From Pseudomonas lundensis (lineage in GTDB: Bacteria; Pseudomonadota; Gammaproteobacteria; Pseudomonadales; Pseudomonadaceae), in assembly GCF_002269125.1 (NCBI RefSeq), contig NZ_NQKI01000016.1, positions 1-64,000 on the forward strand: a stretch of 64,000 bases of DNA, given 5' to 3'. The translations under genes and the position numbers were made by a program. Of this stretch, positions 1-64,000 are shown in pieces (within the stretch, counting starts at the first letter, position 1; the number at the start of each line of letters is the position of its first letter). The notes under the pieces were generated by a model. That model was not told where the DNA came from, did no database searches, and saw only the letters and a list, made by a program, of their open reading frames with translations.

Positions 1-50
1 TCTTCACGCAAAATTTCCTTAATCCGGTCAGGAGAAAATTCTACTTCTGA

Positions 51-347
51 TGCGTACTTTTTTCAGGGGGGATTACCCTTGCAGACCAGTCAAAGCGAGT
101 GACGGCTACTCAGTTTTCTTTACAAACAACAAACCTAAAACACATTGCTGGGAACGGATCAGCAGCCGAAATTGATGGGAGTGCTTTACTTTACAGAACT
201 CCAAATCAACCGTCCCTTGACCAAAATACCGTGGATCAGCAAGTCGAGCTTGCGAAGTATACGGAAAATGAAATTCATTTCGAGGCAGCGTTCACCCGAC
301 TCAATGGTGCATTTAAAGGGCTGATTAAGGTTCTTCGTGGGGAGTAA
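51..347 (+). pseudogene. flgB: flgB fragment (flagellar rod protein, C-terminal part)
   Basis: The frame is open from a TGA at 48-50 to a TAA at 345-347. The end of the protein reads like FlgB, the proximal rod protein of the flagellar basal body: LLYRTPNQPSLDQNTVD followed by a helix ending KGLIKVLRGE. The conserved N-terminal rod segment (about 45 residues) is missing, and no flgC follows. The GTG at 99 could serve as a start but lies inside the family's conserved region. I read this as a truncated remnant in an accessory region. The family match is strong in the C-terminal motif; the pseudogene status is inferred from the missing N-terminus and context. Confidence 0.75.
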
Positions 348-624
348 TTTCCAAAAAATCAATAACCGCATTATAGAACAGTCCGGTTATCTCAGCCCTG
401 GTTGCCCTAAACGTAATCTCAGTGTCAGCCGACGTCGTCCCATTGTCCCTACAACATTGTGCTCATTGAACCATCGAGGCTGGCTGGATAGGTGCTGAAG
501 CTATTACTCCAGGAAAGCGCCAAGAAGACGTGGATCAGCTCATCTCGGCCCTGCGCTCATATCTGAAATGAGACCAGGGAGAGCCCGTGTATGGGAGCGT
601 TAACGCTGGAGCGGATCAGCACCT
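348..624. other. Intergenic stretch, no supported gene
   Basis: Nothing convincing is visible here. A short plus-strand frame around 475-571 ends in a leucine- and lysine-rich helix-like tail (QLISALRSYLK) that could be the end of a decayed gene. It has no start codon in frame and I cannot name it. Confidence 0.3.
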
Positions 625-825
625 TCAGGCGCTGATTTTGGAAGGAAAACCCAACGTTGCCACAGCTGCGCGGACTCGCTCAGGGTTTTCGCTACTTTCA
701 ACGTTGACCTTGCCGGCAGCACGATCCACCAAAACCTTTACCTCATTATCCAACGCCTGAATAGCTTTGGTGATTTTGCTAATGCAGCTGCCGCAACCAA
801 TGCCGGACACATCTAAGACGAACAT
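625..825 (-). CDS. Copper chaperone, heavy-metal-associated (HMA) domain, CopZ-like
   Basis: This 66-residue protein is a single HMA domain. The metal-binding loop reads GIGCGSCISKI, with the CxxC cysteine pair at about residues 11-14. It is followed by an alternating beta-alpha pattern and the final ATLGFPS segment typical of the ferredoxin-like fold. Such proteins carry Cu(I) in the cytosol to P-type ATPases or metal-responsive regulators. The usual methionine two positions before the first cysteine is replaced (GIGC instead of GMTC), which may alter metal preference. The gene stands alone beside a broken MFS gene, about 5 kb from the copper cluster it may serve. Function is inferred from family. 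Confidence 0.8.
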   Translation of the reverse strand: MFVLDVSGIGCGSCISKITKAIQALDNEVKVLVDRAAGKVNVESSENPERVRAAVATLGFPSKISA

Positions 826-954
826 AGTTATTCCTCTCGTATTCGAACATCCGAATCCCGACGTCTTAGGTATTCCACTGGGGATCAGTTCGTAAGTGGG
901 GTCAGCGCGGATTTTTTCTGCGCCGAGAAGCCAGGCTCCATTCTTTTCTCATTT

Positions 955-1744
955 TCACTTTTGCTTGCTCGATCGCACGGATATCAGGTGAGGGCATGAA
1001 TGGGGAAGCATCAGTAAACGCGGCAACCTGAGGCTTAACAGGAAACCTAGTACTGTGAGGCTCGCGCTCAAGACGAAAGAGGCACTAGGCAGAAAGACAG
1101 TGCTGTAGAGGATTCCACCCGCAGCCGATCCTAAGGTTGTCCCAAGACTGGAGGCTGCCGTTTGCTTGCCGAGTTCCCAGCCCTGTGCGCTTCCAGCCTT
1201 GGCCGAGATCCAGTAGGTAAGGATCGGCGACAGGATGCCGGCGCTGGCAGCGACCGCACCGATCACGACCAGCATCAACATAATATCAGATGCCCAAGGT
1301 ACGAGGAGCAATCCAACTGCCAGCACGGAGAGTGCGGGTGCGATGAGCCAGCGGGTCGTGTCCGGCTTGAACCAGGGCGAGAATGCAATTGCCTGCATCA
1401 CAAACATGACCAAGCTGCACTCGGTGAACATCAGTGCAATCTGATATGGACTCAAACCGAGTTCCTGTTTACCACGCAGTGCGAGCCCGACCTCGAAGAC
1501 CCCGACCCCAACCGAAACGATGAAAGTGAGGATGAGGAGTTTTGGCACGAGCCATGTTTTTTTGATCGGCCGAGGCCTTCGATATCTTCTTTGACCGACC
1601 AAGGACTTCGATACTTGGCAGAGCAAACGCAACTCCACTGGTCACAAGAATGGCAAGCAACGCTGTCGCTGCGAGCGGAATCGCGACTGATCCGACCGGC
1701 TTCAAGCCTTTTGTGACACGGGCTATGTCCGGTTGGAGTACACC
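955..1744 (-). pseudogene. MFS transporter, 5'-truncated and frameshifted
   Basis: The C-terminal half of a major facilitator superfamily transporter is readable from about 1560 down to 955: hydrophobic helices starting TWLVPKLLILTFIVSVGVGV, then several more membrane segments to a charged tail. The preceding helix (PLAATALLAILVTSGVAFAL) is in a different frame, from about 1744 to 1580. The N-terminal six-helix bundle is absent. The frame is lost at an imperfect 29-bp direct duplication (1561-1589 and 1590-1618) next to a run of seven A on the coding strand. Substrate cannot be told. The gene is almost certainly non-functional. Confidence 0.75.
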
Positions 1745-1748
1745 TCAA

Positions 1749-1892
1749 TCAGGCGTCAGGACGATTACTCGCCCCCGTCAGAGTAGGGTCTATTCCTGCA
1801 TTTTCTGACGCTATGGCGTCCACCTCTACGACCTCAACCTGACAGACAGAGCGCTTAGCGTACGAAATTTCCATTTTCTCTATTCGCCCCAT
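1749..1892 (-). CDS. Small ORF of 47 residues, unknown
   Basis: A short frame begins with ATG at 1892, preceded by a good ribosome binding site (GAGGTG, five bases before the ATG) and by a possible -10 hexamer TATACT at 1922-1927 on the minus strand. The protein MGRIEKMEISYAK... is acidic, has no membrane segment and is not one I recognise. It could be the start of a gene whose body has been lost, since it ends directly before the MFS remnant. The translation signals are better than the coding content. Confidence 0.3.
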   Translation of the reverse strand: MGRIEKMEISYAKRSVCQVEVVEVDAIASENAGIDPTLTGASNRPDA

Positions 1893-2061
1893 AAAGCACC
1901 TCGCTTGTCGTGTTCGGGTTGAGTATAGGGTGTAGCCCAAAGCATCATTGCGGCTCAGAAAAAGGAAAGCGCGCAATTTGACCAGTTTTTGGCAAAGCAC
2001 GGACATCCCGCAGACAAGATGAGAAAGTAACCGGTTGCTCTACCTCGACCGCCACCAATCG

Positions 2062-3399
2062 CTACAACGCTGACTTGGTCGACCCGGACGTTTCGGGGGT
2101 TGTGTAGACGGGCGCAAAGCCACCGCCGGAGGTGCGAAAGTTGGTGGTTTGGCCCTGATACATGCGGGCGCTCACCCATTGCACCTTGGCGTCATAAGCG
2201 TACACGCGGAGGTCGAACTTCATGGGTATGGGCAAGTTGACCTCCCCGGTTGATCTATCGCTTGGTTTGACAATCGCCTGCGCCACATAGTCGCCCGCCA
2301 GGATATCCTGCCAGACTCCTCGGGTGAGCTTGTCGCCCCGGTAAGCAGCTCGGCTGCCAAATCCTGCAACTGGTTTGAAGAAAAGACTGCGGCGCGCCGT
2401 CCATAGACGCTGCTGATCGCTGGCCCTAACCACTTCTGTGTGGGGAACGTGCTCCAACAACACTTCTTGGATGGCTTGTGGCACACCGAGAGACTCTAAC
2501 TGCGCCGCGTCGCTGAAGAGGGCTAGCCGGCGTTTGTCGGCATAAAGGGCATGGGATTGAGGATGCGGCGTCAACACAACGCCTTGATGGAGATATGCCT
2601 CGCGCAAAGCCGCACTGGTGGGTTGCTCCAGGTAGAAGTCTGTCAGCCGGTTGTACACCAGATCAATGACCAGATCGTCGTGCCATAAGGCGCTTTCACG
2701 CCAGTCCAGAGTGGCCGGATCGGCAATGACTGCACGTATGCCGTGTCGTTCGAATAATTGTTGGAAGAGCAAAAACTCAGGGTACAAATATTGATCCTGA
2801 GGTGATGAGTCGACGATGGCAATGGTTTTTAGCGGCCCACTACGTCCGGCAAGCAGCCACTCGTGACGGAACATCTCCACCATGGATTTTTCGAAGAATT
2901 CAATCTGGGCCAGCGTGGGTGCCATCGCCCCCAATTCAGCACAGCAAGCCCGGTGTGCCCGGGCCATCACGGCATTGAGCATCGCGCCACCGGCGTTGGT
3001 GTTGATCTCGATGAGTCCGAGGGGGCCGTCGTTGAGGTGGAAGTCATAGCCAAAGAAAACGCCAAGCGGACCCGTCGAGGTCAGCTGCGCGACGGTTGGC
3101 GCCCCCGCCAGGACAAGCTCGCGGTATGCGGGCATGGCCACCACAGACTCAACAGCCCTTACGACTTCCGCCATGCGCTGTATCTGCTGCGCCGCCACGA
3201 ATACAGGCTGGGAGGCAAACAGGTAGGGGCAGCGCTGTCGAACCATCGTCGACAGCGCTGCCGTACCCAGCTCCGAGTCCAGCGCATGAGCCAATGCATT
3301 CTGGTCAAGGCTGAGACAGAAGCACTCCTGGTTCAATAACTCAACAGCGCCGCTTGATGCGCAAAGGTCTTGTGGCGGCAAGCTGGTATTCATAACCAT
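2062..3399 (-). CDS. ATP-grasp-like protein of unknown function
   Basis: This protein has about 445 residues if translation starts at the ATG at 3399 (MVMNTSLPPQ); the open frame runs further upstream but is not coding-like there. Features suggest an ATP-grasp type ligase of the circularly permuted kind: GPLGVFFGYDFHL, EINTNAGGAMLN, RRSLFFKPVAGFGSRAAYRG (a glycine-rich nucleotide loop), then MKFDLRVYAYD and ARMYQGQTTNFRT near the end. ATP-grasp enzymes join a carboxylate to an amine or thiol using ATP. The gene is divergent from the nuclease-like gene at 3577 with a 177-bp shared upstream region. Substrate and pathway are unknown. Confidence 0.6.
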   Translation of the reverse strand: MVMNTSLPPQDLCASSGAVELLNQECFCLSLDQNALAHALDSELGTAALSTMVRQRCPYLFASQPVFVAAQQIQRMAEVVRAVESVVAMPAYRELVLAGAPTVAQLTSTGPLGVFFGYDFHLNDGPLGLIEINTNAGGAMLNAVMARAHRACCAELGAMAPTLAQIEFFEKSMVEMFRHEWLLAGRSGPLKTIAIVDSSPQDQYLYPEFLLFQQLFERHGIRAVIADPATLDWRESALWHDDLVIDLVYNRLTDFYLEQPTSAALREAYLHQGVVLTPHPQSHALYADKRRLALFSDAAQLESLGVPQAIQEVLLEHVPHTEVVRASDQQRLWTARRSLFFKPVAGFGSRAAYRGDKLTRGVWQDILAGDYVAQAIVKPSDRSTGEVNLPIPMKFDLRVYAYDAKVQWVSARMYQGQTTNFRTSGGGFAPVYTTPETSGSTKSAL

Positions 3400-3576
3400 G
3401 TACCGACCCAGGTAAGGCTGCGTTGAACGTGAAAATTCGGTCCCGTGCGTTGATACATACCATAGTAATCGCGCAGCCCGAAAAATGAAAATCCCCGGTG
3501 CGGCCCGCTGGTGGCCTTGTCGCTGAATACGACAAAGTTCGATACAGTCAAGCGAACTGAAACGGACGGAAATCCA

Positions 3577-4839
3577 ATGCATAACACCGTTGCCCTACTG
3601 ATTGACTACTGGAAGGCAGATCCCCACGGCACGTACAACACCTGGTTTCTCTGGGAGGAACGCCTGAAGAACTTTCGCTCGATCCGGCGGGGTATTGGCC
3701 AGGTGGTACGCGATATCGATGCGGGAACTTTCGGAAATGCTTATCGAAGCTCGTCCTTGCAGACGGTCGTGGGGTCGGTTGCTGAGCAACGGCAAATATT
3801 CAAAGGCGCTGACCATGCTTTCTTGTGGAAACCCAAACTGCGCATCCCGGATATTTATGAGCATGAGATCAATCAACGCGCTTTTGCGAGGCTGCTGAAT
3901 GCCTGCGACTGCTGCGACACTGCGGAGGCCGTGATTGAAGCGATCCAAAAGATCGATGCGCTCAAGATCAAGGGCCTGGGACCAGCCGTCGCCAATCTGC
4001 TCTATTTTATTCATCCGACTCTGGTTTGTCCCTTCAATACGGCTATCGTCAACGGTTTCAATGCTGTCACGGGAAGCAACGTGAAGTTGGGCCGATGGGA
4101 CCATTACCTCTCCATGCGCGAGGGACTGATTCGCCTGAACGAACAACACCGCCACAAGCTGTCCAATGATTTGGGTGCTATCGCCGGCTTGATGTTTGAT
4201 GTCGGCAGCGGCCGCTACGCTGCGCCCCCGCGTCTGGAGGACCCTGGCGTGATTGCCCTGTGGGAGCGCGATCTGCAACGCGTCCGTGAAGAGTCGGCCG
4301 CCGCGCAAAAGCAGTGGCTGCTGGCTCGGGAGAGTGATGCCACCCATACCCAGATCCAAGGCTGGTTGCGAGACATGGGCATGTCGCTGGGCTTCGATGT
4401 CTGGATTGCATCGAATGATCGCGGACGCGAACACGCAGACGGTTTTCTGGGGGACGGCTGCCTGCAGCAATGGCCGGGTGGCAATGGGCAAGGTCTGGAT
4501 TCGGTTCGACTGATTGACGTCGTCTGGCTCGAGCGGGGCAGCGCACAGGTTGCAGCGGCGTTTGAAGTCGAGCACTCCACATCCATTTACTCGGGGATCG
4601 TACGCATGCTAGACCTTGCCCTGGGTACGCAGGTAGGCGCCGCCAGCACCTTGTTTCTGGTCGCCCCCGACAATCGCCGCGATGAGGTTGCGCGGCAACT
4701 CAAGAGACCCGCTTTCTCGCGGGTATCCGAGCTGGGCATCCGGTATCTTCCCTACAGCCAACTTAAAGAGCATAGGGAAACGATTGGGCGATTCGGCTCC
4801 AGTATCAAACCGTTGATGGAGATTTCCCAACTGCTCTAA
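3577..4839 (+). CDS. Helix-hairpin-helix glycosylase-like / PD-(D/E)XK nuclease-like fusion protein
   Basis: The protein has 420 residues from the ATG at 3577 (GGACGG lies 9-14 bases upstream). Around residue 131 it has a helix-hairpin-helix element, LKIKGLGPAVANLLYFI, followed by HPTLVCPFNTAIVNGFNAV, the layout seen in HhH-GPD base-excision glycosylases. Near the C-terminus, about residues 314-332, IDVVWL ... AAAFEVEHSTSIYSG has the spacing of the Asp and Glu-x-Glu residues of PD-(D/E)XK restriction-type nucleases. I infer a DNA-binding or DNA-cleaving protein, possibly for defence or repair. No methyltransferase lies beside it. The divergent ATP-grasp-like gene may be a partner. Domain calls are by eye. 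Confidence 0.6.
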   Translation: MHNTVALLIDYWKADPHGTYNTWFLWEERLKNFRSIRRGIGQVVRDIDAGTFGNAYRSSSLQTVVGSVAEQRQIFKGADHAFLWKPKLRIPDIYEHEINQRAFARLLNACDCCDTAEAVIEAIQKIDALKIKGLGPAVANLLYFIHPTLVCPFNTAIVNGFNAVTGSNVKLGRWDHYLSMREGLIRLNEQHRHKLSNDLGAIAGLMFDVGSGRYAAPPRLEDPGVIALWERDLQRVREESAAAQKQWLLARESDATHTQIQGWLRDMGMSLGFDVWIASNDRGREHADGFLGDGCLQQWPGGNGQGLDSVRLIDVVWLERGSAQVAAAFEVEHSTSIYSGIVRMLDLALGTQVGAASTLFLVAPDNRRDEVARQLKRPAFSRVSELGIRYLPYSQLKEHRETIGRFGSSIKPLMEISQLL

Positions 4840-5344
4840 CTTTTCCTGGCCGAGGCTTGGCGGACTGCTTCATAAGCCGGAAATACCAATGTGAAAGGCG
4901 TTTCGCCATCCTTTTGGCTGCGCACCCAGACTTGTCCGCCATGGGACAACATGATGGAACGCACAATGGCCAGGCCGAGCCCGGTACCGCCACCGGAGCG
5001 CGCACGGCCGGAAAACGCAGTAAAAGCGATCAAAGACCCGCTCCAGATGGGCTGGGGCGATTCCCTCACCCACGTTGGTCACCGCCAAGGTAACGCTTGG
5101 GCCTTCTGCAGCGATGGCTAAGGTGACCTTTGAATTGGAAGCGGCATGACGGACAGCGTTAGACACCAGATTGGTGATTGCACGCTGCACCAGCAAACGG
5201 TCTCCCAAGATTTTTGCATCTCCGGTCACTTCCAAAACGATGCCCTTGTCTTCAGCGATCAGAGACAAATAGTCAGTTACCCGATTCGCTTCGTGAGTGA
5301 TCGCTATGTGTCGAACATGACGGGTTTCTGAAACAGCAGGCTAA
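4836..5344 (-). pseudogene. Sensor histidine kinase fragment (CusS/CopS-like ATPase domain), frameshifted
   Basis: Only the C-terminal part of a histidine kinase remains. RAITNLVSNAVRHA (N-box) and RVFDRFY (F-box) are in one frame; the G-box GTGLGLAIVRS and the end of the ATPase domain are in another, with the break near 5050. The membrane sensor, HAMP and phosphoacceptor histidine regions are absent. The short N-terminal remainder (EANRVTDYLSLIAEDKG) resembles copper sensor kinases. The response regulator gene is missing. It looks like a relic of a second copper two-component system, and a complete CopRS pair is present at 10591-12665. Confidence 0.75.
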
Positions 5345-5434
5345 ACGCCTGCTCGCAGGCGGCGTTGCGGGCTTCGCGGATTTTTTCCAGGGCTTGGGTC
5401 ACGCTCCCTGCGGCTGCACGCGACGGTCAAACCG

Positions 5435-6478
5435 TCAAGGCGTCACGCTGATGCCGTTGGGGCCCTTGCCTACAGGAACGGTCTTCGTGACCTTGCGGTC
5501 CTTCACGTCGAGCACTGAGACCGAGTTGGCGTAGGTGTTGGTAACGTATGCGTACCGTCCGTCACGGTCGACGACCACGCCATGAGCACCGGCGCCAGTC
5601 ACGACTGTCTTTACGACCTTGAAGCTCTCAAGATCGATCAGGCTGACGGTGCGGCCAGGCTTCTTGCTCGTACCCTGGTTGGCCACCAGCAGCATGCGCG
5701 AATTGGGCGTGGCGTACAGCTGGATAGGCACCGTTCCGACGGCGACCTTGCGAATCACCTGGCGCGTGGCCGGGTCTATCACGGCGACTGCGTTTTCCTC
5801 CGACAGCGACACCAAGACAAGACGACCGTCCGGCGTGAAGCCGACTTGAGCCGGACCCTTGCCTACCTGCACCTGCGCGATCTCCTTCTGGCTGACGGTA
5901 TCAATGACCGACACCGTGCCGCCCTTGAGGTTGGCGACGTAGGCCTGCTTGCCGTCCGGACTGATGCGAAGACCGTGGGGAAACTTACCGACCGGAATTG
6001 TGGCGACAACACTCTGCGCCGATGTGTCAATCACACTCACCGTGTCGTCGCCGCCGTTGGTGACGTAGGCAAAGCGGCCATCTGGCGACACCACCACATG
6101 GGCCGGGTGCGTGCCGACCGGCACCTTGGCGATTACCGCGTCACTACTGGTATCAATGGCCCAAACGGCTCCTACCGTCGCCATCGCGCTGTGTTCACCT
6201 TTGACCATTTCCTTATGCACAGAGCCAGCCGCCTGATCAGGCTCGCCGTTATTGGTCACCCATACGACCTTTCCGTCGGGCGATACCTGCACGTTGTGCG
6301 GTGTCTTGCCGACGCGCACGCTTGCCAGTGTCTTGAACGTCGCGGCATCGAGCACGCTGACCGTGTCAGCGCCCTCATTGGCCACATACACCTTGTCAGC
6401 GGCCCATGTAGCGCCGGACCAGGCCAGCAGCCCGATCTGTATTGCCGTTAAAAACCACTTACCTTTACTTGTCAGCAT
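5435..6478 (-). CDS. YVTN-family beta-propeller repeat protein, periplasmic
   Basis: The 347-residue protein begins with a signal peptide (hydrophobic stretch ending GATWAADK). It then has repeated blades of about 42 residues carrying the YVTN signature: VYVANEGADTVSVLD, VVWVTNNGEPDQ, FAYVTNGGDDTVSVID, AYVANLKGGTVSVID, AYVTNTYANSVSVLD. This is the seven-bladed cytochrome-d1-like propeller type. Members are often found near metal-resistance genes, and their role is mostly structural or metal-binding and poorly defined. The gene lies downstream of the copper ATPase on the same strand with a 153-bp gap, so it may be co-transcribed. Function in copper handling is inferred from context only. Confidence 0.85.
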   Translation of the reverse strand: MLTSKGKWFLTAIQIGLLAWSGATWAADKVYVANEGADTVSVLDAATFKTLASVRVGKTPHNVQVSPDGKVVWVTNNGEPDQAAGSVHKEMVKGEHSAMATVGAVWAIDTSSDAVIAKVPVGTHPAHVVVSPDGRFAYVTNGGDDTVSVIDTSAQSVVATIPVGKFPHGLRISPDGKQAYVANLKGGTVSVIDTVSQKEIAQVQVGKGPAQVGFTPDGRLVLVSLSEENAVAVIDPATRQVIRKVAVGTVPIQLYATPNSRMLLVANQGTSKKPGRTVSLIDLESFKVVKTVVTGAGAHGVVVDRDGRYAYVTNTYANSVSVLDVKDRKVTKTVPVGKGPNGISVTP

Positions 6479-6631
6479 GATTAATCCTTATTGAGAAAAT
6501 AAAACTTCTATCGTCAGGCCTCAGCCTGCGGCGGCCCGTCTTGGATGCCATTACCGGCCACGCCGCCTCTAATCTTGTGATTCACCTCCTTGACCGTGAC
6601 AGCCGCCGTTGATACCACCAAAACAGCGGAG

Positions 6632-8968
6632 TCATACGCGTCTGTTTCGCAGCCGCAAAGCGTTGCCGATCACCGACACCGAACTCAAGCTCATGGCCAG
6701 CGCGGCAATCAGCGGCGACAGCAGCCAGCCGGTCAGCGGATACAGCACGCCGGCCGCAATCGGGATGCCCAGCGCGTTGTACAAAAAGGCAAACATCAGG
6801 TTTTGCTTCATGTTGCCCACCGTGGCTTCCGACAATGCGCGCGCAATCGCAATCCCGCGCAGATCGCCCTTGACCAGCGTGATCTGGGCGCTGTTCATCG
6901 CCACGTCGGTCCCGGTGCCCATGGCCACGCCGACATCGGCCTTGGCCAGCGCCGGCGCGTCGTTGATGCCGTCGCCCGCCATGGCCACCACGCGGCCTTC
7001 CTTTTGCAACCTTTCCACCAGCAGCAGCTTGTCGGCCGGCTTGACCTCGCCATGCACCTCGTCGATGCCCAGGCGGGCTGCAACAGCCTTGGCCGTGGTC
7101 AGGCCGTCGCCGGTCGCCATCACGATGCGCAGCCCCGAAGCCTTGAGCGTCGCCAAGGCTTCCGGCGTGCTGGCTTTGATCGGGTCGGACACGGCCAGCA
7201 GGCCCATCAGCTGGCCATCGACTGCCAGGTGCATCACGCTGGCGCCTTCTGCGCGCAAGGCCTCGGCCTGCGGCACCAGGGCAGCGACCGAGACGCCGAT
7301 CTGCTCCATCAGCGTGGTGTTGCCCAGCGCCAGTTGACGCCCTGCCACCTGCCCACGCACGCCGATGCCCGAGCCGGACTCGAAATTCTCGGGCTTGTCG
7401 AGCAGCATGCCGCGCTCGCGGGCGGCGCGCACGATGGTTTCGGCCAGCGGGTGCTCGCTGCCCTGGTCCAGGCTGGCGGCCAGGCGCAGCACCTCGTCGG
7501 CATCAAAGCCGGGCGCAGGCACGGCGCGCTCGAACGTCGGACGGCCCTCGGTCAGGGTGCCGGTCTTGTCGATGATGAGGGTGTCGATTTTTCGCATGTT
7601 TTCGATCGCTGCAGCATCGCGGAACAGCACGCCGTGCGTTGCGCCGCGACCGGTGGCGACCATGATGGACATCGGCGTGGCCAGGCCCAGCGCGCAGGGG
7701 CAGGCAATGATCAGCACCGACACCGCGTTGATCAGGCCGAACACCCAGCGCGGCTCGGGACCGAACAGGCCCCAGCCGAGGAAGGCCAGCAGGGCGATCC
7801 CCATAACGGTGACGACAAAGTAGCCCGCCACGACGTCGGCCATGCGCTGCATCGGCGCCCGGGAACGCTGGGCCTGCGCCACCATCTGCACGATCTGGGC
7901 CAGCATTGTGGTCGCGCCTACATGTTCAGAGCGCATCACCAGTGCGCCGCTGGTGTTGAGCGTGGCGCCGATCACCTTGTCGCCCACGCGCTTGGTGACC
8001 GGTATCGGCTCGCCCGTGAGCATGGATTCATCGACCGAGCTGCCGCCTTCAGTTACCACGCCGTCCACTGGCACCTTCTCGCCAGGGCGAACGCGCAGCA
8101 AGTCGTCCACATGTACATGGTTCAGCGGGATATCCTCTTCGGTGCCGTCCTCCCGGATGCGGCGGGCGGTCTTGGGCGCCAGGCCCAGCAGCGACTTGAT
8201 GGCCGCCGAGGTCTGCGACCGGGCCTTGAGTTCGAGCACCTGGCCCAGCAGCGTGAGCGAGATGATCACGGCGGCCGCTTCAAAGTACACGGCGACGCGG
8301 CCCATGGAGATGAACGAGGCCGGGAACACCTGCGGCGTGACCGTCGCGACCACGCTATAGACGAAAGCCGCACCGGTGCCCAGACCAATCAAGGTCCACA
8401 TGTTCGGACTGAGGTTCACCACGGACTGCCACCCGCGCGTAAAGAACGGCCATCCGGCCCACAGGACGATGGGGATCGACAGCACCAGTTCGACCCAGCT
8501 CTGCACGGTCATGTCCATCCACTGGAAACGGTGGCCGAACATGGCGAGAACAAAGACCATGCCTGTCAGCGGCAAGGTCCACCAGAAGCGGCGCTGAAAA
8601 TCGCGCAATTCGGGGTTCTCATCGTCGTCGAGTTCCGGCAGCAAGGGCTCCAGCGACATGCCGCATTTGGGGCAGTTGCCCGGATGGTCCTGACGTATCT
8701 CGGGGTGCATCGGGCAGGTGTAGATGGTGCCGGCGGCCGCTGGCGCTGTCTCCGCCGGTGGTGCCAGCGTGAGGTATTGCAGCGGATTCGCCGCAAACTT
8801 GCCCTGACACTTGGTGCTGCAGAAGTAATAAGGCCGGCCCTCGTGCGTTAACTTGTGAACAGACTGCTCCGTGACGGTCATGCCGCACACCGGATCACGT
8901 AGACCTTCACCTTGGGGGTTTAATGGATGGGAGTGACTATGGTCGTGGTGGCTCGTGTTGGTGGCCAT
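6632..8968 (-). CDS. copA: Copper/silver-translocating P1B-type ATPase with YHS and HMBD domains
   Basis: This 778-residue inner-membrane pump exports Cu(I) or Ag(I) from the cytosol. In order it shows a histidine-rich start (HHDHSHSH), a YHS domain (DPVCGMTV ... YYFCSTKC), a heavy-metal-binding domain (YTCPMHPEI ... CPKCGM), eight membrane helices, the transport motif CPC ([11 protein letters not shown]), the phosphorylation motif DKTGTLT, HPLAE in the nucleotide domain and [10 protein letters not shown]. There is no N-terminal CxxC HMA domain; YHS plus HMBD replaces it, as in SilP/CopF-type pumps. The start is two bases after the stop of the DUF2933 gene, so the two are in one operon, probably driven by the CopR-like box at 9935-9949. 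Confidence 0.95.
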
Positions 8969-8970
8969 GA

Positions 8971-9225
8971 TTATTTTCCGTCCTCATCCTTGTTGGCTTC
9001 TGCCTGATCACCATCTCGACCATGCCCTCCATGGCCATGTCCAAAAAAATGCATCAAAGGACAAATCAACAGGATCAGATAGGGTAAATAAGGCGAAACA
9101 TGGCTGAAATGTTCCCTGACCACGTAGAAAGCGCTGATCGCAACCAGCATGATCAGTAAGACACCCGTTTTGCTCCTCCAGAAAGACGAAGGAGCGTTTT
9201 CAACCGAATGCTGATGGTTAGTCAT
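8971..9225 (-). CDS. DUF2933 family small membrane protein
   Basis: The protein has 84 residues from the ATG at 9225, which is preceded by a GGGGA ribosome binding site; the longer upstream frame is not supported. It has two hydrophobic segments ([16 protein letters not shown] and [16 protein letters not shown]) and a histidine- and glycine-rich tail with [13 protein letters not shown]2933 proteins are commonly found next to copper and silver resistance genes. The histidine tail may bind metal, but no reaction is known. It sits between the cupredoxin gene and the copper ATPase gene, ending two bases before the ATPase start. Confidence 0.8.
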
Positions 9226-9322
9226 GATGTAGTCCCCACTGTCCTCGCAAAAGTTGCGGTGACGTCTGCGACTGAGAGTAGTCAACGCTCGCTTTGAGGC
9301 GGTGATATCGATCAAGCCACGT

Positions 9323-9859
9323 TTACTTCACTTCAAACTGACCAACCATTCCTGATTGGTAATGACCTGGTACGTTGCAGGCGAACTCCAGCCCAGCGCT
9401 CTTGGTGAACGTCCAAATGAGCTCTTTGGTTGCGCCAGGTTCGATCAAAACACTGTTGGGATCGTTGTGCTCCATCCCGACCATCTTCATTCCTCCCATG
9501 CTGTGTCCCATATCGTTCATGCTTTGCCCGGACCCAATAGGCGTGAGCGTGCCGTTCTGGAACATGGCTGCCATCTCTTTTTGGTGAGCAGCATGTGCAG
9601 CTGCGTTACCAATATTGAATTCATGCAGCAGCGAACCTTCGTTGCGCAGGACGAATCGAACCGTCTCTCCGGGTTTGACATTGATGTTTTTGGACGCGAA
9701 GAAAATGTCGCCCATTTTCACCTCAACGGTGCGGGTAACCTCGGCAGCGGTTCCAGGTTGACCAATGTCATCTTTGCCATGCCCCACACTAGCCATGGCT
9801 GTAGCACCGAAAAATAGAGCCATTGTCGCGATAACAGGGGTACAAAATTTAGCGTTCAT
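9323..9859 (-). CDS. Cupredoxin-domain periplasmic copper protein
   Basis: The protein has 178 residues starting at the ATG at 9859, with GAGG upstream. It has a signal peptide (CTPVIATMALFFGATAMA) and a cupredoxin fold. Likely type-1 copper ligands are visible: His in LLHEFNIG and the Cys-His pair in FACNVPGHYQSGM. A methionine- and histidine-rich insert (MNDMGHSMGGMKMVGMEH) in the middle could bind further Cu(I). It probably buffers or oxidises copper in the periplasm. It is the first gene of the minus-strand unit that continues into DUF2933 and the ATPase. A CopR-like box lies 76 bp upstream of its start, so copper induction is likely. Confidence 0.85.
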   Translation of the reverse strand: MNAKFCTPVIATMALFFGATAMASVGHGKDDIGQPGTAAEVTRTVEVKMGDIFFASKNINVKPGETVRFVLRNEGSLLHEFNIGNAAAHAAHQKEMAAMFQNGTLTPIGSGQSMNDMGHSMGGMKMVGMEHNDPNSVLIEPGATKELIWTFTKSAGLEFACNVPGHYQSGMVGQFEVK

Positions 9860-9934
9860 AGTGACCTCAAGGATGAGCGAGAAAAACACTCGTTATGTTA
9901 AAGCGACTGAGCTGCCAGTTAACTGACCTGAGCA

Positions 9935-9949
9935 CTACATTTCTGTCAG
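9935..9949 (-). promoter_or_regulatory. CopR-box-like site upstream of the cupredoxin-ATPase operon
   Basis: The minus strand reads CTGACAGAAATGTAG, which matches the site at 10511-10525 at 13 of 15 positions. It lies about 76 bp before the start at 9859. I infer binding of the CopR encoded nearby. Confidence 0.7.
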
Positions 9950-10028
9950 TTTTTAAAATAAACAACGGCGTCTAAGCGACGTCGTTTGTAATCGCAATTA
10001 ATTGCGAAAAGCCTTGAAAACAGGATAT

Positions 10029-10382
10029 TTACTGATGGTTTTCTGAAAGCATTAGTTTGTGTTCGCGTTGCATTTGGTTCAAAACGTCATCGACGATTTT
10101 GTCGTGCTTCTCCATCCAGGCGAGATGCTGTTGGGGCGACATTGATGCATCGGGATGGTCTTGATGGAGTTGGCTCATGATCTCGCCAAGCATTTTCATG
10201 TGGTCTGCCATGTGCACATGGCGTTGGCCCGCTGGGGCTTTTTCGGCTTGAATCAGAACGGTTTCCGCTTTATTACGCATGTTTTCCATGCGTTCCATCA
10301 CTCGATCTCCGCCGCCCTCAGCCCAAGCCGAGGCCGAGAGCAGGATCGAGCCAACCAGAAACACGGTTTTGAGATAGCTCAT
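10029..10382 (-). CDS. Small periplasmic protein in the copper cluster, unknown function
   Basis: The protein has 117 residues from the ATG at 10382, with AAGGAG upstream. A signal peptide (VFLVGSILLSASAWAEGGG) is followed by a helical domain rich in Met and His (MADHMKMLGEIMSQLHQDH, MQREHKLMLSENHQ). It may bind copper in the periplasm, but I do not recognise a named family. It is divergent from copR and shares with it an upstream region holding a CopR-like box, which supports copper control. Confidence 0.65.
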   Translation of the reverse strand: MSYLKTVFLVGSILLSASAWAEGGGDRVMERMENMRNKAETVLIQAEKAPAGQRHVHMADHMKMLGEIMSQLHQDHPDASMSPQQHLAWMEKHDKIVDDVLNQMQREHKLMLSENHQ

Positions 10383-10510
10383 GGGAAGCTCCTTGATAGG
10401 GATGGTGTCCGACTCCTGAGGATTTTTCTCTCTGGAGAGTCGGATGAGCACTTGACGGTGTTCATGGGCAAACTCTAGACAACGCTTGCTGACATCAACC
10501 TGAAGCCAGA

Positions 10511-10525
10511 ATTACATTTCTGTCA
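10511..10525 (+). promoter_or_regulatory. CopR-box-like site between copR and the divergent periplasmic gene
   Basis: The plus strand reads ATTACATTTCTGTCA, the reverse complement of TGACAGAAATGTAAT, which is the form of the known Pseudomonas copper box. It lies 66 bp before copR and 129 bp before the divergent gene at 10382, so it could serve both, including copR autoregulation. Confidence 0.75.
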
Positions 10526-10590
10526 GTTTCTGGTTGGCTGGGCTAATTCGTTGCAAACTCAGCCCCATCATCACTTCGAGAGCCACTCCT

Positions 10591-11280
10591 ATGAGACTGC
10601 TGGTTGCGGAAGACGAACCGAAAATAGGTATCTACTTGCAACAGGGCCTTACTGAGGCTGGGTTCAACGTTGATCGTTTCACCAATGGTACTGAGGCCCT
10701 GCAACACGCCTTGAGCGAAGCGTATGACCTGCTGATTCTGGACGTTATGATGCCCGGTCTGGATGGGTGGGAAGTGCTTCAGAAGGTGCGTTTGGCAGGG
10801 AAAGATGTACCGGTGTTATTTCTGACTGCGCGAGACCGTGTTGAAGATCGCGTTAAGGGGCTTGAGCTCGGAGCGGATGATTACCTGATCAAGCCCTTCG
10901 CATTTTCTGAATTGCTGGCCCGCGTCAGAACACTGCTGCGTCGCGGTAATGGCGCACCTTCGCCAACCAATTTGAAACTGGCCGACCTTGAGGTTGACCT
11001 GCTCAAACGCAGGGCCATTCGGGGGGGGAAACGCATAGACCTGACGGCCAAAGAGTTTGCGCTGCTGGAGTTGCTGCTCCGTCGCCGGGGCGAAGTGCTG
11101 CCGAAGTCGCTCATCGCCTCGCAAGTTTGGGACATGAATTTCGACAGCGATACCAACGTAATCGAAGTTGCGGTGCGCAGGCTCAGGGCGAAGATTGATG
11201 ACAGCTTTGAGGTCAAGCTGATCCACACCGCACGTGGTATGGGCTACATGCTTGATGCTCCGGATTCGGAGTCAAAATGA
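10591..11280 (+). CDS. copR: Copper response regulator CopR (OmpR family)
   Basis: The 229-residue protein starts at the ATG at 10591 ([11 protein letters not shown]); the upstream open frame is not coding-like. The receiver domain has the acidic pair EDE near residue 8, the phosphoacceptor Asp51 in [10 protein letters not shown], and the Lys in LIKPF. The C-terminal winged-helix DNA-binding domain of OmpR type includes [10 protein letters not shown] and [16 protein letters not shown]. It activates copper-resistance promoters when phosphorylated by CopS. The stop codon overlaps the copS start (ATGA at 11277-11280), so translation is coupled. Copper specificity rests on the neighbouring genes and on three matching boxes. 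Confidence 0.92.
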
Positions 11281-12665
11281 ACCGTCTGTCCCTGACTACA
11301 CGCATGAGTCTAATGTTCATGCTTGCGGTAACAGCTGTGCTCACGGTCGCCGGAGTCAGCTTTAACCACCTCAGCCAGCATCACTTCAAAATGTTGGATC
11401 AAGAGGCTCTAAACGAAAAACTCCACTCAACCCAGAGAATCCTGGGGGAGCTGAAGAGTACCGATCAATTCGGCGAGTTAAAGCCCGAGTTACAGGCTCT
11501 GCTCGGGGCTCACCGTAATTTGACAGCCGTCATCCTAGACGATGACGGGAGGCTACTTTTCGCTGACCCAGGGCCAGTCAATGTTCCGGAGGAGTTCCTC
11601 ACGACCACCAACAATAATTTTTGGGAATGGCAGAACCAAGAGCAGATGTTCCGGGGCTTGACTGCTCAAGCGATGGTGACCGGTCGGGACAAGCCGCTGA
11701 CCGTGATCTTGGTTTTTGATGTTACTGAGCACATGTTTTTCTTCGAGACGCTCCAGCGATGGTTCTGGATAGGGCTGGTGATCAGCGCGCTCGTCAGTGT
11801 GGGGCTGGGCTGGTTGGTTGCCCGCAGTGGCATGCGTCCTATTCGTCAGGTGACCATGGTCGCTGCGTCGATGTCGGCCAAATCACTTAAAGAGCGCATT
11901 CCATTAGCGTCTGTTCCAAAAGAGCTTCAACAGATGGTGTCGTCGTTCAACGCGATGTTGTCACGTCTGGATGATGCTTTTGTCCGGTTATCAAATTTCT
12001 CTGCCGACATTGCTCACGAACTGCGCACACCGGTCAGTAATCTGATGACCCATACCGAAGTGGTGCTCTCTAGAAAAAGGGATATTGAGGACTACGAAGA
12101 CAATCTGTATTCGAATCTGGATGACTTGAAGCGTATGTCTCGGATGATCGACGACATGCTCTTTCTGGCTAAATCTGACAACGGCCTAATCCCCCATGAG
12201 AACAAACCGATAGACCTATTGGAGGTCGTGGAGAAGCTGCTTGAATACTACCGCCTGCTGGCAGATGAGCGCGGCATCAACCTGACGGTTTCAGGTGGAG
12301 GGAGTGTTCGGGGCGACGTACTAATGCTGCACAGAGCTATCTCGAATCTGCTTTCTAATGCGCTGCGGTACACCCCGGAGGGGAGGACCATCAATGTCGA
12401 TATCCGACAGAGAAGTACCTCGACATTTGTGGTCGTGGAAAACCCAGGAGAAACCATTGCACCCGAACACCTTGAAAAGCTCTTCGATCGATTTTATCGC
12501 GCGGATCCGGCACGCCGTGAAGGGAGCCCCAGCAACGCTGGACTGGGGCTCTCAATTACGCGGTCGATCGTAGAAGCCCATGAAGGCAAGATCTGGTGCA
12601 CCTCATCCAATCGAAAAACAGCCTTCCATATGGAATTTCCTAATGCCGGATCGAAATGTGCCTAG
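11277..12665 (+). CDS. copS: Copper sensor histidine kinase CopS
   Basis: The 462-residue inner-membrane kinase has an N-terminal helix ([18 protein letters not shown]), a periplasmic sensor region of about 130 residues and a second helix near residue 165 ([20 protein letters not shown]). A HAMP linker, an H-box [14 protein letters not shown] with the phosphoacceptor His near residue 247, and an ATPase domain follow ([31 protein letters not shown]). Its length fits the CusS/CopS/IrlB heavy-metal kinase family. It pairs with CopR through a four-base overlap. A strong hairpin lies just after the stop. Confidence 0.92.
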
Positions 12666-12680
12666 CCTCGCTCAGGCGCT

Positions 12681-12716
12681 GTCTTGGAGCAAAGGTCGCG
12701 GCCTTTGCTCCAAGAC
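12681..12716 (+). terminator. Perfect 15-bp hairpin after copS
   Basis: Arms GTCTTGGAGCAAAGG and CCTTTGCTCCAAGAC pair perfectly around a six-base loop, 16 bases after the copS stop. There is no run of T after it, so it may act as a processing or RNA-stability element and not as a classical terminator. Confidence 0.6.
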
Positions 12717-12822
12717 GGATTGACCGAAAGGCTTCAGAGAGAAAGCCAAGGTAACGCACATCGGGAAAATAAAAAGCCACGATGACAACCCTCAATTCTG
12801 GACCAGAGGGCACGCGCAAAGC

Positions 12823-12837
12823 TTACTGAAATGTAAT
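12823..12837 (+). promoter_or_regulatory. CopR-box-like site upstream of copCD
   Basis: TTACTGAAATGTAAT differs by two bases from TGACAGAAATGTAAT, the complement of the site at 10511-10525. It lies 188 bp before copC, so the copCD transcript should have a long leader. Confidence 0.7.
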
Positions 12838-13024
12838 CGAATGGTCGGCAGTCATGTGGCATCGTGTCCTAGCTCTATAACGCGGTCATCCTGATCCACT
12901 ACCTGGGTTCAGTACGCGGCATACGCTTGGTATTCGCTTGTGGTTTTAACCGGAATTGAGAAGTAAAACCAGATCTCCCCCCACCCAACCTCGAACCAAC
13001 AGCTTATGCTGTGAGGAGTCTTGC

Positions 13025-13408
13025 ATGTCATTCTTTAAAACTACTACCGTAGTTGCTGCACTTACCGCCGGTTTGCTCGTGAGCGCTATCGCTCAGGCGC
13101 ATCCAAAGCTGATGTCTTCGACCCCTGCGGACGGCTCGACGTCTGCGGCACCTTCCAAGATCGAGCTGCACTTCTCGGAGAACCTCACGACTCAGTTCTC
13201 GGGAGCGAAACTGATCATGACTGACATGCCGGGTATGCCGAATTCACCTATGGGCGTTAAGGCTGGTGTCGCAGGCGGCGACGATCCGAAAATGATGGTT
13301 ATCACGCCCGCCGCTCCGCTAACCACTGGTACTTATAAGGTCGAGTGGCGTGCGGTCTCTTCCGACACTCATCCCGTCACTGGCAACTTCTCTTTTAAAG
13401 TGAAATGA
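13025..13408 (+). CDS. copC: Periplasmic copper-binding protein CopC
   Basis: The 127-residue protein starts at the ATG at 13025, after GTGAGGAG. It has a signal peptide cut before His in AQAHPKLMSS, so that His1 supplies the Cu(II) site together with the DTHP segment near the C-terminus. A methionine-rich Cu(I) region, MTDMPGMPNSPMG, lies in the middle of the beta-barrel. It carries copper in the periplasm and hands it to CopD, which follows after three bases. The multicopper oxidase CopA and outer-membrane CopB, which usually precede copC in Pseudomonas cop operons, are absent from the window. Confidence 0.92.
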   Translation: MSFFKTTTVVAALTAGLLVSAIAQAHPKLMSSTPADGSTSAAPSKIELHFSENLTTQFSGAKLIMTDMPGMPNSPMGVKAGVAGGDDPKMMVITPAAPLTTGTYKVEWRAVSSDTHPVTGNFSFKVK

Positions 13409-13411
13409 TCC

Positions 13412-14350
13412 ATGAGCGACTCAATCAACATCGCCGTTCGTTTTGCTCTTTATATGGACCTCATGCTGCTGTTTGGATTGGCCATTTTTGGTTTGTACAG
13501 CCTTAGGGGAAAAGAGCGAGTGTCCGGCGCCGTCTTGAACTTTGAGTCGCTCATTTTCGGCACAGCAGTTATTGGTGTGCTTCTGTCTCTTATCTCTATG
13601 CTTTTACTTGCTAAAGCAATGAGCGGTGTTTCAGAGTTTAGTGAGCTTCATCGTCACATTTTTGAGATGGTCATCACGGGGACCGACGTCGGGCTCATGT
13701 GGATGGTCCGAATAGCTGCCCTGGTTCTAGCGGGTATCGGCTTGACGCTAAACAAACGCTTTCCGACCCTCAGCTTGTGGGTGGTTACCTTGTGCGGTGC
13801 GATCGCGCTAGCCACCCTCGCCTGGACTGGGCATGGCGCTATGGATGAAGGCGACCGGCGTTACATACATTTCGCCAGCGACATCTTCCACCTGTTCGCA
13901 GCAGGAGGCTGGCTGGGCGCTCTGGCGGCATTCGCTTTATTGCTACGTACGAAGGTACTCAATGGCGAACAAGAGGTGCGAATTCTCTCTCGAGTGCTTA
14001 CTGGGTTTGAATCAACCGGTGCATTGATTGTAGTGAGCCTAGGCATTACCGGCATAGTAAATTATCTATTCATTGTAGGCCCAACACTAAATGGTGTCGT
14101 GTTTAGCACTTATGGTGCACTGCTTTGTTTGAAAATTTTACTATTTGCAGCAATGCTTGTATTAGCCACGATGAACCGGCTCCACTTGAGTCCACTTTTA
14201 GAACGATCGATCAAAAGCGGAGAATACACTGTCGCCGTTAATTCTTTGCGACGCAGCATGGCCATAGAGTTCTCAGTAGCGATAATAATAGTGTGCCTGG
14301 TCGCCTGGCTAGGAACCTTGAGCCCAGAGATGGATATGGGCACCGTATAG
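13412..14350 (+). CDS. copD: Inner-membrane copper transport protein CopD
   Basis: The 312-residue protein has about eight membrane helices and matches the CopD/PcoD/YebZ family. Histidine and methionine residues in and near the helices ([32 protein letters not shown]) are the likely copper ligands. It is thought to move copper across the inner membrane together with CopC. Its start lies three bases after the copC stop, so the two form an operon controlled by the CopR-like box upstream of copC. Base use is more AT-rich near the end (14040-14290) than in copC. Confidence 0.9.
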
Positions 14351-14768
14351 AGGGCGGCCCAAATGCATTCCTACGGCGAACGACCGTAAAGGGTCGAAAG
14401 CGGTCACTCGCCAACGTCCGCTTTTGGCCGATTGCTGCCCGTTACGAAGGGCTGCAACCGACCCGTAGCTGCCCCTTGTGGTATGCAACTAACGACCAGA
14501 AGCAGCCTAGCAGGCAGACACGCGATCATCTGCTTCTAATACGCTGGTCTTGATCTACTCAGGATCAAGTCTGCCGTCGTGATCTATTATGCATTCTTTG
14601 TGTTTCATGTTTTTCTGCGTCTGACAGGTCGTCATCTCATGCTGAACAGGGTCACAGTGTGGGCCAGCCCCCTACGTTCAATAAATTTCCGGCGATAAAA
14701 CCGTCTGAAATCGAATTCCGAGTGCTCAGAGATCGGCCACCATTGTTGCTCTTACAGCGAAGAGAACC
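14351..14768. other. Intergenic region between the copper block and the MobI-like gene
   Basis: No gene is supported. Positions 14380-14480 carry GC-rich direct and inverted elements (AAAGGGTCGAAAGCGG and CGTCCGCTTTTGGCCG) of the kind scattered in Pseudomonas intergenic DNA. At 14687-14716 a stretch beginning TTTCCGGCGATAAAACCG closely resembles one at 24275-24304 near the excisionase-like gene. Confidence 0.4.
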
Positions 14769-15227
14769 ATGATTATGAGCACAGATGCACAAACTATAGT
14801 CACCTTGTTGGATCAACAGTACGAACAGTTGCTTGTGGACGCGAGATGTCTGGCCGCAAGCTATGTGGATGCGTCCATAAAGAAATATAAAAAGACCGGA
14901 GTTAAGTCTGTCGTGGCTGCCGTGTCAATCAAGCAAACGAGCCCTAATGCGTACTCGATTTACTGGTGCAAATTGGTACCGCTGCAAGGACAAAAAAACA
15001 AATTCGCGCCGCTGACTATTGCCAAGGGGAATGGAAAACATAAATACCCGGCTTCCTCGTTCGAGTTTGTTGAATACACATACCGTCGCCTCGTTCTACA
15101 AGTTGAGAGTCGGCTTGCAGAGATTCGCCGAATTGCGAGCGAGAATCGTCAGCTACGTCGGACGTTGGTCGCTTATGAGAAGAAGCTGTCTAGGTACCAA
15201 GCGCTTAATCATGACCCCCTCTATTAG
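14769..15227 (+). CDS. MobI-like conjugative element protein
   Basis: The 152-residue soluble protein has no signal peptide. Its pattern, SYVDASIKKYKKTGVKSVVA, then a central stretch containing IYWCKL, then a helix AEIRRIASENRQLRRTLV, resembles from memory the MobI(A/C) family. Those proteins assist relaxasome function at oriT in SXT/IncA/C-type elements. The gene is followed by a region with repeated short motifs (15248-15529) that could be an origin or regulatory zone. No relaxase or mating-pair genes are in the window. An ATG at 14775 is an alternative start. The family assignment needs a profile search. Confidence 0.5.
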   Translation: MIMSTDAQTIVTLLDQQYEQLLVDARCLAASYVDASIKKYKKTGVKSVVAAVSIKQTSPNAYSIYWCKLVPLQGQKNKFAPLTIAKGNGKHKYPASSFEFVEYTYRRLVLQVESRLAEIRRIASENRQLRRTLVAYEKKLSRYQALNHDPLY

Positions 15228-15247
15228 GGAGGTAAGCGGCTGAGCAG

Positions 15248-15529
15248 CTATAAGCAGTGCCGAACAGATCTGGCCCGCTTGTAAATCCCGAAAGCCCCGA
15301 GCAGCTTGGTCTGGCGGGGCGTTATCTAATCAGCAGTGAACTCCGGCGAGACATGTTGCTGCGCTTGGTCGGGACAGGCATCGGGGGCGAGCTATAAGCA
15401 GTGTAGGGCGCTAAATCTACTTGCTGTCAGCTAGCATGCCCGTGCAGACAGGGGCGAAGGCCATATTTGCTATTAGTAGTGACGCTTACGACCGAGTCAG
15501 CCGGCCAGCTGTGATCTGTATTAGCAGTG
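15248..15529 (+). repeat. Five iteron-like direct repeats (consensus CTATWAGCAGTG)
   Basis: Copies lie at 15248-15259 (CTATAAGCAGTG), 15326-15338 (CTAATCAGCAGTG), 15392-15403 (CTATAAGCAGTG), 15470-15481 (CTATTAGTAGTG) and 15518-15529 (GTATTAGCAGTG). All are on the same strand in a gene-free stretch. The ends are 79, 65, 78 and 48 bp apart. They may be binding sites for an element-encoded protein, at an oriT, an origin or a regulatory zone. Nothing else is seen in the 15228-15620 interval. Confidence 0.55.
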
Positions 15530-15620
15530 AAAGGCTTCACTTTCATAAAATAAACATTGGTAGGTGTCGTTCTAGCTGTTACTTGTGTCGCGCAGCGTAT
15601 GGCAAAGGTGATGCGCTACC

Positions 15621-15980
15621 CTAACTGCCTCCCTGCTGTTCGAATGCAATGCGGTTCATTACGCACATGGGGATAGGATATCCCTGAATGTGTGTCGTGA
15701 GGGCCTCGTTGCCTGCGATCACCATGATGCAGGAGAGACCTCTGCGGAAGCGCATTCCTCGTCCTGAGTAGTTGCGCGGGATGATCTCCCAGGATTCGTC
15801 GTCGTAGTAACAACCAACGATTTCTGACCAGTGCAATTGGATGCCCGCGCCCATTATGCCTACTGGGGTCAGGCAGAAAATTTCTATTTGAGTTTCCTGC
15901 TCAAGAGGTACAGCGTAAACCCGACCGTTTGGTGCGATAGGTGGAAAATATTGCCCGTTACTGAGGTGACGAAATTCCAT
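15621..15980 (-). CDS. Island protein of unknown function, MEFRHL family, copy 1
   Basis: The protein has 119 residues from the ATG at 15980. It is clearly paralogous to the plus-strand gene at 23854: shared segments include MEFRHL-NGQ-FPP-APNGR, EIFCLTP-GI, YYDD-SWEII-RNY and GRGMRFRRG. It is compact, with no signal peptide or membrane segment. Aromatic and glycine residues suggest a small beta-rich fold. I do not recognise the family. The two copies also share upstream sequence, with TTGGGWTT 60-61 nt before each ATG, so the whole promoter-gene unit seems duplicated and diverged within the element. Confidence 0.6.
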   Translation of the reverse strand: MEFRHLSNGQYFPPIAPNGRVYAVPLEQETQIEIFCLTPVGIMGAGIQLHWSEIVGCYYDDESWEIIPRNYSGRGMRFRRGLSCIMVIAGNEALTTHIQGYPIPMCVMNRIAFEQQGGS

Positions 15981-16011
15981 GCTTGTGCTCCGGATAGATG
16001 AGTTCGCTAGA

Positions 16012-16040
16012 CACTCTTTGGTAGCTTTCGGAAAACCCAA
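16012..16040 (-). promoter_or_regulatory. Shared island motif TTGGGW-N17-ARRSTG, copy A
   Basis: TTGGGTTTTCC followed, 17 bases after the hexamer, by AGAGTG; 60 nt before the start at 15980. It is one of six copies (see findings). Confidence 0.55.
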
Positions 16041-16262
16041 GATGAGATGTTGCCTGCGAGTCGGCGCACGAGTTTTAGCGTACTGGACAAGATAGCTCGC
16101 CACATGGGGGGCATGTCGCTGATCTAAACCCTTTGGCGCTCCGGTTACTTTCGCTATGGTACGGAAATTGATAGCCCTCCCCGAACTTATCCTCGACCTC
16201 ATAGGCTTGGGAAAATACTTCATGTCGCAGCGTTAGAGTGCCTTGCCGATGGATTGGGTAAG

Positions 16263-16294
16263 CGCCCGCTGCCAAGTGGCAGCGGGCGGTTTAT
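16263..16294 (+). terminator. Rho-independent terminator
   Basis: CGCCCGCTGCC pairs perfectly with GGCAGCGGGCG around AAGT, and the plus strand continues GTTTATT. No plus-strand gene is seen immediately upstream, so it may end an unrecognised small transcript. Confidence 0.65.
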
Positions 16295-16323
16295 TGCAGG
16301 TATCTGGTTGTTCTACTGAAGGT

Positions 16324-16443
16324 TCAATCGTCGCTGTGCCTCTTGTCCAGGTACGTTGCGACTATATATCCAATTACAGCGGCGATAGTCAGCGCACTGA
16401 TGACGGCAATCACGGCATATGCAAGCAACTCAAAACGATCCAT
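16324..16443 (-). CDS. Small single-pass membrane protein, MDRFELL family, copy 1
   Basis: This is a 39-residue protein from the ATG at 16443, preceded by GGTGAGGGG. The sequence is MDRFELLAYAVIAV, continuing as one membrane helix and ending YLDKRHSDD. A paralogue at 21514 shares MDRFELL, the helix pattern with IGY, and YLDK at the inner end. Conservation between two copies in the same element makes it a real gene despite its size. Topology suggests a short N-terminus, one helix and a charged cytoplasmic tail. Function is unknown; small membrane regulators or toxins are possible. A copy of the shared island motif lies 58 nt upstream. Confidence 0.65.
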   Translation of the reverse strand: MDRFELLAYAVIAVISALTIAAVIGYIVATYLDKRHSDD

Positions 16444-16472
16444 CCCCTCACCCCTTTTATTCGATATAAGCC

Positions 16473-16501
16473 GAGTTTAAGGGCGTCTGATCTAATCCCA
16501 A
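16473..16501 (-). promoter_or_regulatory. Shared island motif TTGGGW-N17-ARRSTG, copy B
   Basis: TTGGGATTAGA followed, 17 bases after the hexamer, by AAACTC; 58 nt before the start at 16443. A possible -10 (TATATC) lies further downstream in the same direction. Confidence 0.5.
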
Positions 16502-16517
16502 ATCTGCAGAGTGATGG

Positions 16518-17461
16518 CTAGCGGCTGGGACCGGCGGCCTCCGTCAGTGGGGTGGTTCGTGCACCGACGTATGCATCAGTTTCCCAAATACGCAGATATC
16601 CGAGCTCATAAGCGAGCTGATTCCGCGCCTCTATATCCTCACCGTGGGGAGCGTTCCCCCCAAGAATCGGAGCTTTATGACCCGACATTTGCCAGTAAAA
16701 CTCGCAGGCATATGCTGCTCGGCAATCATCAATACTTAGCCCATGAGCAAGTAAAAGTTCCTTCGCAGCAGGAAGGTTCTTTTGTTTCCATTTACGCCAT
16801 GCCTCTAGCGTTGCTGGGTGGCCACGCCGTGGATTTTCAATTGCGGAGGCCTTCTCCAAGATAGTCATTTGCTCAGGGCTTGAGATATTAATAATCCGGT
16901 TGTCATATGGATCTTCACTGCTAATGACATAAAAAATTTTTTCTGCTACGGCGTCCTTCTGCGCACTTTTTGCATCGAAGAAGAAAGCCTCTCGTAGCGA
17001 AACGCCCAAGTATCGAACTAGCCTGATTAACATTACTAGGTGTTCTGAGAGGTGAACTTGAATGTCTTCCATTGCGGCCTCGAACACCACTTGATCAAGG
17101 CTGCGCGGGACTGTAATCCGTGCATGGCTTGGAAAGCTAATATCAGGACTCACAACTTTCCAATCACCATTAGTTGCAAGGTCCATCACCGAGCTGACTG
17201 TCTCAAGAAGGCTCACCGCGCATTGCTGCGACAGATTGCCGTTGTACGCCTGAGTGCAGAGTTCTTCGTCGTATTGCCGCACCAGTTTTTTTTGACGTGC
17301 TCTAGGATATCCACCTCATGAGATTCCTTTGCGTAAATACTGAACTGGGTCCACTGCTGGTCGTGGATTGTGGCCTCGTGCTGACTGAGGCGGCCCCACC
17401 GGACTGCCTCTTTGAGGATCTCCGAGCCAGCTTTGCTCAAGTCCCGGTCAAAATGTTTCAT
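16518..17461 (-). CDS. Unknown protein in two frames, joined by a -1 shift at an A8 run
   Basis: The ATG at 17461 follows GGAGG with good spacing and opens a frame (MKHFDRDLSKAGSEILKEA) that ends at 17213. The longer second frame (254 residues with the start at 17282) continues the coding pattern without its own ribosome binding site. They meet at eight A on the coding strand (17286-17293): a -1 shift there gives ...EHVKKKLVRQYDEEL... and one protein of about 314 residues. This is either a frameshift mutation, a sequencing error in the homopolymer, or programmed slippage at A AAA AAC. The C-terminal part is soluble and helical. No family is recognised. Confidence 0.5.
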
Positions 17462-17627
17462 GGTCATTCCTCCAATCAGCTCAGGTATTGAGCTCTGGTG
17501 GATAGGATGAGCAATAAAAGATTGTCTGAGGCTCGGTTTCAGTCGCTTTCAGCGTCTGAAATTAACGAGCGCATCCATCCCGTAAACGGTCGTTTTGGGA
17601 ACATCGCTCCTGACCATCATTTCCGAC

Positions 17628-17656
17628 TTGGGATTCCCCGATTCCGTGTCACTTTT
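17628..17656 (+). promoter_or_regulatory. Shared island motif TTGGGWTT, copy C
   Basis: TTGGGATTCCCC lies 59 nt before the resolvase start at 17687. The downstream half differs from the other copies, but GTGTC is present as in copies A and F, eight bases closer. Confidence 0.45.
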
Positions 17657-17686
17657 CCAGTACAGCAATCAGTGTGAGGAAAACAC

Positions 17687-18256
17687 ATGGGAAAAAGGAT
17701 TGGGTACGCCCGCGTTTCGACCGACGACCAGAATCTGGATCTGCAGCGCGATGTGCTCACCCTGGCTGGGTGCAGCGTGATCTATGAAGAGACCATGAGC
17801 GGCAAGTCTGCGAATCGGCCAGAGCTGGTGCATTGCCTGAAAGCACTTCGCACTGGCGACACCTTGATCGTCTGGCGGCTCGATAGGCTTGGACGATCTT
17901 TACCTGACCTCGTTGGGATCGTAGGTCAGCTGGAGCGGGAAGCGGTGGGATTCGAGTCGATCAATGAGCACATCGAGACCACCAGCGCGGCAGGAAAATT
18001 AATCTTCCATGTGTTTGCCGCCCTGGCCGAGTTCGAGCGCAATTTAATTCGTGAACGCACGAAGGCTGGTTTAGACGCGGCACGTGCTCGCGGCCGAAAG
18101 GGGGGGCGCAAACCATCTCTGGATGAGCTCCAAACCCGTGAAATCAAAGCCCTACTCAGGGACCCGCATATCCATGTGACAGACGTTGCACGCAGATATG
18201 GCATCTCTCGCAGCACTCTATACCGGTATGTCGGCAGCGTCAGACCAGACAGATAA
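17687..18256 (+). CDS. Serine recombinase of the resolvase/invertase family
   Basis: The 189-residue protein has a catalytic N-terminal domain with the active serine in IGYARVSTDDQN (about residue 10). Conserved arginines lie in WRLDRLGRSLPDL, and the long E-helix includes FAALAEFERNLIRERT. A short C-terminal helix-turn-helix (VTDVARRYGISRSTLYRYV) completes the Tn3 resolvase/Hin type. It cuts and rejoins DNA at a res or inversion site. GTGAGGA precedes the ATG. The IS1182-type element starts 250 bp downstream, and no matching transposase is adjacent, so it may be an element-maintenance recombinase or a transposon remnant. Confidence 0.92.
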   Translation: MGKRIGYARVSTDDQNLDLQRDVLTLAGCSVIYEETMSGKSANRPELVHCLKALRTGDTLIVWRLDRLGRSLPDLVGIVGQLEREAVGFESINEHIETTSAAGKLIFHVFAALAEFERNLIRERTKAGLDAARARGRKGGRKPSLDELQTREIKALLRDPHIHVTDVARRYGISRSTLYRYVGSVRPDR

Positions 18257-18503
18257 ATTCCAGACGCTTCTATACTTGAAAACGAAACACTGCCTAAGCT
18301 AACGGGGTATTAACGAGGGGTCACCGGATAGTCTGGAGACATTCGATGCCAACCAGGAGGAGCACTCAGTGAACCGCTTTACCTGGTTGGGGCTTTGTCA
18401 CGGTGGGTAATTGCACAGAGTTGTCCACTCGTTTGCATTCGACCTGACTAGGCATTTGCATCGAATTTGACCAGCACGCTTCGTGGCCATGACCGGCAGA
18501 GAA

Positions 18504-20170
18504 CGGCCCAGAGTGTGTAAAAACGCTCATAGCCTCATCGTCTTGGGTCATCGACGTTCGTTTGCTGAGCGATAGCACGGTCAATGTTGCGAGTCGCATC
18601 GATCGCGACCTGGAACACGTCAATGCGGTTTTTACAGCCTCTGGGATGGGCCAAAATCAGCCTTTTTTAGGCCGACAGCGCCTTCATCAAACCGTGAGCA
18701 CCGATGATTTTCATGACTCGTTTCATATTATAGGCGAGCACATTCAAGCTCATCTCCGCACTCACCCCGGCCAGCTTTCGCGTCAGGAAGTGTGTCGCTC
18801 CCATCCATTGTTTGAGCGTCCCGAAGGGATGCTCAACCGTCCGTTTTCGGACTCGCATCATCTCTGGTGCTTTGCTCAGCCGATGCTGCATCTCCTCCAA
18901 TACGTCTTCATGCTCCCAGCGTCGAACTCGTCGTTCCGTGCTCGGTGTGCACTGCGATTTCAACGCGCAGCCCTGGCATTTCGAACTCCAGTAACGATGT
19001 AATTTCAGGCCTTTTTCAACGTAGGAATAGTGCCAGATCAGCGCCTCTCCAGCCGGGCAAATGTATTCGTTCTTTGCCGAGTCATAGATGAAGGCATCGT
19101 TATTGAAACGCCCGTCAGCCTTGGCTCCAGAGGTCATCGGCTTGGGTACATAGGCGGTGATGCCTGCATCGTGACAAGCCAGGATTTGCTCGCTTTTGAA
19201 GTAACCTCGGTCAGCCACTACCGACAACGCATCTGACGCCATCGCCTCGCGGGCTTGCTTAGCCATCGAGCTGAGTTGATCGCGGTATGAACCGACGTTA
19301 GTCACCTCGTGCGCAACGATCAAATGGTGCTGAGTATCGACCGCTGTCTGCACGTTGTAGCCGACGATTCCCGTGCCACGCGTCATCATGGAACGGCTGT
19401 CTGGATCGGTCAGTGAGACCTGCTTATCGGGCGATTCATTGAGCTGGATTTCGATCGCCTGAAGCTCTTTCATTTGAGTTTTGAGCTTGGCGATTTTCTC
19501 TTCCAGCCGCACGGCACTGGACTCGGAAGCTGTAGGTTCTTGCCGATCGGCAGCATCGAGTGCCGACAGGTAACGGTTGATGCTCGATTCAATTTCTTCC
19601 ATTCGCCGCTTCAGTTTGGCGCTGGTGAAATTGCGGTCGCGGTTGTTGACTGCCTTGAATTTGCTGCCATCGATGGCGACCAGATGTTCTCCGAACAGTC
19701 CCAATTGCTGACACAGCACAACGAACTGCCGACAGACGCCTCGGATGGCCTTGGTGTTGTCTTTTCGGAAGTTGGCGATAGTCTTGAAGTCCGGCATCAA
19801 CCGCTCGGTCAACCACATCAGCTCGACGTTGCGTTGGGCTTCTCGCTCCAAGCGTCGGCTCGACTGGATGCGGTTGAGATAGCCGTAGATGTAGATCTTC
19901 AGCAAGATCGCCGGATGGTAAGCAGGCCGGCCAGTATCGGCGGGAATGACACCTTCAAAACCCAGATTGACCAGGTCAAGTTCGTCGACGAAGACGTCAA
20001 CTACGCGCACCGGATTGGTATCGCTGACATAGTCGTCTAGGCTCTCGGGAAGTAAGGTGCCTTGGCCTCGATGTTCACCTTGGATAAAGCGCTTCATGGG
20101 CGATCCCTGCGATGAAATCCTCAGAAATCATAGCAAGTGTTCGCGAAGGTGTTTTACACACTCTGGGCCG
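18504..20170. mobile_element. IS1182-family insertion sequence
   Basis: Terminal inverted repeats of 19 bp match perfectly: CGGCCCAGAGTGTGTAAAA at 18504-18522 and its complement at 20152-20170. They enclose one transposase gene on the minus strand (18667-20097). No target-site duplication is evident in the immediate flanks (AGAA on the left, CAAG on the right), so either the ends are slightly different or the flanks have changed. The interval 18523-18666 is non-coding. Confidence 0.8.
18667..20097 (-). CDS. IS1182-family transposase (DDE type)
   Basis: The 476-residue protein opens with MKRFIQGEHRGQGTLLPESL, typical of IS1182. A DUF772-like N-terminal domain (AILLKIYIYGYLNRIQSSRR) follows, then a DDE catalytic domain with the first Asp in VAIDGSKFKAVNN. 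The second Asp is in VVADRGYFKSEQI and the Glu lies in the C-terminal RTVEHPFGTLKQWMG. A cysteine cluster (CQGCALKSQC) lies between. The length is normal and the frame intact, so the element may be active. Confidence 0.95.
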   Translation of the reverse strand: MKRFIQGEHRGQGTLLPESLDDYVSDTNPVRVVDVFVDELDLVNLGFEGVIPADTGRPAYHPAILLKIYIYGYLNRIQSSRRLEREAQRNVELMWLTERLMPDFKTIANFRKDNTKAIRGVCRQFVVLCQQLGLFGEHLVAIDGSKFKAVNNRDRNFTSAKLKRRMEEIESSINRYLSALDAADRQEPTASESSAVRLEEKIAKLKTQMKELQAIEIQLNESPDKQVSLTDPDSRSMMTRGTGIVGYNVQTAVDTQHHLIVAHEVTNVGSYRDQLSSMAKQAREAMASDALSVVADRGYFKSEQILACHDAGITAYVPKPMTSGAKADGRFNNDAFIYDSAKNEYICPAGEALIWHYSYVEKGLKLHRYWSSKCQGCALKSQCTPSTERRVRRWEHEDVLEEMQHRLSKAPEMMRVRKRTVEHPFGTLKQWMGATHFLTRKLAGVSAEMSLNVLAYNMKRVMKIIGAHGLMKALSA

Positions 20171-20440
20171 CAAGCAGCCACCTCCGGCGTCCATTCCTGA
20201 CCAGCTCGCTCTACCGAACACATCTGGCGATCACGAGCACAGTTCACCGCCCTCATCCGCTGCCCATTCAGCGCACTGCCCCTACGCTCTGGCAGGCGCA
20301 TCGTTATCTGTCGACCGTTTCTCGTCAAAGCCCGAGCCGTCGCTTACGCGAAAATGCCAGATCGTCATCTGACGCCGGTTTGTCGCTACCATTGGGGCTC
20401 CCCCGTGAACAGATTGCCCTCAGGGGCGGCATCATACTGA
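20171..20440. other. Gene-free stretch between the IS and the tandem repeats
   Basis: Reading frames here are short and lack convincing starts. I see no gene. Confidence 0.4.
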
Positions 20441-20772
20441 CATCACCCCTTCACAACGCAAATTACCCGGAGCAACCTCGTAAAAATGCTGAAAACCAGT
20501 ATTCATGAGGGCTGCAACCACAACACCCCCTTCACGACACCTCTTAACGACACCCCTTCACAACGCCAATTTCCTAGCTGAAGCTCGTGAAAATGCTGAA
20601 ACCCAGTATTCATGCGGGCTGCAGCCACAACACCCCTTCACGACACCTCTTAACGACACCCCTTCACAACGCCAATTTCCTAGCTGGAGCTCTTGAAAAT
20701 GCTGAAACCCAGTATTCATGCGGACTGCAGCCACAACACCCCTTCACGACACCTCTTAACGACACCCCTTCC
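20441..20772 (+). repeat. 106-bp tandem repeat array
   Basis: Units starting TTCACGACACCTCTTAACGA begin at 20531, 20637 and 20743 (the last is cut after about 30 bp). A diverged partial unit precedes them from about 20446. The period is exactly 106 bp and neighbouring full units differ by only a few bases. The period is not a multiple of three and the frames within are not consistent, so it is non-coding. Each unit contains CCCCTTCAC twice. This is too long and unspaced for CRISPR. It could be a protein-binding or replication-related array. Confidence 0.85.
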
Positions 20773-20903
20773 GGCAAATCGGCAAGTTCCTCTATGGGAG
20801 GTGAAGCGTCAGACTTCCATAAGTAATAGATGAGAGGTGAGCCCTATTTTTAATGTGTCGCGAAGCGGATGTCAGGGCCACCCAAAATCAGCTGATAATC
20901 GAT

Positions 20904-20932
20904 TTGGGTTTTCGGAGATCAAGGGGAGACTG
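20904..20932 (+). promoter_or_regulatory. Shared island motif TTGGGW-N17-ARRSTG, copy D
   Basis: TTGGGTTTTCG followed, 17 bases after the hexamer, by AGACTG; 56 nt before the start at 20960. Confidence 0.55.
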
Positions 20933-20959
20933 AGCTCACCTGCATCGAGGATTACCACC

Positions 20960-21388
20960 ATGAATCTGCTCGCCACCATTGCCAACCTGATGGCCTCAAT
21001 CGCCCAGCCGACAAAACCGCTGTACACCACAGTGGTATATCCCACCCAAGGTAAAGCGGTCGTGCTGCATGACGATCTCAACATCCGCAGTGAGCGAACG
21101 TGGTACCAGTGTACAGAGTCGCTGAGCGGCAAAGAAGAGAAGTCGACCTACCCGTTCGATCTTCATATCGACGATAACGCGACCTGTGTTGAGCCCGCCA
21201 TACAGACTCAGACTGACAATTTCAGCCTGCACAGGAGTTTCATGGACTTGATGGACAACGGCTGGGTAAACCCGGCCAACGGACTGCCGATGATGGATGG
21301 CTGCGTCGATGTCATGGGCAACGCTTATGGCATCGACTCCATGAGCGACGGTCTGTGGTTCGATCACGGTAGCGCGTTCGCAGACTGA
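20960..21388 (+). CDS. Island protein of unknown function, 142 residues
   Basis: Translation probably starts at the ATG at 20960 (MNLLATIANLMAS), with GAGG upstream. The frame is open further upstream but the sequence there is regulatory, not coding. The protein is acidic towards the end (NAYGIDSMSDGLWFDHGSAFAD) and contains WYQC and CVEP cysteines. No membrane helix or signal peptide is obvious. I do not recognise a family. It carries the shared island motif upstream and precedes a small membrane protein gene by 125 bp, so it belongs to the same set of unknown cargo genes. Confidence 0.55.
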   Translation: MNLLATIANLMASIAQPTKPLYTTVVYPTQGKAVVLHDDLNIRSERTWYQCTESLSGKEEKSTYPFDLHIDDNATCVEPAIQTQTDNFSLHRSFMDLMDNGWVNPANGLPMMDGCVDVMGNAYGIDSMSDGLWFDHGSAFAD

Positions 21389-21513
21389 ATCAGTTCCGCC
21401 AGTTGCCGGCGCTAGACAGCTGAACCAGGATGCGAAATTGCTGTGAGTTTCGGTACAGTGAATGAGTTGTTTAGACTCTGATGGCCTGATGGCCACCAGC
21501 ATGGGAGAAGAAC

Positions 21514-21657
21514 ATGGACCGGTTTGAGCTACTGATCTACTCAGTGTTCGGCGTGCTCTGCGCCTTGGGGATTACAGCCGCGATTGGTTACAAGATCGTC
21601 GTTTACCTGGACAAGCAGCACGACAACAGAGCACGCCCGAACTCGATTGCCGATTAA
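21514..21657 (+). CDS. Small single-pass membrane protein, MDRFELL family, copy 2
   Basis: The 47-residue protein starts at the ATG at 21514, after GGGAGAAG. It begins MDRFELLIYSVFGVL, spans the membrane once, and has YLDKQHDN followed by a short polar tail. It is paralogous to the 39-residue protein encoded at 16324-16443. The next gene starts 51 bp downstream on the same strand. Function is unknown. Two diverged copies in one element argue for selection on the protein sequence. Confidence 0.65.
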   Translation: MDRFELLIYSVFGVLCALGITAAIGYKIVVYLDKQHDNRARPNSIAD

Positions 21658-21708
21658 TTGGATCTAGTGAGTGAGCAGGTCACGTGCCAAGTCAAAGAGG
21701 ATGACATC

Positions 21709-22053
21709 GTGAGTAAAGTTGAATGCCAGTGCTGCAGGATGATGATGGTTCCAAAGGTGATCACCAGCGCGCCGTTCTACGTAAGCGGAGTTCCCCTAGG
21801 CGGTGGTGATCCCGAGTCATCTGTATGCCCCTTCTGCCTGTCGCCGAAATGGATGCTCACCGAGCGCCAGGCTCTGGCGGCTGGCAAGGCCAATGCAGAG
21901 TTCTACGGCATAATGGTTCTCGCCCTAGTAAACATCGTTGCCTTCGCTCGACTTGGGGAACTGGGTGGCGGGATAGTGCTTACTGCATCCGTCACAGCCT
22001 TCTTCCTACGCAGCAGAATTATCAGCGCGCTGCGACAGCGTTTGAGACGTTAA
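21709..22053 (+). CDS. Zinc-ribbon membrane protein, unknown function
   Basis: The GTG at 21709 after GAGGATGACATC is the likely start, giving 114 residues. Two cysteine pairs, CQCC near the start and CPFC about 35 residues later, suggest a zinc ribbon. Two hydrophobic helices follow (FYGIMVLALVNIVAFA and GGGIVLTASVTAFFL), then a basic tail (SRIISALRQRLRR). It probably sits in the inner membrane with the ribbon in the cytosol. It may be co-transcribed with the small membrane protein at 21514. The earlier TTG at 21658 directly abuts that gene's stop and is less likely. Confidence 0.55.
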   Translation: MSKVECQCCRMMMVPKVITSAPFYVSGVPLGGGDPESSVCPFCLSPKWMLTERQALAAGKANAEFYGIMVLALVNIVAFARLGELGGGIVLTASVTAFFLRSRIISALRQRLRR

Positions 22054-22073
22054 ACCTGCTCGCCTCGCTCCCT

Positions 22074-22703
22074 TCAAACCACGTTACTGCATGTCATCTG
22101 ATCGCGAATTTTAAGCACCGTTGTGGTGCTGCAACCTGCATGGCGAGCAGTAGCGCGAATACCCAGACCAACGCTCAGCAGTTCACCGATGCGCTGATGT
22201 AGGTTCTTGTCAGCGGGCCGACCTTTGTAGGCGCCGGAGGCTTTTGCCCGAAGAATTCCCTGGGCCCGACGCTCACGACGTTGCTCGTAGTCCTTGCGCG
22301 CAATAGCAGCCATCATTTCGATCATCATGCCGTTGATCGCGGCCTGCATTCGGTCAGTGAATTCGTCACCAGCCGTGTCTCTCATGCTCTGGTGGCTGGT
22401 CGGAAGATCCAGGGCGACAATACGCAGCCCCTTGGAATCAATCGCAGCCTTGAGTGCCTGCCAATCAACCACCGGCAATCGGGAAAGCCGGTCGATACTT
22501 TCCAGCAGCAAGACATCCCCCTGTTGGGCATCCGATATCAGTCTCAACAGCTCTGCTCGGTCAGTCCTGGCGCCACTGGCGTTCTCGATGTATTGCGCAG
22601 CGATAGCCCTGCCATGGTCGGCAGCGAATTGTTGCAGAGCGTCACGGGCACGGTTGGCGTCTTGCTCAGCAGTGGACGCACGAAGGTAGGCGCGGACAAA
22701 CAT
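22074..22703 (-). CDS. Serine recombinase (resolvase family)
   Basis: The 209-residue protein has the serine recombinase catalytic domain: AYLRASTAEQDANRA with the active serine near residue 10, LLLESIDRLSRL with catalytic arginine, and a long helix (MIEMMAAIARKDYEQRRERR). A C-terminal helix-turn-helix segment includes IRATARHAGCSTTTVLKIRDQ. It resembles solitary plasmid resolvases of the Tn3/ParA group and differs clearly from the recombinase at 17687. Three direct repeats of CGTATCAG lie just upstream of its start (22718, 22746, 22803) and may be its recombination or operator sites. Confidence 0.9.
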   Translation of the reverse strand: MFVRAYLRASTAEQDANRARDALQQFAADHGRAIAAQYIENASGARTDRAELLRLISDAQQGDVLLLESIDRLSRLPVVDWQALKAAIDSKGLRIVALDLPTSHQSMRDTAGDEFTDRMQAAINGMMIEMMAAIARKDYEQRRERRAQGILRAKASGAYKGRPADKNLHQRIGELLSVGLGIRATARHAGCSTTTVLKIRDQMTCSNVV

Positions 22704-22717
22704 CAGATTTCCTTTCT

Positions 22718-22816
22718 CGTATCAGTTTGAGTGATGTTTTGCGGGCGTATCAGTTAGACCGTTACTTACAAATTCGAGCTTCAGAGAAACCTGACTCTCG
22801 GACGTATCAGCTAAGG
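22718..22816 (+). repeat. Three CGTATCAG direct repeats upstream of the resolvase gene
   Basis: CGTATCAGTTTGAG at 22718, CGTATCAGTTAGAC at 22746 and CGTATCAGCTAAGG at 22803 are spaced 28 and 57 bp (about one and two times 28.5). The regular spacing before a serine recombinase gene suggests a res site or autoregulatory operator. Confidence 0.55.
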
Positions 22817-22874
22817 CATACCCAAAAAATCACCGCAGGCCTGCGAAAACCCACGGTGATACAACCCAGCAGAA

Positions 22875-23711
22875 TTATTTCCCTATGAAGTAGAGCGCCC
22901 TGCCCTGATTAAAGATTGCGGCCGGGATCGAGTTTTTCCTCAGCCGCTGGCCAGGGTGGTAGATGTAGATCCATTCAGGGAGGTGTTGCGATGCAAGCAG
23001 CATGGTTTCTGAAGTCGTCATGTCGTTCTTGTAAGCATCAAGCGTGAATTGGTTGTGACGGATGAATATCGGCCCGTAGCTGAGCGGCGACTGCAAAAAG
23101 CTTGGTGATGTCGAGACCTCGTCGCTGAATGGGATCGGCCGCTCCGCGTAGCTATCTGCAAGGGACGCGTAAGCGCGCGAATGACTGTCAGGGTATTTGC
23201 CTGTTTGTATCCGCAGTTTCGATAGCCCGCCTGGAAAGATCTTCTTGCGTACTTCCTCGACCTTGTGAAGCGCCAGATTAGATGCCTCGCCTGGCGAACT
23301 GGCCTGATCGGAAGGTACCCACGCGACAACCTGAGTCACCCGCGCCGGATCGCTTGAACCACCCAATAACATTAACCCCAAGCCAATTCCTGCAGCTGCG
23401 CCGCCACTCAAAACCGTAGGCGGAGACGCGAAGCTAACCGCGCTTAATCCAGCATCCCCTAACCCTCCTACAGAGCCGCCGGATGAGCTCACGTCATTAA
23501 CCGCCCCTGCCAGCTCAATTGGAACGTCGCGCTGCCCGGAAATCCCCATGGCCGTCAGAACATGCATAGCATCCGACCATTTTTCCCTCGGAACATCATT
23601 CGGGTCAGGAAGCTGCACTGTCCTATTCCCTTGAGTGCCAGAGCACCCAACCAGAAGAGCTACTGTCGCGGCCAGCAAGCCGATTCGGATCGTTGTTGAT
23701 TTGTTACCCAT
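22875..23711 (-). CDS. Predicted lipoprotein, unknown function
   Basis: The protein has 278 residues from the ATG at 23711, after GGGAG. The signal sequence ends with a lipobox (LLVGC), so it is probably lipid-anchored. A glycine- and serine-rich middle (GGSVGGLGDAGLS, GAAAGIGLGLMLLGG) is partly hydrophobic and could insert in a membrane. The C-terminal domain has many aromatic residues (IYIYHPGQRLRK). I do not recognise it. It is divergent from the MEFRHL-family gene at 23854, and the two start regions carry back-to-back copies of the shared island motif. Confidence 0.6.
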   Translation of the reverse strand: MGNKSTTIRIGLLAATVALLVGCSGTQGNRTVQLPDPNDVPREKWSDAMHVLTAMGISGQRDVPIELAGAVNDVSSSGGSVGGLGDAGLSAVSFASPPTVLSGGAAAGIGLGLMLLGGSSDPARVTQVVAWVPSDQASSPGEASNLALHKVEEVRKKIFPGGLSKLRIQTGKYPDSHSRAYASLADSYAERPIPFSDEVSTSPSFLQSPLSYGPIFIRHNQFTLDAYKNDMTTSETMLLASQHLPEWIYIYHPGQRLRKNSIPAAIFNQGRALYFIGK

Positions 23712-23737
23712 GGCGCCACTCCCTGTTTTGATTGCCA

Positions 23738-23766
23738 CAGCTTACGAAGGCTTTCAGGAAACCCAA
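23738..23766 (-). promoter_or_regulatory. Shared island motif TTGGGW-N17-ARRSTG, copy E
   Basis: TTGGGTTTCCT followed, 17 bases after the hexamer, by AAGCTG; 55 nt before the lipoprotein start at 23711. It faces copy F across 27 bp. Confidence 0.55.
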
Positions 23767-23793
23767 CGGCATAAGCCTGTGAGCTGTGCCGAC

Positions 23794-23822
23794 TTGGGAT
23801 TTCCAGAGCCTGGCATAGCGTG
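23794..23822 (+). promoter_or_regulatory. Shared island motif TTGGGW-N17-ARRSTG, copy F
   Basis: TTGGGATTTCC followed, 17 bases after the hexamer, by AGCGTG; 60 nt before the start at 23854. Confidence 0.55.
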
Positions 23823-23853
23823 TCATGCAACCTCATGCACGCGGAGAAGCACC

Positions 23854-24228
23854 ATGGAATTTCGTCACTTAGGCAATGGACAGACTTTCCCACCTGTAGC
23901 GCCGAATGGCCGGGGCTACGCCATACCTGTCACGCAGGAAAACTACGTAGAGATTTTCTGCCTGACTCCTGAAGGCATTGTTGGAAGCAGCGTTGCGGCC
24001 AACTGGGCAGAAATTACGGGTTTCTATTACGACGACAAGTCCTGGGAAATCATCCTGCGCAATTACACCGGAAGGGGAATGCGTTTTCGTCGTGGCCACC
24101 CCTGCTTCATGGTTGCGGAAGGAGGCGAAAGCATACTGACGAGCACTCAGGGGTACTCAATCCCGCTTTGCACGATGAACCGCATATCTTTTGAGAAAAC
24201 CAAAAATCCCTGCCAGAAACCCGCGTAA
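23854..24228 (+). CDS. Island protein of unknown function, MEFRHL family, copy 2
   Basis: The protein has 124 residues from the ATG at 23854. It is collinear with the protein at 15621-15980 over nearly its full length and adds a short tail (KTKNPCQKPA). Shared residues cluster in NGQ-FPP-APNGR, EIFCLTP, YYDD-SWEII and GRGMRFRRG. It is a soluble small protein of unknown role. Its start region is also conserved with copy 1 (see the shared motif), which argues that regulation is part of what is maintained. Confidence 0.6.
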   Translation: MEFRHLGNGQTFPPVAPNGRGYAIPVTQENYVEIFCLTPEGIVGSSVAANWAEITGFYYDDKSWEIILRNYTGRGMRFRRGHPCFMVAEGGESILTSTQGYSIPLCTMNRISFEKTKNPCQKPA

Positions 24229-24403
24229 AAGCGACTCTGGATGAAATAAAAATAACTTTTACGGCAATTTCAATTTCCGACGATAAAAGCGTTTGAAAGC
24301 GAAACCTATCATTCCTGACTCCCAGTACCTTGTGCTCAAACGGACTGATACGGAGCCTGAAAATGATCCCAAACATATTCCCTGGCAGGGAGCGAGCATC
24401 CCA

Positions 24404-24601
24404 ATGAGCACACCGCGCTGGGTTCTGATCAAACGTGCGTCTGAGCTAACCGGCTATAGCGAAGACGCCATTAGGCACAAGGTTAAAAACGGTACCTGGG
24501 CACAGGGCCGCATCTGGAGAAAAGCACGCGACAACCGCGTTTTTATCAACATTGAGGAGTTGGATCGGTGGGTCGAGAGTTCTCCGCAGGAAGCGGCCTA
24601 G
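24404..24601 (+). CDS. Excisionase-like small DNA-binding protein
   Basis: The 65-residue protein begins MSTPRWVLIKRASELTGYS and forms a winged helix-turn-helix: KRASELTGYSEDAIRHKVKNG, then WRKARDNRVFINIEELDRWV. This layout matches recombination-directionality factors that bend DNA and favour excision by a tyrosine integrase. Its end overlaps the integrase start by 34 bases, as is common for xis-int pairs. A longer frame upstream (from a TTG at 24293) is possible but the ATG at 24404 fits the family length better. Confidence 0.7.
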   Translation: MSTPRWVLIKRASELTGYSEDAIRHKVKNGTWAQGRIWRKARDNRVFINIEELDRWVESSPQEAA

Positions 24602-25839
24602 AAGCCGAGCTAAAAAAACACACAGGCGTCGAAATCCACGGCAATAGCCTGCGAATCGTATTCATGTGGCGCAGACGCCGGTACCGGGAGACGCTAGGTC
24701 TCCCCGTTACAAAGGCCAATATCAAACATGCCGCCCAATTACGGGCGGCTGTTCTTCATGCGATCAAAATGGGTACGTTCGAATATGCCGCCCATTTCCC
24801 CGGGAGTAAGCAAGCTGGCAACTACAGCTCGACCCGCGACGAGCGGCTGAAAGCCCTGCTCGAAAGATACAAGCCGCTCAAAGCAGTGGACATTACGTCC
24901 GAAACCGAACGCCGCTACGGTTGGGCGTTGGACATCTGCGTCGGCCTACTGGGTGAGAATCGCCTAGGCCGCGTGATACTGCCCGAAGACATCCAGCAGT
25001 TGCGGGTAACTCTGATCAGCGACCGAGCCACATCTACCGTAAATCACTACCTGGCGACCTTGGCTGGGTTTCTCACTTGGTGCGAGAGTAACGGTTACTG
25101 CCGCGCCGGCCTAGCTGCTGCATGTGTCCGTTTCGAAAAAACCGAGCGCGATCCGGACCCGCTGACAAAAGCCGAGGCAGAGCTCCTTCTCAACAAAGGC
25201 TGTATTCACCCTGCAGATCACGCCGCCATTAATCTGGCTATCTACACTGGCCTGCGCCCAGGTGAAATATGTGGCCTGGCCAGGGAAGATATTGATCTCC
25301 AGCGTGGCTTAGTTCATATCAGGCGCGCCATCACCAGTAGCGGCACGTTCAAACTACCGAAGACCGGTAAGCGCCGAACTGTCCTACTGCTACCGCCGGC
25401 ACTCGATGCCTGCCGAATCTTGCTAGCCAGCGACCACAAGGTGCCGCCGCAGACTATCACCATCGAACTGACCCGCCACGAAGAGACTCAGGAAACCGTA
25501 ACACCGCTGCTTTCGCCAAAGCTGCAAGCGCGAAAGAAGATGATCAATGCGTGGTTTGTACCCACAGCCTGGAATACGAAATGGGCCAATATCCAACGCC
25601 GGGCCGGCATTCGGCCACGGCGTCCGTACCAGACACGCCATACCTATGCATGTTGGTGCCTAGCAGCCCGTGGTAACCTCGCTTTTATAGCCAAGCAGAT
25701 GGGGCACATCGACTTCACTATGCTAGCCAAAGTGTACGCCGCGTGGATGGACGATGAGTCTCCTGGCGAGCTGGAGCACATCTGGTCAGGCATGCAGAAA
25801 CATACGTCAAATGCCCCATCCCTGCCCCATGAAACCTAG
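24568..25839 (+). CDS. Tyrosine site-specific integrase
   Basis: The 423-residue protein starts with GTG at 24568. An arm-type N-terminal domain (VEIHGNSLRIVFMWRRRRYRE) is followed by a SAM-like core-binding domain near residues 90-180. The catalytic domain has the first Arg in AIYTGLRPGEICGL, the His-x-x-Arg pair as RPYQTRHTYACW, a second His in QMGHIDFTM and the nucleophilic Tyr in LAKVYAAWM. It integrates the element and, with the excisionase, excises it. The gene ends 20 bp before mutS, placing one end of the element at or inside the mutS upstream region. No tRNA lies there. Confidence 0.92.
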   Translation: MGREFSAGSGLEAELKKHTGVEIHGNSLRIVFMWRRRRYRETLGLPVTKANIKHAAQLRAAVLHAIKMGTFEYAAHFPGSKQAGNYSSTRDERLKALLERYKPLKAVDITSETERRYGWALDICVGLLGENRLGRVILPEDIQQLRVTLISDRATSTVNHYLATLAGFLTWCESNGYCRAGLAAACVRFEKTERDPDPLTKAEAELLLNKGCIHPADHAAINLAIYTGLRPGEICGLAREDIDLQRGLVHIRRAITSSGTFKLPKTGKRRTVLLLPPALDACRILLASDHKVPPQTITIELTRHEETQETVTPLLSPKLQARKKMINAWFVPTAWNTKWANIQRRAGIRPRRPYQTRHTYACWCLAARGNLAFIAKQMGHIDFTMLAKVYAAWMDDESPGELEHIWSGMQKHTSNAPSLPHET

Positions 25840-25859
25840 GATTAACCTCTAAGTAACTG

Positions 25860-28439
25860 ATGAATAAAGAAATTTCAAATCTTTCTGCGCATACACCGAT
25901 GATGCAGCAGTACTGGCGCCTGAAAAACCAGCACCCTGATCAGCTGATGTTCTATCGCATGGGCGACTTTTACGAGATCTTCTACGAAGATGCGAAGAAG
26001 GCCGCCAAGCTACTGGACATCACCCTCACGGCACGTGGGCAGTCGGCGGGGCAGGCGATTCCGATGTGCGGCATTCCTTACCACGCGGCTGAAGGTTATC
26101 TGGCCAAACTGGTCAAGCTTGGCGAGTCAGTGGTGATTTGCGAACAGGTTGGCGACCCAGCCACCAGCAAAGGGCCGGTCGAGCGTCAAGTGGTGCGGAT
26201 CATCACGCCGGGAACTGTCAGCGATGAGGCGCTGCTAGACGAGCGCCGTGACAATTTGATTGCCGCAGTGCTAGGCGATGAACGTTTGTTTGGACTGGCC
26301 GTCCTGGATATCACCAGCGGCAATTTTTCGGTGGTGGAAATCAAGGGCTGGGAAAACCTGCTGGCTGAGCTGGAGCGCATCAATCCGGTGGAGCTGATGA
26401 TCCCGGATGACTGGCCTCAAGGCCTGCCTGCCGAGAAGCGCCGCGGTGTTCGTCGTCGTGCACCGTGGGATTTTGAACGCGATTCGGCACTCAAAAGCCT
26501 GTGTCAGCAGTTCTCCACCCAAGATCTCAAGGGTTTTGGCTGCGAACACCTGACCTTGGCCATCGGCGCGGCCGGTTGCTTGCTCAGCTACGCCAAGGAG
26601 ACCCAACGCACTGCCCTGCCCCATTTACGCAGTCTGCGTCATGAGCGCCTGGACGACACCGTGGTGCTGGATGGCGCCAGCCGCCGTAATCTTGAGCTGG
26701 ACACCAACCTTGCGGGCGGCCGCGACAACACACTGCAATCGGTAGTCGATCGTTGTCAGACGTCCATGGGCAGCCGCTTGCTGACGCGCTGGCTGAATCG
26801 TCCATTGCGCGATTTGCCGGTGTTGCTGGCACGCCAGACCTCGATTACTTGCCTGCTGGACGGCTATCGCTTCGAGCGCCTGCAGCCTCAGCTCAAGGAG
26901 ATAGGCGATCTGGAGCGCATTCTGGCGCGTATCGGCCTGCGTAACGCTAGGCCCCGCGATTTGGCGCGTCTGCGTGACGCGCTGGCCGCACTGCCTGAAC
27001 TGCAAGACGCCTTGCTCGATCTGCACGCGCCGCACTTGCAGCAACTGGCTGTTACCACCAGCACGTACCCCGAATTGGCAGCGCTGCTCGACAAAGCGAT
27101 TATTGATAATCCGCCTGCGGTCATTCGCGACGGCGGCGTGCTGAAAACCGGCTACGATGCCGAGCTGGATGAACTCCAAGCCCTCAGTGAAAACGCCGGT
27201 CAATTCCTGATTGATCTGGAAGCCCGTGAAAAAGCCCGCACCGGGTTGGCCAACCTCAAGGTCGGCTACAACCGCGTGCACGGTTATTTCATCGAACTAC
27301 CTAGCAAACAGGCGGAACAGGCGCCCGCGGATTACATCCGCCGTCAGACTCTCAAAGGTGCCGAGCGGTTTATCACCCCCGAACTGAAAGCTTTCGAAGA
27401 CAAGGCCCTGTCAGCCAAAAGCCGGGCGCTGGCTCGCGAAAAAATGCTCTACGAAGCACTTCTCGAAACTTTGATCGGGGAGCTGCCGCCGCTGCAAGAC
27501 ACCGCCGCCGCACTGGCCGAACTGGACGTGCTGAGCAACTTGGCCGAGCGCGCACTGAACCTCGACCTCAATTGCCCGCGGTTTGTTGAAGAACCGTGCA
27601 TGCGTATTCAACAAGGCCGTCATCCGGTGGTGGAGCAAGTATTGACCACCCCTTTTGTGGCCAACGACTTGGCGCTGGATGACATCACACGCATGCTGGT
27701 CATTACCGGGCCGAACATGGGTGGTAAATCCACTTACATGCGGCAAACCGCATTGATCGTGCTGCTGGCGCACATTGGCAGTTTTGTGCCCGCCGCCAGC
27801 TGCGAACTGTCGCTGGTCGACAGGATTTTCACGCGCATTGGTTCCAGCGACGACCTGGCCGGTGGCCGTTCTACCTTTATGGTGGAAATGAGCGAAACTG
27901 CCAATATTCTGCACAACGCCACTGAGCGCAGTTTGGTGCTGATGGATGAAGTGGGACGAGGCACAAGCACCTTCGACGGTTTGTCGCTGGCTTGGGCTGC
28001 GGCAGAACGTCTCGCTCAATTACGCGCCTATACGCTATTCGCCACGCACTATTTCGAACTGACAGTACTGCCAGAAAGCGAGCCGCTGGTGGCCAACGTG
28101 CATTTGAGTGCCACCGAGCACAACGAACGCATTGTTTTCTTGCACCACGTATTACCCGGCCCCGCGAGTCAAAGCTACGGCCTGGCGGTCGCCCAGCTGG
28201 CGGGGGTTCCGGCGAATGTCATCACCCGCGCCCGCGAGCATTTGAGCCGCCTGGAGACCACCAGCCTGCCCCATGAAGTGCCTGCCCCGACTCCTGGCAA
28301 ACAATCAGCGCCCCAGCAAAGCGATATGTTTGCTAGCCTTGCGCATCCGGTGCTGGACGACCTTGCCAAGCTTGATCTTGACGAGATGACGCCACGCAAA
28401 GCCCTTGATTTGCTCTACACATTAAAGACACGCATCTAA
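25860..28439 (+). CDS. mutS: DNA mismatch repair protein MutS
   Basis: This 859-residue ATPase recognises base mismatches and small loops and recruits MutL. Domain I carries the mismatch-reading motif in [12 protein letters not shown] (Phe and Glu that contact the mispair). The lever and clamp domains are in the middle. The ATPase domain has the Walker [15 protein letters not shown], Walker [17 protein letters not shown] and a C-terminal helix-turn-helix dimer region ([20 protein letters not shown]). Full length and intact. Its usual upstream gene cinA is not present; the integrase lies 20 bp upstream, so the native promoter may have been displaced. Confidence 0.97.
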
Positions 28440-28569
28440 CCATGCGATAGAATCGCGCGCGGTTTGGGTTGCTACTGGCCTTTTAGCCTGGTCAATAGAT
28501 ACCACTCCCGAACCTGGCGAACCCGACCTGGAAGGGCTTCGCTGCCGCCGCCTGAGGAGAAAATTAGAA

Positions 28570-28893
28570 ATGACCTTCGTCGTCACCGACAACTGCATCA
28601 AGTGCAAGTACACCGACTGCGTAGAAGTCTGTCCGGTGGACTGCTTTTACGAAGGCCCGAACTTCCTGGTGATTCACCCGGACGAGTGCATTGACTGCGC
28701 GCTTTGTGAGCCTGAATGCCCGGCGCAAGCCATCTTCTCGGAAGATGAAGTGCCAGCGGGTATGGAAAATTTCATTCAGTTGAATGTCGAGCTGGCGGAA
28801 ATCTGGCCAAACATCACTGAGCGTAAAGACCCTCTGCCTGACGCTGCCGAGTGGGATGGCAAAAAAGACAAGATCGCTGATCTCGAGCGCTGA
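28570..28893 (+). CDS. fdxA: Ferredoxin FdxA (7Fe, 3Fe-4S/4Fe-4S)
   Basis: The 107-residue protein has two cluster motifs: [18 protein letters not shown], with the spacing and extra residues that give a 3Fe-4S cluster, and [17 protein letters not shown] for the 4Fe-4S cluster. The acidic C-terminal extension ([13 protein letters not shown]) is typical of the Azotobacter/Pseudomonas FdI type. It carries electrons in the cytosol at low potential. GAGGAG precedes the ATG. It follows mutS as in other Pseudomonas and ends at a strong terminator. Confidence 0.95.
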
Positions 28894-28906
28894 TTCACGC
28901 TGCACT

Positions 28907-28940
28907 AAAAAGCCCCGACTCATATGAGCCAGGGCTTTTT
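28907..28940. terminator. Terminator after fdxA
   Basis: AAAAAGCCC and GGGCTTTTT pair around an inner palindrome CTCATATGAG. The A and T runs allow it to work in both directions. Confidence 0.85.
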
Positions 28941-28993
28941 ACGTTTCAGCGTTTCTTGCAGTTTTCTCGCTATCCCAGGTTGCAGCTTCGTGT

Positions 28994-29036
28994 CTCGTCA
29001 GCGACTGCAGCGCATGCCTGGCTTGTCGCTGACGAG
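28994..29036. repeat. 12-bp inverted repeat after scoB
   Basis: CTCGTCAGCGAC and GTCGCTGACGAG pair perfectly around 19 bases, 14 bases beyond the end of the minus-strand CoA-transferase gene. There is no T run; it may be a weak terminator or RNA-end structure. Confidence 0.5.
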
Positions 29037-29049
29037 CAGGCCAAAGGGT

Positions 29050-29679
29050 TTAGCCTGCGATGTCGCACCCCGTGGCTTCTTGCAATTGCTCACGGGTAAC
29101 GCCCGACGCAAGCTCTACCAGCTTAAGACCTTGGTCGGTGACATCCAGAACCCCCAAATCGGTGATGATACGATCCACTACACCCACACCGGTCAGCGGT
29201 AAATCGCACTGTTTGAGCAATTTATGGGCCCCGCCTTTGGCAGTGTGCTCCATCAGCACCACCACGCGCTTTACCCCAGCCACCAGATCCATGGCACCTC
29301 CCATGCCCTTGACCATCTTGCCGGGAATCATCCAGTTGGCCAGATCACCGTTCTCGGACACTTGCATCGCACCCAGGATCGACAGATTGATGTGGCCACC
29401 GCGAATCATCGCGAAAGAGTCGGCACTGTTAAAGAAGCTGCTACCGGGTAGCGTAGTGATGGTTTGCTTGCCGGCGTTGATCAAGTCGGCATCGACTTCA
29501 TCTTCAGTGGGAAACGGGCCGATACCTAACAAACCGTTCTCACTTTGTAGCCACACATCCATGCCTTGCGGAATATAGTTGGCAACCAGTGTCGGCAAAC
29601 CGATTCCCAGGTTGACGTAAAAACCATCCTGCAATTCTTGGGCGGCGCGGTGCGCCATTTCTTCACGAGTCCAGGCCAT
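29050..29679 (-). CDS. scoB: 3-oxoacid CoA-transferase subunit B
   Basis: The 209-residue beta subunit of a two-subunit CoA-transferase carries the catalytic glutamate in the motif [10 protein letters not shown] near residue 50. It forms a glutamyl-CoA intermediate to move CoA from succinyl-CoA to a 3-oxoacid such as acetoacetate. [11 protein letters not shown] and GGAMDLVAG are family signatures. It follows the A subunit gene after two bases, so the two are one transcript and one complex. The substrate (acetoacetate or 3-oxoadipate) cannot be fixed from sequence; absence of pca genes favours acetoacetate. Confidence 0.9.
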
Positions 29680-29681
29680 GA

Positions 29682-30380
29682 TCAGGCGCTCCGCACAGTG
29701 CGTTGTTCGATGCGTTTCTCCGGGGCGGCATTGAGAATCAACCGCTGCACGTAGATCCCGGGCAAATGAACCTGATCGGGGTCGATTTCGCCAATTTCAA
29801 CGATTTCTTCCACCTCGACCACGCACACTTTGGCCGCCATCGCGGCCAGCGGATTGAAATTGCGCGCGGTCTTATTGAACAGCAGATTGCCTGATTTATC
29901 GGCTTTCCAGGCTTTAACCAGCGCAACGTCTGCCCGCAATGAGCGTTCCATGACGTACCACTCGCCATCGAACTCGCGGGTTTCCTTGCCTTCGGCCACC
30001 AGGGTTCCGTAGCCGGTTTTAGTGAAGAACGCCGGAATGCCTGCACCACCGGCACGGAGTTTTTCAGCCAGCGTGCCTTGCGGGGTGAACTCAAGTTCCA
30101 ATTCGCCCGCCAGGTACTGACGCTCGAACTCCTTGTTTTCGCCTACGTAAGAAGAAATCATTTTGCGGATTTGCCGCGTGGTCAACAGCTGGCCCAAGCC
30201 AAACCCGTCAACACCGGCGTTGTTGCTGATGACAGTCAGTTCGCGCTTGCCGGTGTCACGCAATGCAGCGATCAACGCCTCTGGAATCCCGCACAGTCCA
30301 AACCCCCCCACGGCCAGGGTCATGCCGTCTTCGACGAGCCCCTGCAAGGCGGATTCAGCACTCGAGTAAATCTTATTCAC
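29682..30380 (-). CDS. scoA: 3-oxoacid CoA-transferase subunit A
   Basis: The 232-residue alpha subunit has the glycine-rich signature [18 protein letters not shown] near residue 20 and [12 protein letters not shown] near residue 53, both typical of class I CoA-transferases. It binds CoA and works with subunit B in ketone-body or short-chain fatty acid use. It is the first gene of the minus-strand pair. The 380 bases between it and emhR hold no gene and should contain its promoter. Confidence 0.9.
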
Positions 30381-30760
30381 TTGTTATTCCTCGAATTCAC
30401 CACGGCGCGCCTGGCGCCGATGGCCTGCTTGCTTTAGTCGAGGGCGGGCACCGCTGAAAACGGCTGTTGCCGACCCTCCGATCTTGGCTGCTCCGGCCTT
30501 TGACCAGAGCGTTGCCCGAGTGTAGGGGAAGGCGACGCGGGAACTCTAGCCATGAGTGACCATGGCATCGAAATAAATGCAGGGCGTGTCGCGCTGGTAC
30601 AACTCTTTGACGGACCAATCCGCTCAGGACTACAGCCGTTAACCAACTGGTAACAATTGACCTACAAAATACGTAGCTCGCTAACTTTAAACCCACGGCC
30701 TAGACGTATATAAAGACCGCCGCGGTTCTAAAAGTCTTACAGACAAAATCTTCTCTCACC
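30381..30760. other. Intergenic region upstream of scoAB
   Basis: No gene is supported. The scoAB promoter must lie here, but no clear -10/-35 or -24/-12 pair stands out by eye. The end of emhR lies just beyond 30761 with no obvious terminator. Confidence 0.4.
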
Positions 30761-31432
30761 TTATGGCTGTAGAGAACTAGACTCAGATTCGGTTTTGTCT
30801 GATGTTCGCAAGCCAGGGTTCAGACGCAACATATCCAGACCCACGTCGACCCAGGACTCTGCCTCTTTATGAAGCTCAAAACTGTCGGGAACCAGCAGCC
30901 ATTGCCCGAGAAGACCGTCGATATAGGCGTGAAAACAAATGGCAGCACGGCGCACGTCGAGTGTTTTGGGGAGTTGCTGTCGATGAATCGCATTGCTCAA
31001 GGTCAGCTCGATCCGAGTATTGCAGTCGATCATCGCCACTTGGCGCTGACGGCGCAAATCGCACATTTCGTCAGTGAATTCGCACTTATGAAACAAAATC
31101 TCATTAATCCGCCGAGTTTTTGGATCAATTGCCACTTGGTGAAACAAATGGATCAACAGCTTGCGCATGCAGCCAAGCGGGTCGACTTCGTCCTGATTCT
31201 CACAGGCCTCGGCCAGCGCATCCAAAGGCTCGTGCAAGCTGTCCAGCATGGCTTGAACCACATCAGCCTTATTGCTGAAGTGCCAGTAGATCGCGCCTCG
31301 GGTCACCCCGGCCAACGTTGCGATATCCGCCAGCGTGGTGCGCGCAACGCCTCGCTCATAAAAAGCCCTTTCGGCCGCTTCGAGGATCGCACTGCGGGTT
31401 TCCTGAGCTTCTTCTTTGGTACGACGCACCAT
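30761..31432 (-). CDS. emhR: TetR-family repressor of the RND pump (TtgR/EmhR)
   Basis: The 223-residue regulator has the N-terminal TetR helix-turn-helix ([20 protein letters not shown]) and a ligand-binding domain of the AcrR/TtgR type ([35 protein letters not shown]). It represses the divergent efflux operon until drugs, solvents or plant phenolics bind. The TtgR-type operator lies between the two genes at 31579-31608. Both names (ttgR in P. putida, emhR in P. fluorescens) refer to the same arrangement. Confidence 0.92.
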
Positions 31433-31578
31433 GGCAATAAAAACCTCAATCAGGGTGGTCTTGACGACTCTGAAAAGCCCTCAAAACCTATATCGGGTGG
31501 CGTTTGTTGTGCCTTATCCCGGCCTACACTTCACGCATTGAAAGGGGTTGCGGCATGCCTTTAACGACACAACCCCGC

Positions 31579-31608
31579 TATTTACAAACAGACACGAATG
31601 TAAGTATA
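31579..31608. promoter_or_regulatory. TtgR/EmhR operator
   Basis: TATTTACAAACA and GAATGTAAGTATA form the two arms of a site that closely matches the known P. putida TtgR operator. It lies between the divergent repressor and pump operon, where it can block both promoters. Confidence 0.85.
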
Positions 31609-31699
31609 TTCCTTAGCAAGCTACTTATCCACCCGGAACAGCTTTCTTTACCCTTCCACTATTCTTGTGCGCTTTCGCGTGCCTGACCCGAGGATTTTC

Positions 31700-32851
31700 A
31701 TGCAATTCAAGCCAGCTGTTACCGCTCTGGTTGCCGCCGTCGCCCTTGCATCGCTGCTCAGCGGATGCAAAAAGGAAGAAGCGGCACCTGCCCCACAAAT
31801 CCCTCAGGTCGGTGTTGTCACGCTGAAAGCTCAGCCCTTTACCTTGACCACCGATCTTCCAGGCCGAACGACGTCTTACCGTTCTGCGGAGGTTCGCCCA
31901 CAGGTAAACGGGATTATTCTCAAGCGTTTGTTCAAGGAAGGCTCTGACGTCAAAGTCGGTCAACAGCTGTATCAAATTGACCCGGCCATCTATGAAAGTG
32001 CCGTTTTGAGCGCACGCGCGACCTTACAATCGGCCAAATCCCTGGCTGACCGCTACAAGCAATTGGTCGCAGAACAAGCCGTCAGCCGTCAGGAATACGA
32101 CAACGCTGAAGCTGCGCGCCTTGAAGCGGAGGCCACGCTGAACACAGCCCAGGTCAACCTGCGTTACACTAAGGTATTGGCACCTCTGACGGGGCGCATC
32201 GGCCGCTCGCTGTATACCGAAGGTGCATTGGTCACCAGCGGTCAGGCGAATGCGCTGGCAGTGATCACCCAACTTGACCCGATCTATGTCGACGTGACTC
32301 AGTCTTCGGTTGAAATGCTGGAGCTGCGCAAAGATTTGGCCGATGGCCGCCTCAAGAAAGCCGGCGAAAACGCCGCCAAGGTCAAGCTGACACTGCCGGA
32401 CGGCAGTGAATATGGTCGTGAAGGTCGCCTTGAATTCAGCGAAGTCTCGGTCGATGAAACCACTGGTTCCGTGACCTTGCGCGCGGTGTTCCCGAACCCT
32501 GATGAAATCCTGTTGCCGGGCATGTTCGTGCACGCACAATTGGAAGCCGGTATCGACAGCAATGCGATCCTGGCGCCTCAAGTGGGCGTGACCCATAACC
32601 TTAAAGGCCAACCGACAGCATTGATCGTCGGCCCGGACAACAAGGTTGAGTTGCGCGTGCTTGAAGCATCCCGCACCGTGGGCAGCGACTGGTTGGTCGA
32701 GAAAGGCCTGAACCCGGGCGACCGCCTGATTACTGACGGCCTGCAATTCATCAAGCCTGGCGTTGAAGTCAAAATCATGGAAAAACCACAAGGCACAACC
32801 CCGGCATCTGCCCCGGCAACAGAAAAAGCTGCAGGCAGTAAAGGGGAGTAA
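31700..32851 (+). CDS. emhA: RND efflux periplasmic adaptor (EmhA/TtgA/MexA-like)
   Basis: The protein has 383 residues starting at the ATG at 31700 (MQFKPAVTALVAA). A lipoprotein signal ends LLSGC, anchoring it to the inner membrane. The usual order of membrane fusion protein domains follows: lipoyl halves around the helical hairpin (ARATLQSAKSLADRYKQLV), beta-barrel and membrane-proximal domain. It links the pump EmhB to the outer-membrane channel EmhC. Start of a three-gene operon; emhB begins three bases after its stop. Confidence 0.93.
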   Translation: MQFKPAVTALVAAVALASLLSGCKKEEAAPAPQIPQVGVVTLKAQPFTLTTDLPGRTTSYRSAEVRPQVNGIILKRLFKEGSDVKVGQQLYQIDPAIYESAVLSARATLQSAKSLADRYKQLVAEQAVSRQEYDNAEAARLEAEATLNTAQVNLRYTKVLAPLTGRIGRSLYTEGALVTSGQANALAVITQLDPIYVDVTQSSVEMLELRKDLADGRLKKAGENAAKVKLTLPDGSEYGREGRLEFSEVSVDETTGSVTLRAVFPNPDEILLPGMFVHAQLEAGIDSNAILAPQVGVTHNLKGQPTALIVGPDNKVELRVLEASRTVGSDWLVEKGLNPGDRLITDGLQFIKPGVEVKIMEKPQGTTPASAPATEKAAGSKGE

Positions 32852-32854
32852 ACC

Positions 32855-35800
32855 ATGTCGAAATTTTTTATCGACCGTCCGATTTTCGCTTGGGTAATCG
32901 CCCTGGTGATCATGTTGGTCGGGGCACTTTCGATACTGAAACTGCCAATTAACCAGTACCCGAGCATTGCGCCACCGGCCATCTCGATCTCCGTGACCTA
33001 TCCGGGTGCTTCGGCACAAACCGTACAGGACACCGTGGTTCAGGTGATTGAGCAGCAGCTCAACGGTATTGACCACCTGCGTTATGTGTCGTCTGAAAGC
33101 AACTCCGACGGCAGCATGACCATCACCGCGACCTTCGAGCAAGGCACTGACCCTGACACCGCTCAGGTGCAGGTGCAGAACAAGCTCAACCTGGCGACCC
33201 CGCTGCTGCCTCAAGAAGTTCAGCAGCAAGGTATCCGTGTGACCAAGGCAGTGAAAAACTTCCTGATGGTTATCGGTGTGGTGTCTGAAGACGGCAGCAT
33301 GAACAAGGATGACTTGTCCAACTACATTGTCTCCAACATGCAGGACCCGATCTCCCGTACCGAAGGTGTGGGTGACTTTCAGGTGTTTGGTGCCCAATAC
33401 GCCATGCGTATCTGGCTCGACCCGGCCAAGCTGAACAAGTACAACCTGACCCCGGTGGATGTTAAGTCCGCCATTTCCTCGCAGAACGTACAGGTGTCTT
33501 CCGGACAACTGGGCGGCCTGCCAGCGGTCAAAGGTCAGGAGCTGAACGCCACCATCATCGGCAAAACGCGCCTGCAAACAGCCGAAGAGTTCAAAAAGAT
33601 CCTGCTCAAGGTCAACACCGACGGCTCGCAAGTGCGCCTGCACGATGTTGCGGAAGTCGGTCTGGGCGGCGAAAACTACAGCATCAGCGCACAGTACAAC
33701 GGCAAGCCATCTTCTGGCCTTGCAATTAAGCTGGCGACCGGTGCCAACGCCCTGGACACCGCCAAGGCACTGCACAAAACCATCGACGACCTGGCTCCGT
33801 TTTTCCCGCCTGGCATGAAAGTGGTTTACCCGTACGACACTACACCCGTGGTATCGGCCTCGATCAAAGGTGTGGTTGAAACGCTGGTTGAAGCAGTTGC
33901 GCTGGTGTTCCTGGTAATGTTCCTGTTCCTGCAAAACTTCCGCGCCACCATCATCACCACGATGACAGTGCCGGTGGTATTGCTCGGTACATTCGGGATC
34001 CTGGCTGCGGCCGGCTTCAGTATCAACACATTGACCATGTTCGGCATGGTACTGGCCATCGGCTTGCTGGTGGACGACGCCATCGTGGTGGTGGAAAACG
34101 TCGAACGGGTCATGAGCGAAGAAGGGCTGCCGCCCAAAGAAGCCACCAAAAAGTCCATGGAGCAAATCCAGGGTGCACTGGTCGGTATTGCGTTGGTGCT
34201 GTCGGCGGTACTGCTGCCTATGGCGTTCTTCAGCGGCTCTACCGGTGTGATTTACAAACAGTTCTCGATCACTATTGTTTCGGCGATGGCGCTGTCGGTA
34301 CTGGTTGCCCTGATCTTCACCCCGGCCTTGTGCGCCACCATGCTCAAGCCGGTCAAGAAAGGCGATCATGGCGAAAACAAGCGCGGCTTCTTCGGCTGGT
34401 TCAACCGCACTTTCGACAGCGGCGTAAAACGCTACGAGAAAGGCGTGGGCAGCATCTTGCGTCACAAGGCGCCGTATTTGCTGGCGTACGTGTTGATCGT
34501 CGTAGGCATGGTGTTCCTGTTTACGCGCATTCCGACTTCGTTCCTGCCGGAAGAAGACCAGGGCGTGCTCTTCGCCCAGGTGCAAACCCCGGCCGGCACG
34601 ACTGCAGAACGCACTCAACTGGTCATTGACCGTATGCGTGAGTACTTACTGACCGATGAATCGGCGGCGGTATCCTCTGTCTTTACCGTAAACGGCTTTA
34701 ACTTTGCGGGCCGCGGTCAAAGCTCCGGTCTGGCGTTCATCATGCTCAAACCGTGGGGCGAGCGTGATGCCGACAACAGCGTGTTTGCCCTGGCTGCACG
34801 TGCTCAGGCGCACTTCTCCACCTTCCGCGATGCGATGGTGTTCGCTTTTGCCCCGCCCGCGGTGATGGAGCTGGGTAACGCCACCGGTTTTGACGTTTAC
34901 CTGCAAGACCGCGCCGGTATCGGCCACGAAAAACTGATGCAAGCCCGTAACCAGTTTTTGGGTATGGCTTCGCAGAGCAAAATCCTGGCAGGCGTGCGCC
35001 CTAACGGCTTGAACGATGAGCCTCAGTACCAATTGGAAATCGATGATGAAGCGGCCCGCGCCCTGGGTGTAGGCCTGAGCGACATCAACAACACCTTGTC
35101 CATCGGTCTGGGTGCCAGCTACGTCAACGACTTCATCGACCGTGGTCGTGTGAAGAAGGTCTATCTGCAAGGCGAAGCTGACTCGCGGATGAACCCGGAA
35201 GACTTGAAAAAATGGTACGTGCGCAACGATGAAGGGACCATGGTGCCGTTCTCGGCATTCGCCAAGGGCAAGTGGATCTACGGTGCGCCGAAACTCTCGC
35301 GTTACAACGGCGTAGAGGCGATGGAAATTCTCGGTGCTCCGGCACCCGGCTACAGCAGTGGTGAAGCCATGGCTGAAGTCGAAGCGCTGGCCAAGAAGTT
35401 GCCAGCTGGCGTGGGCATCTCCTGGACCGGCTTGTCTTACGAGGAACGTCTGTCAGGTTCGCAAGCACCTGCCTTGTACGCCATTTCCTTGTTGATGGTC
35501 TTCCTGTGCCTTGCGGCGCTGTACGAAAGTTGGTCGATTCCGATTGCCGTGATGCTGGTTGTGCCTCTGGGGATCATCGGTGCATTGCTGGCCACCAGCC
35601 TGCGGGGCCTGTCCAACGACGTGTACTTCCAAGTGGGCTTGCTGACGACCATCGGTCTGGCTTCAAAAAACGCCATTCTGATCGTCGAGTTCGCCAAAGA
35701 GCTTCACGAACAAGGGAGAACACTGACTGAAGCCGCCATTGAAGCCTGCCGTATGCGTCTGCGTCCGATCATCATGACGTCGCTGGCATTCGTACTGGGT

Positions 35801-36016
35801 GTTATCCCGCTGGCCATTTCCTCCGGCGCAGGGTCGGGCAGCCAGCACGCCATTGGTACAGGCGTGATCGGCGGCATGATCACTGCAACTGTGCTGGCTG
35901 TGTTCTGGGTGCCGCTCTTCTTCGTAGCCGTTTCGTCTTTCGGCAGCGGTAAGGACAAAGACGCGAAACAGAAAGTGGACCTGACTAAAACTCCAAATCA
36001 AGAGGCTGGCCAATGA
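32855..36016 (+). CDS. emhB: RND multidrug efflux transporter (EmhB/TtgB/MexB-like, HAE1)
   Basis: The 1053-residue inner-membrane proton antiporter exports hydrophobic drugs, solvents and dyes. It has 12 helices with two large periplasmic loops. The N-terminus [19 protein letters not shown] and the paired acidic residues in helix 4 ([16 protein letters not shown]) that relay protons are visible. The length fits the HAE1 family. Its stop overlaps the emhC start by four bases (ATGA at 36013), so translation is coupled. Confidence 0.95.
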
Positions 36017-37464
36017 GCAAGTCGCTTCTCGCAGTCGCCGTAGCAGCGTTTACGCTGGGCGGCTGCTCGCTGATCCCTGACTACCAGCGCCCTGAAGCGC
36101 CGGTAGCAGCGCAGTACCCGCAAGGCCCGGCCTACAAGCCTAATGAAGCACCTGCTCAGGCCGCCGCGGAACAAGGCTGGCGTCAGTTCTTCCATGACCC
36201 GGCCCTGCAGCAGTTGATCCAGACAGCGCTGGTGAACAACCGCGACCTGCGTGTCGCGGCCCTGAACATCGATGCGTATGCCGCGCAGTACCGCATCCAG
36301 CGTGCGGATCTGTTTCCGGCAGTCACGGCAAATGCCAGTGGCAGCCGTCAGCGGACACCAGCGCGCCTGTCGCAAACCGGCGAGTCCGGCATCACCAGCC
36401 AATACTCGGCGACCCTTGGGGTCAGCGCATATGAGCTGGATCTGTTCGGCCGCATCCGCAGCCTGAGCGATCAGGCACTGCAAAATTACTTTGCAACCGA
36501 AGAAGCCCGTCGCACTACGCAGATCAGCCTGGTTGCCAGTGTCGCGAATGCCTACTTGACCTGGCAGGCCGACAAAGAGCTGCTCAAGCTGACCGAAGAC
36601 ACACTCAGAGCGTTCGACGAGAGCTACAAGCTCACCCTGCGCAGCAATGAAGTCGGTGTGGCTTCAGCGCTGGAAGTCAGCCAGTCGCGCACCTCGGTGG
36701 AAAACGCCAAGGTGCAACTGGCGCGCTACACGCGTCAGGTGGCTCAGGATCAGAACAGCCTGGCACTGCTGCTCGGCACGAGCATTCCGCAGGACCTGCC
36801 AGCGAGCAAACCACTCGCGGCAGATCTGCTGACAGAAGTACCCGCCGGCCTGCCTTCTGACTTGCTGCAACGCCGTCCGGACATTCTGGAGGCCGAGCAC
36901 AAGTTGTTGGCCGCCAATGCCAACATCGGCGCTGCCCGTGCAGCGTTCTTCCCAAGCATCAGCCTTACCGCCAATGCCGGGACCTTGAGCCCAGATCTGT
37001 CGGGGCTGTTTAAAGGAGGCTCGGGCACCTGGCTGTTCTCGCCGCAAATCAACCTGCCGATCTTCAACGCAGGGGCTTTGCGTGCCAGCCTGGACTACTC
37101 GAAAATCCAGAAGGACATTACCGTCTCGCAGTATGAGAAGGCGATCCAGACCGCTTTTCAGGAAGTGTCTGACGGTTTGGCAGCACGCCAGACCTACAGC
37201 CAGCAGCTGCAAGCTCAAACGGACTTCGTGAATGCCAACCAGGATTACTACCGGTTAGCCGAACGCCGTTACCGTATCGGGGTCGACAGCAACCTGACGT
37301 TCCTCGATGCCCAACGCTCGTTGTTCAGTGCGCAACAATCATTGATCAGCGACCGTCTTTCGCAGCTGACCAGTGAGGTCAATCTGTACAAGGCGCTGGG
37401 TGGTGGCTGGTACGAACAGACCGGGCAAAACCGTCCGATCTCGTCAGAGCCGCCAAAAGCCTGA
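36013..37464 (+). CDS. emhC: Outer-membrane efflux channel (EmhC/TtgC/OprM-like)
   Basis: The 483-residue lipoprotein has the lipobox LGGCS near residue 18 and two internally repeated outer membrane efflux domains. The helical tunnel regions include [20 protein letters not shown] and [20 protein letters not shown]. It forms the trimeric TolC-type exit duct for the EmhAB pump. The operon ends at a clear terminator 18 bases after its stop. Confidence 0.94.
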
Positions 37465-37481
37465 TCACGGCACCGTTAGAT

Positions 37482-37509
37482 AACAAACCCGCCTGATGGC
37501 GGGTTTGTT
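37482..37509 (+). terminator. Terminator after emhABC
   Basis: AACAAACCCGCC and GGCGGGTTTGTT pair around TGAT, followed by CGTTTT. Confidence 0.88.
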
Positions 37510-37878
37510 CGTTTTAGGCAACAGAGCGCTTCAAGCACACGCACGGACACGCGAATCAAGCGCCCCACTCGTCCGAATGAAACCCATCATTTAAGGCCAC
37601 AAGCCTCTCTCTATATACGCAGCCACTGCTGCAGCCGTTGTACTGTTCCCGCAAAAACTGCTTAGCCCGTAACGCGTTGGACACGCTAATTAGCAGCTAC
37701 TGACTACCCGTCAATTATCCATCTGTTTTTTTGCGCCCGGTCGGCACTGGCTAGAACAGCGGCAGCGCATACAGTCTTCATCGATAACCGGATTTTGTAT
37801 GCGTGTTTATTACAACAGGCCAGCCAGCGATTCAGGTGATTCGAACCGCTTGGCTGACCCGACCACGGAGGTCATGCA
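37510..37878. other. Intergenic region upstream of the SQR cluster
   Basis: No gene is supported. It presumably holds the promoter of the 37879-40335 cluster. I see no clear motif beyond a strong ribosome binding site (GGAGG) just before 37879. Confidence 0.4.
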
Positions 37879-39069
37879 ATGGTTAAGAAGATCATCATCG
37901 TAGGCGGTGGTGTGGGAGGCACATTACTGGCCAATCAACTGGTCACAAAGCTCTACCCGGAAATACTCCGCGGCGATGTGCAATTGACGTTGCTCTCCAA
38001 CTCGCCCGATCACTACTACAAGCCCGCCTTCATGTACGTCGCATTCCACCTGTTTTTCAATGACGAACTCAAACGCGCTGAGCGCTCTTTGTTAAGACCT
38101 GAAATTGATTTTCGGGTTGAAGAGGTCATCCGCTTCAACTTCAACGATCAAATACTAGAAACTGCAAGTGGAAAGCGTTTTGGCTATGACTACCTGGTGA
38201 TTGCTACCGGCTGCATTCCCGCTCCCGAACGGATTGAAGGACTCAAGGAAGCTGGCGATCATTTCTATCAATACGCCCCAGCCCGTCAGTTGGCAGAACG
38301 GTTGAGCACCCTCAAAAAAGGCCGGATTTTCATTACCGTGTCTTTCCCGCATACCCCCAATGTGCCTCACCAGTGCGGAATCGCACCGGTAGAGACAACC
38401 TTGATGCCCGACGACTTCCTGCGTCGGCGCGGGGTGCGCAATCAAGTCGAGATCGTCTACACCTATCCGACAACCGCGCAGCTGATGCGCAACTGTCTAT
38501 TCCTGCAACGCCCCACCGCCGAGGTGCTGCCAAATCTCTTTGAGCAAAAGAACATTCATTTTCAGCGCGGTTTTACATTGAGCAAGGTCGATCCCGACGC
38601 CCGTATTGCCTATAGCGAGGAAGGCGACGAACAACCGTTCGACATCCTGATGGCCACGCCGCCTATTCGCGCCGTTGACGCCGTGCTCTACAGCGGCGCA
38701 TCGCACGCGCAGAACAATGAAGGGTGGCAGCCGACCAACCATGAAACCCTCGAAGTGTACGGCCTCGACAACGTCTACGTGATCGGTGACACAGTCGATC
38801 TACCCATCAGCAAAGCGGGAGGCGCTTGCCACAACCAGGGGCCGGTTATCGCCAACAACATTACCGGCAAGATTCGTCTTGGCACCAACGTCAGCGTCTA
38901 TGACGGCCGAGTGCAAGCTATTGCCCAGATGGGCCTCCATGCAGGGATGCCACTCTGGTACGACTACCAAACCGATGTCCTGCCCACCCCGCCGACCAAA
39001 CTGGGAGGGTTACTTAGAAACGGATTTAACCGGGGAATTTATTGGGCTGTCGCCCGCGCAATGCTGTGA
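37879..39069 (+). CDS. Sulfide:quinone oxidoreductase-like flavoprotein
   Basis: The 396-residue protein starts with an FAD-binding Rossmann motif, IIIVGGGVGGTLLANQL, and has ATGCIP and the second dinucleotide-binding region VYVIGDTVDLPISKAG. Cysteines in ATGCIPAPERIEG, PHQCGIAP and GGACHNQG are candidates for the redox-active pair that sulfide:quinone oxidoreductases use to oxidise sulfide and pass electrons to quinone. It is membrane-associated through C-terminal hydrophobic residues (FNRGIYWAVARAML). A DUF1641 gene follows directly, which is a typical partner of this enzyme group. GGAGG precedes the start. Confidence 0.75.
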   Translation: MVKKIIIVGGGVGGTLLANQLVTKLYPEILRGDVQLTLLSNSPDHYYKPAFMYVAFHLFFNDELKRAERSLLRPEIDFRVEEVIRFNFNDQILETASGKRFGYDYLVIATGCIPAPERIEGLKEAGDHFYQYAPARQLAERLSTLKKGRIFITVSFPHTPNVPHQCGIAPVETTLMPDDFLRRRGVRNQVEIVYTYPTTAQLMRNCLFLQRPTAEVLPNLFEQKNIHFQRGFTLSKVDPDARIAYSEEGDEQPFDILMATPPIRAVDAVLYSGASHAQNNEGWQPTNHETLEVYGLDNVYVIGDTVDLPISKAGGACHNQGPVIANNITGKIRLGTNVSVYDGRVQAIAQMGLHAGMPLWYDYQTDVLPTPPTKLGGLLRNGFNRGIYWAVARAML

Positions 39070-39093
39070 CCCGACACCGGGAGGAGCACCTGT

Positions 39094-39489
39094 ATGGACA
39101 CCGTTGAACAGCCACCTTTAACCGACTCGGGCCACCCGGCGGGTTCGACTCATCAGCCTGCACTGGATCTGGAACACCTACTGGCCAAAATCACGCCACT
39201 GGTTCAAAGCGGTCGCCTGGACAATCTGGTAGATATCTTGAGTCTGGTGTCGGACGTCGTGGACCTGCTGGACCCGGCCATGGTGGAAAAACTGGCACTG
39301 CTGTTTGAGCAACTCACGTCGGTCAGTTGGTCATTAGGGAACGCTGTACGCATGGCGAGTGCCCAGACTGCCGCCGACTCCCAAGCACCCACCTTTCGCC
39401 AATTACTTTCACTGCTGCGTCATGAAGACACCCGACGCGGCTGCGCTGTGGCATTGCGCACCCTTAATGTCATCGGAAGACAACTCTGA
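39094..39489 (+). CDS. DUF1641-type protein next to the SQR-like gene
   Basis: This is a 131-residue helical, acidic protein. LDLEHLLAKITPLVQSGRLD and LDPAMVEKLALLFEQLTSV match the DUF1641 pattern of paired helices. These small proteins are repeatedly encoded beside sulfide:quinone oxidoreductases and formate dehydrogenases. The role is unknown; a scaffold or membrane-docking subunit is plausible. GGGAGGAG lies before the ATG at 39094, 24 bases after the SQR stop, so the pair is co-transcribed. Confidence 0.65.
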   Translation: MDTVEQPPLTDSGHPAGSTHQPALDLEHLLAKITPLVQSGRLDNLVDILSLVSDVVDLLDPAMVEKLALLFEQLTSVSWSLGNAVRMASAQTAADSQAPTFRQLLSLLRHEDTRRGCAVALRTLNVIGRQL

Positions 39490-39510
39490 AATGCACGGGA
39501 GGACCACCTC

Positions 39511-40335
39511 ATGCTTACCAAGGTTCAGACTTCACTGGCACGGACTGCCAGCACCCAATGGGACGCCACGTCCTATCAACAATTTGCCCGCCTGCGAGAG
39601 CGCCCCGTGCTTGAGCTGCTGGATCATGTTGACCTGCAACACCCTCAACGGATCTACGACTTGGGTTGCGGAACCGGCATTGCGACGCAACTGCTGGCCA
39701 AACGTTGGCCGATGGCTGACCTGACTGGCGTCGATAGCTCTGCCGAGATGCTGGAAGAAGCCACTTACCTGCCCATCAAGGCGTTATGGCAAAAGTGCGA
39801 TGTCCAGCAGTGGCGTGCTCACCGCCCAGCAGACTTATTATTTGCCGCTGCGGTGCTGCACTTTATCAGCGACCATGAAACCTTGATCCCGCAATTGTTA
39901 AGCCAGTTAAACCCTGGCGGTTGTCTGGCGGCGCACATGCCTAATTGGCGCGATGCGTTGTGGTACGAGCTAATGCTGGAAACCCTCAATACTGGCGGGC
40001 CGAATGGCCGAGCGCTAGGCACTGTTCAACTGCGTCAATTCATGGCCGAACGCACAGTACTTCCACTTAAAAGCTATTACCAACTGTTGGCGCCACTGAC
40101 CCAGGAGCTGGATATTTGGGAAACCGAACACTTGCAGGTGGTAGAAGGGAAATCCCCTATCTTTGACTGGGTCAAAGTGTCGGCCCTGCGTCCAGTTTTA
40201 CTGGCTCTGGATCAGGCCGAAAACAAACACTTCATTGAAAACTATCTGCGTCTGGTGCATGAGCACTATCCACAAGAAGCCAATGGCCAGACATTGTTTC
40301 CGTTCAAGCGGGTGTTCATTCTTGCCACAGTTTGA
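39511..40335 (+). CDS. SAM-dependent methyltransferase (trans-aconitate methyltransferase-like)
   Basis: The 274-residue class I methyltransferase has motif I IYDLGCGTGIATQLLAK near residue 50 and motif II LTGVDSSAEMLEEA. PADLLFAAAVLHFI follows, then MPNWRDALWYELM in a region that matches trans-aconitate 2-methyltransferases (Tam), which ester-methylate and thereby detoxify trans-aconitate. The gene starts 21 bases after the DUF1641 stop with GGGAGGA upstream, so it belongs to the SQR operon, an unusual pairing. The Tam assignment is by overall pattern; another small carboxylate could be the substrate. Confidence 0.75.
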   Translation: MLTKVQTSLARTASTQWDATSYQQFARLRERPVLELLDHVDLQHPQRIYDLGCGTGIATQLLAKRWPMADLTGVDSSAEMLEEATYLPIKALWQKCDVQQWRAHRPADLLFAAAVLHFISDHETLIPQLLSQLNPGGCLAAHMPNWRDALWYELMLETLNTGGPNGRALGTVQLRQFMAERTVLPLKSYYQLLAPLTQELDIWETEHLQVVEGKSPIFDWVKVSALRPVLLALDQAENKHFIENYLRLVHEHYPQEANGQTLFPFKRVFILATV

Positions 40336-40828
40336 GCCGCCCGGCATGAACGACCTGCACAATTAGCGCCGTGACTATTTGTTCAGATGTGCAACTTTCG
40401 ACAGTGAATACAGAACTAGCGTTCTATATTCACTGCCACTTATAGCCACGTCATTAGGAGCGCACGCCATCAATTCGCTTGATTCTTTCGTCGGACATCC
40501 CTGTATTGACTATCACATGAGCGTTGACGCGGCCGAACAGCTTGGGCGATAGTAGCAGCCACTGTTCATGGGCATTACAGAACAGTCTAGATGCAGGCAA
40601 AAAGCCCCTCTTCAACCGCCTTTCCTGACCAACTCAGCGTTGCAAGGGTAGTCGGAGGGTGGATAATTGCCTTGCTTTTAAAGCACGCGAACCAACCAAC
40701 TTTGATTCGATAGTTGAAGCGACCGCCTGCGGCGTGACATGGAAAATTTACATTCGCGCATATTTATTAGCGCCGTACTTGGCCATGCCATTGATCCCGA
40801 TTCAAACTCTACTTAATTAGGTAACACT
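40336..40828. other. Intergenic region of about 490 bp
   Basis: No gene is supported. Frames are short and broken. Nothing repeated or structured stands out. Confidence 0.4.
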
Positions 40829-41029
40829 GTGACGAAAGACGAACTGCGCGCAGAACTTGAGCGTCAGGAGCAACGTTACAAGGACGTTTACGGTGGTGAA
40901 GTGACGACTTATGCAGCTCAACCCGAGCCCGAGCGTAAGCCATGGCGCAAGCGCGCCAGCCTGCTTGATCAGGCCTTCACGCAGGAAATCCAGAAAATTG
41001 AAAAAGAGCTGAAACCCGAGGCGCCCTGA
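40829..41029 (+). CDS. Small charged protein, unknown function
   Basis: The 66-residue protein starts with GTG at 40829 with a modest AGGT upstream. It is rich in Glu, Lys, Arg and Gln (ELERQEQRYKDVYGG, TQEIQKIEKELKPEAP) and predicted to be helical and soluble. No membrane segment or known domain is visible. It is alone between two long gene-free stretches. Confidence 0.55.
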   Translation: MTKDELRAELERQEQRYKDVYGGEVTTYAAQPEPERKPWRKRASLLDQAFTQEIQKIEKELKPEAP

Positions 41030-41452
41030 CAGGTCACGTGCAGTACCGGAGCAGGCTTGCTTCGTGAACACCTCAAACACGAGATGTACACCCAGTCAGT
41101 TTCTGAGCGTTATCGTTCAGAGCGTTCGCGAGGCAAGTGGCTCCTTCGATGAGGATATTCAGCGATCCGACGGGCTATTTTCCAGCCATCAGCAGGAGAC
41201 GTTGCGGCAAAACATCCCGGAAAAGAAATTTCATACGTCCGATTCAGACACGCCCCTTGGCTCAATGTTTGCCCCGAAAACCGCGTATAGCCTTTGTTAT
41301 CAGCGGCTTGGAGTGTATTTACGGCCAACGGAAACTGACCGGTCTGACAGGTTTTTTCATTTACAGATGTTACCAACGGGCAGCTAGTGCATCGATTACC
41401 AAGGTTTTCTGGCATAATCCGGCCCCCTTTATGACCGTGTCAGAAAACCTTC
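41030..41452. other. Intergenic region upstream of pitA
   Basis: Overlapping open frames here (41064-41532) look like chance and have no supported starts. The pitA promoter should lie in the last 100 bases. Confidence 0.4.
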
Positions 41453-42925
41453 ATGATCGATCTATTAAGCGGATTGGATGCCTGGGTTCTTGTCAGCCTC
41501 TTCTTCGCCCTAGCCTTTGTTCTCGCGTTTGAGTTCATCAACGGCTTTCATGACACCGCGAATGCGGTAGCGACTGTCATCTACACCAAAGCCATGCCGC
41601 CTCACCTGGCGGTGTTCTTTTCCGGTGTGTTCAATTTTCTCGGCGTTTTGCTGGGCGGTGTGGGCGTGGCGTACGCCATTGTTCACTTGCTGCCGGTCGA
41701 ACTGCTGGTCAATGTGAATACCAGACATGGCCTGGCCATGGTGTTCTCACTGCTTGCTGCAGCCATTACCTGGAACCTGGGTACCTGGTACTTCGGCATC
41801 CCGGCCTCCAGCTCCCACACCCTGATCGGTTCGATCCTGGGCGTCGGCCTGGCCAACGCATTGATTACCGGTATCCCGGTGAGTGATGGCGTGAACTGGC
41901 AGAAGGCAATCGACATTGGTGCGTCATTGGTGTTCTCGCCGCTGGCAGGCTTTGTTGTGGCAGGTTTGCTGCTGGTAGGCCTCAAATGGTGGCGTCCGAA
42001 CTCCAAGATGCACAAGACGCCCGAGCAGCGTCGCAAGCTGGATGACAAGAAGCACCCGCCGTTCTGGAACCGTCTGGTACTGGTGATCTCGGCCATGACC
42101 GTCAGCTTCGTGCACGGCTCCAACGATGGCCAGAAGGGAATCGGCCTGATCATGCTGGTATTGATCGGTATCGTGCCGAGTGCCTTCGTACTTGACCTCA
42201 ACAGCACGACCTATCAGATCGAACGCACACGGGACGCGACCCTGCACTTGAGTCAGTTCTATCAGCGCAATCACACAAGCCTGAGCGAGTTTCTGGCTTT
42301 GGGCAAAAGCGTGAAAGACGACCTGCCAGGTGAGTTCCGCTGCAACCCGCAACAAACCGAGCCGACCATCGCAGCCTTGCTCAGTTCGTTGAAAGGGGTC
42401 GAGAATTACCAGTCGTTGTCGGCCGAAAAACGTATCGAGATCCGCCGTTACCTGCTTTGCCTGGATGACACGGCAAAGAAAGTCAGCAAATTGCCGGTCC
42501 TGGAGCCGCGCGAGAAAGCAGACCTCGAAAAACTGCGTAAAGACCTGACAGCCACCACGGAATACGCTCCGTTCTGGGTCATTCTGGCTGTCGCGCTGGC
42601 CTTGGGCCTGGGCACCATGGTGGGCTGGAAACGCGTGGTCAAAACCATCGGTGAGAAGATCGGCAAACAAGGCATGACCTATGCACAGGGTATGGCGGCA
42701 CAGATCACCACGACCTTTGCCATTGGCCTGGCCAACATCTTCGCCTTGCCTGTCTCCACGACCCACATTCTGTCGTCGGGTGTCGCGGGCACAATGGTTG
42801 CGAACAAAAGCGGCCTGCAAGGCAACACCATCAAGACCATCCTGATGGCCTGGGTGCTGACGTTGCCCGCAACGATTGCACTTTCTGCAGCGTTATTCTG
42901 GCTGGCTTCCAAAGCCCTCGCCTAA
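41453..42925 (+). CDS. pitA: Low-affinity inorganic phosphate transporter Pit
   Basis: The 490-residue inner-membrane protein imports phosphate (as a metal-phosphate complex) using the proton gradient. Family signatures are GFHDTANAVATVIYTKAM near residue 31 and FVHGSNDGQKGIGLIMLVL in the second repeat, with about ten helices split by a long hydrophilic loop (residues 230-370). The C-terminal half repeats the N-terminal pattern (ALPVSTTHILSSGV compared with GIPASSSHTLIGS). The gene is monocistronic, ending at a strong terminator. Confidence 0.94.
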   Translation: MIDLLSGLDAWVLVSLFFALAFVLAFEFINGFHDTANAVATVIYTKAMPPHLAVFFSGVFNFLGVLLGGVGVAYAIVHLLPVELLVNVNTRHGLAMVFSLLAAAITWNLGTWYFGIPASSSHTLIGSILGVGLANALITGIPVSDGVNWQKAIDIGASLVFSPLAGFVVAGLLLVGLKWWRPNSKMHKTPEQRRKLDDKKHPPFWNRLVLVISAMTVSFVHGSNDGQKGIGLIMLVLIGIVPSAFVLDLNSTTYQIERTRDATLHLSQFYQRNHTSLSEFLALGKSVKDDLPGEFRCNPQQTEPTIAALLSSLKGVENYQSLSAEKRIEIRRYLLCLDDTAKKVSKLPVLEPREKADLEKLRKDLTATTEYAPFWVILAVALALGLGTMVGWKRVVKTIGEKIGKQGMTYAQGMAAQITTTFAIGLANIFALPVSTTHILSSGVAGTMVANKSGLQGNTIKTILMAWVLTLPATIALSAALFWLASKALA

Positions 42926-42939
42926 ATAACAAACGCACT

Positions 42940-42977
42940 AAAAAAGGTACGCTCCTGACGGGGCGTACCTTTTTTTT
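42940..42977 (+). terminator. Terminator after pitA
   Basis: AAAAAAGGTACGC and GCGTACCTTTTTTT pair around a short loop. The A and T runs make it able to work from both sides. Confidence 0.9.
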
Positions 42978-43119
42978 GTCTGATGCGGGCACTCACAGCG
43001 CACTTAATTCATTACCTGGCAACCACCTCACACACTTGCACAAAACACACACGCAAAAAAATAGGCGACCGAAGTCGCCCAAAATGCCTTGCGTGCTCGT
43101 GTATCGAAAAGACCCGGCG

Positions 43120-43233
43120 CTACTTATTGCGCTTCTGGGAATCTTTCCAGATAAAAATCCCCAAACCCGCGAAAAACAGGACCATGAGGCCGACGGTAAG
43201 TACTCCAGCGATAACCACATTATCGAGAAACAT
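43120..43233 (-). CDS. ccoM: cbb3-type cytochrome oxidase small subunit CcoM-like
   Basis: The 37-residue protein is MFLDNVVIAGVLTVGLM, the rest of one membrane helix, and a tail FIWKDSQKRNK. This matches the small single-helix subunit CcoM described with Pseudomonas cbb3 oxidases, which helps assembly and stability of the complex. The start at 43233 is fixed by a perfect AGGAGG ribosome binding site seven bases upstream; the longer frame to 43320 is not needed. It is encoded far from the ccoNOQP operon, as usual for this gene. Confidence 0.75.
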   Translation of the reverse strand: MFLDNVVIAGVLTVGLMVLFFAGLGIFIWKDSQKRNK

Positions 43234-43375
43234 GACGGCCTCCTGCGCGTGTTTGTTTGTGTGTAACCAGAATAACCAGACGCGCAGGCAGAGAACTTGA
43301 CCGGGATCAATAGTGGCCACAGCTTCGAGGACGTTAGGGGTAATAGTTGACGCAGATCAGGGAAAACGCCGCAGT

Positions 43376-43537
43376 TCAGCGTTTTTTAGGCTTTTTTTTC
43401 GGTTTTTTCTTGGCACTTGTCAGGGGCATAGCCTGTTCAAACGCCTGACGCACTTCTTTAAGGCGCTTTTCATTAAGGTCATGCACGCGCTTGGCACGCT
43501 CGGCGCCGAGGTCTACCAGCTTGCTGTCTTGGCTCAT
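43376..43537 (-). CDS. Small lysine-tailed protein, unknown function
   Basis: The 53-residue protein is likely from the ATG at 43537 (MSQDSKLVDLGAERAKRVHD). The helical middle is charged (LNEKRLKEVRQAFEQAM). The tail is an extreme lysine-proline run, KKKPKKKPKKR, that could bind nucleic acid. Its role is unknown. It is followed at a distance by the ccoM gene on the same strand. Confidence 0.6.
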   Translation of the reverse strand: MSQDSKLVDLGAERAKRVHDLNEKRLKEVRQAFEQAMPLTSAKKKPKKKPKKR

Positions 43538-43612
43538 ACGGAATGGGATCACTGTCGATGTGTCGGCAAGGGCCAATAATGCGGCGCGCCAGCCGAGCTG
43601 GCCAGAAAAATT

Positions 43613-43948
43613 TCACACCTCTATGTCCACCCACTGCCCCTGGCGCGGCGCACCGTCGATCAGCGGTGAGACAGGCACAGTATTGTCCCCATTCAATTCG
43701 TCCCCCGGCACGATCACCACTTCGTGCGGCGCATCCTGTGCTTCACGACGCCGCTTTTCCTGCTGGCGTCGCTGCTCTTCACGCAACAACAGCGAGGCCT
43801 GATCGGGGTCCTGATTCTTCAAGTTGATCGTGCTATCGCCTGAGCTAGCTTGCGCAGGCACTACAGGCGGAATATCCGGACGCGGGCGCACCGGATCCTG
43901 TTGGGAGGTGACCGGCACCACACTGATGGGAAGAATCGGCGGCAGCAT
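43613..43948 (-). CDS. Proline-rich hypothetical protein
   Basis: This 111-residue protein has a proline-rich N-terminus (MLPPILPISVVPVTSQQ, RPRPDIPPVVPAQ), a charged helix (LLLREEQRRQQEKRRREAQD) and an acidic end. There is no signal peptide or enzyme motif, and it appears disordered. It is divergent from rapA with 172 bases between. Confidence 0.6.
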   Translation of the reverse strand: MLPPILPISVVPVTSQQDPVRPRPDIPPVVPAQASSGDSTINLKNQDPDQASLLLREEQRRQQEKRRREAQDAPHEVVIVPGDELNGDNTVPVSPLIDGAPRQGQWVDIEV

Positions 43949-44120
43949 ACTTATTGTTCTCCTGTTTTCAGGCTGTCGGCCCGACGCAGATTGACTTGAG
44001 ACGCCCGTTAAATCCGGCGGCAGCCTGAACGACGTCGATCAGGTTTTTATCAGAGACCTTTGGTCTCAGGCCCTCGTTCCGTTAATATACTCGGCTTTTT
44101 CAAAGCGGGAGTCAGGCAGC

Positions 44121-46967
44121 ATGGCGCAGCAGTATCAACCGGGGCAACGCTGGATTAGTGACAGCGAAGCTGAGCTAGGTTTAGGCACCGTTCTGGCACA
44201 GGACGGTCGCTTGTTGACCGTGCTCTATCCGGCCACTGGCGAAACCCGTCAATATTCGCTGCGCAACGCACCGCTCACGCGCGTACGTTTCTCGCCGGGT
44301 GACACCATCATCCACTTCGAAGGCTGGAAAATGACCGTGCGCGAAGTCGAAGATGTCGACGGGCTCATGGTCTATCACGGTCTCAACGAGCAAAACGAAG
44401 TCGTGACCCTGCCAGAAACCCAACTGTCGAACTTCATTCAGTTCCGCTTGGCGAGCGACCGTCTGTTCGCCGGGCAAATTGACCCGCTTTCCTGGTTTTC
44501 GTTGCGTTATCACACCCTCGAGCACACCAGCCGCCAGCTGCAATCGCCGCTGTGGGGGCTGGGTGGCGTGCGTGCGCAACCGATTGCTCACCAGTTGCAC
44601 ATCGCCCGTGAAGTCGCAGACCGCATTGCGCCACGCGTACTGCTGGCTGACGAAGTGGGCCTGGGCAAGACCATCGAAGCCGGCCTGGTGATTCATCGCC
44701 AACTGCTCAGTGGCCGTGCCAGCCGCGTGCTGATCGTGGTTCCCGAGAACCTGCAGCATCAGTGGCTGGTTGAGATGCGTCGTCGCTTCAACCTTGAAGT
44801 CGCGCTGTTTGATGAAGAACGCTTTATTGAAAGCGATGCCAGCAACCCGTTCGAAGACACCCAGCTCGCGCTGGTGGCGCTGGAATGGCTGGTGGACGAC
44901 GAAAAAGCCCAGGACGCGCTGTTCGCCGCCGGTTGGGACCTGTTGGTGGTCGATGAAGCTCACCACCTGGTGTGGCACGAAGACAATGTCAGCCCCGAGT
45001 ACGCGCTGGTTGAACAGCTGGCCGAAACTATCCCCGGCGTCCTGTTACTGACAGCAACCCCCGAACAGTTGGGCCAGGACAGCCACTTTGCCCGTCTGCG
45101 CCTGCTTGACCCAAACCGCTTCCACGATCTGGCGGCTTTCCGTGCTGAAAGCGAAAACTACCGCCCGGTAGCCCAGGCTGTGCAAGAGCTGCTGGATAAG
45201 GGCCGGCTGTCGCCAGAAGCCCAAAAAACCATCCACGGTTTCCTCGGCGCCGAAGGCGATGCCCTGTTGGCGGAAGTCAACGCCGGGGATGCTGAAGCCA
45301 GCGCCCGTCTGGTGCGCGAACTGTTGGACCGTCACGGCACCGGCCGCGTGCTGTTTCGTAATACCCGCGCCGCAGTACAAGGCTTTCCGGAGCGCAAGCT
45401 GCACGCGTATCCACTGCCCTGCCCGGACGAATACCTTGAACTACCGCTGGGTGATCACCCCGAGCTGTACCCCGAAGTCAGCTTCCAGTCGCAGCCGGAC
45501 ATCAGCGAAGAACAACGCTGGTGGAACTTTGACCCGCGCGTCGAGTGGCTGATCGACACGCTCAAAATGCTCAAGCGCACCAAAGTGCTGGTGATCTGTG
45601 CCCATGCCGAGACCGCAATGGATCTGGAAGACGCCCTGCGCGTTCGTTCCGGCATCCCGGCCACGGTGTTCCACGAAGGGATGAACATTCTGGAGCGCGA
45701 CCGTGCAGCGGCGTACTTCGCTGACGAAGAGTTCGGCGCGCAAGTATTGATCTGCTCGGAAATCGGCAGTGAGGGCCGCAACTTCCAGTTTGCCCACCAT
45801 CTGGTGCTGTTCGACCTGCCATCGCACCCCGACTTGCTCGAACAACGGATCGGCCGTCTGGACCGTATCGGCCAGAAGCACGTGATCGAACTGCACGTTC
45901 CCTACCTCGAAACCAGCCCGCAACAGCGCCTGTTCCAGTGGTACAACGAAGCGCTAAACGCGTTCCTCAACACTTGCCCGACCGGCAACGCATTGCAACA
46001 TCAGTTTGGTCCGCGCCTGCTGCCGTTGCTCGAAGCTGCTGACGATGACCAATGGCAAGCGCTGATCGACGAAGCCCGCACCGAGCGCGAGCGTCTTGAA
46101 CAAGAGCTGCACACCGGCCGCGACCGCTTGCTGGAGCTGAACTCCGGCGGCGCAGGCGAAGGTGAAGCGCTGGTTGAAGCGATCCTTGAGCAAGACGATC
46201 AATTCGCTCTGCCGATCTACATGGAAACCCTGTTCAACGCGTTCGGTATCGACAGCGAAGACCATTCCGAAAACGCCCTGATCCTCAAGCCCAGCGAGAA
46301 AATGCTGGATGCGAGCTTCCCGCTGGGTGACGACGAAGGTGTGACCATCACCTACGATCGCAATCAGGCGCTGTCTCGCGAAGACATGCAGTTCATCACT
46401 TGGGAACACCCGATGGTGCAGGGCGGCATGGACTTGGTGCTGTCCGGCTCGATGGGTAACACTGCCGTCGCACTGATCAAAAACAAGGCCCTCAAGCCCG
46501 GCACGGTATTGCTTGAACTGATTTACGTCAGCGAAGTGGTTGCCCCGCGCGCTCTGCAACTTGGCCGCTACCTGCCTCCTGCTGCCTTGCGTTGCCTGCT
46601 CGACGCCAACGGCAATGACCTGTCATCGCGTGTTTCTTTCGACACCCTGAATGAACAACTGGAAAGCGTACCGCGGGCCAGCGCCAACAAGTTCGTACAG
46701 GCACAGCGTGACCAGCTCACGCCGAAGATCAACGCCGGTGAAGCCAAAATCGCACCGCGTCACGCCGAGCGTGTGGCTGAGGCCCAGCGTCGTCTTGCGG
46801 CTGACACAGAAGAAGAACTGGCACGCCTGACCGCGTTGCAGGCGGTCAACCCGAGTGTGCGTGATAGTGAACTCGTAGCGCTGCGCAAACAGCGTGAACA
46901 AGGCCTGGCCATGCTTGAAAAAGCAGCGTTGCGCCTCGAAGCCATTCGCGTACTGGTCGCTGGCTGA
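44121..46967 (+). CDS. rapA: RNA polymerase-associated ATPase RapA (HepA)
   Basis: The 948-residue SWI2/SNF2 translocase frees RNA polymerase stalled in post-termination complexes. The N-terminal Tudor-like domains ([20 protein letters not shown]) bind polymerase. Then come Walker [16 protein letters not shown], the DEAH box [30 protein letters not shown] and the helicase C-terminal motif [16 protein letters not shown]. The length is typical. A strong hairpin lies 14 bases past the stop. Confidence 0.95.
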
Positions 46968-46980
46968 CAGTGGGGAAGCA

Positions 46981-47016
46981 GCGGCGACAGCGGGTTGCAA
47001 CCCTCGCTGTCGCCGC
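46981..47016 (+). terminator. Strong hairpin after rapA
   Basis: GCGGCGACAGCG and CGCTGTCGCCGC pair perfectly around 12 bases. It is followed by a C run and not T, so termination is less certain. Confidence 0.6.
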
Positions 47017-47252
47017 CCCCCCCACATTCACAGGTTAAAAACGCCTCCCTTATTACAACGGCCAATTAAGTGCTGCAACGCAACGCGGCAGCCGTCTTGG
47101 CTACCTGGTTATAAAAAAAAATCCTGTCATAGCAAAATGATAAGCATCATCTTGCCATCATTCTTTTTTCCTACATTCCACCTTCTACACTTCAGAGCAA
47201 GCTAGCGCCTGACGACTAGTACCCTGCACTCAGTGTTGAGGCATGCAATGGA

Positions 47253-49457
47253 ATGGAATGGCTGGGATTGCAGTTTATTGGAGACAACACCGCTGACGGG
47301 CAACTGCTGATGACGAGCAGCCATAACCCGTACCTGGTGGTCCTGGCCTTCCTGGTCGCCTGCGCGGCCTGCCTCGCTACGTTGCATATGTATGAGCGGG
47401 CGTGCAACGCAGAAAAACCTGCAGCCAAAACCGTATGGCGCTGGATAGGGGCCAGCTCGTTAGCAGGCGGTATTTGGGCCATGCACTTCATCTGCATGCT
47501 CGCTTTCGAATCCCCGCTCAACGTCCATTACGACTTGGGCATCACCATAGGCTCGCTGTTTATCGCCCTGCTCTCAGCCGCGATTGCCATGCTGGCTCTT
47601 CTTCAGCCCCCTGTCACACGCCGCCGCCTGGTACTTGCAGCGCTCGTTTTCGGCTTAGGCATTTGCACCATGCATTACGTGGGCATGTCGGCCATGCACT
47701 CCAGCCATTTGCAGCAGTACGACCCTGTGCTGTTCGCGCTGTCGCTGCTGATTGCCGTAGCAGCAAGTTATGCCACCTTGATGCTGGCCCGCTCATTGCG
47801 CGGCACCAGCGGTCTGGCCTATCAGTTCTTCAAATACTTCATCAGTCTGGCAGCCGGTCTGGCCATCCTCAGCGTTCACTTCATCGGCATGTGGGCCATG
47901 CACACCTATACCCCGCCAGAGGGCGCGTTTCAGGTGACGATTGAAAACAATCACTGGCAACTGGCATTGACGGTGGCACTGATTACCCTGCTGCTAATCG
48001 GCAGCAGTATCAGCCCCGCGTTGGTCGACAAAAAACTGCAACTCAAAGAGCATGACCTGAGACGGGTCAACGCGCTGCTTAGCCAGTTGGACCAGGCGCG
48101 CGCGTCATTGCAGCAAGTGGCGCATTACGATCCGCTGACCAACTTGATCAACCGTCGGGGCTTTAATCAACTGTTTGCCGAAAAGCTGATTGAGCGTGCC
48201 AGTAACAACAGCATGCTGGCCGTGATGTTTCTCGACATTGACCACTTCAAGCGTATTAACGACAGCCTGGGTCACGATGCGGGTGATGAGCTTCTCAAAG
48301 TGATTGCCGCGCAAATCAAAAGTGCGACGCGTAATCATGAAGACGTGGTGGCGCGTTTTGGCGGCGATGAGTTCTGCATTCTGTTCAACCTGAACAGCCG
48401 CGAAGAAGCGCGAAACATGGCCCAGCGGATCATGCTCAAAATGAAAGAGCCGATTGAGCTGGCGGGCCGCAACATGGTGATGACGACCAGTATCGGGATC
48501 AGCGTATTCCCCGATGATGGCAACACAATTGATGAGCTTCTCAAGCATGCTGACCTTGCGCTGTATCAATCCAAGGACGCCGGGCGCAACAGCCTGCATT
48601 TCTTCAGCTCAAACCTTAAAGCCCGTGCTTCGCTTGAATTGCAGATAGAGGAGGAACTGCGCATGGCAATGCGCGGCGATCACGGATTGTTTCTGCACTA
48701 TCAGCCTATTTTCGATCTAAAAACAGGCTTGGTCGCCAAGCTTGAAGCCTTGGTGCGCTGGCAACATCCCGAGCACGGGTTGCTGGGGCCGGAGCGTTTC
48801 ATACACATTGCTGAAGCCAACGGCCTGATCGCCGAACTCGACAATTGGGTACTGCGCAAAGCTTGCCAGGACTTGGCAACCCTGACGGCACTGGGTTGGA
48901 CGGATATCAGCGTCGCCGTTAACTGCTCGGCGCTGAATCTGGTACGCGTCGAGCTGGCTGACGAAGTTGAAAGCGCCCTGCGCTCAAGCGGCCTGAGTGC
49001 CAGTCGCCTGGAGCTTGAGGTCACTGAAAACGCGTTGATGGGCAATATCAACAACACTTCGCAATTACTGCGCCAGATCCGCGCGTTGGGCGTCTTACTG
49101 TCCATAGACGACTTTGGCACCGGCTACTCTTCCCTTGCCTACTTAAAGCGCCTGCCACTGAACACGTTGAAGATTGATCGGTCCTTCATTCAAGACATCC
49201 CCAACTCCAGCCAGGACATGGAGATCGTTCAGGCCATCATCGTCATGGCCCATACCCTGCACCTGCAAGTGGTGACTGAGGGTGTTGAAACTCACCAGCA
49301 ATTCGCCTTCCTCAATCAGTACAACTGTGACTTTATTCAGGGTTACCTGTTGAGTCGCCCCGTGCCGTTTGAAGAACTGCACGCGCTGCTGCAGCAGCTC
49401 AATAAAAACACGCTGGCGAGCCTGGATTTCAGTACGTTTCAGCTCTCAAGCCAGTAA
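47253..49457 (+). CDS. MHYT-GGDEF-EAL c-di-GMP enzyme
   Basis: The 734-residue membrane protein has an N-terminal MHYT sensor of about seven helices with the repeated His-Met motifs MHFICML, MHYVGMSAMH and HFIGMWAMH; this domain is thought to bind copper and sense oxygen, CO or NO. A GGDEF domain with intact RFGGDEFCILF (about residues 300-450) and an EAL domain with KLEALVRW, NCSALNL and SIDDFGTGYSSL follow. It resembles P. aeruginosa MucR/NbdA. Both active sites look complete, so it could make or degrade c-di-GMP. The ATG at 47253 is the in-frame start. Confidence 0.92.
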   Translation: MEWLGLQFIGDNTADGQLLMTSSHNPYLVVLAFLVACAACLATLHMYERACNAEKPAAKTVWRWIGASSLAGGIWAMHFICMLAFESPLNVHYDLGITIGSLFIALLSAAIAMLALLQPPVTRRRLVLAALVFGLGICTMHYVGMSAMHSSHLQQYDPVLFALSLLIAVAASYATLMLARSLRGTSGLAYQFFKYFISLAAGLAILSVHFIGMWAMHTYTPPEGAFQVTIENNHWQLALTVALITLLLIGSSISPALVDKKLQLKEHDLRRVNALLSQLDQARASLQQVAHYDPLTNLINRRGFNQLFAEKLIERASNNSMLAVMFLDIDHFKRINDSLGHDAGDELLKVIAAQIKSATRNHEDVVARFGGDEFCILFNLNSREEARNMAQRIMLKMKEPIELAGRNMVMTTSIGISVFPDDGNTIDELLKHADLALYQSKDAGRNSLHFFSSNLKARASLELQIEEELRMAMRGDHGLFLHYQPIFDLKTGLVAKLEALVRWQHPEHGLLGPERFIHIAEANGLIAELDNWVLRKACQDLATLTALGWTDISVAVNCSALNLVRVELADEVESALRSSGLSASRLELEVTENALMGNINNTSQLLRQIRALGVLLSIDDFGTGYSSLAYLKRLPLNTLKIDRSFIQDIPNSSQDMEIVQAIIVMAHTLHLQVVTEGVETHQQFAFLNQYNCDFIQGYLLSRPVPFEELHALLQQLNKNTLASLDFSTFQLSSQ

Positions 49458-49670
49458 ATTGCCAGCATCCTTGCCATGGCTTGAAAACAGTCATTAAAGA
49501 ACCTCCGGTTCAGGCCGATTCTTTTCTATCCGCGCCGTTTAAAACCCTTATACAAAATAGGGATGACGCGCCGCGAACGCCTGATCGCCCCGTAAATACG
49601 CGATTACCACCCTCGTATTGGCCTGTTGAATGTTCCTCAACAGTCGTCCAGCCCTGACAGATGGCAAACA

Positions 49671-51854
49671 ATGACGTCGAACAATAATGCGACACCCTTG
49701 GTCTCTGACGTGTCTCTGAAAACAATAAACGAGCCCCAACGTTCATCGAACAGTTACTCAAGTCAGCAGCCACTGGCTACCCAGCAATACCTCTACTTCA
49801 CCGAAACCAATACCGACCGGATCCTCGAAAACCTCGACGGCTTGCGGGATATCGTCTTCCCACAACCGGAACTGGTTGAGGGTGACAGCGAAAGCCGTGC
49901 CGACCAGCAATTCCCTTCGGTGTGCCTGATCGGGCTGGGCCGTTGCGGCTCCAACATTGCCCTGGATGTGGCCGAGTTGGTGTACAACGCGCGCAAGTTC
50001 TATCTCAACGAATTCAACACGGTAGACCCGCGTCACGAAGACAAGCGCTACAGCCCCGGACAATGGATTCGCAATAACCTGCGCCTGGTGCACAACAAAC
50101 CGGCCAAACCGGTATTTCTGGTGGAGCCGCTGGTGCTGTTGGGGGATCTGGACAAGGACATCGCCGGGCGTATCCGTTTTTCGCGCAAGAGCGAAAAAAG
50201 TAACTTCATCCGCGATTACAGCAAGATGAAGATCATGGATTTGTCGGAAGTTCACGCTGGCGGCGCGGGTAATGCACCTATTTTGGGTCAGTACTTGGCC
50301 AAGATCATTCTCAACAAAGATGCTCAGCGCTTTTCCAGCCCGGACTGGAAACTGATCCACTCCTACCTGATCGACTCCTGCGGTATCAAGGCTAACCAGT
50401 CACGCTTGTATTTCTCGATCTTCAGCGCCGGCGGCGGTACAGGCTCGGGCATGGCCTCGGAGTTCGGCCTGGCGCAACAGTTTTCGTACATGAACAAAAC
50501 CTTCGACACTAAACCGGCCGACGAACACGACAGCAAAAGCGGCCACGCCTTTGTCTTCGAGCCCATCTTCACCAGCGGCATTTGCGTGCTGCCGAACATC
50601 TCGGATCACCGCAGCGAAATGTCCGAGGCGCTGCACATCAACGCCGGTCGCCTGTTATGCAAGTACCTGTCCGAAGAATGGGACTTTTCATACAACTTCG
50701 ATAACGAAGACTGCAGTGAAGCCAGTGTCATGGGGCGCATTCGCCCCTGGAACGCCATGATGCTGATTTCCAACGACATCATGCGTTATGCCGAACAAAG
50801 CGATGACGGCACGATTCAGAACATCGACGTCAACGCGATGGAAAAGCACGCCAACCAATATATCTCGCAACAGATCTTCAACATTCTGACTGCTCAGGCG
50901 GTCACTACTGACTACGACCAGAATTACTTCCGACGCGCCGGTATTGATATTGGTGAAACCATCCGCCTCGACGCTAACGACCTGTTCATGAGCCTCGCCG
51001 GGCCTGTGGCGATTGCCTACGCGGAATCGGTCGTGCCGGAGCAACCTGTGCCGGGCACGGACAAATTCAAAGTGTTCGAAAAAGAGCCGCCGCGGCTGGA
51101 CATTGATGACCTGTTTTTCCGCTCCATCGATTTGCCGCACTTCAACAAGGATACCCAAGCCATCGAGGGCATCAGCCTGTTGCCCATCGAATCCCAGCGT
51201 TACCGGGCAGCGCTGGAGCAATACAAGCACTCGGGCTATGACGCCGCCGCCCTGCACGACCTGCACTTCTTCAAGAACTGCTCATCGGTGGTGTCCATCG
51301 TGTCACTGCCCAAGGATTACAAGCTGTCATACATGGACTTGAACCGTCTCAAGACCCACCTCAACAGCCTGTTCCCCAACACCACCCTCAAGCGGTATGC
51401 GCTGGTGATCGGCGCCTCGGCCAACCTGTCGTTGACCACCCTGATCGCGAAAAGCCCATGCCTGTCGGATGATTTTCTGACGTTGATAGTGGCATTTATC
51501 AAACGCTGCTTTGCCCGTAATCCTTACCGGTTTGATGACACGCTGGACGACTCGGTGCTGGAGTTCATCACCGGGGAGCACTTCGATGAAAGCCGGATCG
51601 ATGAGTTGCTCAACGAATTCGAAAACCCGGCGAAAATTCTCGACACCAACTGGTACGCCATCAAACCGATGTACGAGAAAAAGTACCGCGAGCTGATTAA
51701 CGACAAAGACAAGTTTGTCTCGATCAATGACATCCGCCTTTCACGGGACTGCGTAAAAAAAGCCATCAAGTACCTGCGCGAGATCTATCGCCATCGCATC
51801 GGTAAAACACGGATTATTTCGCTCAACAGCCACACCGGGAAAACCGCGTACTGA
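49671..51854 (+). CDS. Tubulin-like GTPase domain protein (Tubulin_2 type)
   Basis: The protein has 727 residues from the ATG at 49671; a TTG at 49626 would add 15. Near residue 88 it has a nucleotide-binding start, CLIGLGRCGSNIALDVAEL. Near residue 254 it has the tubulin/FtsZ signature, SAGGGTGSGMASEFG, which holds the GTP phosphates. The family (tubulin-like, distinct from FtsZ) is known from bacterial genomes but has almost no functional data. The C-terminal 350 residues are helical, charged and without known domains. The gene stands alone: 213 bases after the MHYT gene and followed by a terminator. Polymerisation is possible but not shown. Confidence 0.75.
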   Translation: MTSNNNATPLVSDVSLKTINEPQRSSNSYSSQQPLATQQYLYFTETNTDRILENLDGLRDIVFPQPELVEGDSESRADQQFPSVCLIGLGRCGSNIALDVAELVYNARKFYLNEFNTVDPRHEDKRYSPGQWIRNNLRLVHNKPAKPVFLVEPLVLLGDLDKDIAGRIRFSRKSEKSNFIRDYSKMKIMDLSEVHAGGAGNAPILGQYLAKIILNKDAQRFSSPDWKLIHSYLIDSCGIKANQSRLYFSIFSAGGGTGSGMASEFGLAQQFSYMNKTFDTKPADEHDSKSGHAFVFEPIFTSGICVLPNISDHRSEMSEALHINAGRLLCKYLSEEWDFSYNFDNEDCSEASVMGRIRPWNAMMLISNDIMRYAEQSDDGTIQNIDVNAMEKHANQYISQQIFNILTAQAVTTDYDQNYFRRAGIDIGETIRLDANDLFMSLAGPVAIAYAESVVPEQPVPGTDKFKVFEKEPPRLDIDDLFFRSIDLPHFNKDTQAIEGISLLPIESQRYRAALEQYKHSGYDAAALHDLHFFKNCSSVVSIVSLPKDYKLSYMDLNRLKTHLNSLFPNTTLKRYALVIGASANLSLTTLIAKSPCLSDDFLTLIVAFIKRCFARNPYRFDDTLDDSVLEFITGEHFDESRIDELLNEFENPAKILDTNWYAIKPMYEKKYRELINDKDKFVSINDIRLSRDCVKKAIKYLREIYRHRIGKTRIISLNSHTGKTAY

Positions 51855-51870
51855 GGCTGCGCGACAGAAA

Positions 51871-51902
51871 AAAAACGCCACAGCGGCAACTGTGGCGTTT
51901 CT
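51871..51902. terminator. Terminator after the tubulin-like gene
   Basis: AACGCCACAG and CTGTGGCGTT pair around CGGCAA, flanked by an A run and TTCTC. Confidence 0.85.
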
Positions 51903-51999
51903 CTACGGCAACTGGCCACTATCGAGCAACCGGTTACTGGCCTACACACTTCGGGGTGGTCATATTGGCACCAGGATCGCCCGATTTTGGTGCGGAAAA

Positions 52000-52305
52000 T
52001 TAAATTGCTGCCCTTTCCTGGACCATGATCCAGGGCGAAACCACCACCGCCCATAGCACCGGATCACGCTTGGCAAAGTCTAACGCCTGCGTATCAGACA
52101 ATTTGTCGAGGGCTCCCTCGGCCATCCACTGCGCCACTTTCCCTGCCTCATCCTGGCTCACAGCCTGCGCCGCTTCGATCAGGTCCAAATCATCGCTGAC
52201 CCACAACAATTCGCCTTTGGCGAAAAACTTTTCCAAGGCTTTCCATTCGATTGTTGAGGTCTCGCCGAGCAGCTTGGCATAGAGGGTGCTAGGTTCTTCG
52301 ATCAT
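52000..52305 (-). CDS. DUF2288 family protein
   Basis: The protein has 101 residues from the ATG at 52305 (MIEEPSTLYAKLLGETS). IEWKALEKFFAKGELLWV and the central LDLIEAAQAVSQD pattern match DUF2288. It is soluble, acidic and helical. No function is established. An upstream GTG at 52314 would add three residues. Confidence 0.75.
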   Translation of the reverse strand: MIEEPSTLYAKLLGETSTIEWKALEKFFAKGELLWVSDDLDLIEAAQAVSQDEAGKVAQWMAEGALDKLSDTQALDFAKRDPVLWAVVVSPWIMVQERAAI

Positions 52306-52668
52306 GGGGTCCACCAGGTAAAAAATGGGCGCAATGATAGCGCTGCTGACCTGGTAGAAAAACCCGGATTCAGGAGGGAGAACGAAGAAAGCGACGGGAA
52401 CGAGGCGCGAAAGGGGGAGATAGCAACATTCTGTTAAAAAACCTCCCTGAATTTAGCCGCCATTCTGTCTCTTTCTTTCGTTAAGGCGACATTTCCCGGT
52501 TTTTCACGCTTCAGCCCGCTATTCAATCGCTGAAGGGCCGCTCTACACTGTACCGGTACAGTTGCAGGGGGGATTGGCCGGGATTTTCGCTCAGAAACAG
52601 ACCCGGTCCGGCTGCCTTGGCTTCCAGGACTATAAAAATTACAACAGAAGAGTGGAGCAACAATAAAG
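52306..52668. promoter_or_regulatory. Upstream region of livK with a perfect 14-bp palindrome
   Basis: No gene is supported here. CTGTACCGGTACAG at 52548-52561 is a perfect palindrome 107 bp before livK and is a candidate operator. No regulator gene is adjacent, and I cannot name the protein that would bind it. Confidence 0.55.
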
Positions 52669-53790
52669 ATGGCTATTAAGCACATGACTAAACTGTTTGC
52701 CGCTATGGTGTTGGCCGGCGTTGCCAGCCATTCGTTTGCCGCAGACACCATCAAGATCGGTATTGCCGGGCCTAAAACAGGGCCTGTTACCCAATATGGC
52801 GATATGCAGTTCATTGGCGCTAAGCAAGCGATCAAGGACATCAATGCCAAAGGGGGTATTGATGGAAAAATGCTCGAGGCCAAGGAATACGATGACGCCT
52901 GTGATCCCAAACAAGCGGTTGCCGTAGCCAACAAAGTCGTTAACGACGGCGTCAAGTTTGTAGTCGGCCACTTGTGCTCCAGCTCCACTCAACCCGCTGC
53001 GGACATCTACGAAGACGAAGGCGTGATCATGATCACCCCGGCAGCCACCTCGCCGGAAGTAACAAGTCGTGGATACAAATATGTGTTTCGCACCATTGGC
53101 CTGGATAGCGCCCAAGGCCCGGCTGCCGGCAACTACATCGCCGATTATGTAAAACCGAAAGTCGTTGCTGTTATCCATGACAAACAGCAATACGGTGAAG
53201 GCATCGCAAGTGCTGTTAAAAAGACACTCGAAGATAAAGGCGTAAAAGTCGCAGTATTCGAAGGCATCAATGCGGGTGATAAAGACTTTGCTGCCGTAAT
53301 AGCCAAGCTCAAGCAAGCCAATGTCGACTTCGTTTACTACGGTGGCTACCACCCGGAACTGGGTCTGATTCTGCGCCAGGCCAAGGAAAAAGGCGTGAAC
53401 GCCAAGTTCATGGGGCCTGAGGGCGTCGGCAACGACTCCATTTCCCAAATTGCACAAGATGCTTCCGAAGGTTTGTTGGTGACCCTGCCAAAGTCCTTTG
53501 ACGCTGACCCTGCCAACAAAGCTATTACCGACGCTATTAAAGCGGATGGCAAAGACCCAAGCGGCCCCTTTGTGTTCCCTTCGTACTCGGCAGTTGAGGT
53601 CATCGCAGGCGGTATTAAAGCGGCTAAAAGCGAAGACCCTGCCAAAGTCGCCGAAGCTATCCACGCCGGGACGTTCAAAACCCCAACCGGCGACATTTCC
53701 TACGATGCCAAAGGCGATTTGAAAGACTTCAAATTCGTCGTCTACGAATGGCATTTCGGCAAACCTAAAACCGAAGTCAGCCCTCAATAA
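52669..53790 (+). CDS. livK: Branched-chain amino acid ABC transporter, periplasmic binding protein
   Basis: The 373-residue protein has a signal peptide ending SHSFAADTIKIG. It then has the type I periplasmic binding fold with GPKTGPVTQYGDMQFIGAKQ, VVGHLCSSSTQPAADIYEDE and ITPAATSPEVT, which form the leucine/isoleucine/valine pocket. It delivers substrate to LivHMGF encoded downstream. It is separated from livH by a terminator hairpin and about 200 bp, which lets the binding protein be made in excess. P. aeruginosa homologue: BraC. Confidence 0.93.
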   Translation: MAIKHMTKLFAAMVLAGVASHSFAADTIKIGIAGPKTGPVTQYGDMQFIGAKQAIKDINAKGGIDGKMLEAKEYDDACDPKQAVAVANKVVNDGVKFVVGHLCSSSTQPAADIYEDEGVIMITPAATSPEVTSRGYKYVFRTIGLDSAQGPAAGNYIADYVKPKVVAVIHDKQQYGEGIASAVKKTLEDKGVKVAVFEGINAGDKDFAAVIAKLKQANVDFVYYGGYHPELGLILRQAKEKGVNAKFMGPEGVGNDSISQIAQDASEGLLVTLPKSFDADPANKAITDAIKADGKDPSGPFVFPSYSAVEVIAGGIKAAKSEDPAKVAEAIHAGTFKTPTGDISYDAKGDLKDFKFVVYEWHFGKPKTEVSPQ

Positions 53791-53810
53791 GGGCCGCGTG
53801 TTGATCTGAC

Positions 53811-53845
53811 AACGAAGCCCACTGCACAGCGGTGGGCTTTGTTTT
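53811..53845 (+). terminator. Hairpin terminator between livK and livH
   Basis: AAGCCCACTG and CGGTGGGCTTT pair around a short loop and run into GTTTT. It probably lowers expression of livHMGF relative to livK. Confidence 0.8.
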
Positions 53846-54038
53846 ACGGACGTTCGTTGGACTGAATTGGGGCTGCGTTTTCGTGATCCGAAAGCCTGTC
53901 CACCTGAAAATCTTTAAAACCGTCACCAGCGGTTCGCTGGGAGAAGGCTTGTGCGCCAAGTGGATGCAAATCCACACCGCCAAGTCCGGAAAATGACTCC
54001 ACCAGTGAAATGCGTCTCAGGTTTTTAGGAGCTTGGTA

Positions 54039-54962
54039 ATGCCTGATATCTATCACTTTTTCCAAATGCTGGTTAACGGCCTCAACGTTGGCAGCACCTA
54101 TGCCCTCATCGCCATCGGCTACACGATGGTGTACGGCATTATTGGAATGATCAACTTCGCCCACGGCGAGGTGTACATGATTGGTTCCTACATCGCGTTT
54201 ATCGCCATTGCCGGACTGACCATGATGGGGCTGGACAGCGTGCCGTTGCTGATGACGGCAGCGTTCCTCGCCAGCATTGTGGTGACCAGTGCCTACGGCT
54301 ACAGCATCGAACGGGTTGCCTACCGTCCGTTGCGCGGCAGCAACCGCCTGATCCCTTTGATCTCTGCCATTGGTATGTCGATCTTCCTGCAAAACATGGT
54401 GCTCTTGTCACAGGACTCAAAAGACAAATCCATCCCGAACCTGATTCCGGGAGGCTTCACCTTCGGGCCGGGTGGCGCGAGCGAAGTGGTTATTTCCTAC
54501 ATGCAGATTGTGGTCTTCATCGTCACCTTCCTGGCCATGCTGGGCCTGACGCTGTTCATCTCCCGTTCACGCTTGGGCCGCGCCTGCCGCGCCTGTGCCG
54601 AAGACATGAAGATGGCCAACCTGCTGGGCATCAATACCAACAACGTGATTGCGCTGACCTTTGTGATTGGTGCTGCTCTGGCCGCCGTCGCGGCGGTTCT
54701 GATCAGCGTGCAATACGGTGTGATCAACCCCAACGCAGGTTTTCTGGTGGGGCTCAAAGCCTTTACCGCAGCCGTGCTGGGGGGTATCGGCAGCATTCCT
54801 GGCGCCATGCTGGGCGGGCTGGTACTGGGTGTAGCTGAAGCCTTTGGCGCTGATATTTTCGGCGACCAATACAAAGACGTTGTGGCGTTTGGCCTGCTGG
54901 TATTGGTGCTGTTGTTCCGTCCGACCGGCATTCTGGGGCGTCCGGAGATCGAAAAAGTATGA
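54039..54962 (+). CDS. livH: Branched-chain amino acid permease LivH
   Basis: This is a 307-residue inner-membrane permease with about eight helices. [20 protein letters not shown] and the EAA-like coupling loop ([20 protein letters not shown]) are family marks. The ATG at 54039 is preferred because AGGAG lies nine bases upstream; a TTG at 54033 is also open. It pairs with LivM, whose start overlaps its stop by four bases (ATGA at 54959). Confidence 0.93.
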
Positions 54963-56215
54963 CTAGGCATCTTAAATCGGCGTTCTTTAGCGCCCTGTTG
55001 GTCTGGGCTGTGGCCTACCCGGTACTGGGTCTGAAACTGACCATCGTCGGCATCAACATTGAAGTTCACAACACCAGCACTTTCACGCTCAGCGTGATCG
55101 CCATCTGTTCGTTGCTGATGTTTGTGCGCGTGTTGTTCAACCAGCAATTGAGCGCTGCCTGGAAAGCTTCGCCCAACCTGCCAAAAGTCCCTGCAAAAGC
55201 CTCAAGCTTTTTGACATTGCCCAGCACCCAGCGCTGGATCATTCTCGGTCTGGTGGTGGTAGCACTGGTGTGGCCGTTCTACGGCTCTCGTGGCGCGGTG
55301 GACATTGCGACCCTGATCCTGATCTACGTGATGCTGGGCCTTGGCTTGAACATCGTGGTGGGGCTCGCGGGCTTACTGGACTTGGGTTATGTCGGCTTTT
55401 ATGCCGTCGGCGCCTACACCTACGCGTTGCTGTCGCACTTTTTCGGCTTCAGCTTCTGGGTGTGCCTGCCTCTGGCGGGTTTAATGGCCGCCACCTTCGG
55501 CTTTTTGCTGGGGTTCCCGGTCCTGCGTTTGCGGGGTGACTATCTGGCCATCGTGACGCTGGGGTTCGGCGAGATCATTCGCCTGTTCCTGCGTAACCTG
55601 ACCGACATCACCGGCGGCCCCAACGGCATCAGCAATATCCCCAAGCCCACGCTGTTCGGATTGAGTTTCGACCGCACCGCTGCCGAGGGCATGCAAACGT
55701 TCCACGAATACTTCGGCATCCCCTACAACTCGATCAACAAAGTAATTTTCCTGTACCTGATCGCGTTACTGCTGGTGCTGCTGGTGCTGTTCGTGATCAA
55801 CCGTTTGCTGCGCATGCCGATCGGCCGGGCTTGGGAAGCCCTACGTGAAGACGAAATCGCCTGCCGTGCATTGGGTTTGAACCCTACCGTAATCAAACTT
55901 TCGGCCTTCACCCTCGGTGCAACATTCGCCGGGTTTGCCGGTAGCTTCTTTGCCGCCCGCCAAGGGCTGGTGACACCAGAATCGTTCACCTTCCTTGAGT
56001 CGGCGATCATTCTGGCTATCGTTGTGCTGGGCGGTATGGGTTCGCAGTTGGGTGTGATTCTGGCTGCCGTGGTGATGATTCTGCTCCCGGAAATGATGCG
56101 AGACTTCAGTGAATACCGGATGTTGCTGTTCGGCGCCCTGATGGTGCTGATGATGATCTGGCGTCCGCAAGGTCTGCTACCGATGCAACGTCCTCACCTG
56201 GAGCTGCGAAAATGA
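54959..56215 (+). CDS. livM: Branched-chain amino acid permease LivM
   Basis: This 418-residue permease has an N-terminal extension of about 100 residues (a DUF3382-like region common in Pseudomonas BraE), then the conserved [20 protein letters not shown] and the coupling loop [20 protein letters not shown]. It forms the channel with LivH. The four-base overlaps at both ends (with livH and livG) show tight translational coupling. Confidence 0.93.
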
Positions 56216-56979
56216 GCCGCGAGATACTGAAAGTCAGCGGCCTGAGCATGCGCTTTGGCGGCTTGTTGGCGGTCAACGGCGTGGGCCTGACCGTGAAGGA
56301 AAAACAGGTGGTTTCCATGATCGGCCCCAACGGGGCGGGTAAAACCACCGTCTTTAACTGCCTGACCGGGTTCTACAAGCCTTCGGCCGGAAGCATTTTG
56401 CTCGATGGCCAGGCGATTGAAGGCCTGCCCGGTCACGAAATTGCCCGCAAAGGCGTGGTGCGCACCTTCCAGAACGTGCGCCTGTTCAAGGACATGACGG
56501 CTGTCGAGAACTTGCTGATCGCTCAGCATCGCCACCTCAACACCAATTTCCTGGCGGGCTTGTTCAAAACGCCAGCCTTTCGCAAAAGCGAACATGACGC
56601 CATGGAGTACGCTGCGTACTGGCTGGACAAGGTCAACCTGACCGAGTTCGCCAACCGCCCGGCGGGCACTTTGGCTTATGGCCAGCAACGGCGTCTGGAG
56701 ATCGCCCGCTGCATGATGACGCGCCCGCGCATCCTGATGCTCGACGAGCCCGCTGCCGGTTTGAACCCCAAGGAAACCGACGACCTTAAGGCGCTGATCG
56801 GTGTGCTGCGTGAAGAGCACAACGCCACCGTGTTGTTGATTGAGCACGACATGAAACTGGTGATGAGCATCTCTGACCACATCGTGGTCATCAATCAGGG
56901 CACACCGTTGGCGGACGGCACGCCGGAACAGATCCGCGACAACCCTGACGTGATCAAAGCCTATTTGGGGGAAGCGTAA
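56212..56979 (+). CDS. livG: Branched-chain amino acid ABC transporter ATPase LivG
   Basis: The 255-residue ATPase has Walker [13 protein letters not shown], signature [14 protein letters not shown], Walker [15 protein letters not shown] and the H-loop EHDMKLVM. It powers import together with LivF, which starts immediately after its stop. Confidence 0.94.
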
Positions 56980-57681
56980 ATGCTGCAATTCGAAAACGTT
57001 TCAACCTTCTACGGCAAGATCCAGGCATTGCACAGCGTCAACGTCGACGTTCGTCAGGGGGAAATCGTGACCCTGATCGGCGCTAACGGTGCGGGTAAAT
57101 CCACGTTGATGATGACCCTGTGCGGCTCACCACAGGCTCAAAGCGGCAGTATTCGTTATTTGGGCGAAGAACTGGTGGGGTTGAGTTCGGCGCAGATCAT
57201 GCGCAAAAGCATCGCTGTGGTCCCTGAAGGACGCCGGGTCTTTGCTCGGCTGACAGTGGAAGAAAACCTCGCGATGGGCGGTTTTTTTACCGACAAGCAC
57301 GAGTATCAGGAGCAAATGGACAAGGTGCTGCACCTTTTCCCGCGACTGAAAGAGCGCTTTACCCAACGTGGCGGCACCATGTCCGGCGGCGAACAACAAA
57401 TGCTTGCCATTGGCCGGGCGCTGATGAGCAAGCCCAAGCTGTTGTTGCTCGATGAACCCTCACTGGGGCTGGCACCCATCATCATTCAGCAGATTTTCGA
57501 CATCATCGAACAGCTGCGCAGAGAAGGTGTGACGGTGTTTCTGGTAGAGCAGAACGCCAACCAGGCCTTGAAAATTGCCGACCGCGCCTACGTGTTGGAG
57601 AACGGCCGGGTGGTGATGCAAGGCACTGGCGAGCAGTTGCTCTGCGATCCAAAAGTGCGCGACGCCTACCTCGGCGGCTAA
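56980..57681 (+). CDS. livF: Branched-chain amino acid ABC transporter ATPase LivF
   Basis: The 233-residue ATPase has Walker A GANGAGKSTLMM, signature MSGGEQQMLAIGRAL, Walker B LLLLDEPSLGLAP and the H-loop position occupied by Gln in VEQNANQALKIA, as usual for LivF proteins. It is the last gene of the operon, before a terminator. Confidence 0.94.
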   Translation: MLQFENVSTFYGKIQALHSVNVDVRQGEIVTLIGANGAGKSTLMMTLCGSPQAQSGSIRYLGEELVGLSSAQIMRKSIAVVPEGRRVFARLTVEENLAMGGFFTDKHEYQEQMDKVLHLFPRLKERFTQRGGTMSGGEQQMLAIGRALMSKPKLLLLDEPSLGLAPIIIQQIFDIIEQLRREGVTVFLVEQNANQALKIADRAYVLENGRVVMQGTGEQLLCDPKVRDAYLGG

Positions 57682-57698
57682 CCCTGCCCGTGACACAA

Positions 57699-57727
57699 GA
57701 ACGGCCCTTCGGGGCCGTTTTCTTTTC
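57699..57727 (+). terminator. Terminator after livF
   Basis: AACGGCCC and GGGGCCGTT pair around TTC, followed by TTCTTTT. Confidence 0.88.
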
Positions 57728-57917
57728 CAGCGGTCATTTCACGCCCGTTGAACAGCCGCTGCTCTGCGCTTATGCATCGACTGCCAACCTGACTGTCAGG
57801 CACATTTCATTTTTTTCAACTGCTCTGTAATAAAACCCGAAGTCGCTTCTCTAGTGAAGTAAGCCGGCAGCCAACACGCGCTGGCCACACTAGAAAACTC
57901 AACCTCGGAGAATCACC

Positions 57918-58103
57918 ATGTCCAACAAAACCACTCGCACTGTATCCGCCGCGGGTGCTGGCACTACCTGCGCGGGCACAGCCAAAACCGACCATCAGGC
58001 CAACGCGTGGAAATTGGTCCCTAAAGGCACGTGCGAGCGCACTGTCAGCACCACCTCCCCGACCGGTTTCGGGCAGTTGACGGCTTATACCGCCAAATCC
58101 TGA
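57918..58103 (+). CDS. Bufferin-like RiPP precursor peptide, no signal peptide seen
   Basis: The 61-residue peptide starts at 57918 after GGAG. The core reads [20 protein letters not shown] followed by LVPKGTCE, the pattern of BufA2-type metallophore precursors (Cys ... NAWKLVP-GTC). Known bufferins carry a signal peptide and act in the periplasm. Here only about 13 polar residues precede the core and no hydrophobic stretch exists, so the product may stay in the cytosol, the start may lie elsewhere, or the export route may differ. Two cysteines (residues 18 and 39) are the likely modification or metal sites. It is followed directly by the MNIO maturase gene. Confidence 0.65.
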
Positions 58104-58119
58104 CAGTCGTCATTGAGCC

Positions 58120-59004
58120 ATGATGATGCACAGCCCGACTGCTTCGCACATCGCGCCTCGTGCGCCCCAGCTTTCGCCACGTGCGGGGCTGGGGCTCAAG
58201 GCCGAGCACTTCAAAGACATTCTGGAGACCCGGCCCGATATCGGTTTCTTCGAAGTTCATGCCGAAAACTACATGGTCGCCGGAGGCCCCTTTCACCATT
58301 ATTTGAGCTTGATTCGGGAGCACTATCCCCTGTCGATCCACGGGGTAGGTCTGTCCATTGGCTGCGAGGGGGTGCTGGATCAAGCCCATTTATTGCGATT
58401 GCGTACCCTGCTCGACCGCTATGAGCCTGAACAATTCTCTGAACACCTGGCGTGGTCCACCCATGGTCAGTGGTTTCTCAATGACCTGCTGCCATTGCGC
58501 TATGACGACGCGACGTTAACGCGGGTCTGTGAGCATATCGATCACGTACAAAACGTCCTGCGACGGCCCATGCTGCTGGAAAACCCGGCAACCTACGTCG
58601 AATTCGATCAGGCCGACTACGACGAAGCTGCATTTATTCATCACGTCATACAGCGCACCGGCTGTGGCCTGTTGCTGGATGTGAACAATGTGTACGTGTC
58701 CTGCATCAATCATCGCCGTGATCCGATTGCCTATATCGACGCCCTGCCATTACAGGCCGTCGGCGAACTTCATCTGGCAGGTTTTGCCGAAGACACCGAC
58801 AGTCAGGGCCAGCGCCTGTTGATCGACAACCATGGTGCAGCCGTTGATAGCGCCGTCTGGGCCCTTTATTGGCAGGTATTGAAGCGTATCGGTCCCATGG
58901 CGACCCTGATTGAACGGGATAATCACCTACCTGCCCTGAACGAGCTGCTCATCGAAGCGCAACGCGCTGATCATATGATTCAGACCTCAAAGGTGCGTGT
59001 ATGA
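58120..59004 (+). CDS. MNIO (DUF692) RiPP maturation enzyme, BufB-like
   Basis: This 294-residue TIM-barrel enzyme belongs to the multinuclear non-heme iron oxidases, which modify cysteines in small peptides (for example to thiooxazoles). Metal-ligand regions are visible: [56 protein letters not shown] and [10 protein letters not shown]. It should act on the peptide encoded 16 bases upstream. Three ATG codons in a row at 58120-58128 leave the exact start open. Its stop overlaps the next gene's start by four bases. Confidence 0.88.
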
Positions 59005-59777
59005 CCTTACAACAGGCCTTCAGCGCCGCCCTGTTCGATCCGCAGTCGAGTTGCCCGCACGGTGTGATTTGCCCTGTTGGCAGTGATGCGTCGAGCCGTT
59101 TTTCCGTGTACCGAAACAACGTACTCAGCGGTTTGATCAACGCCTTGGGCGCCAGTTTTCCGGTGGTTGCCCGCTTGGTGGGAGACGCGCTCTTCCATGG
59201 CATGGCGCACGTGTTCGTGCACAAAAACCCGCCGGACAATCCGGTCATGAGTACCTACGGGCATTGCTTTGCGGAGTTCATTCAAGATTTTGCCCCGGCC
59301 AATAGCCTGCCGTATCTCGCTGATGTCGCACGCTTGGAATGGCTCTGTGTTCAGGCATATCACGCCGCCGATGCCCTGCCTTTGAACCCGCAGGCCCTTG
59401 CGCGGGCATTGGCCAATCCCGCTACCCTGGAACAACTGCGCATGACGTTGCACCCGAGTGTGGCCACCCTGCATTCCCCGTATGCCGTGGCCTCCCTGTG
59501 GATTGCGCACCAGAACAGCGGACACCTTCAGGGACTGGACCCCAGCCAGCCGCAAAGTGCGCTGGTGCTGCGTCAAGGTTTGAACGTAGAAGTGTTTGCG
59601 GTCAGCTCAGGGAGCGTAGCGTTTATTCGACTTTTGAAAACCCACTGCCCTCTTGGTCAAGCTGCTGACAATGCCCTGCACGCCGATCCCGGATTTGACT
59701 TGAGCCAGTGCCTGGCACTGCTCATCAGCATGGGCGCCATCACCGAAGTGCAGCACGCCCATGAGGTAACGTTATGA
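59001..59777 (+). CDS. DUF2063 protein, MNIO partner (BufC/HvfC-like)
   Basis: The 258-residue protein has the N-terminal DUF2063 domain: [37 protein letters not shown] and [18 protein letters not shown]. In MNIO systems this protein presents the precursor to the maturase. The C-terminal half is a less conserved beta-rich domain. Four-base overlaps with the genes on both sides indicate a coupled operon. Confidence 0.85.
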
Positions 59778-60283
59778 ACACGTTTACAGAATATTCCTGC
59801 AGAATCGGCCGTTTATGGGCACATACAACCCGTGCTCTGCAACGCATTCCCCACTCCCTGATAGCGTTAATTGCGCGCTTCTCCATCGCCGCTGTGTTCT
59901 GGAAGTCGGGGCAAACCAAGGTTGAAGGCTTTGCACTGGATGTGGTGTCCGGCACTGTCGAGTGGGGACAACCCCACTTGGCCGATTCAGCGCTGTACTT
60001 GTTCAGCCACGAGTACAAGGTGCCATTGCTGCCTGCGGAGTTCGCCGCTTACGCGGCGACCGTCTGCGAACACCTATTCCCCGTGCTGATTTTGGTGGGC
60101 CTGGCGACCCGCTTTTCAGCGTTGGCGCTGCTGGGCATGACCATGACCATTCAACTGTTCGTTTACCCCGATGCCTACGCCACGCACGGAACGTGGGCCA
60201 CGATTTTGCTGTACCTGATGGCGCGGGGACCGGGCACCCTTTCCATCGACCACTGGCTGGCGCGGCGTTATCGTCAAGGCTGA
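59774..60283 (+). CDS. DoxX-family membrane protein of the MNIO operon
   Basis: The 169-residue protein has four membrane helices with DoxX hallmarks (LIARFSIAAVFWKSGQTKVEG, FPVLILVGLATRFSALALLG). DoxX-like proteins close many MNIO operons and are proposed to handle redox or copper steps at the membrane. It overlaps the DUF2063 gene by four bases and is the last gene of the unit. No clear terminator follows. Confidence 0.85.
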   Translation: MNTFTEYSCRIGRLWAHTTRALQRIPHSLIALIARFSIAAVFWKSGQTKVEGFALDVVSGTVEWGQPHLADSALYLFSHEYKVPLLPAEFAAYAATVCEHLFPVLILVGLATRFSALALLGMTMTIQLFVYPDAYATHGTWATILLYLMARGPGTLSIDHWLARRYRQG

Positions 60284-60544
60284 TCGCAGGTCGAGGCAGT
60301 GCGTTGAAACCAACTCACAAGGTAATCCACCCATATGTGCGTGCGCTTGAGGTCATGACGCAAACGCACTGCACAAGCGCATCAGACCGATCGGTATTGA
60401 GCATGCTGGCATAGGGGATGGTAATAAATTACAAGCGGCCACCGTATTAATGTTGGCGGCGACAAACACCGTCCACAGGGCAAATCAAGGGGCCATGATG
60501 TCAGCAAGACGTCGACATTCACGCACAACGCTTTAGGTACACGT

Positions 60545-60880
60545 CTATTTTTGAGACAGAAAACGCCGAGGTTTTTCTCGAGTTGGGATGCAAACGGCTT
60601 GAAGCACAGCACTTATAAATGCGACCCATCGGACGATATAGTTACCTTCAATAATGACGTTGGAAGAAGGAACGAAATAAATATAACCATGGCGCGCTAC
60701 ATTTAACTGAACCATCCCCCAAAGCATGACCCATACAAAAAACAACCAGAACCGGGCCACTTTAAACCTTCGCCCCGATATCGCTCTGGACGTCGCAAAA
60801 AAAACCAAAAAAACAACAACCGAAGCAAACAAATAGAGCATCGACACAAGGAGCGCGTTATTCATCATTATCTCTGGCAT
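60545..60880 (-). CDS. Small membrane protein, probable immunity protein of the Hcp cassette
   Basis: This 111-residue protein has three predicted membrane helices (LLVSMLYLFASVVVFLVFF, FWLFFVWVMLWGMV, IVRWVAFISAVLQAVC). Its start (60880, or the ATGs at 60868/60865) overlaps the end of the preceding effector-like gene. In T6SS cassettes the gene directly after the effector usually encodes immunity, and a membrane immunity protein fits a membrane-acting or periplasmic toxin. The assignment is by position, not by family. The sequence is AT-richer than the core genes around it. Confidence 0.55.
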   Translation of the reverse strand: MPEIMMNNALLVSMLYLFASVVVFLVFFATSRAISGRRFKVARFWLFFVWVMLWGMVQLNVARHGYIYFVPSSNVIIEGNYIVRWVAFISAVLQAVCIPTREKPRRFLSQK

Positions 60881-61580
60881 CCGAGTACATAGATTTTATT
60901 GTCACACCATTCGATAACACTTCAAATGACAACGCCGTTTTACTCGCATTTTCATACCCTCGCACATAATCGGTGCGCACATACCTGAACAAGCGCCATG
61001 CATCAGGCTTTAATACCAACCGACCGACGCCGTAGGCGGAAAGTCCCAACTCCAAAGTCCCGTAAGCCATATCACCCTCGAAAGCGCTGCCCCCCATTAG
61101 GTTAGCCAGCTTCTGATACCCCTTTCTAAGTGGCCCCTGTGTATCAGAGCGTCCTTCCCATAAATTTCGCCCGTTTTCATACACATTGTTGGCTCCATGA
61201 GCCATCAACGGTCCTCCAGCAAAGACACAGAGCGTACCAGCTGAGGCATAGCACATCCCGGCACCCGCAGCGATCTGAAGTGCCCCTGCGATTGCGGCAA
61301 CACCTTTTTGAGCGACTTCCAATGATTGACTAAGGAGGCTGCTCTGTTCATTTTTTATGTCCTGCAGACCCTCCTCAGGGCTCTTATTTCCCAAAGCAAC
61401 ATCATTAACAATACCTCGTGCGTAATAGGCGACCTCCCGATTGAATTGAATACGCAGTGTGCCATCTTGAATGTGACGAGCGCCAAGTGTGCAGGCTTGT
61501 TTTGCCAAATTCGCCGCGGCCTGACTGACGACCCAGTAATCGCAACTGTCGGGAAAACAGCCATCCTTTGAAGGGCTCAT
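60858..61580 (-). CDS. DUF4225-like protein, candidate T6SS effector carried by Hcp
   Basis: The 240-residue protein has a helical N-terminal region, a central hydrophobic segment (GVAAIAGALQIAAGAGMCYA, GTLCVFAGGPLMAHGANNVY) and a C-terminal domain with DYVRGYENASKTALSFEVL. The central part resembles DUF4225, a family seen in Pseudomonas and enterobacteria next to hcp or vgrG genes. The start codon directly follows the hcp stop, so it is translated with Hcp and may travel inside the Hcp ring. No catalytic motif was identified; pore formation is plausible from the hydrophobic centre. Confidence 0.6.
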   Translation of the reverse strand: MSPSKDGCFPDSCDYWVVSQAAANLAKQACTLGARHIQDGTLRIQFNREVAYYARGIVNDVALGNKSPEEGLQDIKNEQSSLLSQSLEVAQKGVAAIAGALQIAAGAGMCYASAGTLCVFAGGPLMAHGANNVYENGRNLWEGRSDTQGPLRKGYQKLANLMGGSAFEGDMAYGTLELGLSAYGVGRLVLKPDAWRLFRYVRTDYVRGYENASKTALSFEVLSNGVTIKSMYSDARDNDE

Positions 61581-62063
61581 TCACTCATCTCCCCATGAAC
61601 TGTACCCACTGGTCCCTGCCAAATGGTGAGTCCAAGTAATGTAGCGGTATCGAATTGCAAGATGCTCTTGGGGTTCGAAGTCATTTTGTAAAACGGCATG
61701 GGGCATATCGAGTGTGAGATCGACAACAACACCGCCTTTGATTTCAACGGTGTAAAATTTTTCCTGCAATCCAAATGAAGAAATGCGATAAAAGTGAATA
61801 ACGCCGTTTATTTCCTCTCTACTTGAGAGCGCTTGAGCGAGTAAAGGCGACGATTTATCAACATTCTTTGTAATCAGAATGGGTTTATGTGTTGGCCTGT
61901 CAATATTTCCCAAATTGGCCATATTGTGATTGTAAGAAAGCACCATAATTTCATCGGCGTGTGCAGACTGGCATTTATTGCCAATCGATTCTTGGGTTGA
62001 ACACCCCGCCGAAATAAGGCCTTGCGCCTTGCCGATAATGGTCATGTAACCTTGGTTAGCCAT
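61581..62063 (-). CDS. hcp: Hcp-family type VI secretion protein (orphan)
   Basis: The 160-residue protein starts MANQGYMTIIGKAQGLISAG and has the Hcp tube pattern including MVLSYNHNMANLGN, NVDKSSPLLAQALSSREEI and TLDMPHAVLQND. It ends in ITWTHHLAGTSGYSSW, as in Hcp effectors of Pseudomonas. Hcp forms hexameric rings and carries small effectors to target cells. No other T6SS genes are nearby, so it uses an apparatus encoded elsewhere. It heads a compact hcp-effector-immunity cassette with overlapping or abutting genes. Confidence 0.9.
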   Translation of the reverse strand: MANQGYMTIIGKAQGLISAGCSTQESIGNKCQSAHADEIMVLSYNHNMANLGNIDRPTHKPILITKNVDKSSPLLAQALSSREEINGVIHFYRISSFGLQEKFYTVEIKGGVVVDLTLDMPHAVLQNDFEPQEHLAIRYRYITWTHHLAGTSGYSSWGDE

Positions 62064-62249
62064 TCACGCCACTCCTTTTAAATAAGCTGAACAGGCTAAT
62101 TCAAGGGCTTAAGGCGACTTGTAGGACTTCTCCGAAATTTAAAAAGTGGTGTATTCAAGAGCAGTGCCACCCAATAAATCCTTGTTCAGAAGGGGTGATC
62201 TGCCAAGCACCCCTTTACCGTGTCAAGGCGGTTTCGCAAAAGCCGCCGC

Positions 62250-62414
62250 TATCAACGTGTGAACTCGGTCAGCCCCACCGTACTGGAAGAAGCCATGGAT
62301 CATTACGCTCCTTTCTTCCGCGGGTTCAAGCCGGTTCCGGCCGCGGAGGTGGCACTGGCCTACGCAAAAAGTGTTGAAGGTTTGCACACCGGCCAGACGT
62401 ATCAGGTCGGCTAA
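62250..62414 (+). pseudogene. C-terminal fragment of a short-chain dehydrogenase
   Basis: The frame reads VNSVSPTVLEEAMDHYAPFF, then RGFKPVPAAEVALAYAKSVEG and ends TGQTYQV, which is the C-terminal quarter of a classical SDR enzyme (after the catalytic Tyr-Lys). The Rossmann fold and active site are absent. It is a remnant, probably truncated when the Hcp cassette entered. Confidence 0.75.
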
Positions 62415-62473
62415 ACACTTGTGATGGCAGGCGAGCCTGAGTAACGTGGCGGCACATGTCAGGAGACCAGAAG

Positions 62474-63145
62474 ATGCGTGCTGCCCGTTCCTTAGTTTTA
62501 GTCGCCCTGCTCCCCGTATTCGCGGGCTGCCAATTGTTCAACAGCAAACCCGTGGACAGCCATGCGGGTTTGTCGCGTCTGCAAGGCCAGTTGGTTTCGA
62601 CCAACGGTGAGCTGGTCTTCCAGCCCTGTGTCGGACAACAGCGTTACGTCGTGCGTGACAGCGAAAACACCACGCTCGTACAAGATGGCGCAGACATGCC
62701 CATCAAGCCCGAGGCCCTGTTCGCGGACATTCGCGGCCAATTTATCGCCAGCAAAACCGCCGGTTCGAATGGCGAGGTCAACGTCAAACAGCTCTATCGT
62801 CTTGAACGCAGCAGTACGGCCTGCCAAGACCCGAACTTCAAGCAACTGACCGTGCATGCCAACGGCAACGGCCCGGCGTGGGAAGTCCGTGCGGGCAGTA
62901 AGGGCCTGGAGTTGACCCGTGAAGGCCAACCGCCCCTGGCGCTGCCGTATGTGGAAGAGCAAGTCGGTGACGGGCGCTTTTACCTGTCCACCGAAGCCAA
63001 CCATCAACGCATTGAGCTGTGGGTGGCCCCGCAACGTTGCACCGACAGTGTTAATGGCAGCGTGCAACATTTAGGCGCCGAGCTGCGGGTCAACGGGCAG
63101 GTGCAGCGCGGTTGCGGCTATTTCGGTGGCGCGCGCAACGACTAA
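62474..63145 (+). CDS. Predicted lipoprotein, COG3650-like
   Basis: This 223-residue protein starts at the ATG at 62474 (MRAARSLVLVALL), with GGAGACC upstream; the open frame begins six codons earlier. The lipobox VFAGC at about residue 19 predicts lipid attachment. The body is a beta-rich periplasmic domain with paired cysteines (QPCVGQQRY, STACQDP, PQRCTDS, RGCGYFGG) and resembles uncharacterised COG3650 membrane proteins. Function is unknown. Confidence 0.7.
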   Translation: MRAARSLVLVALLPVFAGCQLFNSKPVDSHAGLSRLQGQLVSTNGELVFQPCVGQQRYVVRDSENTTLVQDGADMPIKPEALFADIRGQFIASKTAGSNGEVNVKQLYRLERSSTACQDPNFKQLTVHANGNGPAWEVRAGSKGLELTREGQPPLALPYVEEQVGDGRFYLSTEANHQRIELWVAPQRCTDSVNGSVQHLGAELRVNGQVQRGCGYFGGARND

Positions 63146-63261
63146 TCGACGACTGTTACTGAACATTGCCGTTTAAGCCTGACGGATTTACCCCGAAGCA
63201 GCCTATAATCGCCGGTCTATGGCTGCCGGGGTAAACCTGGCCCCAATACTGGACCACCGTC

Positions 63262-64000
63262 ATGTTACGAATTACCGAACTCAAGTTGCCAATCGACCAT
63301 CCCGAAGAAGACCTGCGCCCTGCCATCGTGCAGCGCCTGGGCATCGCCGATGATGACCTGCTCGATTTCACCTTGTTCAAGCGCAGCTACGACGCGCGCA
63401 AAAAAACCTCCGAACTGTGCTTTATCTACACCATCGACCTGTCGGTGCGTGATGAAGCGCCGTTGCTGCTCAAATTTGCCGATGACCGCAACGTCAACCC
63501 TGCACCGGACGTCAGCTACAAGGTAGTCGGTCAGGCCCCACAGGATCTGAGCGAACGCCCGATTGTGGTCGGCTTCGGTCCGTGCGGCATTTTTGCTGGC
63601 CTGTTGCTGGCTCAGATGGGGTTCAAGCCCATCATTCTTGAACGTGGCCCGGAAGTACGTCAGCGCACCAAAGACACGTGGAGCCTGTGGCGTAAGAACG
63701 TCCTGAACCCCGAATCCAACGTGCAATTTGGTGAAGGCGGTGCGGGGACGTTCTCTGACGGCAAGCTGTACAGCCAGATCAAGGACCCGCAACACCACGG
63801 CCGCAAGGTGCTGCACGAGTTTGTGAAAGCCGGCGCCCCCGAAGAAATCCTCTACGTCAGCAAGCCGCATATCGGGACGTTCCGTCTGACGGGTGTGGTG
63901 GAAAACATGCGTCAGCAGATCGAGGCCCTGGGCGGCGAAGTTCGCTTTCAACAGCGTGTGACCGACGTAATGATCGACAACGGTCAATTGACCGGTGTGG
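63262..64000 (+). CDS. FAD-dependent oxidoreductase, COG2509-like (partial)
   Basis: The first 246 residues are present and the gene runs off the window. After an N-terminal domain of about 90 residues, the dinucleotide-binding motif PIVVGFGPCGIFAGLLLAQ opens the FAD domain. FGEGGAGTFSDGKLYS follows, a signature of these proteins. COG2509 enzymes are uncharacterised dehydrogenases found widely in Pseudomonas. Substrate unknown. Confidence 0.85.
   Translation, partial: MLRITELKLPIDHPEEDLRPAIVQRLGIADDDLLDFTLFKRSYDARKKTSELCFIYTIDLSVRDEAPLLLKFADDRNVNPAPDVSYKVVGQAPQDLSERPIVVGFGPCGIFAGLLLAQMGFKPIILERGPEVRQRTKDTWSLWRKNVLNPESNVQFGEGGAGTFSDGKLYSQIKDPQHHGRKVLHEFVKAGAPEEILYVSKPHIGTFRLTGVVENMRQQIEALGGEVRFQQRVTDVMIDNGQLTGV

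Follow-up and report, generated by a model that had tools for sequence, protein, structure and literature searches.

An in-frame deletion in the precursor gene of a Buf1 bufferin operon of Pseudomonas lundensis, a probable loss-of-function allele

Background

The closest described systems to the locus presented here are the bufferin operons, which encode exported copper-binding peptides with cysteine-derived thiooxazoles. In Buf1 bufferins the first and the last of the four cysteines are joined by a disulphide and the modification falls on the central pair, the authentic DUF2063 partner proteins accompany precursors with a signal peptide, and preliminary data indicate that this signal peptide belongs to what BufB-BufC recognises; the smallest Buf1 proteins are described as likely truncated (PMC12452194). 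In Microbulbifer the recognition domain of the partner protein has been modelled to bind the leader (PMC12538549). In a related system, EGKCG, a precursor with one repeat was left unmodified while a precursor with two repeats was modified, and single alanine changes before the core were all tolerated (PMC13097082). The sigma-F site of bufferin operons in Caulobacter has the sequence GTAACC-N16-CGAA (PMC3511200). Apart from the remark on truncation, nothing about a leaderless Buf1 was met in the literature searches and in the parts of these papers covered here.

The DNA analysed in this study, hereafter the window, is a stretch of 64,000 nucleotides from Pseudomonas lundensis (assembly GCF_002269125.1, contig NZ_NQKI01000016.1, positions 1 to 64,000). 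It contains a bufferin operon with a short and apparently leaderless precursor, which was compared with genus and phylum collections holding one genome per species.

Results

The operon occupies positions 57918–60283, and all four genes, encoding the precursor, an MNIO maturase, a DUF2063 partner and a DoxX protein in that order, are located on the forward strand. The precursor gene (57918–58103, 61 aa) has a ribosome-binding site, GGAGAA (57907–57912), ahead of its ATG and its product, which contains two of the four Buf1 cysteines, matches DUF2282 (PF10048, E = 4e-13, 49.6 bits, cut-off 22.4), the match covering only profile positions 16–50 of 53. The maturase (58120–59004, 294 aa) is of the BufB type, as seen from its matches to PF05114 (E = 8.3e-102) and to the BufB model NF050167 (375.1 bits, cut-off 310). 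The partner protein (59001–59777, 258 aa) is of PME-type 1 with a helical domain and an RRE-like domain; DUF2063 (PF09836, E = 5.6e-24) was found at residues 3–94, and the NCBIfam HvfC model stayed below its cut-off (48.8 versus 142 bits). The last gene (59774–60283, 169 aa) encodes a DoxX-family membrane protein (Pfam DoxX, 4.8e-16, 59.6 bits, cut-off 23.6) and scored below the cut-off of the NCBIfam HvfX model (42.5 versus 80 bits).

With the gene order bufA-bufB-bufC followed, as is often the case, by doxX, and an MNIO of the bufferin-maturase type, the locus is a Buf1 (DUF2282) bufferin operon, bufABC-doxX. This agrees with the first-pass annotation, made from the sequence alone, which had proposed a bufferin-like operon in which the four genes follow each other with four-base overlaps. 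The genes, their order and two of the overlaps (59001–59004 between the MNIO and DUF2063 genes and 59774–59777 between the DUF2063 and DoxX genes) were recovered, while the precursor and MNIO genes turned out to be separated by 16 bp. No PDB sequence was matched by the partner protein in a phmmer search. Among PDB structures its AlphaFold model (mean pLDDT 94.0) best matched one chain of the TglHI complex (8hci_A, 8hi7_A), which we take to be TglI, and NGO1945 (3dee); such matches would be expected of a DUF2063-RRE protein.

The absence of a hydrophobic signal peptide, pointed out in the first-pass annotation, was confirmed by Kyte-Doolittle analysis. The best 12-residue mean in the precursor product is 0.88, showing no strongly hydrophobic N-terminal segment, while among 109 relatives the same measure taken over the 45 residues before the first cysteine, a stretch that may take in a few codons ahead of the true start, has a lowest value of 1.41 and a median of 2.07. 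When analysing the region upstream of the ATG at 57918 a TAG was identified in the precursor frame at 57891–57893, and the eight codons in between contain no ATG, GTG or TTG. All three forward frames upstream were read, ruling out an upstream start or a frameshift that would restore a signal peptide.

The closest relative found in the genus sample of 398 genomes (G387, also L003), with an MNIO that is 91% identical, carries a full-length precursor gene, and the alignment of the two genes contains one internal gap, in frame, of 123 bp or 41 codons. The gene in G387 starts at the same ATG and has a ribosome-binding site with identical bases, the upstream DNA and the tail are nearly identical in the two genomes, and only one of the first ten residues differs. 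The deletion junction is situated at 57946–57951, where the break point can be placed anywhere in a 4-bp repeat, CGCC (57947–57950; equivalent k = 29–33). A blastn comparison with G387 over 10 kb (54001–64000) resulted in two blocks (95.6% and 93.4% identity) that adjoin solely at the junction, overlapping there by the CGCC; inside the blocks there are small gaps between genes. The deletion fuses residue 10, where the signal peptide starts, to the residues right after the second Buf1 cysteine, and what is lost compared to G387 is the signal peptide together with the first two of the four cysteines. According to the G387 alignment and PMC12452194, the remaining Cys18 (codon 57969–57971) is the counterpart of Buf1 cysteine 3, which belongs to the modified central pair, and Cys39 (codon 58032–58034) that of cysteine 4, the disulphide partner of the lost first cysteine.

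Full-length precursors are also present in four further genomes (G243, G343, G195 and G131), for which the difference to the window is 117 bp and not 123 bp, since the signal-peptide region of their precursors has two residues fewer. The full-length Pseudomonas bufferin operons, among them those of G387, of Pseudomonas bubulae (L032, the nearest named genome among the matches listed) and of others, have the same four genes and the same start region as the window, but their precursors consist of 100–102 aa with a signal peptide and four cysteines, compared to 61 aa and two cysteines. The transport genes upstream of the operon, presumably for branched-chain amino acids, are common to the window, G387, the four genomes named above and P. 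bubulae. As judged from these alignments, the signal peptide is missing because of an in-frame deletion at a microhomology, and none of the causes suggested at first (a product working in the cytosol, another route of export or a wrongly placed start) fits. The peptide passes the DUF2282 cut-off but lacks two defining features of Buf1, the four cysteines and, with the hydrophobic segment deleted, the N-terminal signal peptide, and by its sequence it is best called a Buf1 deletion derivative.

The four-cysteine motif was found in all of the 109 relatives read (99 distinct precursors), and in none of them is the part with the signal peptide and the first two cysteines missing; these relatives, the 29 best loci besides the window and 80 among the matches listed, were chosen for similarity and are partly non-independent. 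A profile search of the genus found DUF2282 in 234 of the 398 genomes and, taking the best E-value per genome among the matches listed, that of the window (4.0e-12) was the weakest, the next weakest being 3.9e-20. The phylum sample gave 139 DUF2282 matches in 125 of 397 genomes. All but one (138 of 139) begin at profile position 1–3, the window's alone beginning at 16, and the stop-to-stop frame with the match is 69 aa long in the window and at least 89 residues for the other 138; no second case of a shortened DUF2282 precursor was seen among these 139 matches.

Searches of the genome of the strain revealed one MNIO (at E <= 0.001) and one DUF2282 match over the cut-off. There was no second precursor over the cut-off, the three further DUF2282 matches all falling below it (E = 0.067, 0.51 and 0.56), and the lost 123-bp piece was not found elsewhere in the genome, where the search gave only three weak matches (E = 0.165 to 0.39). 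A place on contig C39 that occurs in both lists of weak matches was rejected as a precursor: its frame of 78 residues, read on the strand of the match, has three cysteines and is without the Buf1 tail motif.

The state of the maturation genes was examined at columns conserved to at least 95%, defined from those of the 109 relatives that had a long enough match (107 for the maturase, 104 for the partner and 98 for DoxX), and no departures were found in the maturase (0 of 89 columns), the partner (0 of 33) or DoxX (0 of 43). The dN/dS between the window and G387 is 0.145 for the maturase, 0.187 for the partner and 0.288 for DoxX. For the residual precursor it is 0.074 (3 nonsynonymous and 11 synonymous differences), and most of the divergence of the precursor from G387 may predate the deletion. 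Amino acid changes polarised with four outgroups indicated similar rates in the window and G387 (6 and 4 changes, respectively, in the maturase, 3 and 6 in the partner and 2 and 3 in DoxX). Counted against the outgroups, the window has slightly more nonsynonymous differences than G387, with four out of four outgroups for the maturase and for the residual precursor and with three out of four for the partner; this small excess in the raw counts could reflect a slight relaxation. The excess aside, neither the conserved columns nor the branch rates gave a clear sign of relaxed selection in the maturation genes. A seemingly broken maturase in one relative (L017) was dismissed, the reported TGA being the stop just ahead of the true start.

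Upstream of the precursor gene an ECF-type promoter-like motif, TGTAAT...TCTCTAG, was identified on the forward strand (57826–57854). The relatives mostly have GTAAC-N18-TCTA, and at the fifth position of GTAAC, where C is usual, the window carries a T. The pattern GTAA[CT]-N18-TCTA is present in 58 of 66 distinct Pseudomonas upstream regions (window included), always with a spacing of 18, and is missing in the other eight; its fifth base is C in 56 cases and T in two, the window and one other. In 200 mononucleotide shuffles the pattern, which had been picked after inspecting the regions, was found 0.3 times on average and at most 4 times. In the genome of the window TGTAAY-N13-17-TCTCTAG has one match, the site at 57826–57854. 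By analogy with the Caulobacter site, an ECF-type promoter is likely to be located upstream of the precursor, and to judge from its bases the GTAAT copy in the window may be a weaker one.

Some Buf1 operons are expressed in response to metals through an ECF sigma factor, and NrsF is the anti-sigma family of bufferin operons elsewhere. No match to it was found in eight genomes of the genus, including that of the window; the Caulobacter control was detected. In line with the first-pass annotation no adjacent ECF sigma factor gene was seen among the reading frames inspected around the operon, but since NrsF has no match in any of the eight genomes the absence of a neighbouring sigma gene is not peculiar to the operon in the window.

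The window also holds a separate copper-resistance block, noticed already in the first reading of the sequence and here located within 6632–14350, which encodes a YHS-HMBD P-type ATPase, a DUF2933 protein, a plastocyanin-like protein, a response regulator, a CusS-like sensor kinase, CopC and CopD and is adjoined by a gene for a beta-propeller protein at 5435. The best plasmid match of positions 1–24000 is a Pseudomonas veronii plasmid (95.2% identity over 44%), a resolvase gene is located at 17687 and a frame at 22074 resembles another resolvase. The plasmid match and the resolvase suggest that the copper block was horizontally acquired. The bufferin operon itself (57918–60283) gave no megablast match in 72,556 plasmid records. 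The idea that the copper island has made the bufferin dispensable was considered and found no support, as the P-type ATPase of the island has a 69% identical homologue in G387, where the precursor is intact.

Downstream of the operon, on the reverse strand (60545–62063), genes were found for an Hcp/TssD-type protein (61581–62063), a DUF4225 protein (60858–61580) and an overlapping small protein (60545–60880), which may together be an orphan type VI effector-immunity set. G387 has homologous DNA, and blastn gave no match to this module in the regions compared of G243, G343, G195, G131 and P. bubulae. In the same five genomes the DNA of the bufferin operon (57947–60349) is 69–71% identical to the window, compared to 86–87% for the upstream and 77–81% for the downstream genes, P. 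bubulae being nearly identical to G343. Going by its low identity relative to the flanks, the bufferin operon is fast-evolving or exchanged.

Discussion

From the comparisons above we consider it quite likely that the window harbours a loss-of-function bufferin allele, in which a probably recent in-frame deletion of 123 bp in the precursor gene of an ordinary Buf1 operon has led to loss of its function. The deletion probably arose between the short repeats and, since the maturation genes look intact, probably recently. The resulting product of 61 aa, being without a signal peptide, would stay in the cytosol. As the signal peptide presumably contributes to recognition by BufB-BufC, the complex would recognise this product badly if at all. 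The peptide could bear a single thiooxazole at most, on its central cysteine, in place of two, and with the first cysteine gone the outer disulphide would be unable to form. Lacking export, a second thiooxazole and the outer disulphide, such a peptide would provide no periplasmic copper buffering, and the maturation genes would be left without a proper substrate while still undecayed.

Some observations speak against a loss of function. The deletion is in frame, and the start, the ribosome-binding site, the spacing to bufB and the open frame have all been kept; as a third of random deletions are in frame, this preservation gives weak support for a retained function. The low dN/dS of the residual precursor (0.074) points the same way, with the reservation that its divergence from G387 may mostly be older than the deletion. 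The tolerated alanine changes in the EGKCG system may, by analogy, mean that recognition is forgiving, which would also count against the loss; the available part of PMC13097082 describes no deletion of a whole leader in that system. Furthermore, the allele is represented by one assembly only, consisting of 111 contigs and with a contamination estimate of 2.8.

The latter leads to the alternative that survives best, though we regard it as unlikely, namely that the organism has a full-length precursor with four cysteines and that 123 bp were dropped by an assembly or sequencing error. It draws on the single assembly, on the intact appearance of the maturation genes and on the lesion being absent from every other genome in the genus and phylum samples, and the undecayed machinery is easier to reconcile with a recent loss or an assembly error than with an old loss. 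Against such an error, the repeat shared at the junction spans just 4 bp, which we judge insufficient for repeat collapse of the usual kind, and the 10 kb compared with G387 fall, small intergenic gaps aside, into two blastn blocks that meet exactly there.

Less probable again is that the short precursor has retained a function as a cytosolic bufferin with two cysteines, still modified by BufB-BufC and acting as an intracellular copper buffer or signal. In line with such a function are the open frame with its intact ribosome-binding site, the maturation genes, which are intact and under constraint, the conserved tail and the one central cysteine that is left. However, the precursor has lost its entire leader, the partner for the disulphide and one cysteine of the modified pair, authentic DUF2063 partners otherwise occur with signal-peptide precursors (PMC12452194), and there is no parallel among the 139 DUF2282 matches of the phylum. 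The cytosolic function put forward in the first-pass annotation is in this sense conceivable as a residual role, if an unlikely one, whereas a natural leaderless type is contradicted by the relatives. A particular form of such a retained function, to which we give the same slight chance, is a mini-bufferin in which BufB-BufC would put one thiooxazole on Cys18 in spite of the missing signal peptide, yielding an intracellular copper ligand; if true, this would be a cytosolic product from a system otherwise described as periplasmic. Finally, the idea that the start is wrong and that an in-frame start further upstream supplies a signal peptide can for practical purposes be discarded, given the in-frame TAG at 57891–57893 with no start codon following it and the use of the same ATG and ribosome-binding site by the full-length gene of G387.

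Reading the short precursor as a deletion product removes an apparent exception, as the combination of a leaderless precursor with a DUF2063 partner then represents no new class. Should the allele be real, it would offer a natural test of whether the signal peptide of bufferins doubles as the recognition leader for BufB-BufC, because, next to intact enzymes, the precursor retains the start residues, the tail and one central cysteine and has lost nothing but the leader and its first half. The case also calls for caution: a comparison with close relatives should come first when a leaderless RiPP precursor looks like a new type.

When compared to known systems, the operon has the same order of precursor, DUF692/MNIO, DUF2063 and DoxX genes as the Buf1 operons of Caulobacter, with which it also has the DUF2282 precursor tail and a GTAAC-type upstream motif in common (PMC12452194, PMC3511200). 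It differs from them in its precursor, where the signal peptide and the first two cysteines are missing, in the genome having no NrsF match and in the downstream promoter-like block, which is TCTA in the window and CGAA in Caulobacter (PMC3511200). The gig (gold-induced genes) operons, another related system, are bufferin operons according to PMC12452194. The MNIO precursors of the TIGR04222, adjamnio-1, adjamnio-2 and adjamnio-7 types are also without a Sec signal peptide but belong to other precursor families, and TIGR04222, adjamnio-1 and adjamnio-2 pair with partners of PME-type 2 (PMC12452194), whereas the operon in the window combines a DUF2063 partner of PME-type 1 with a precursor that has the DUF2282 tail.
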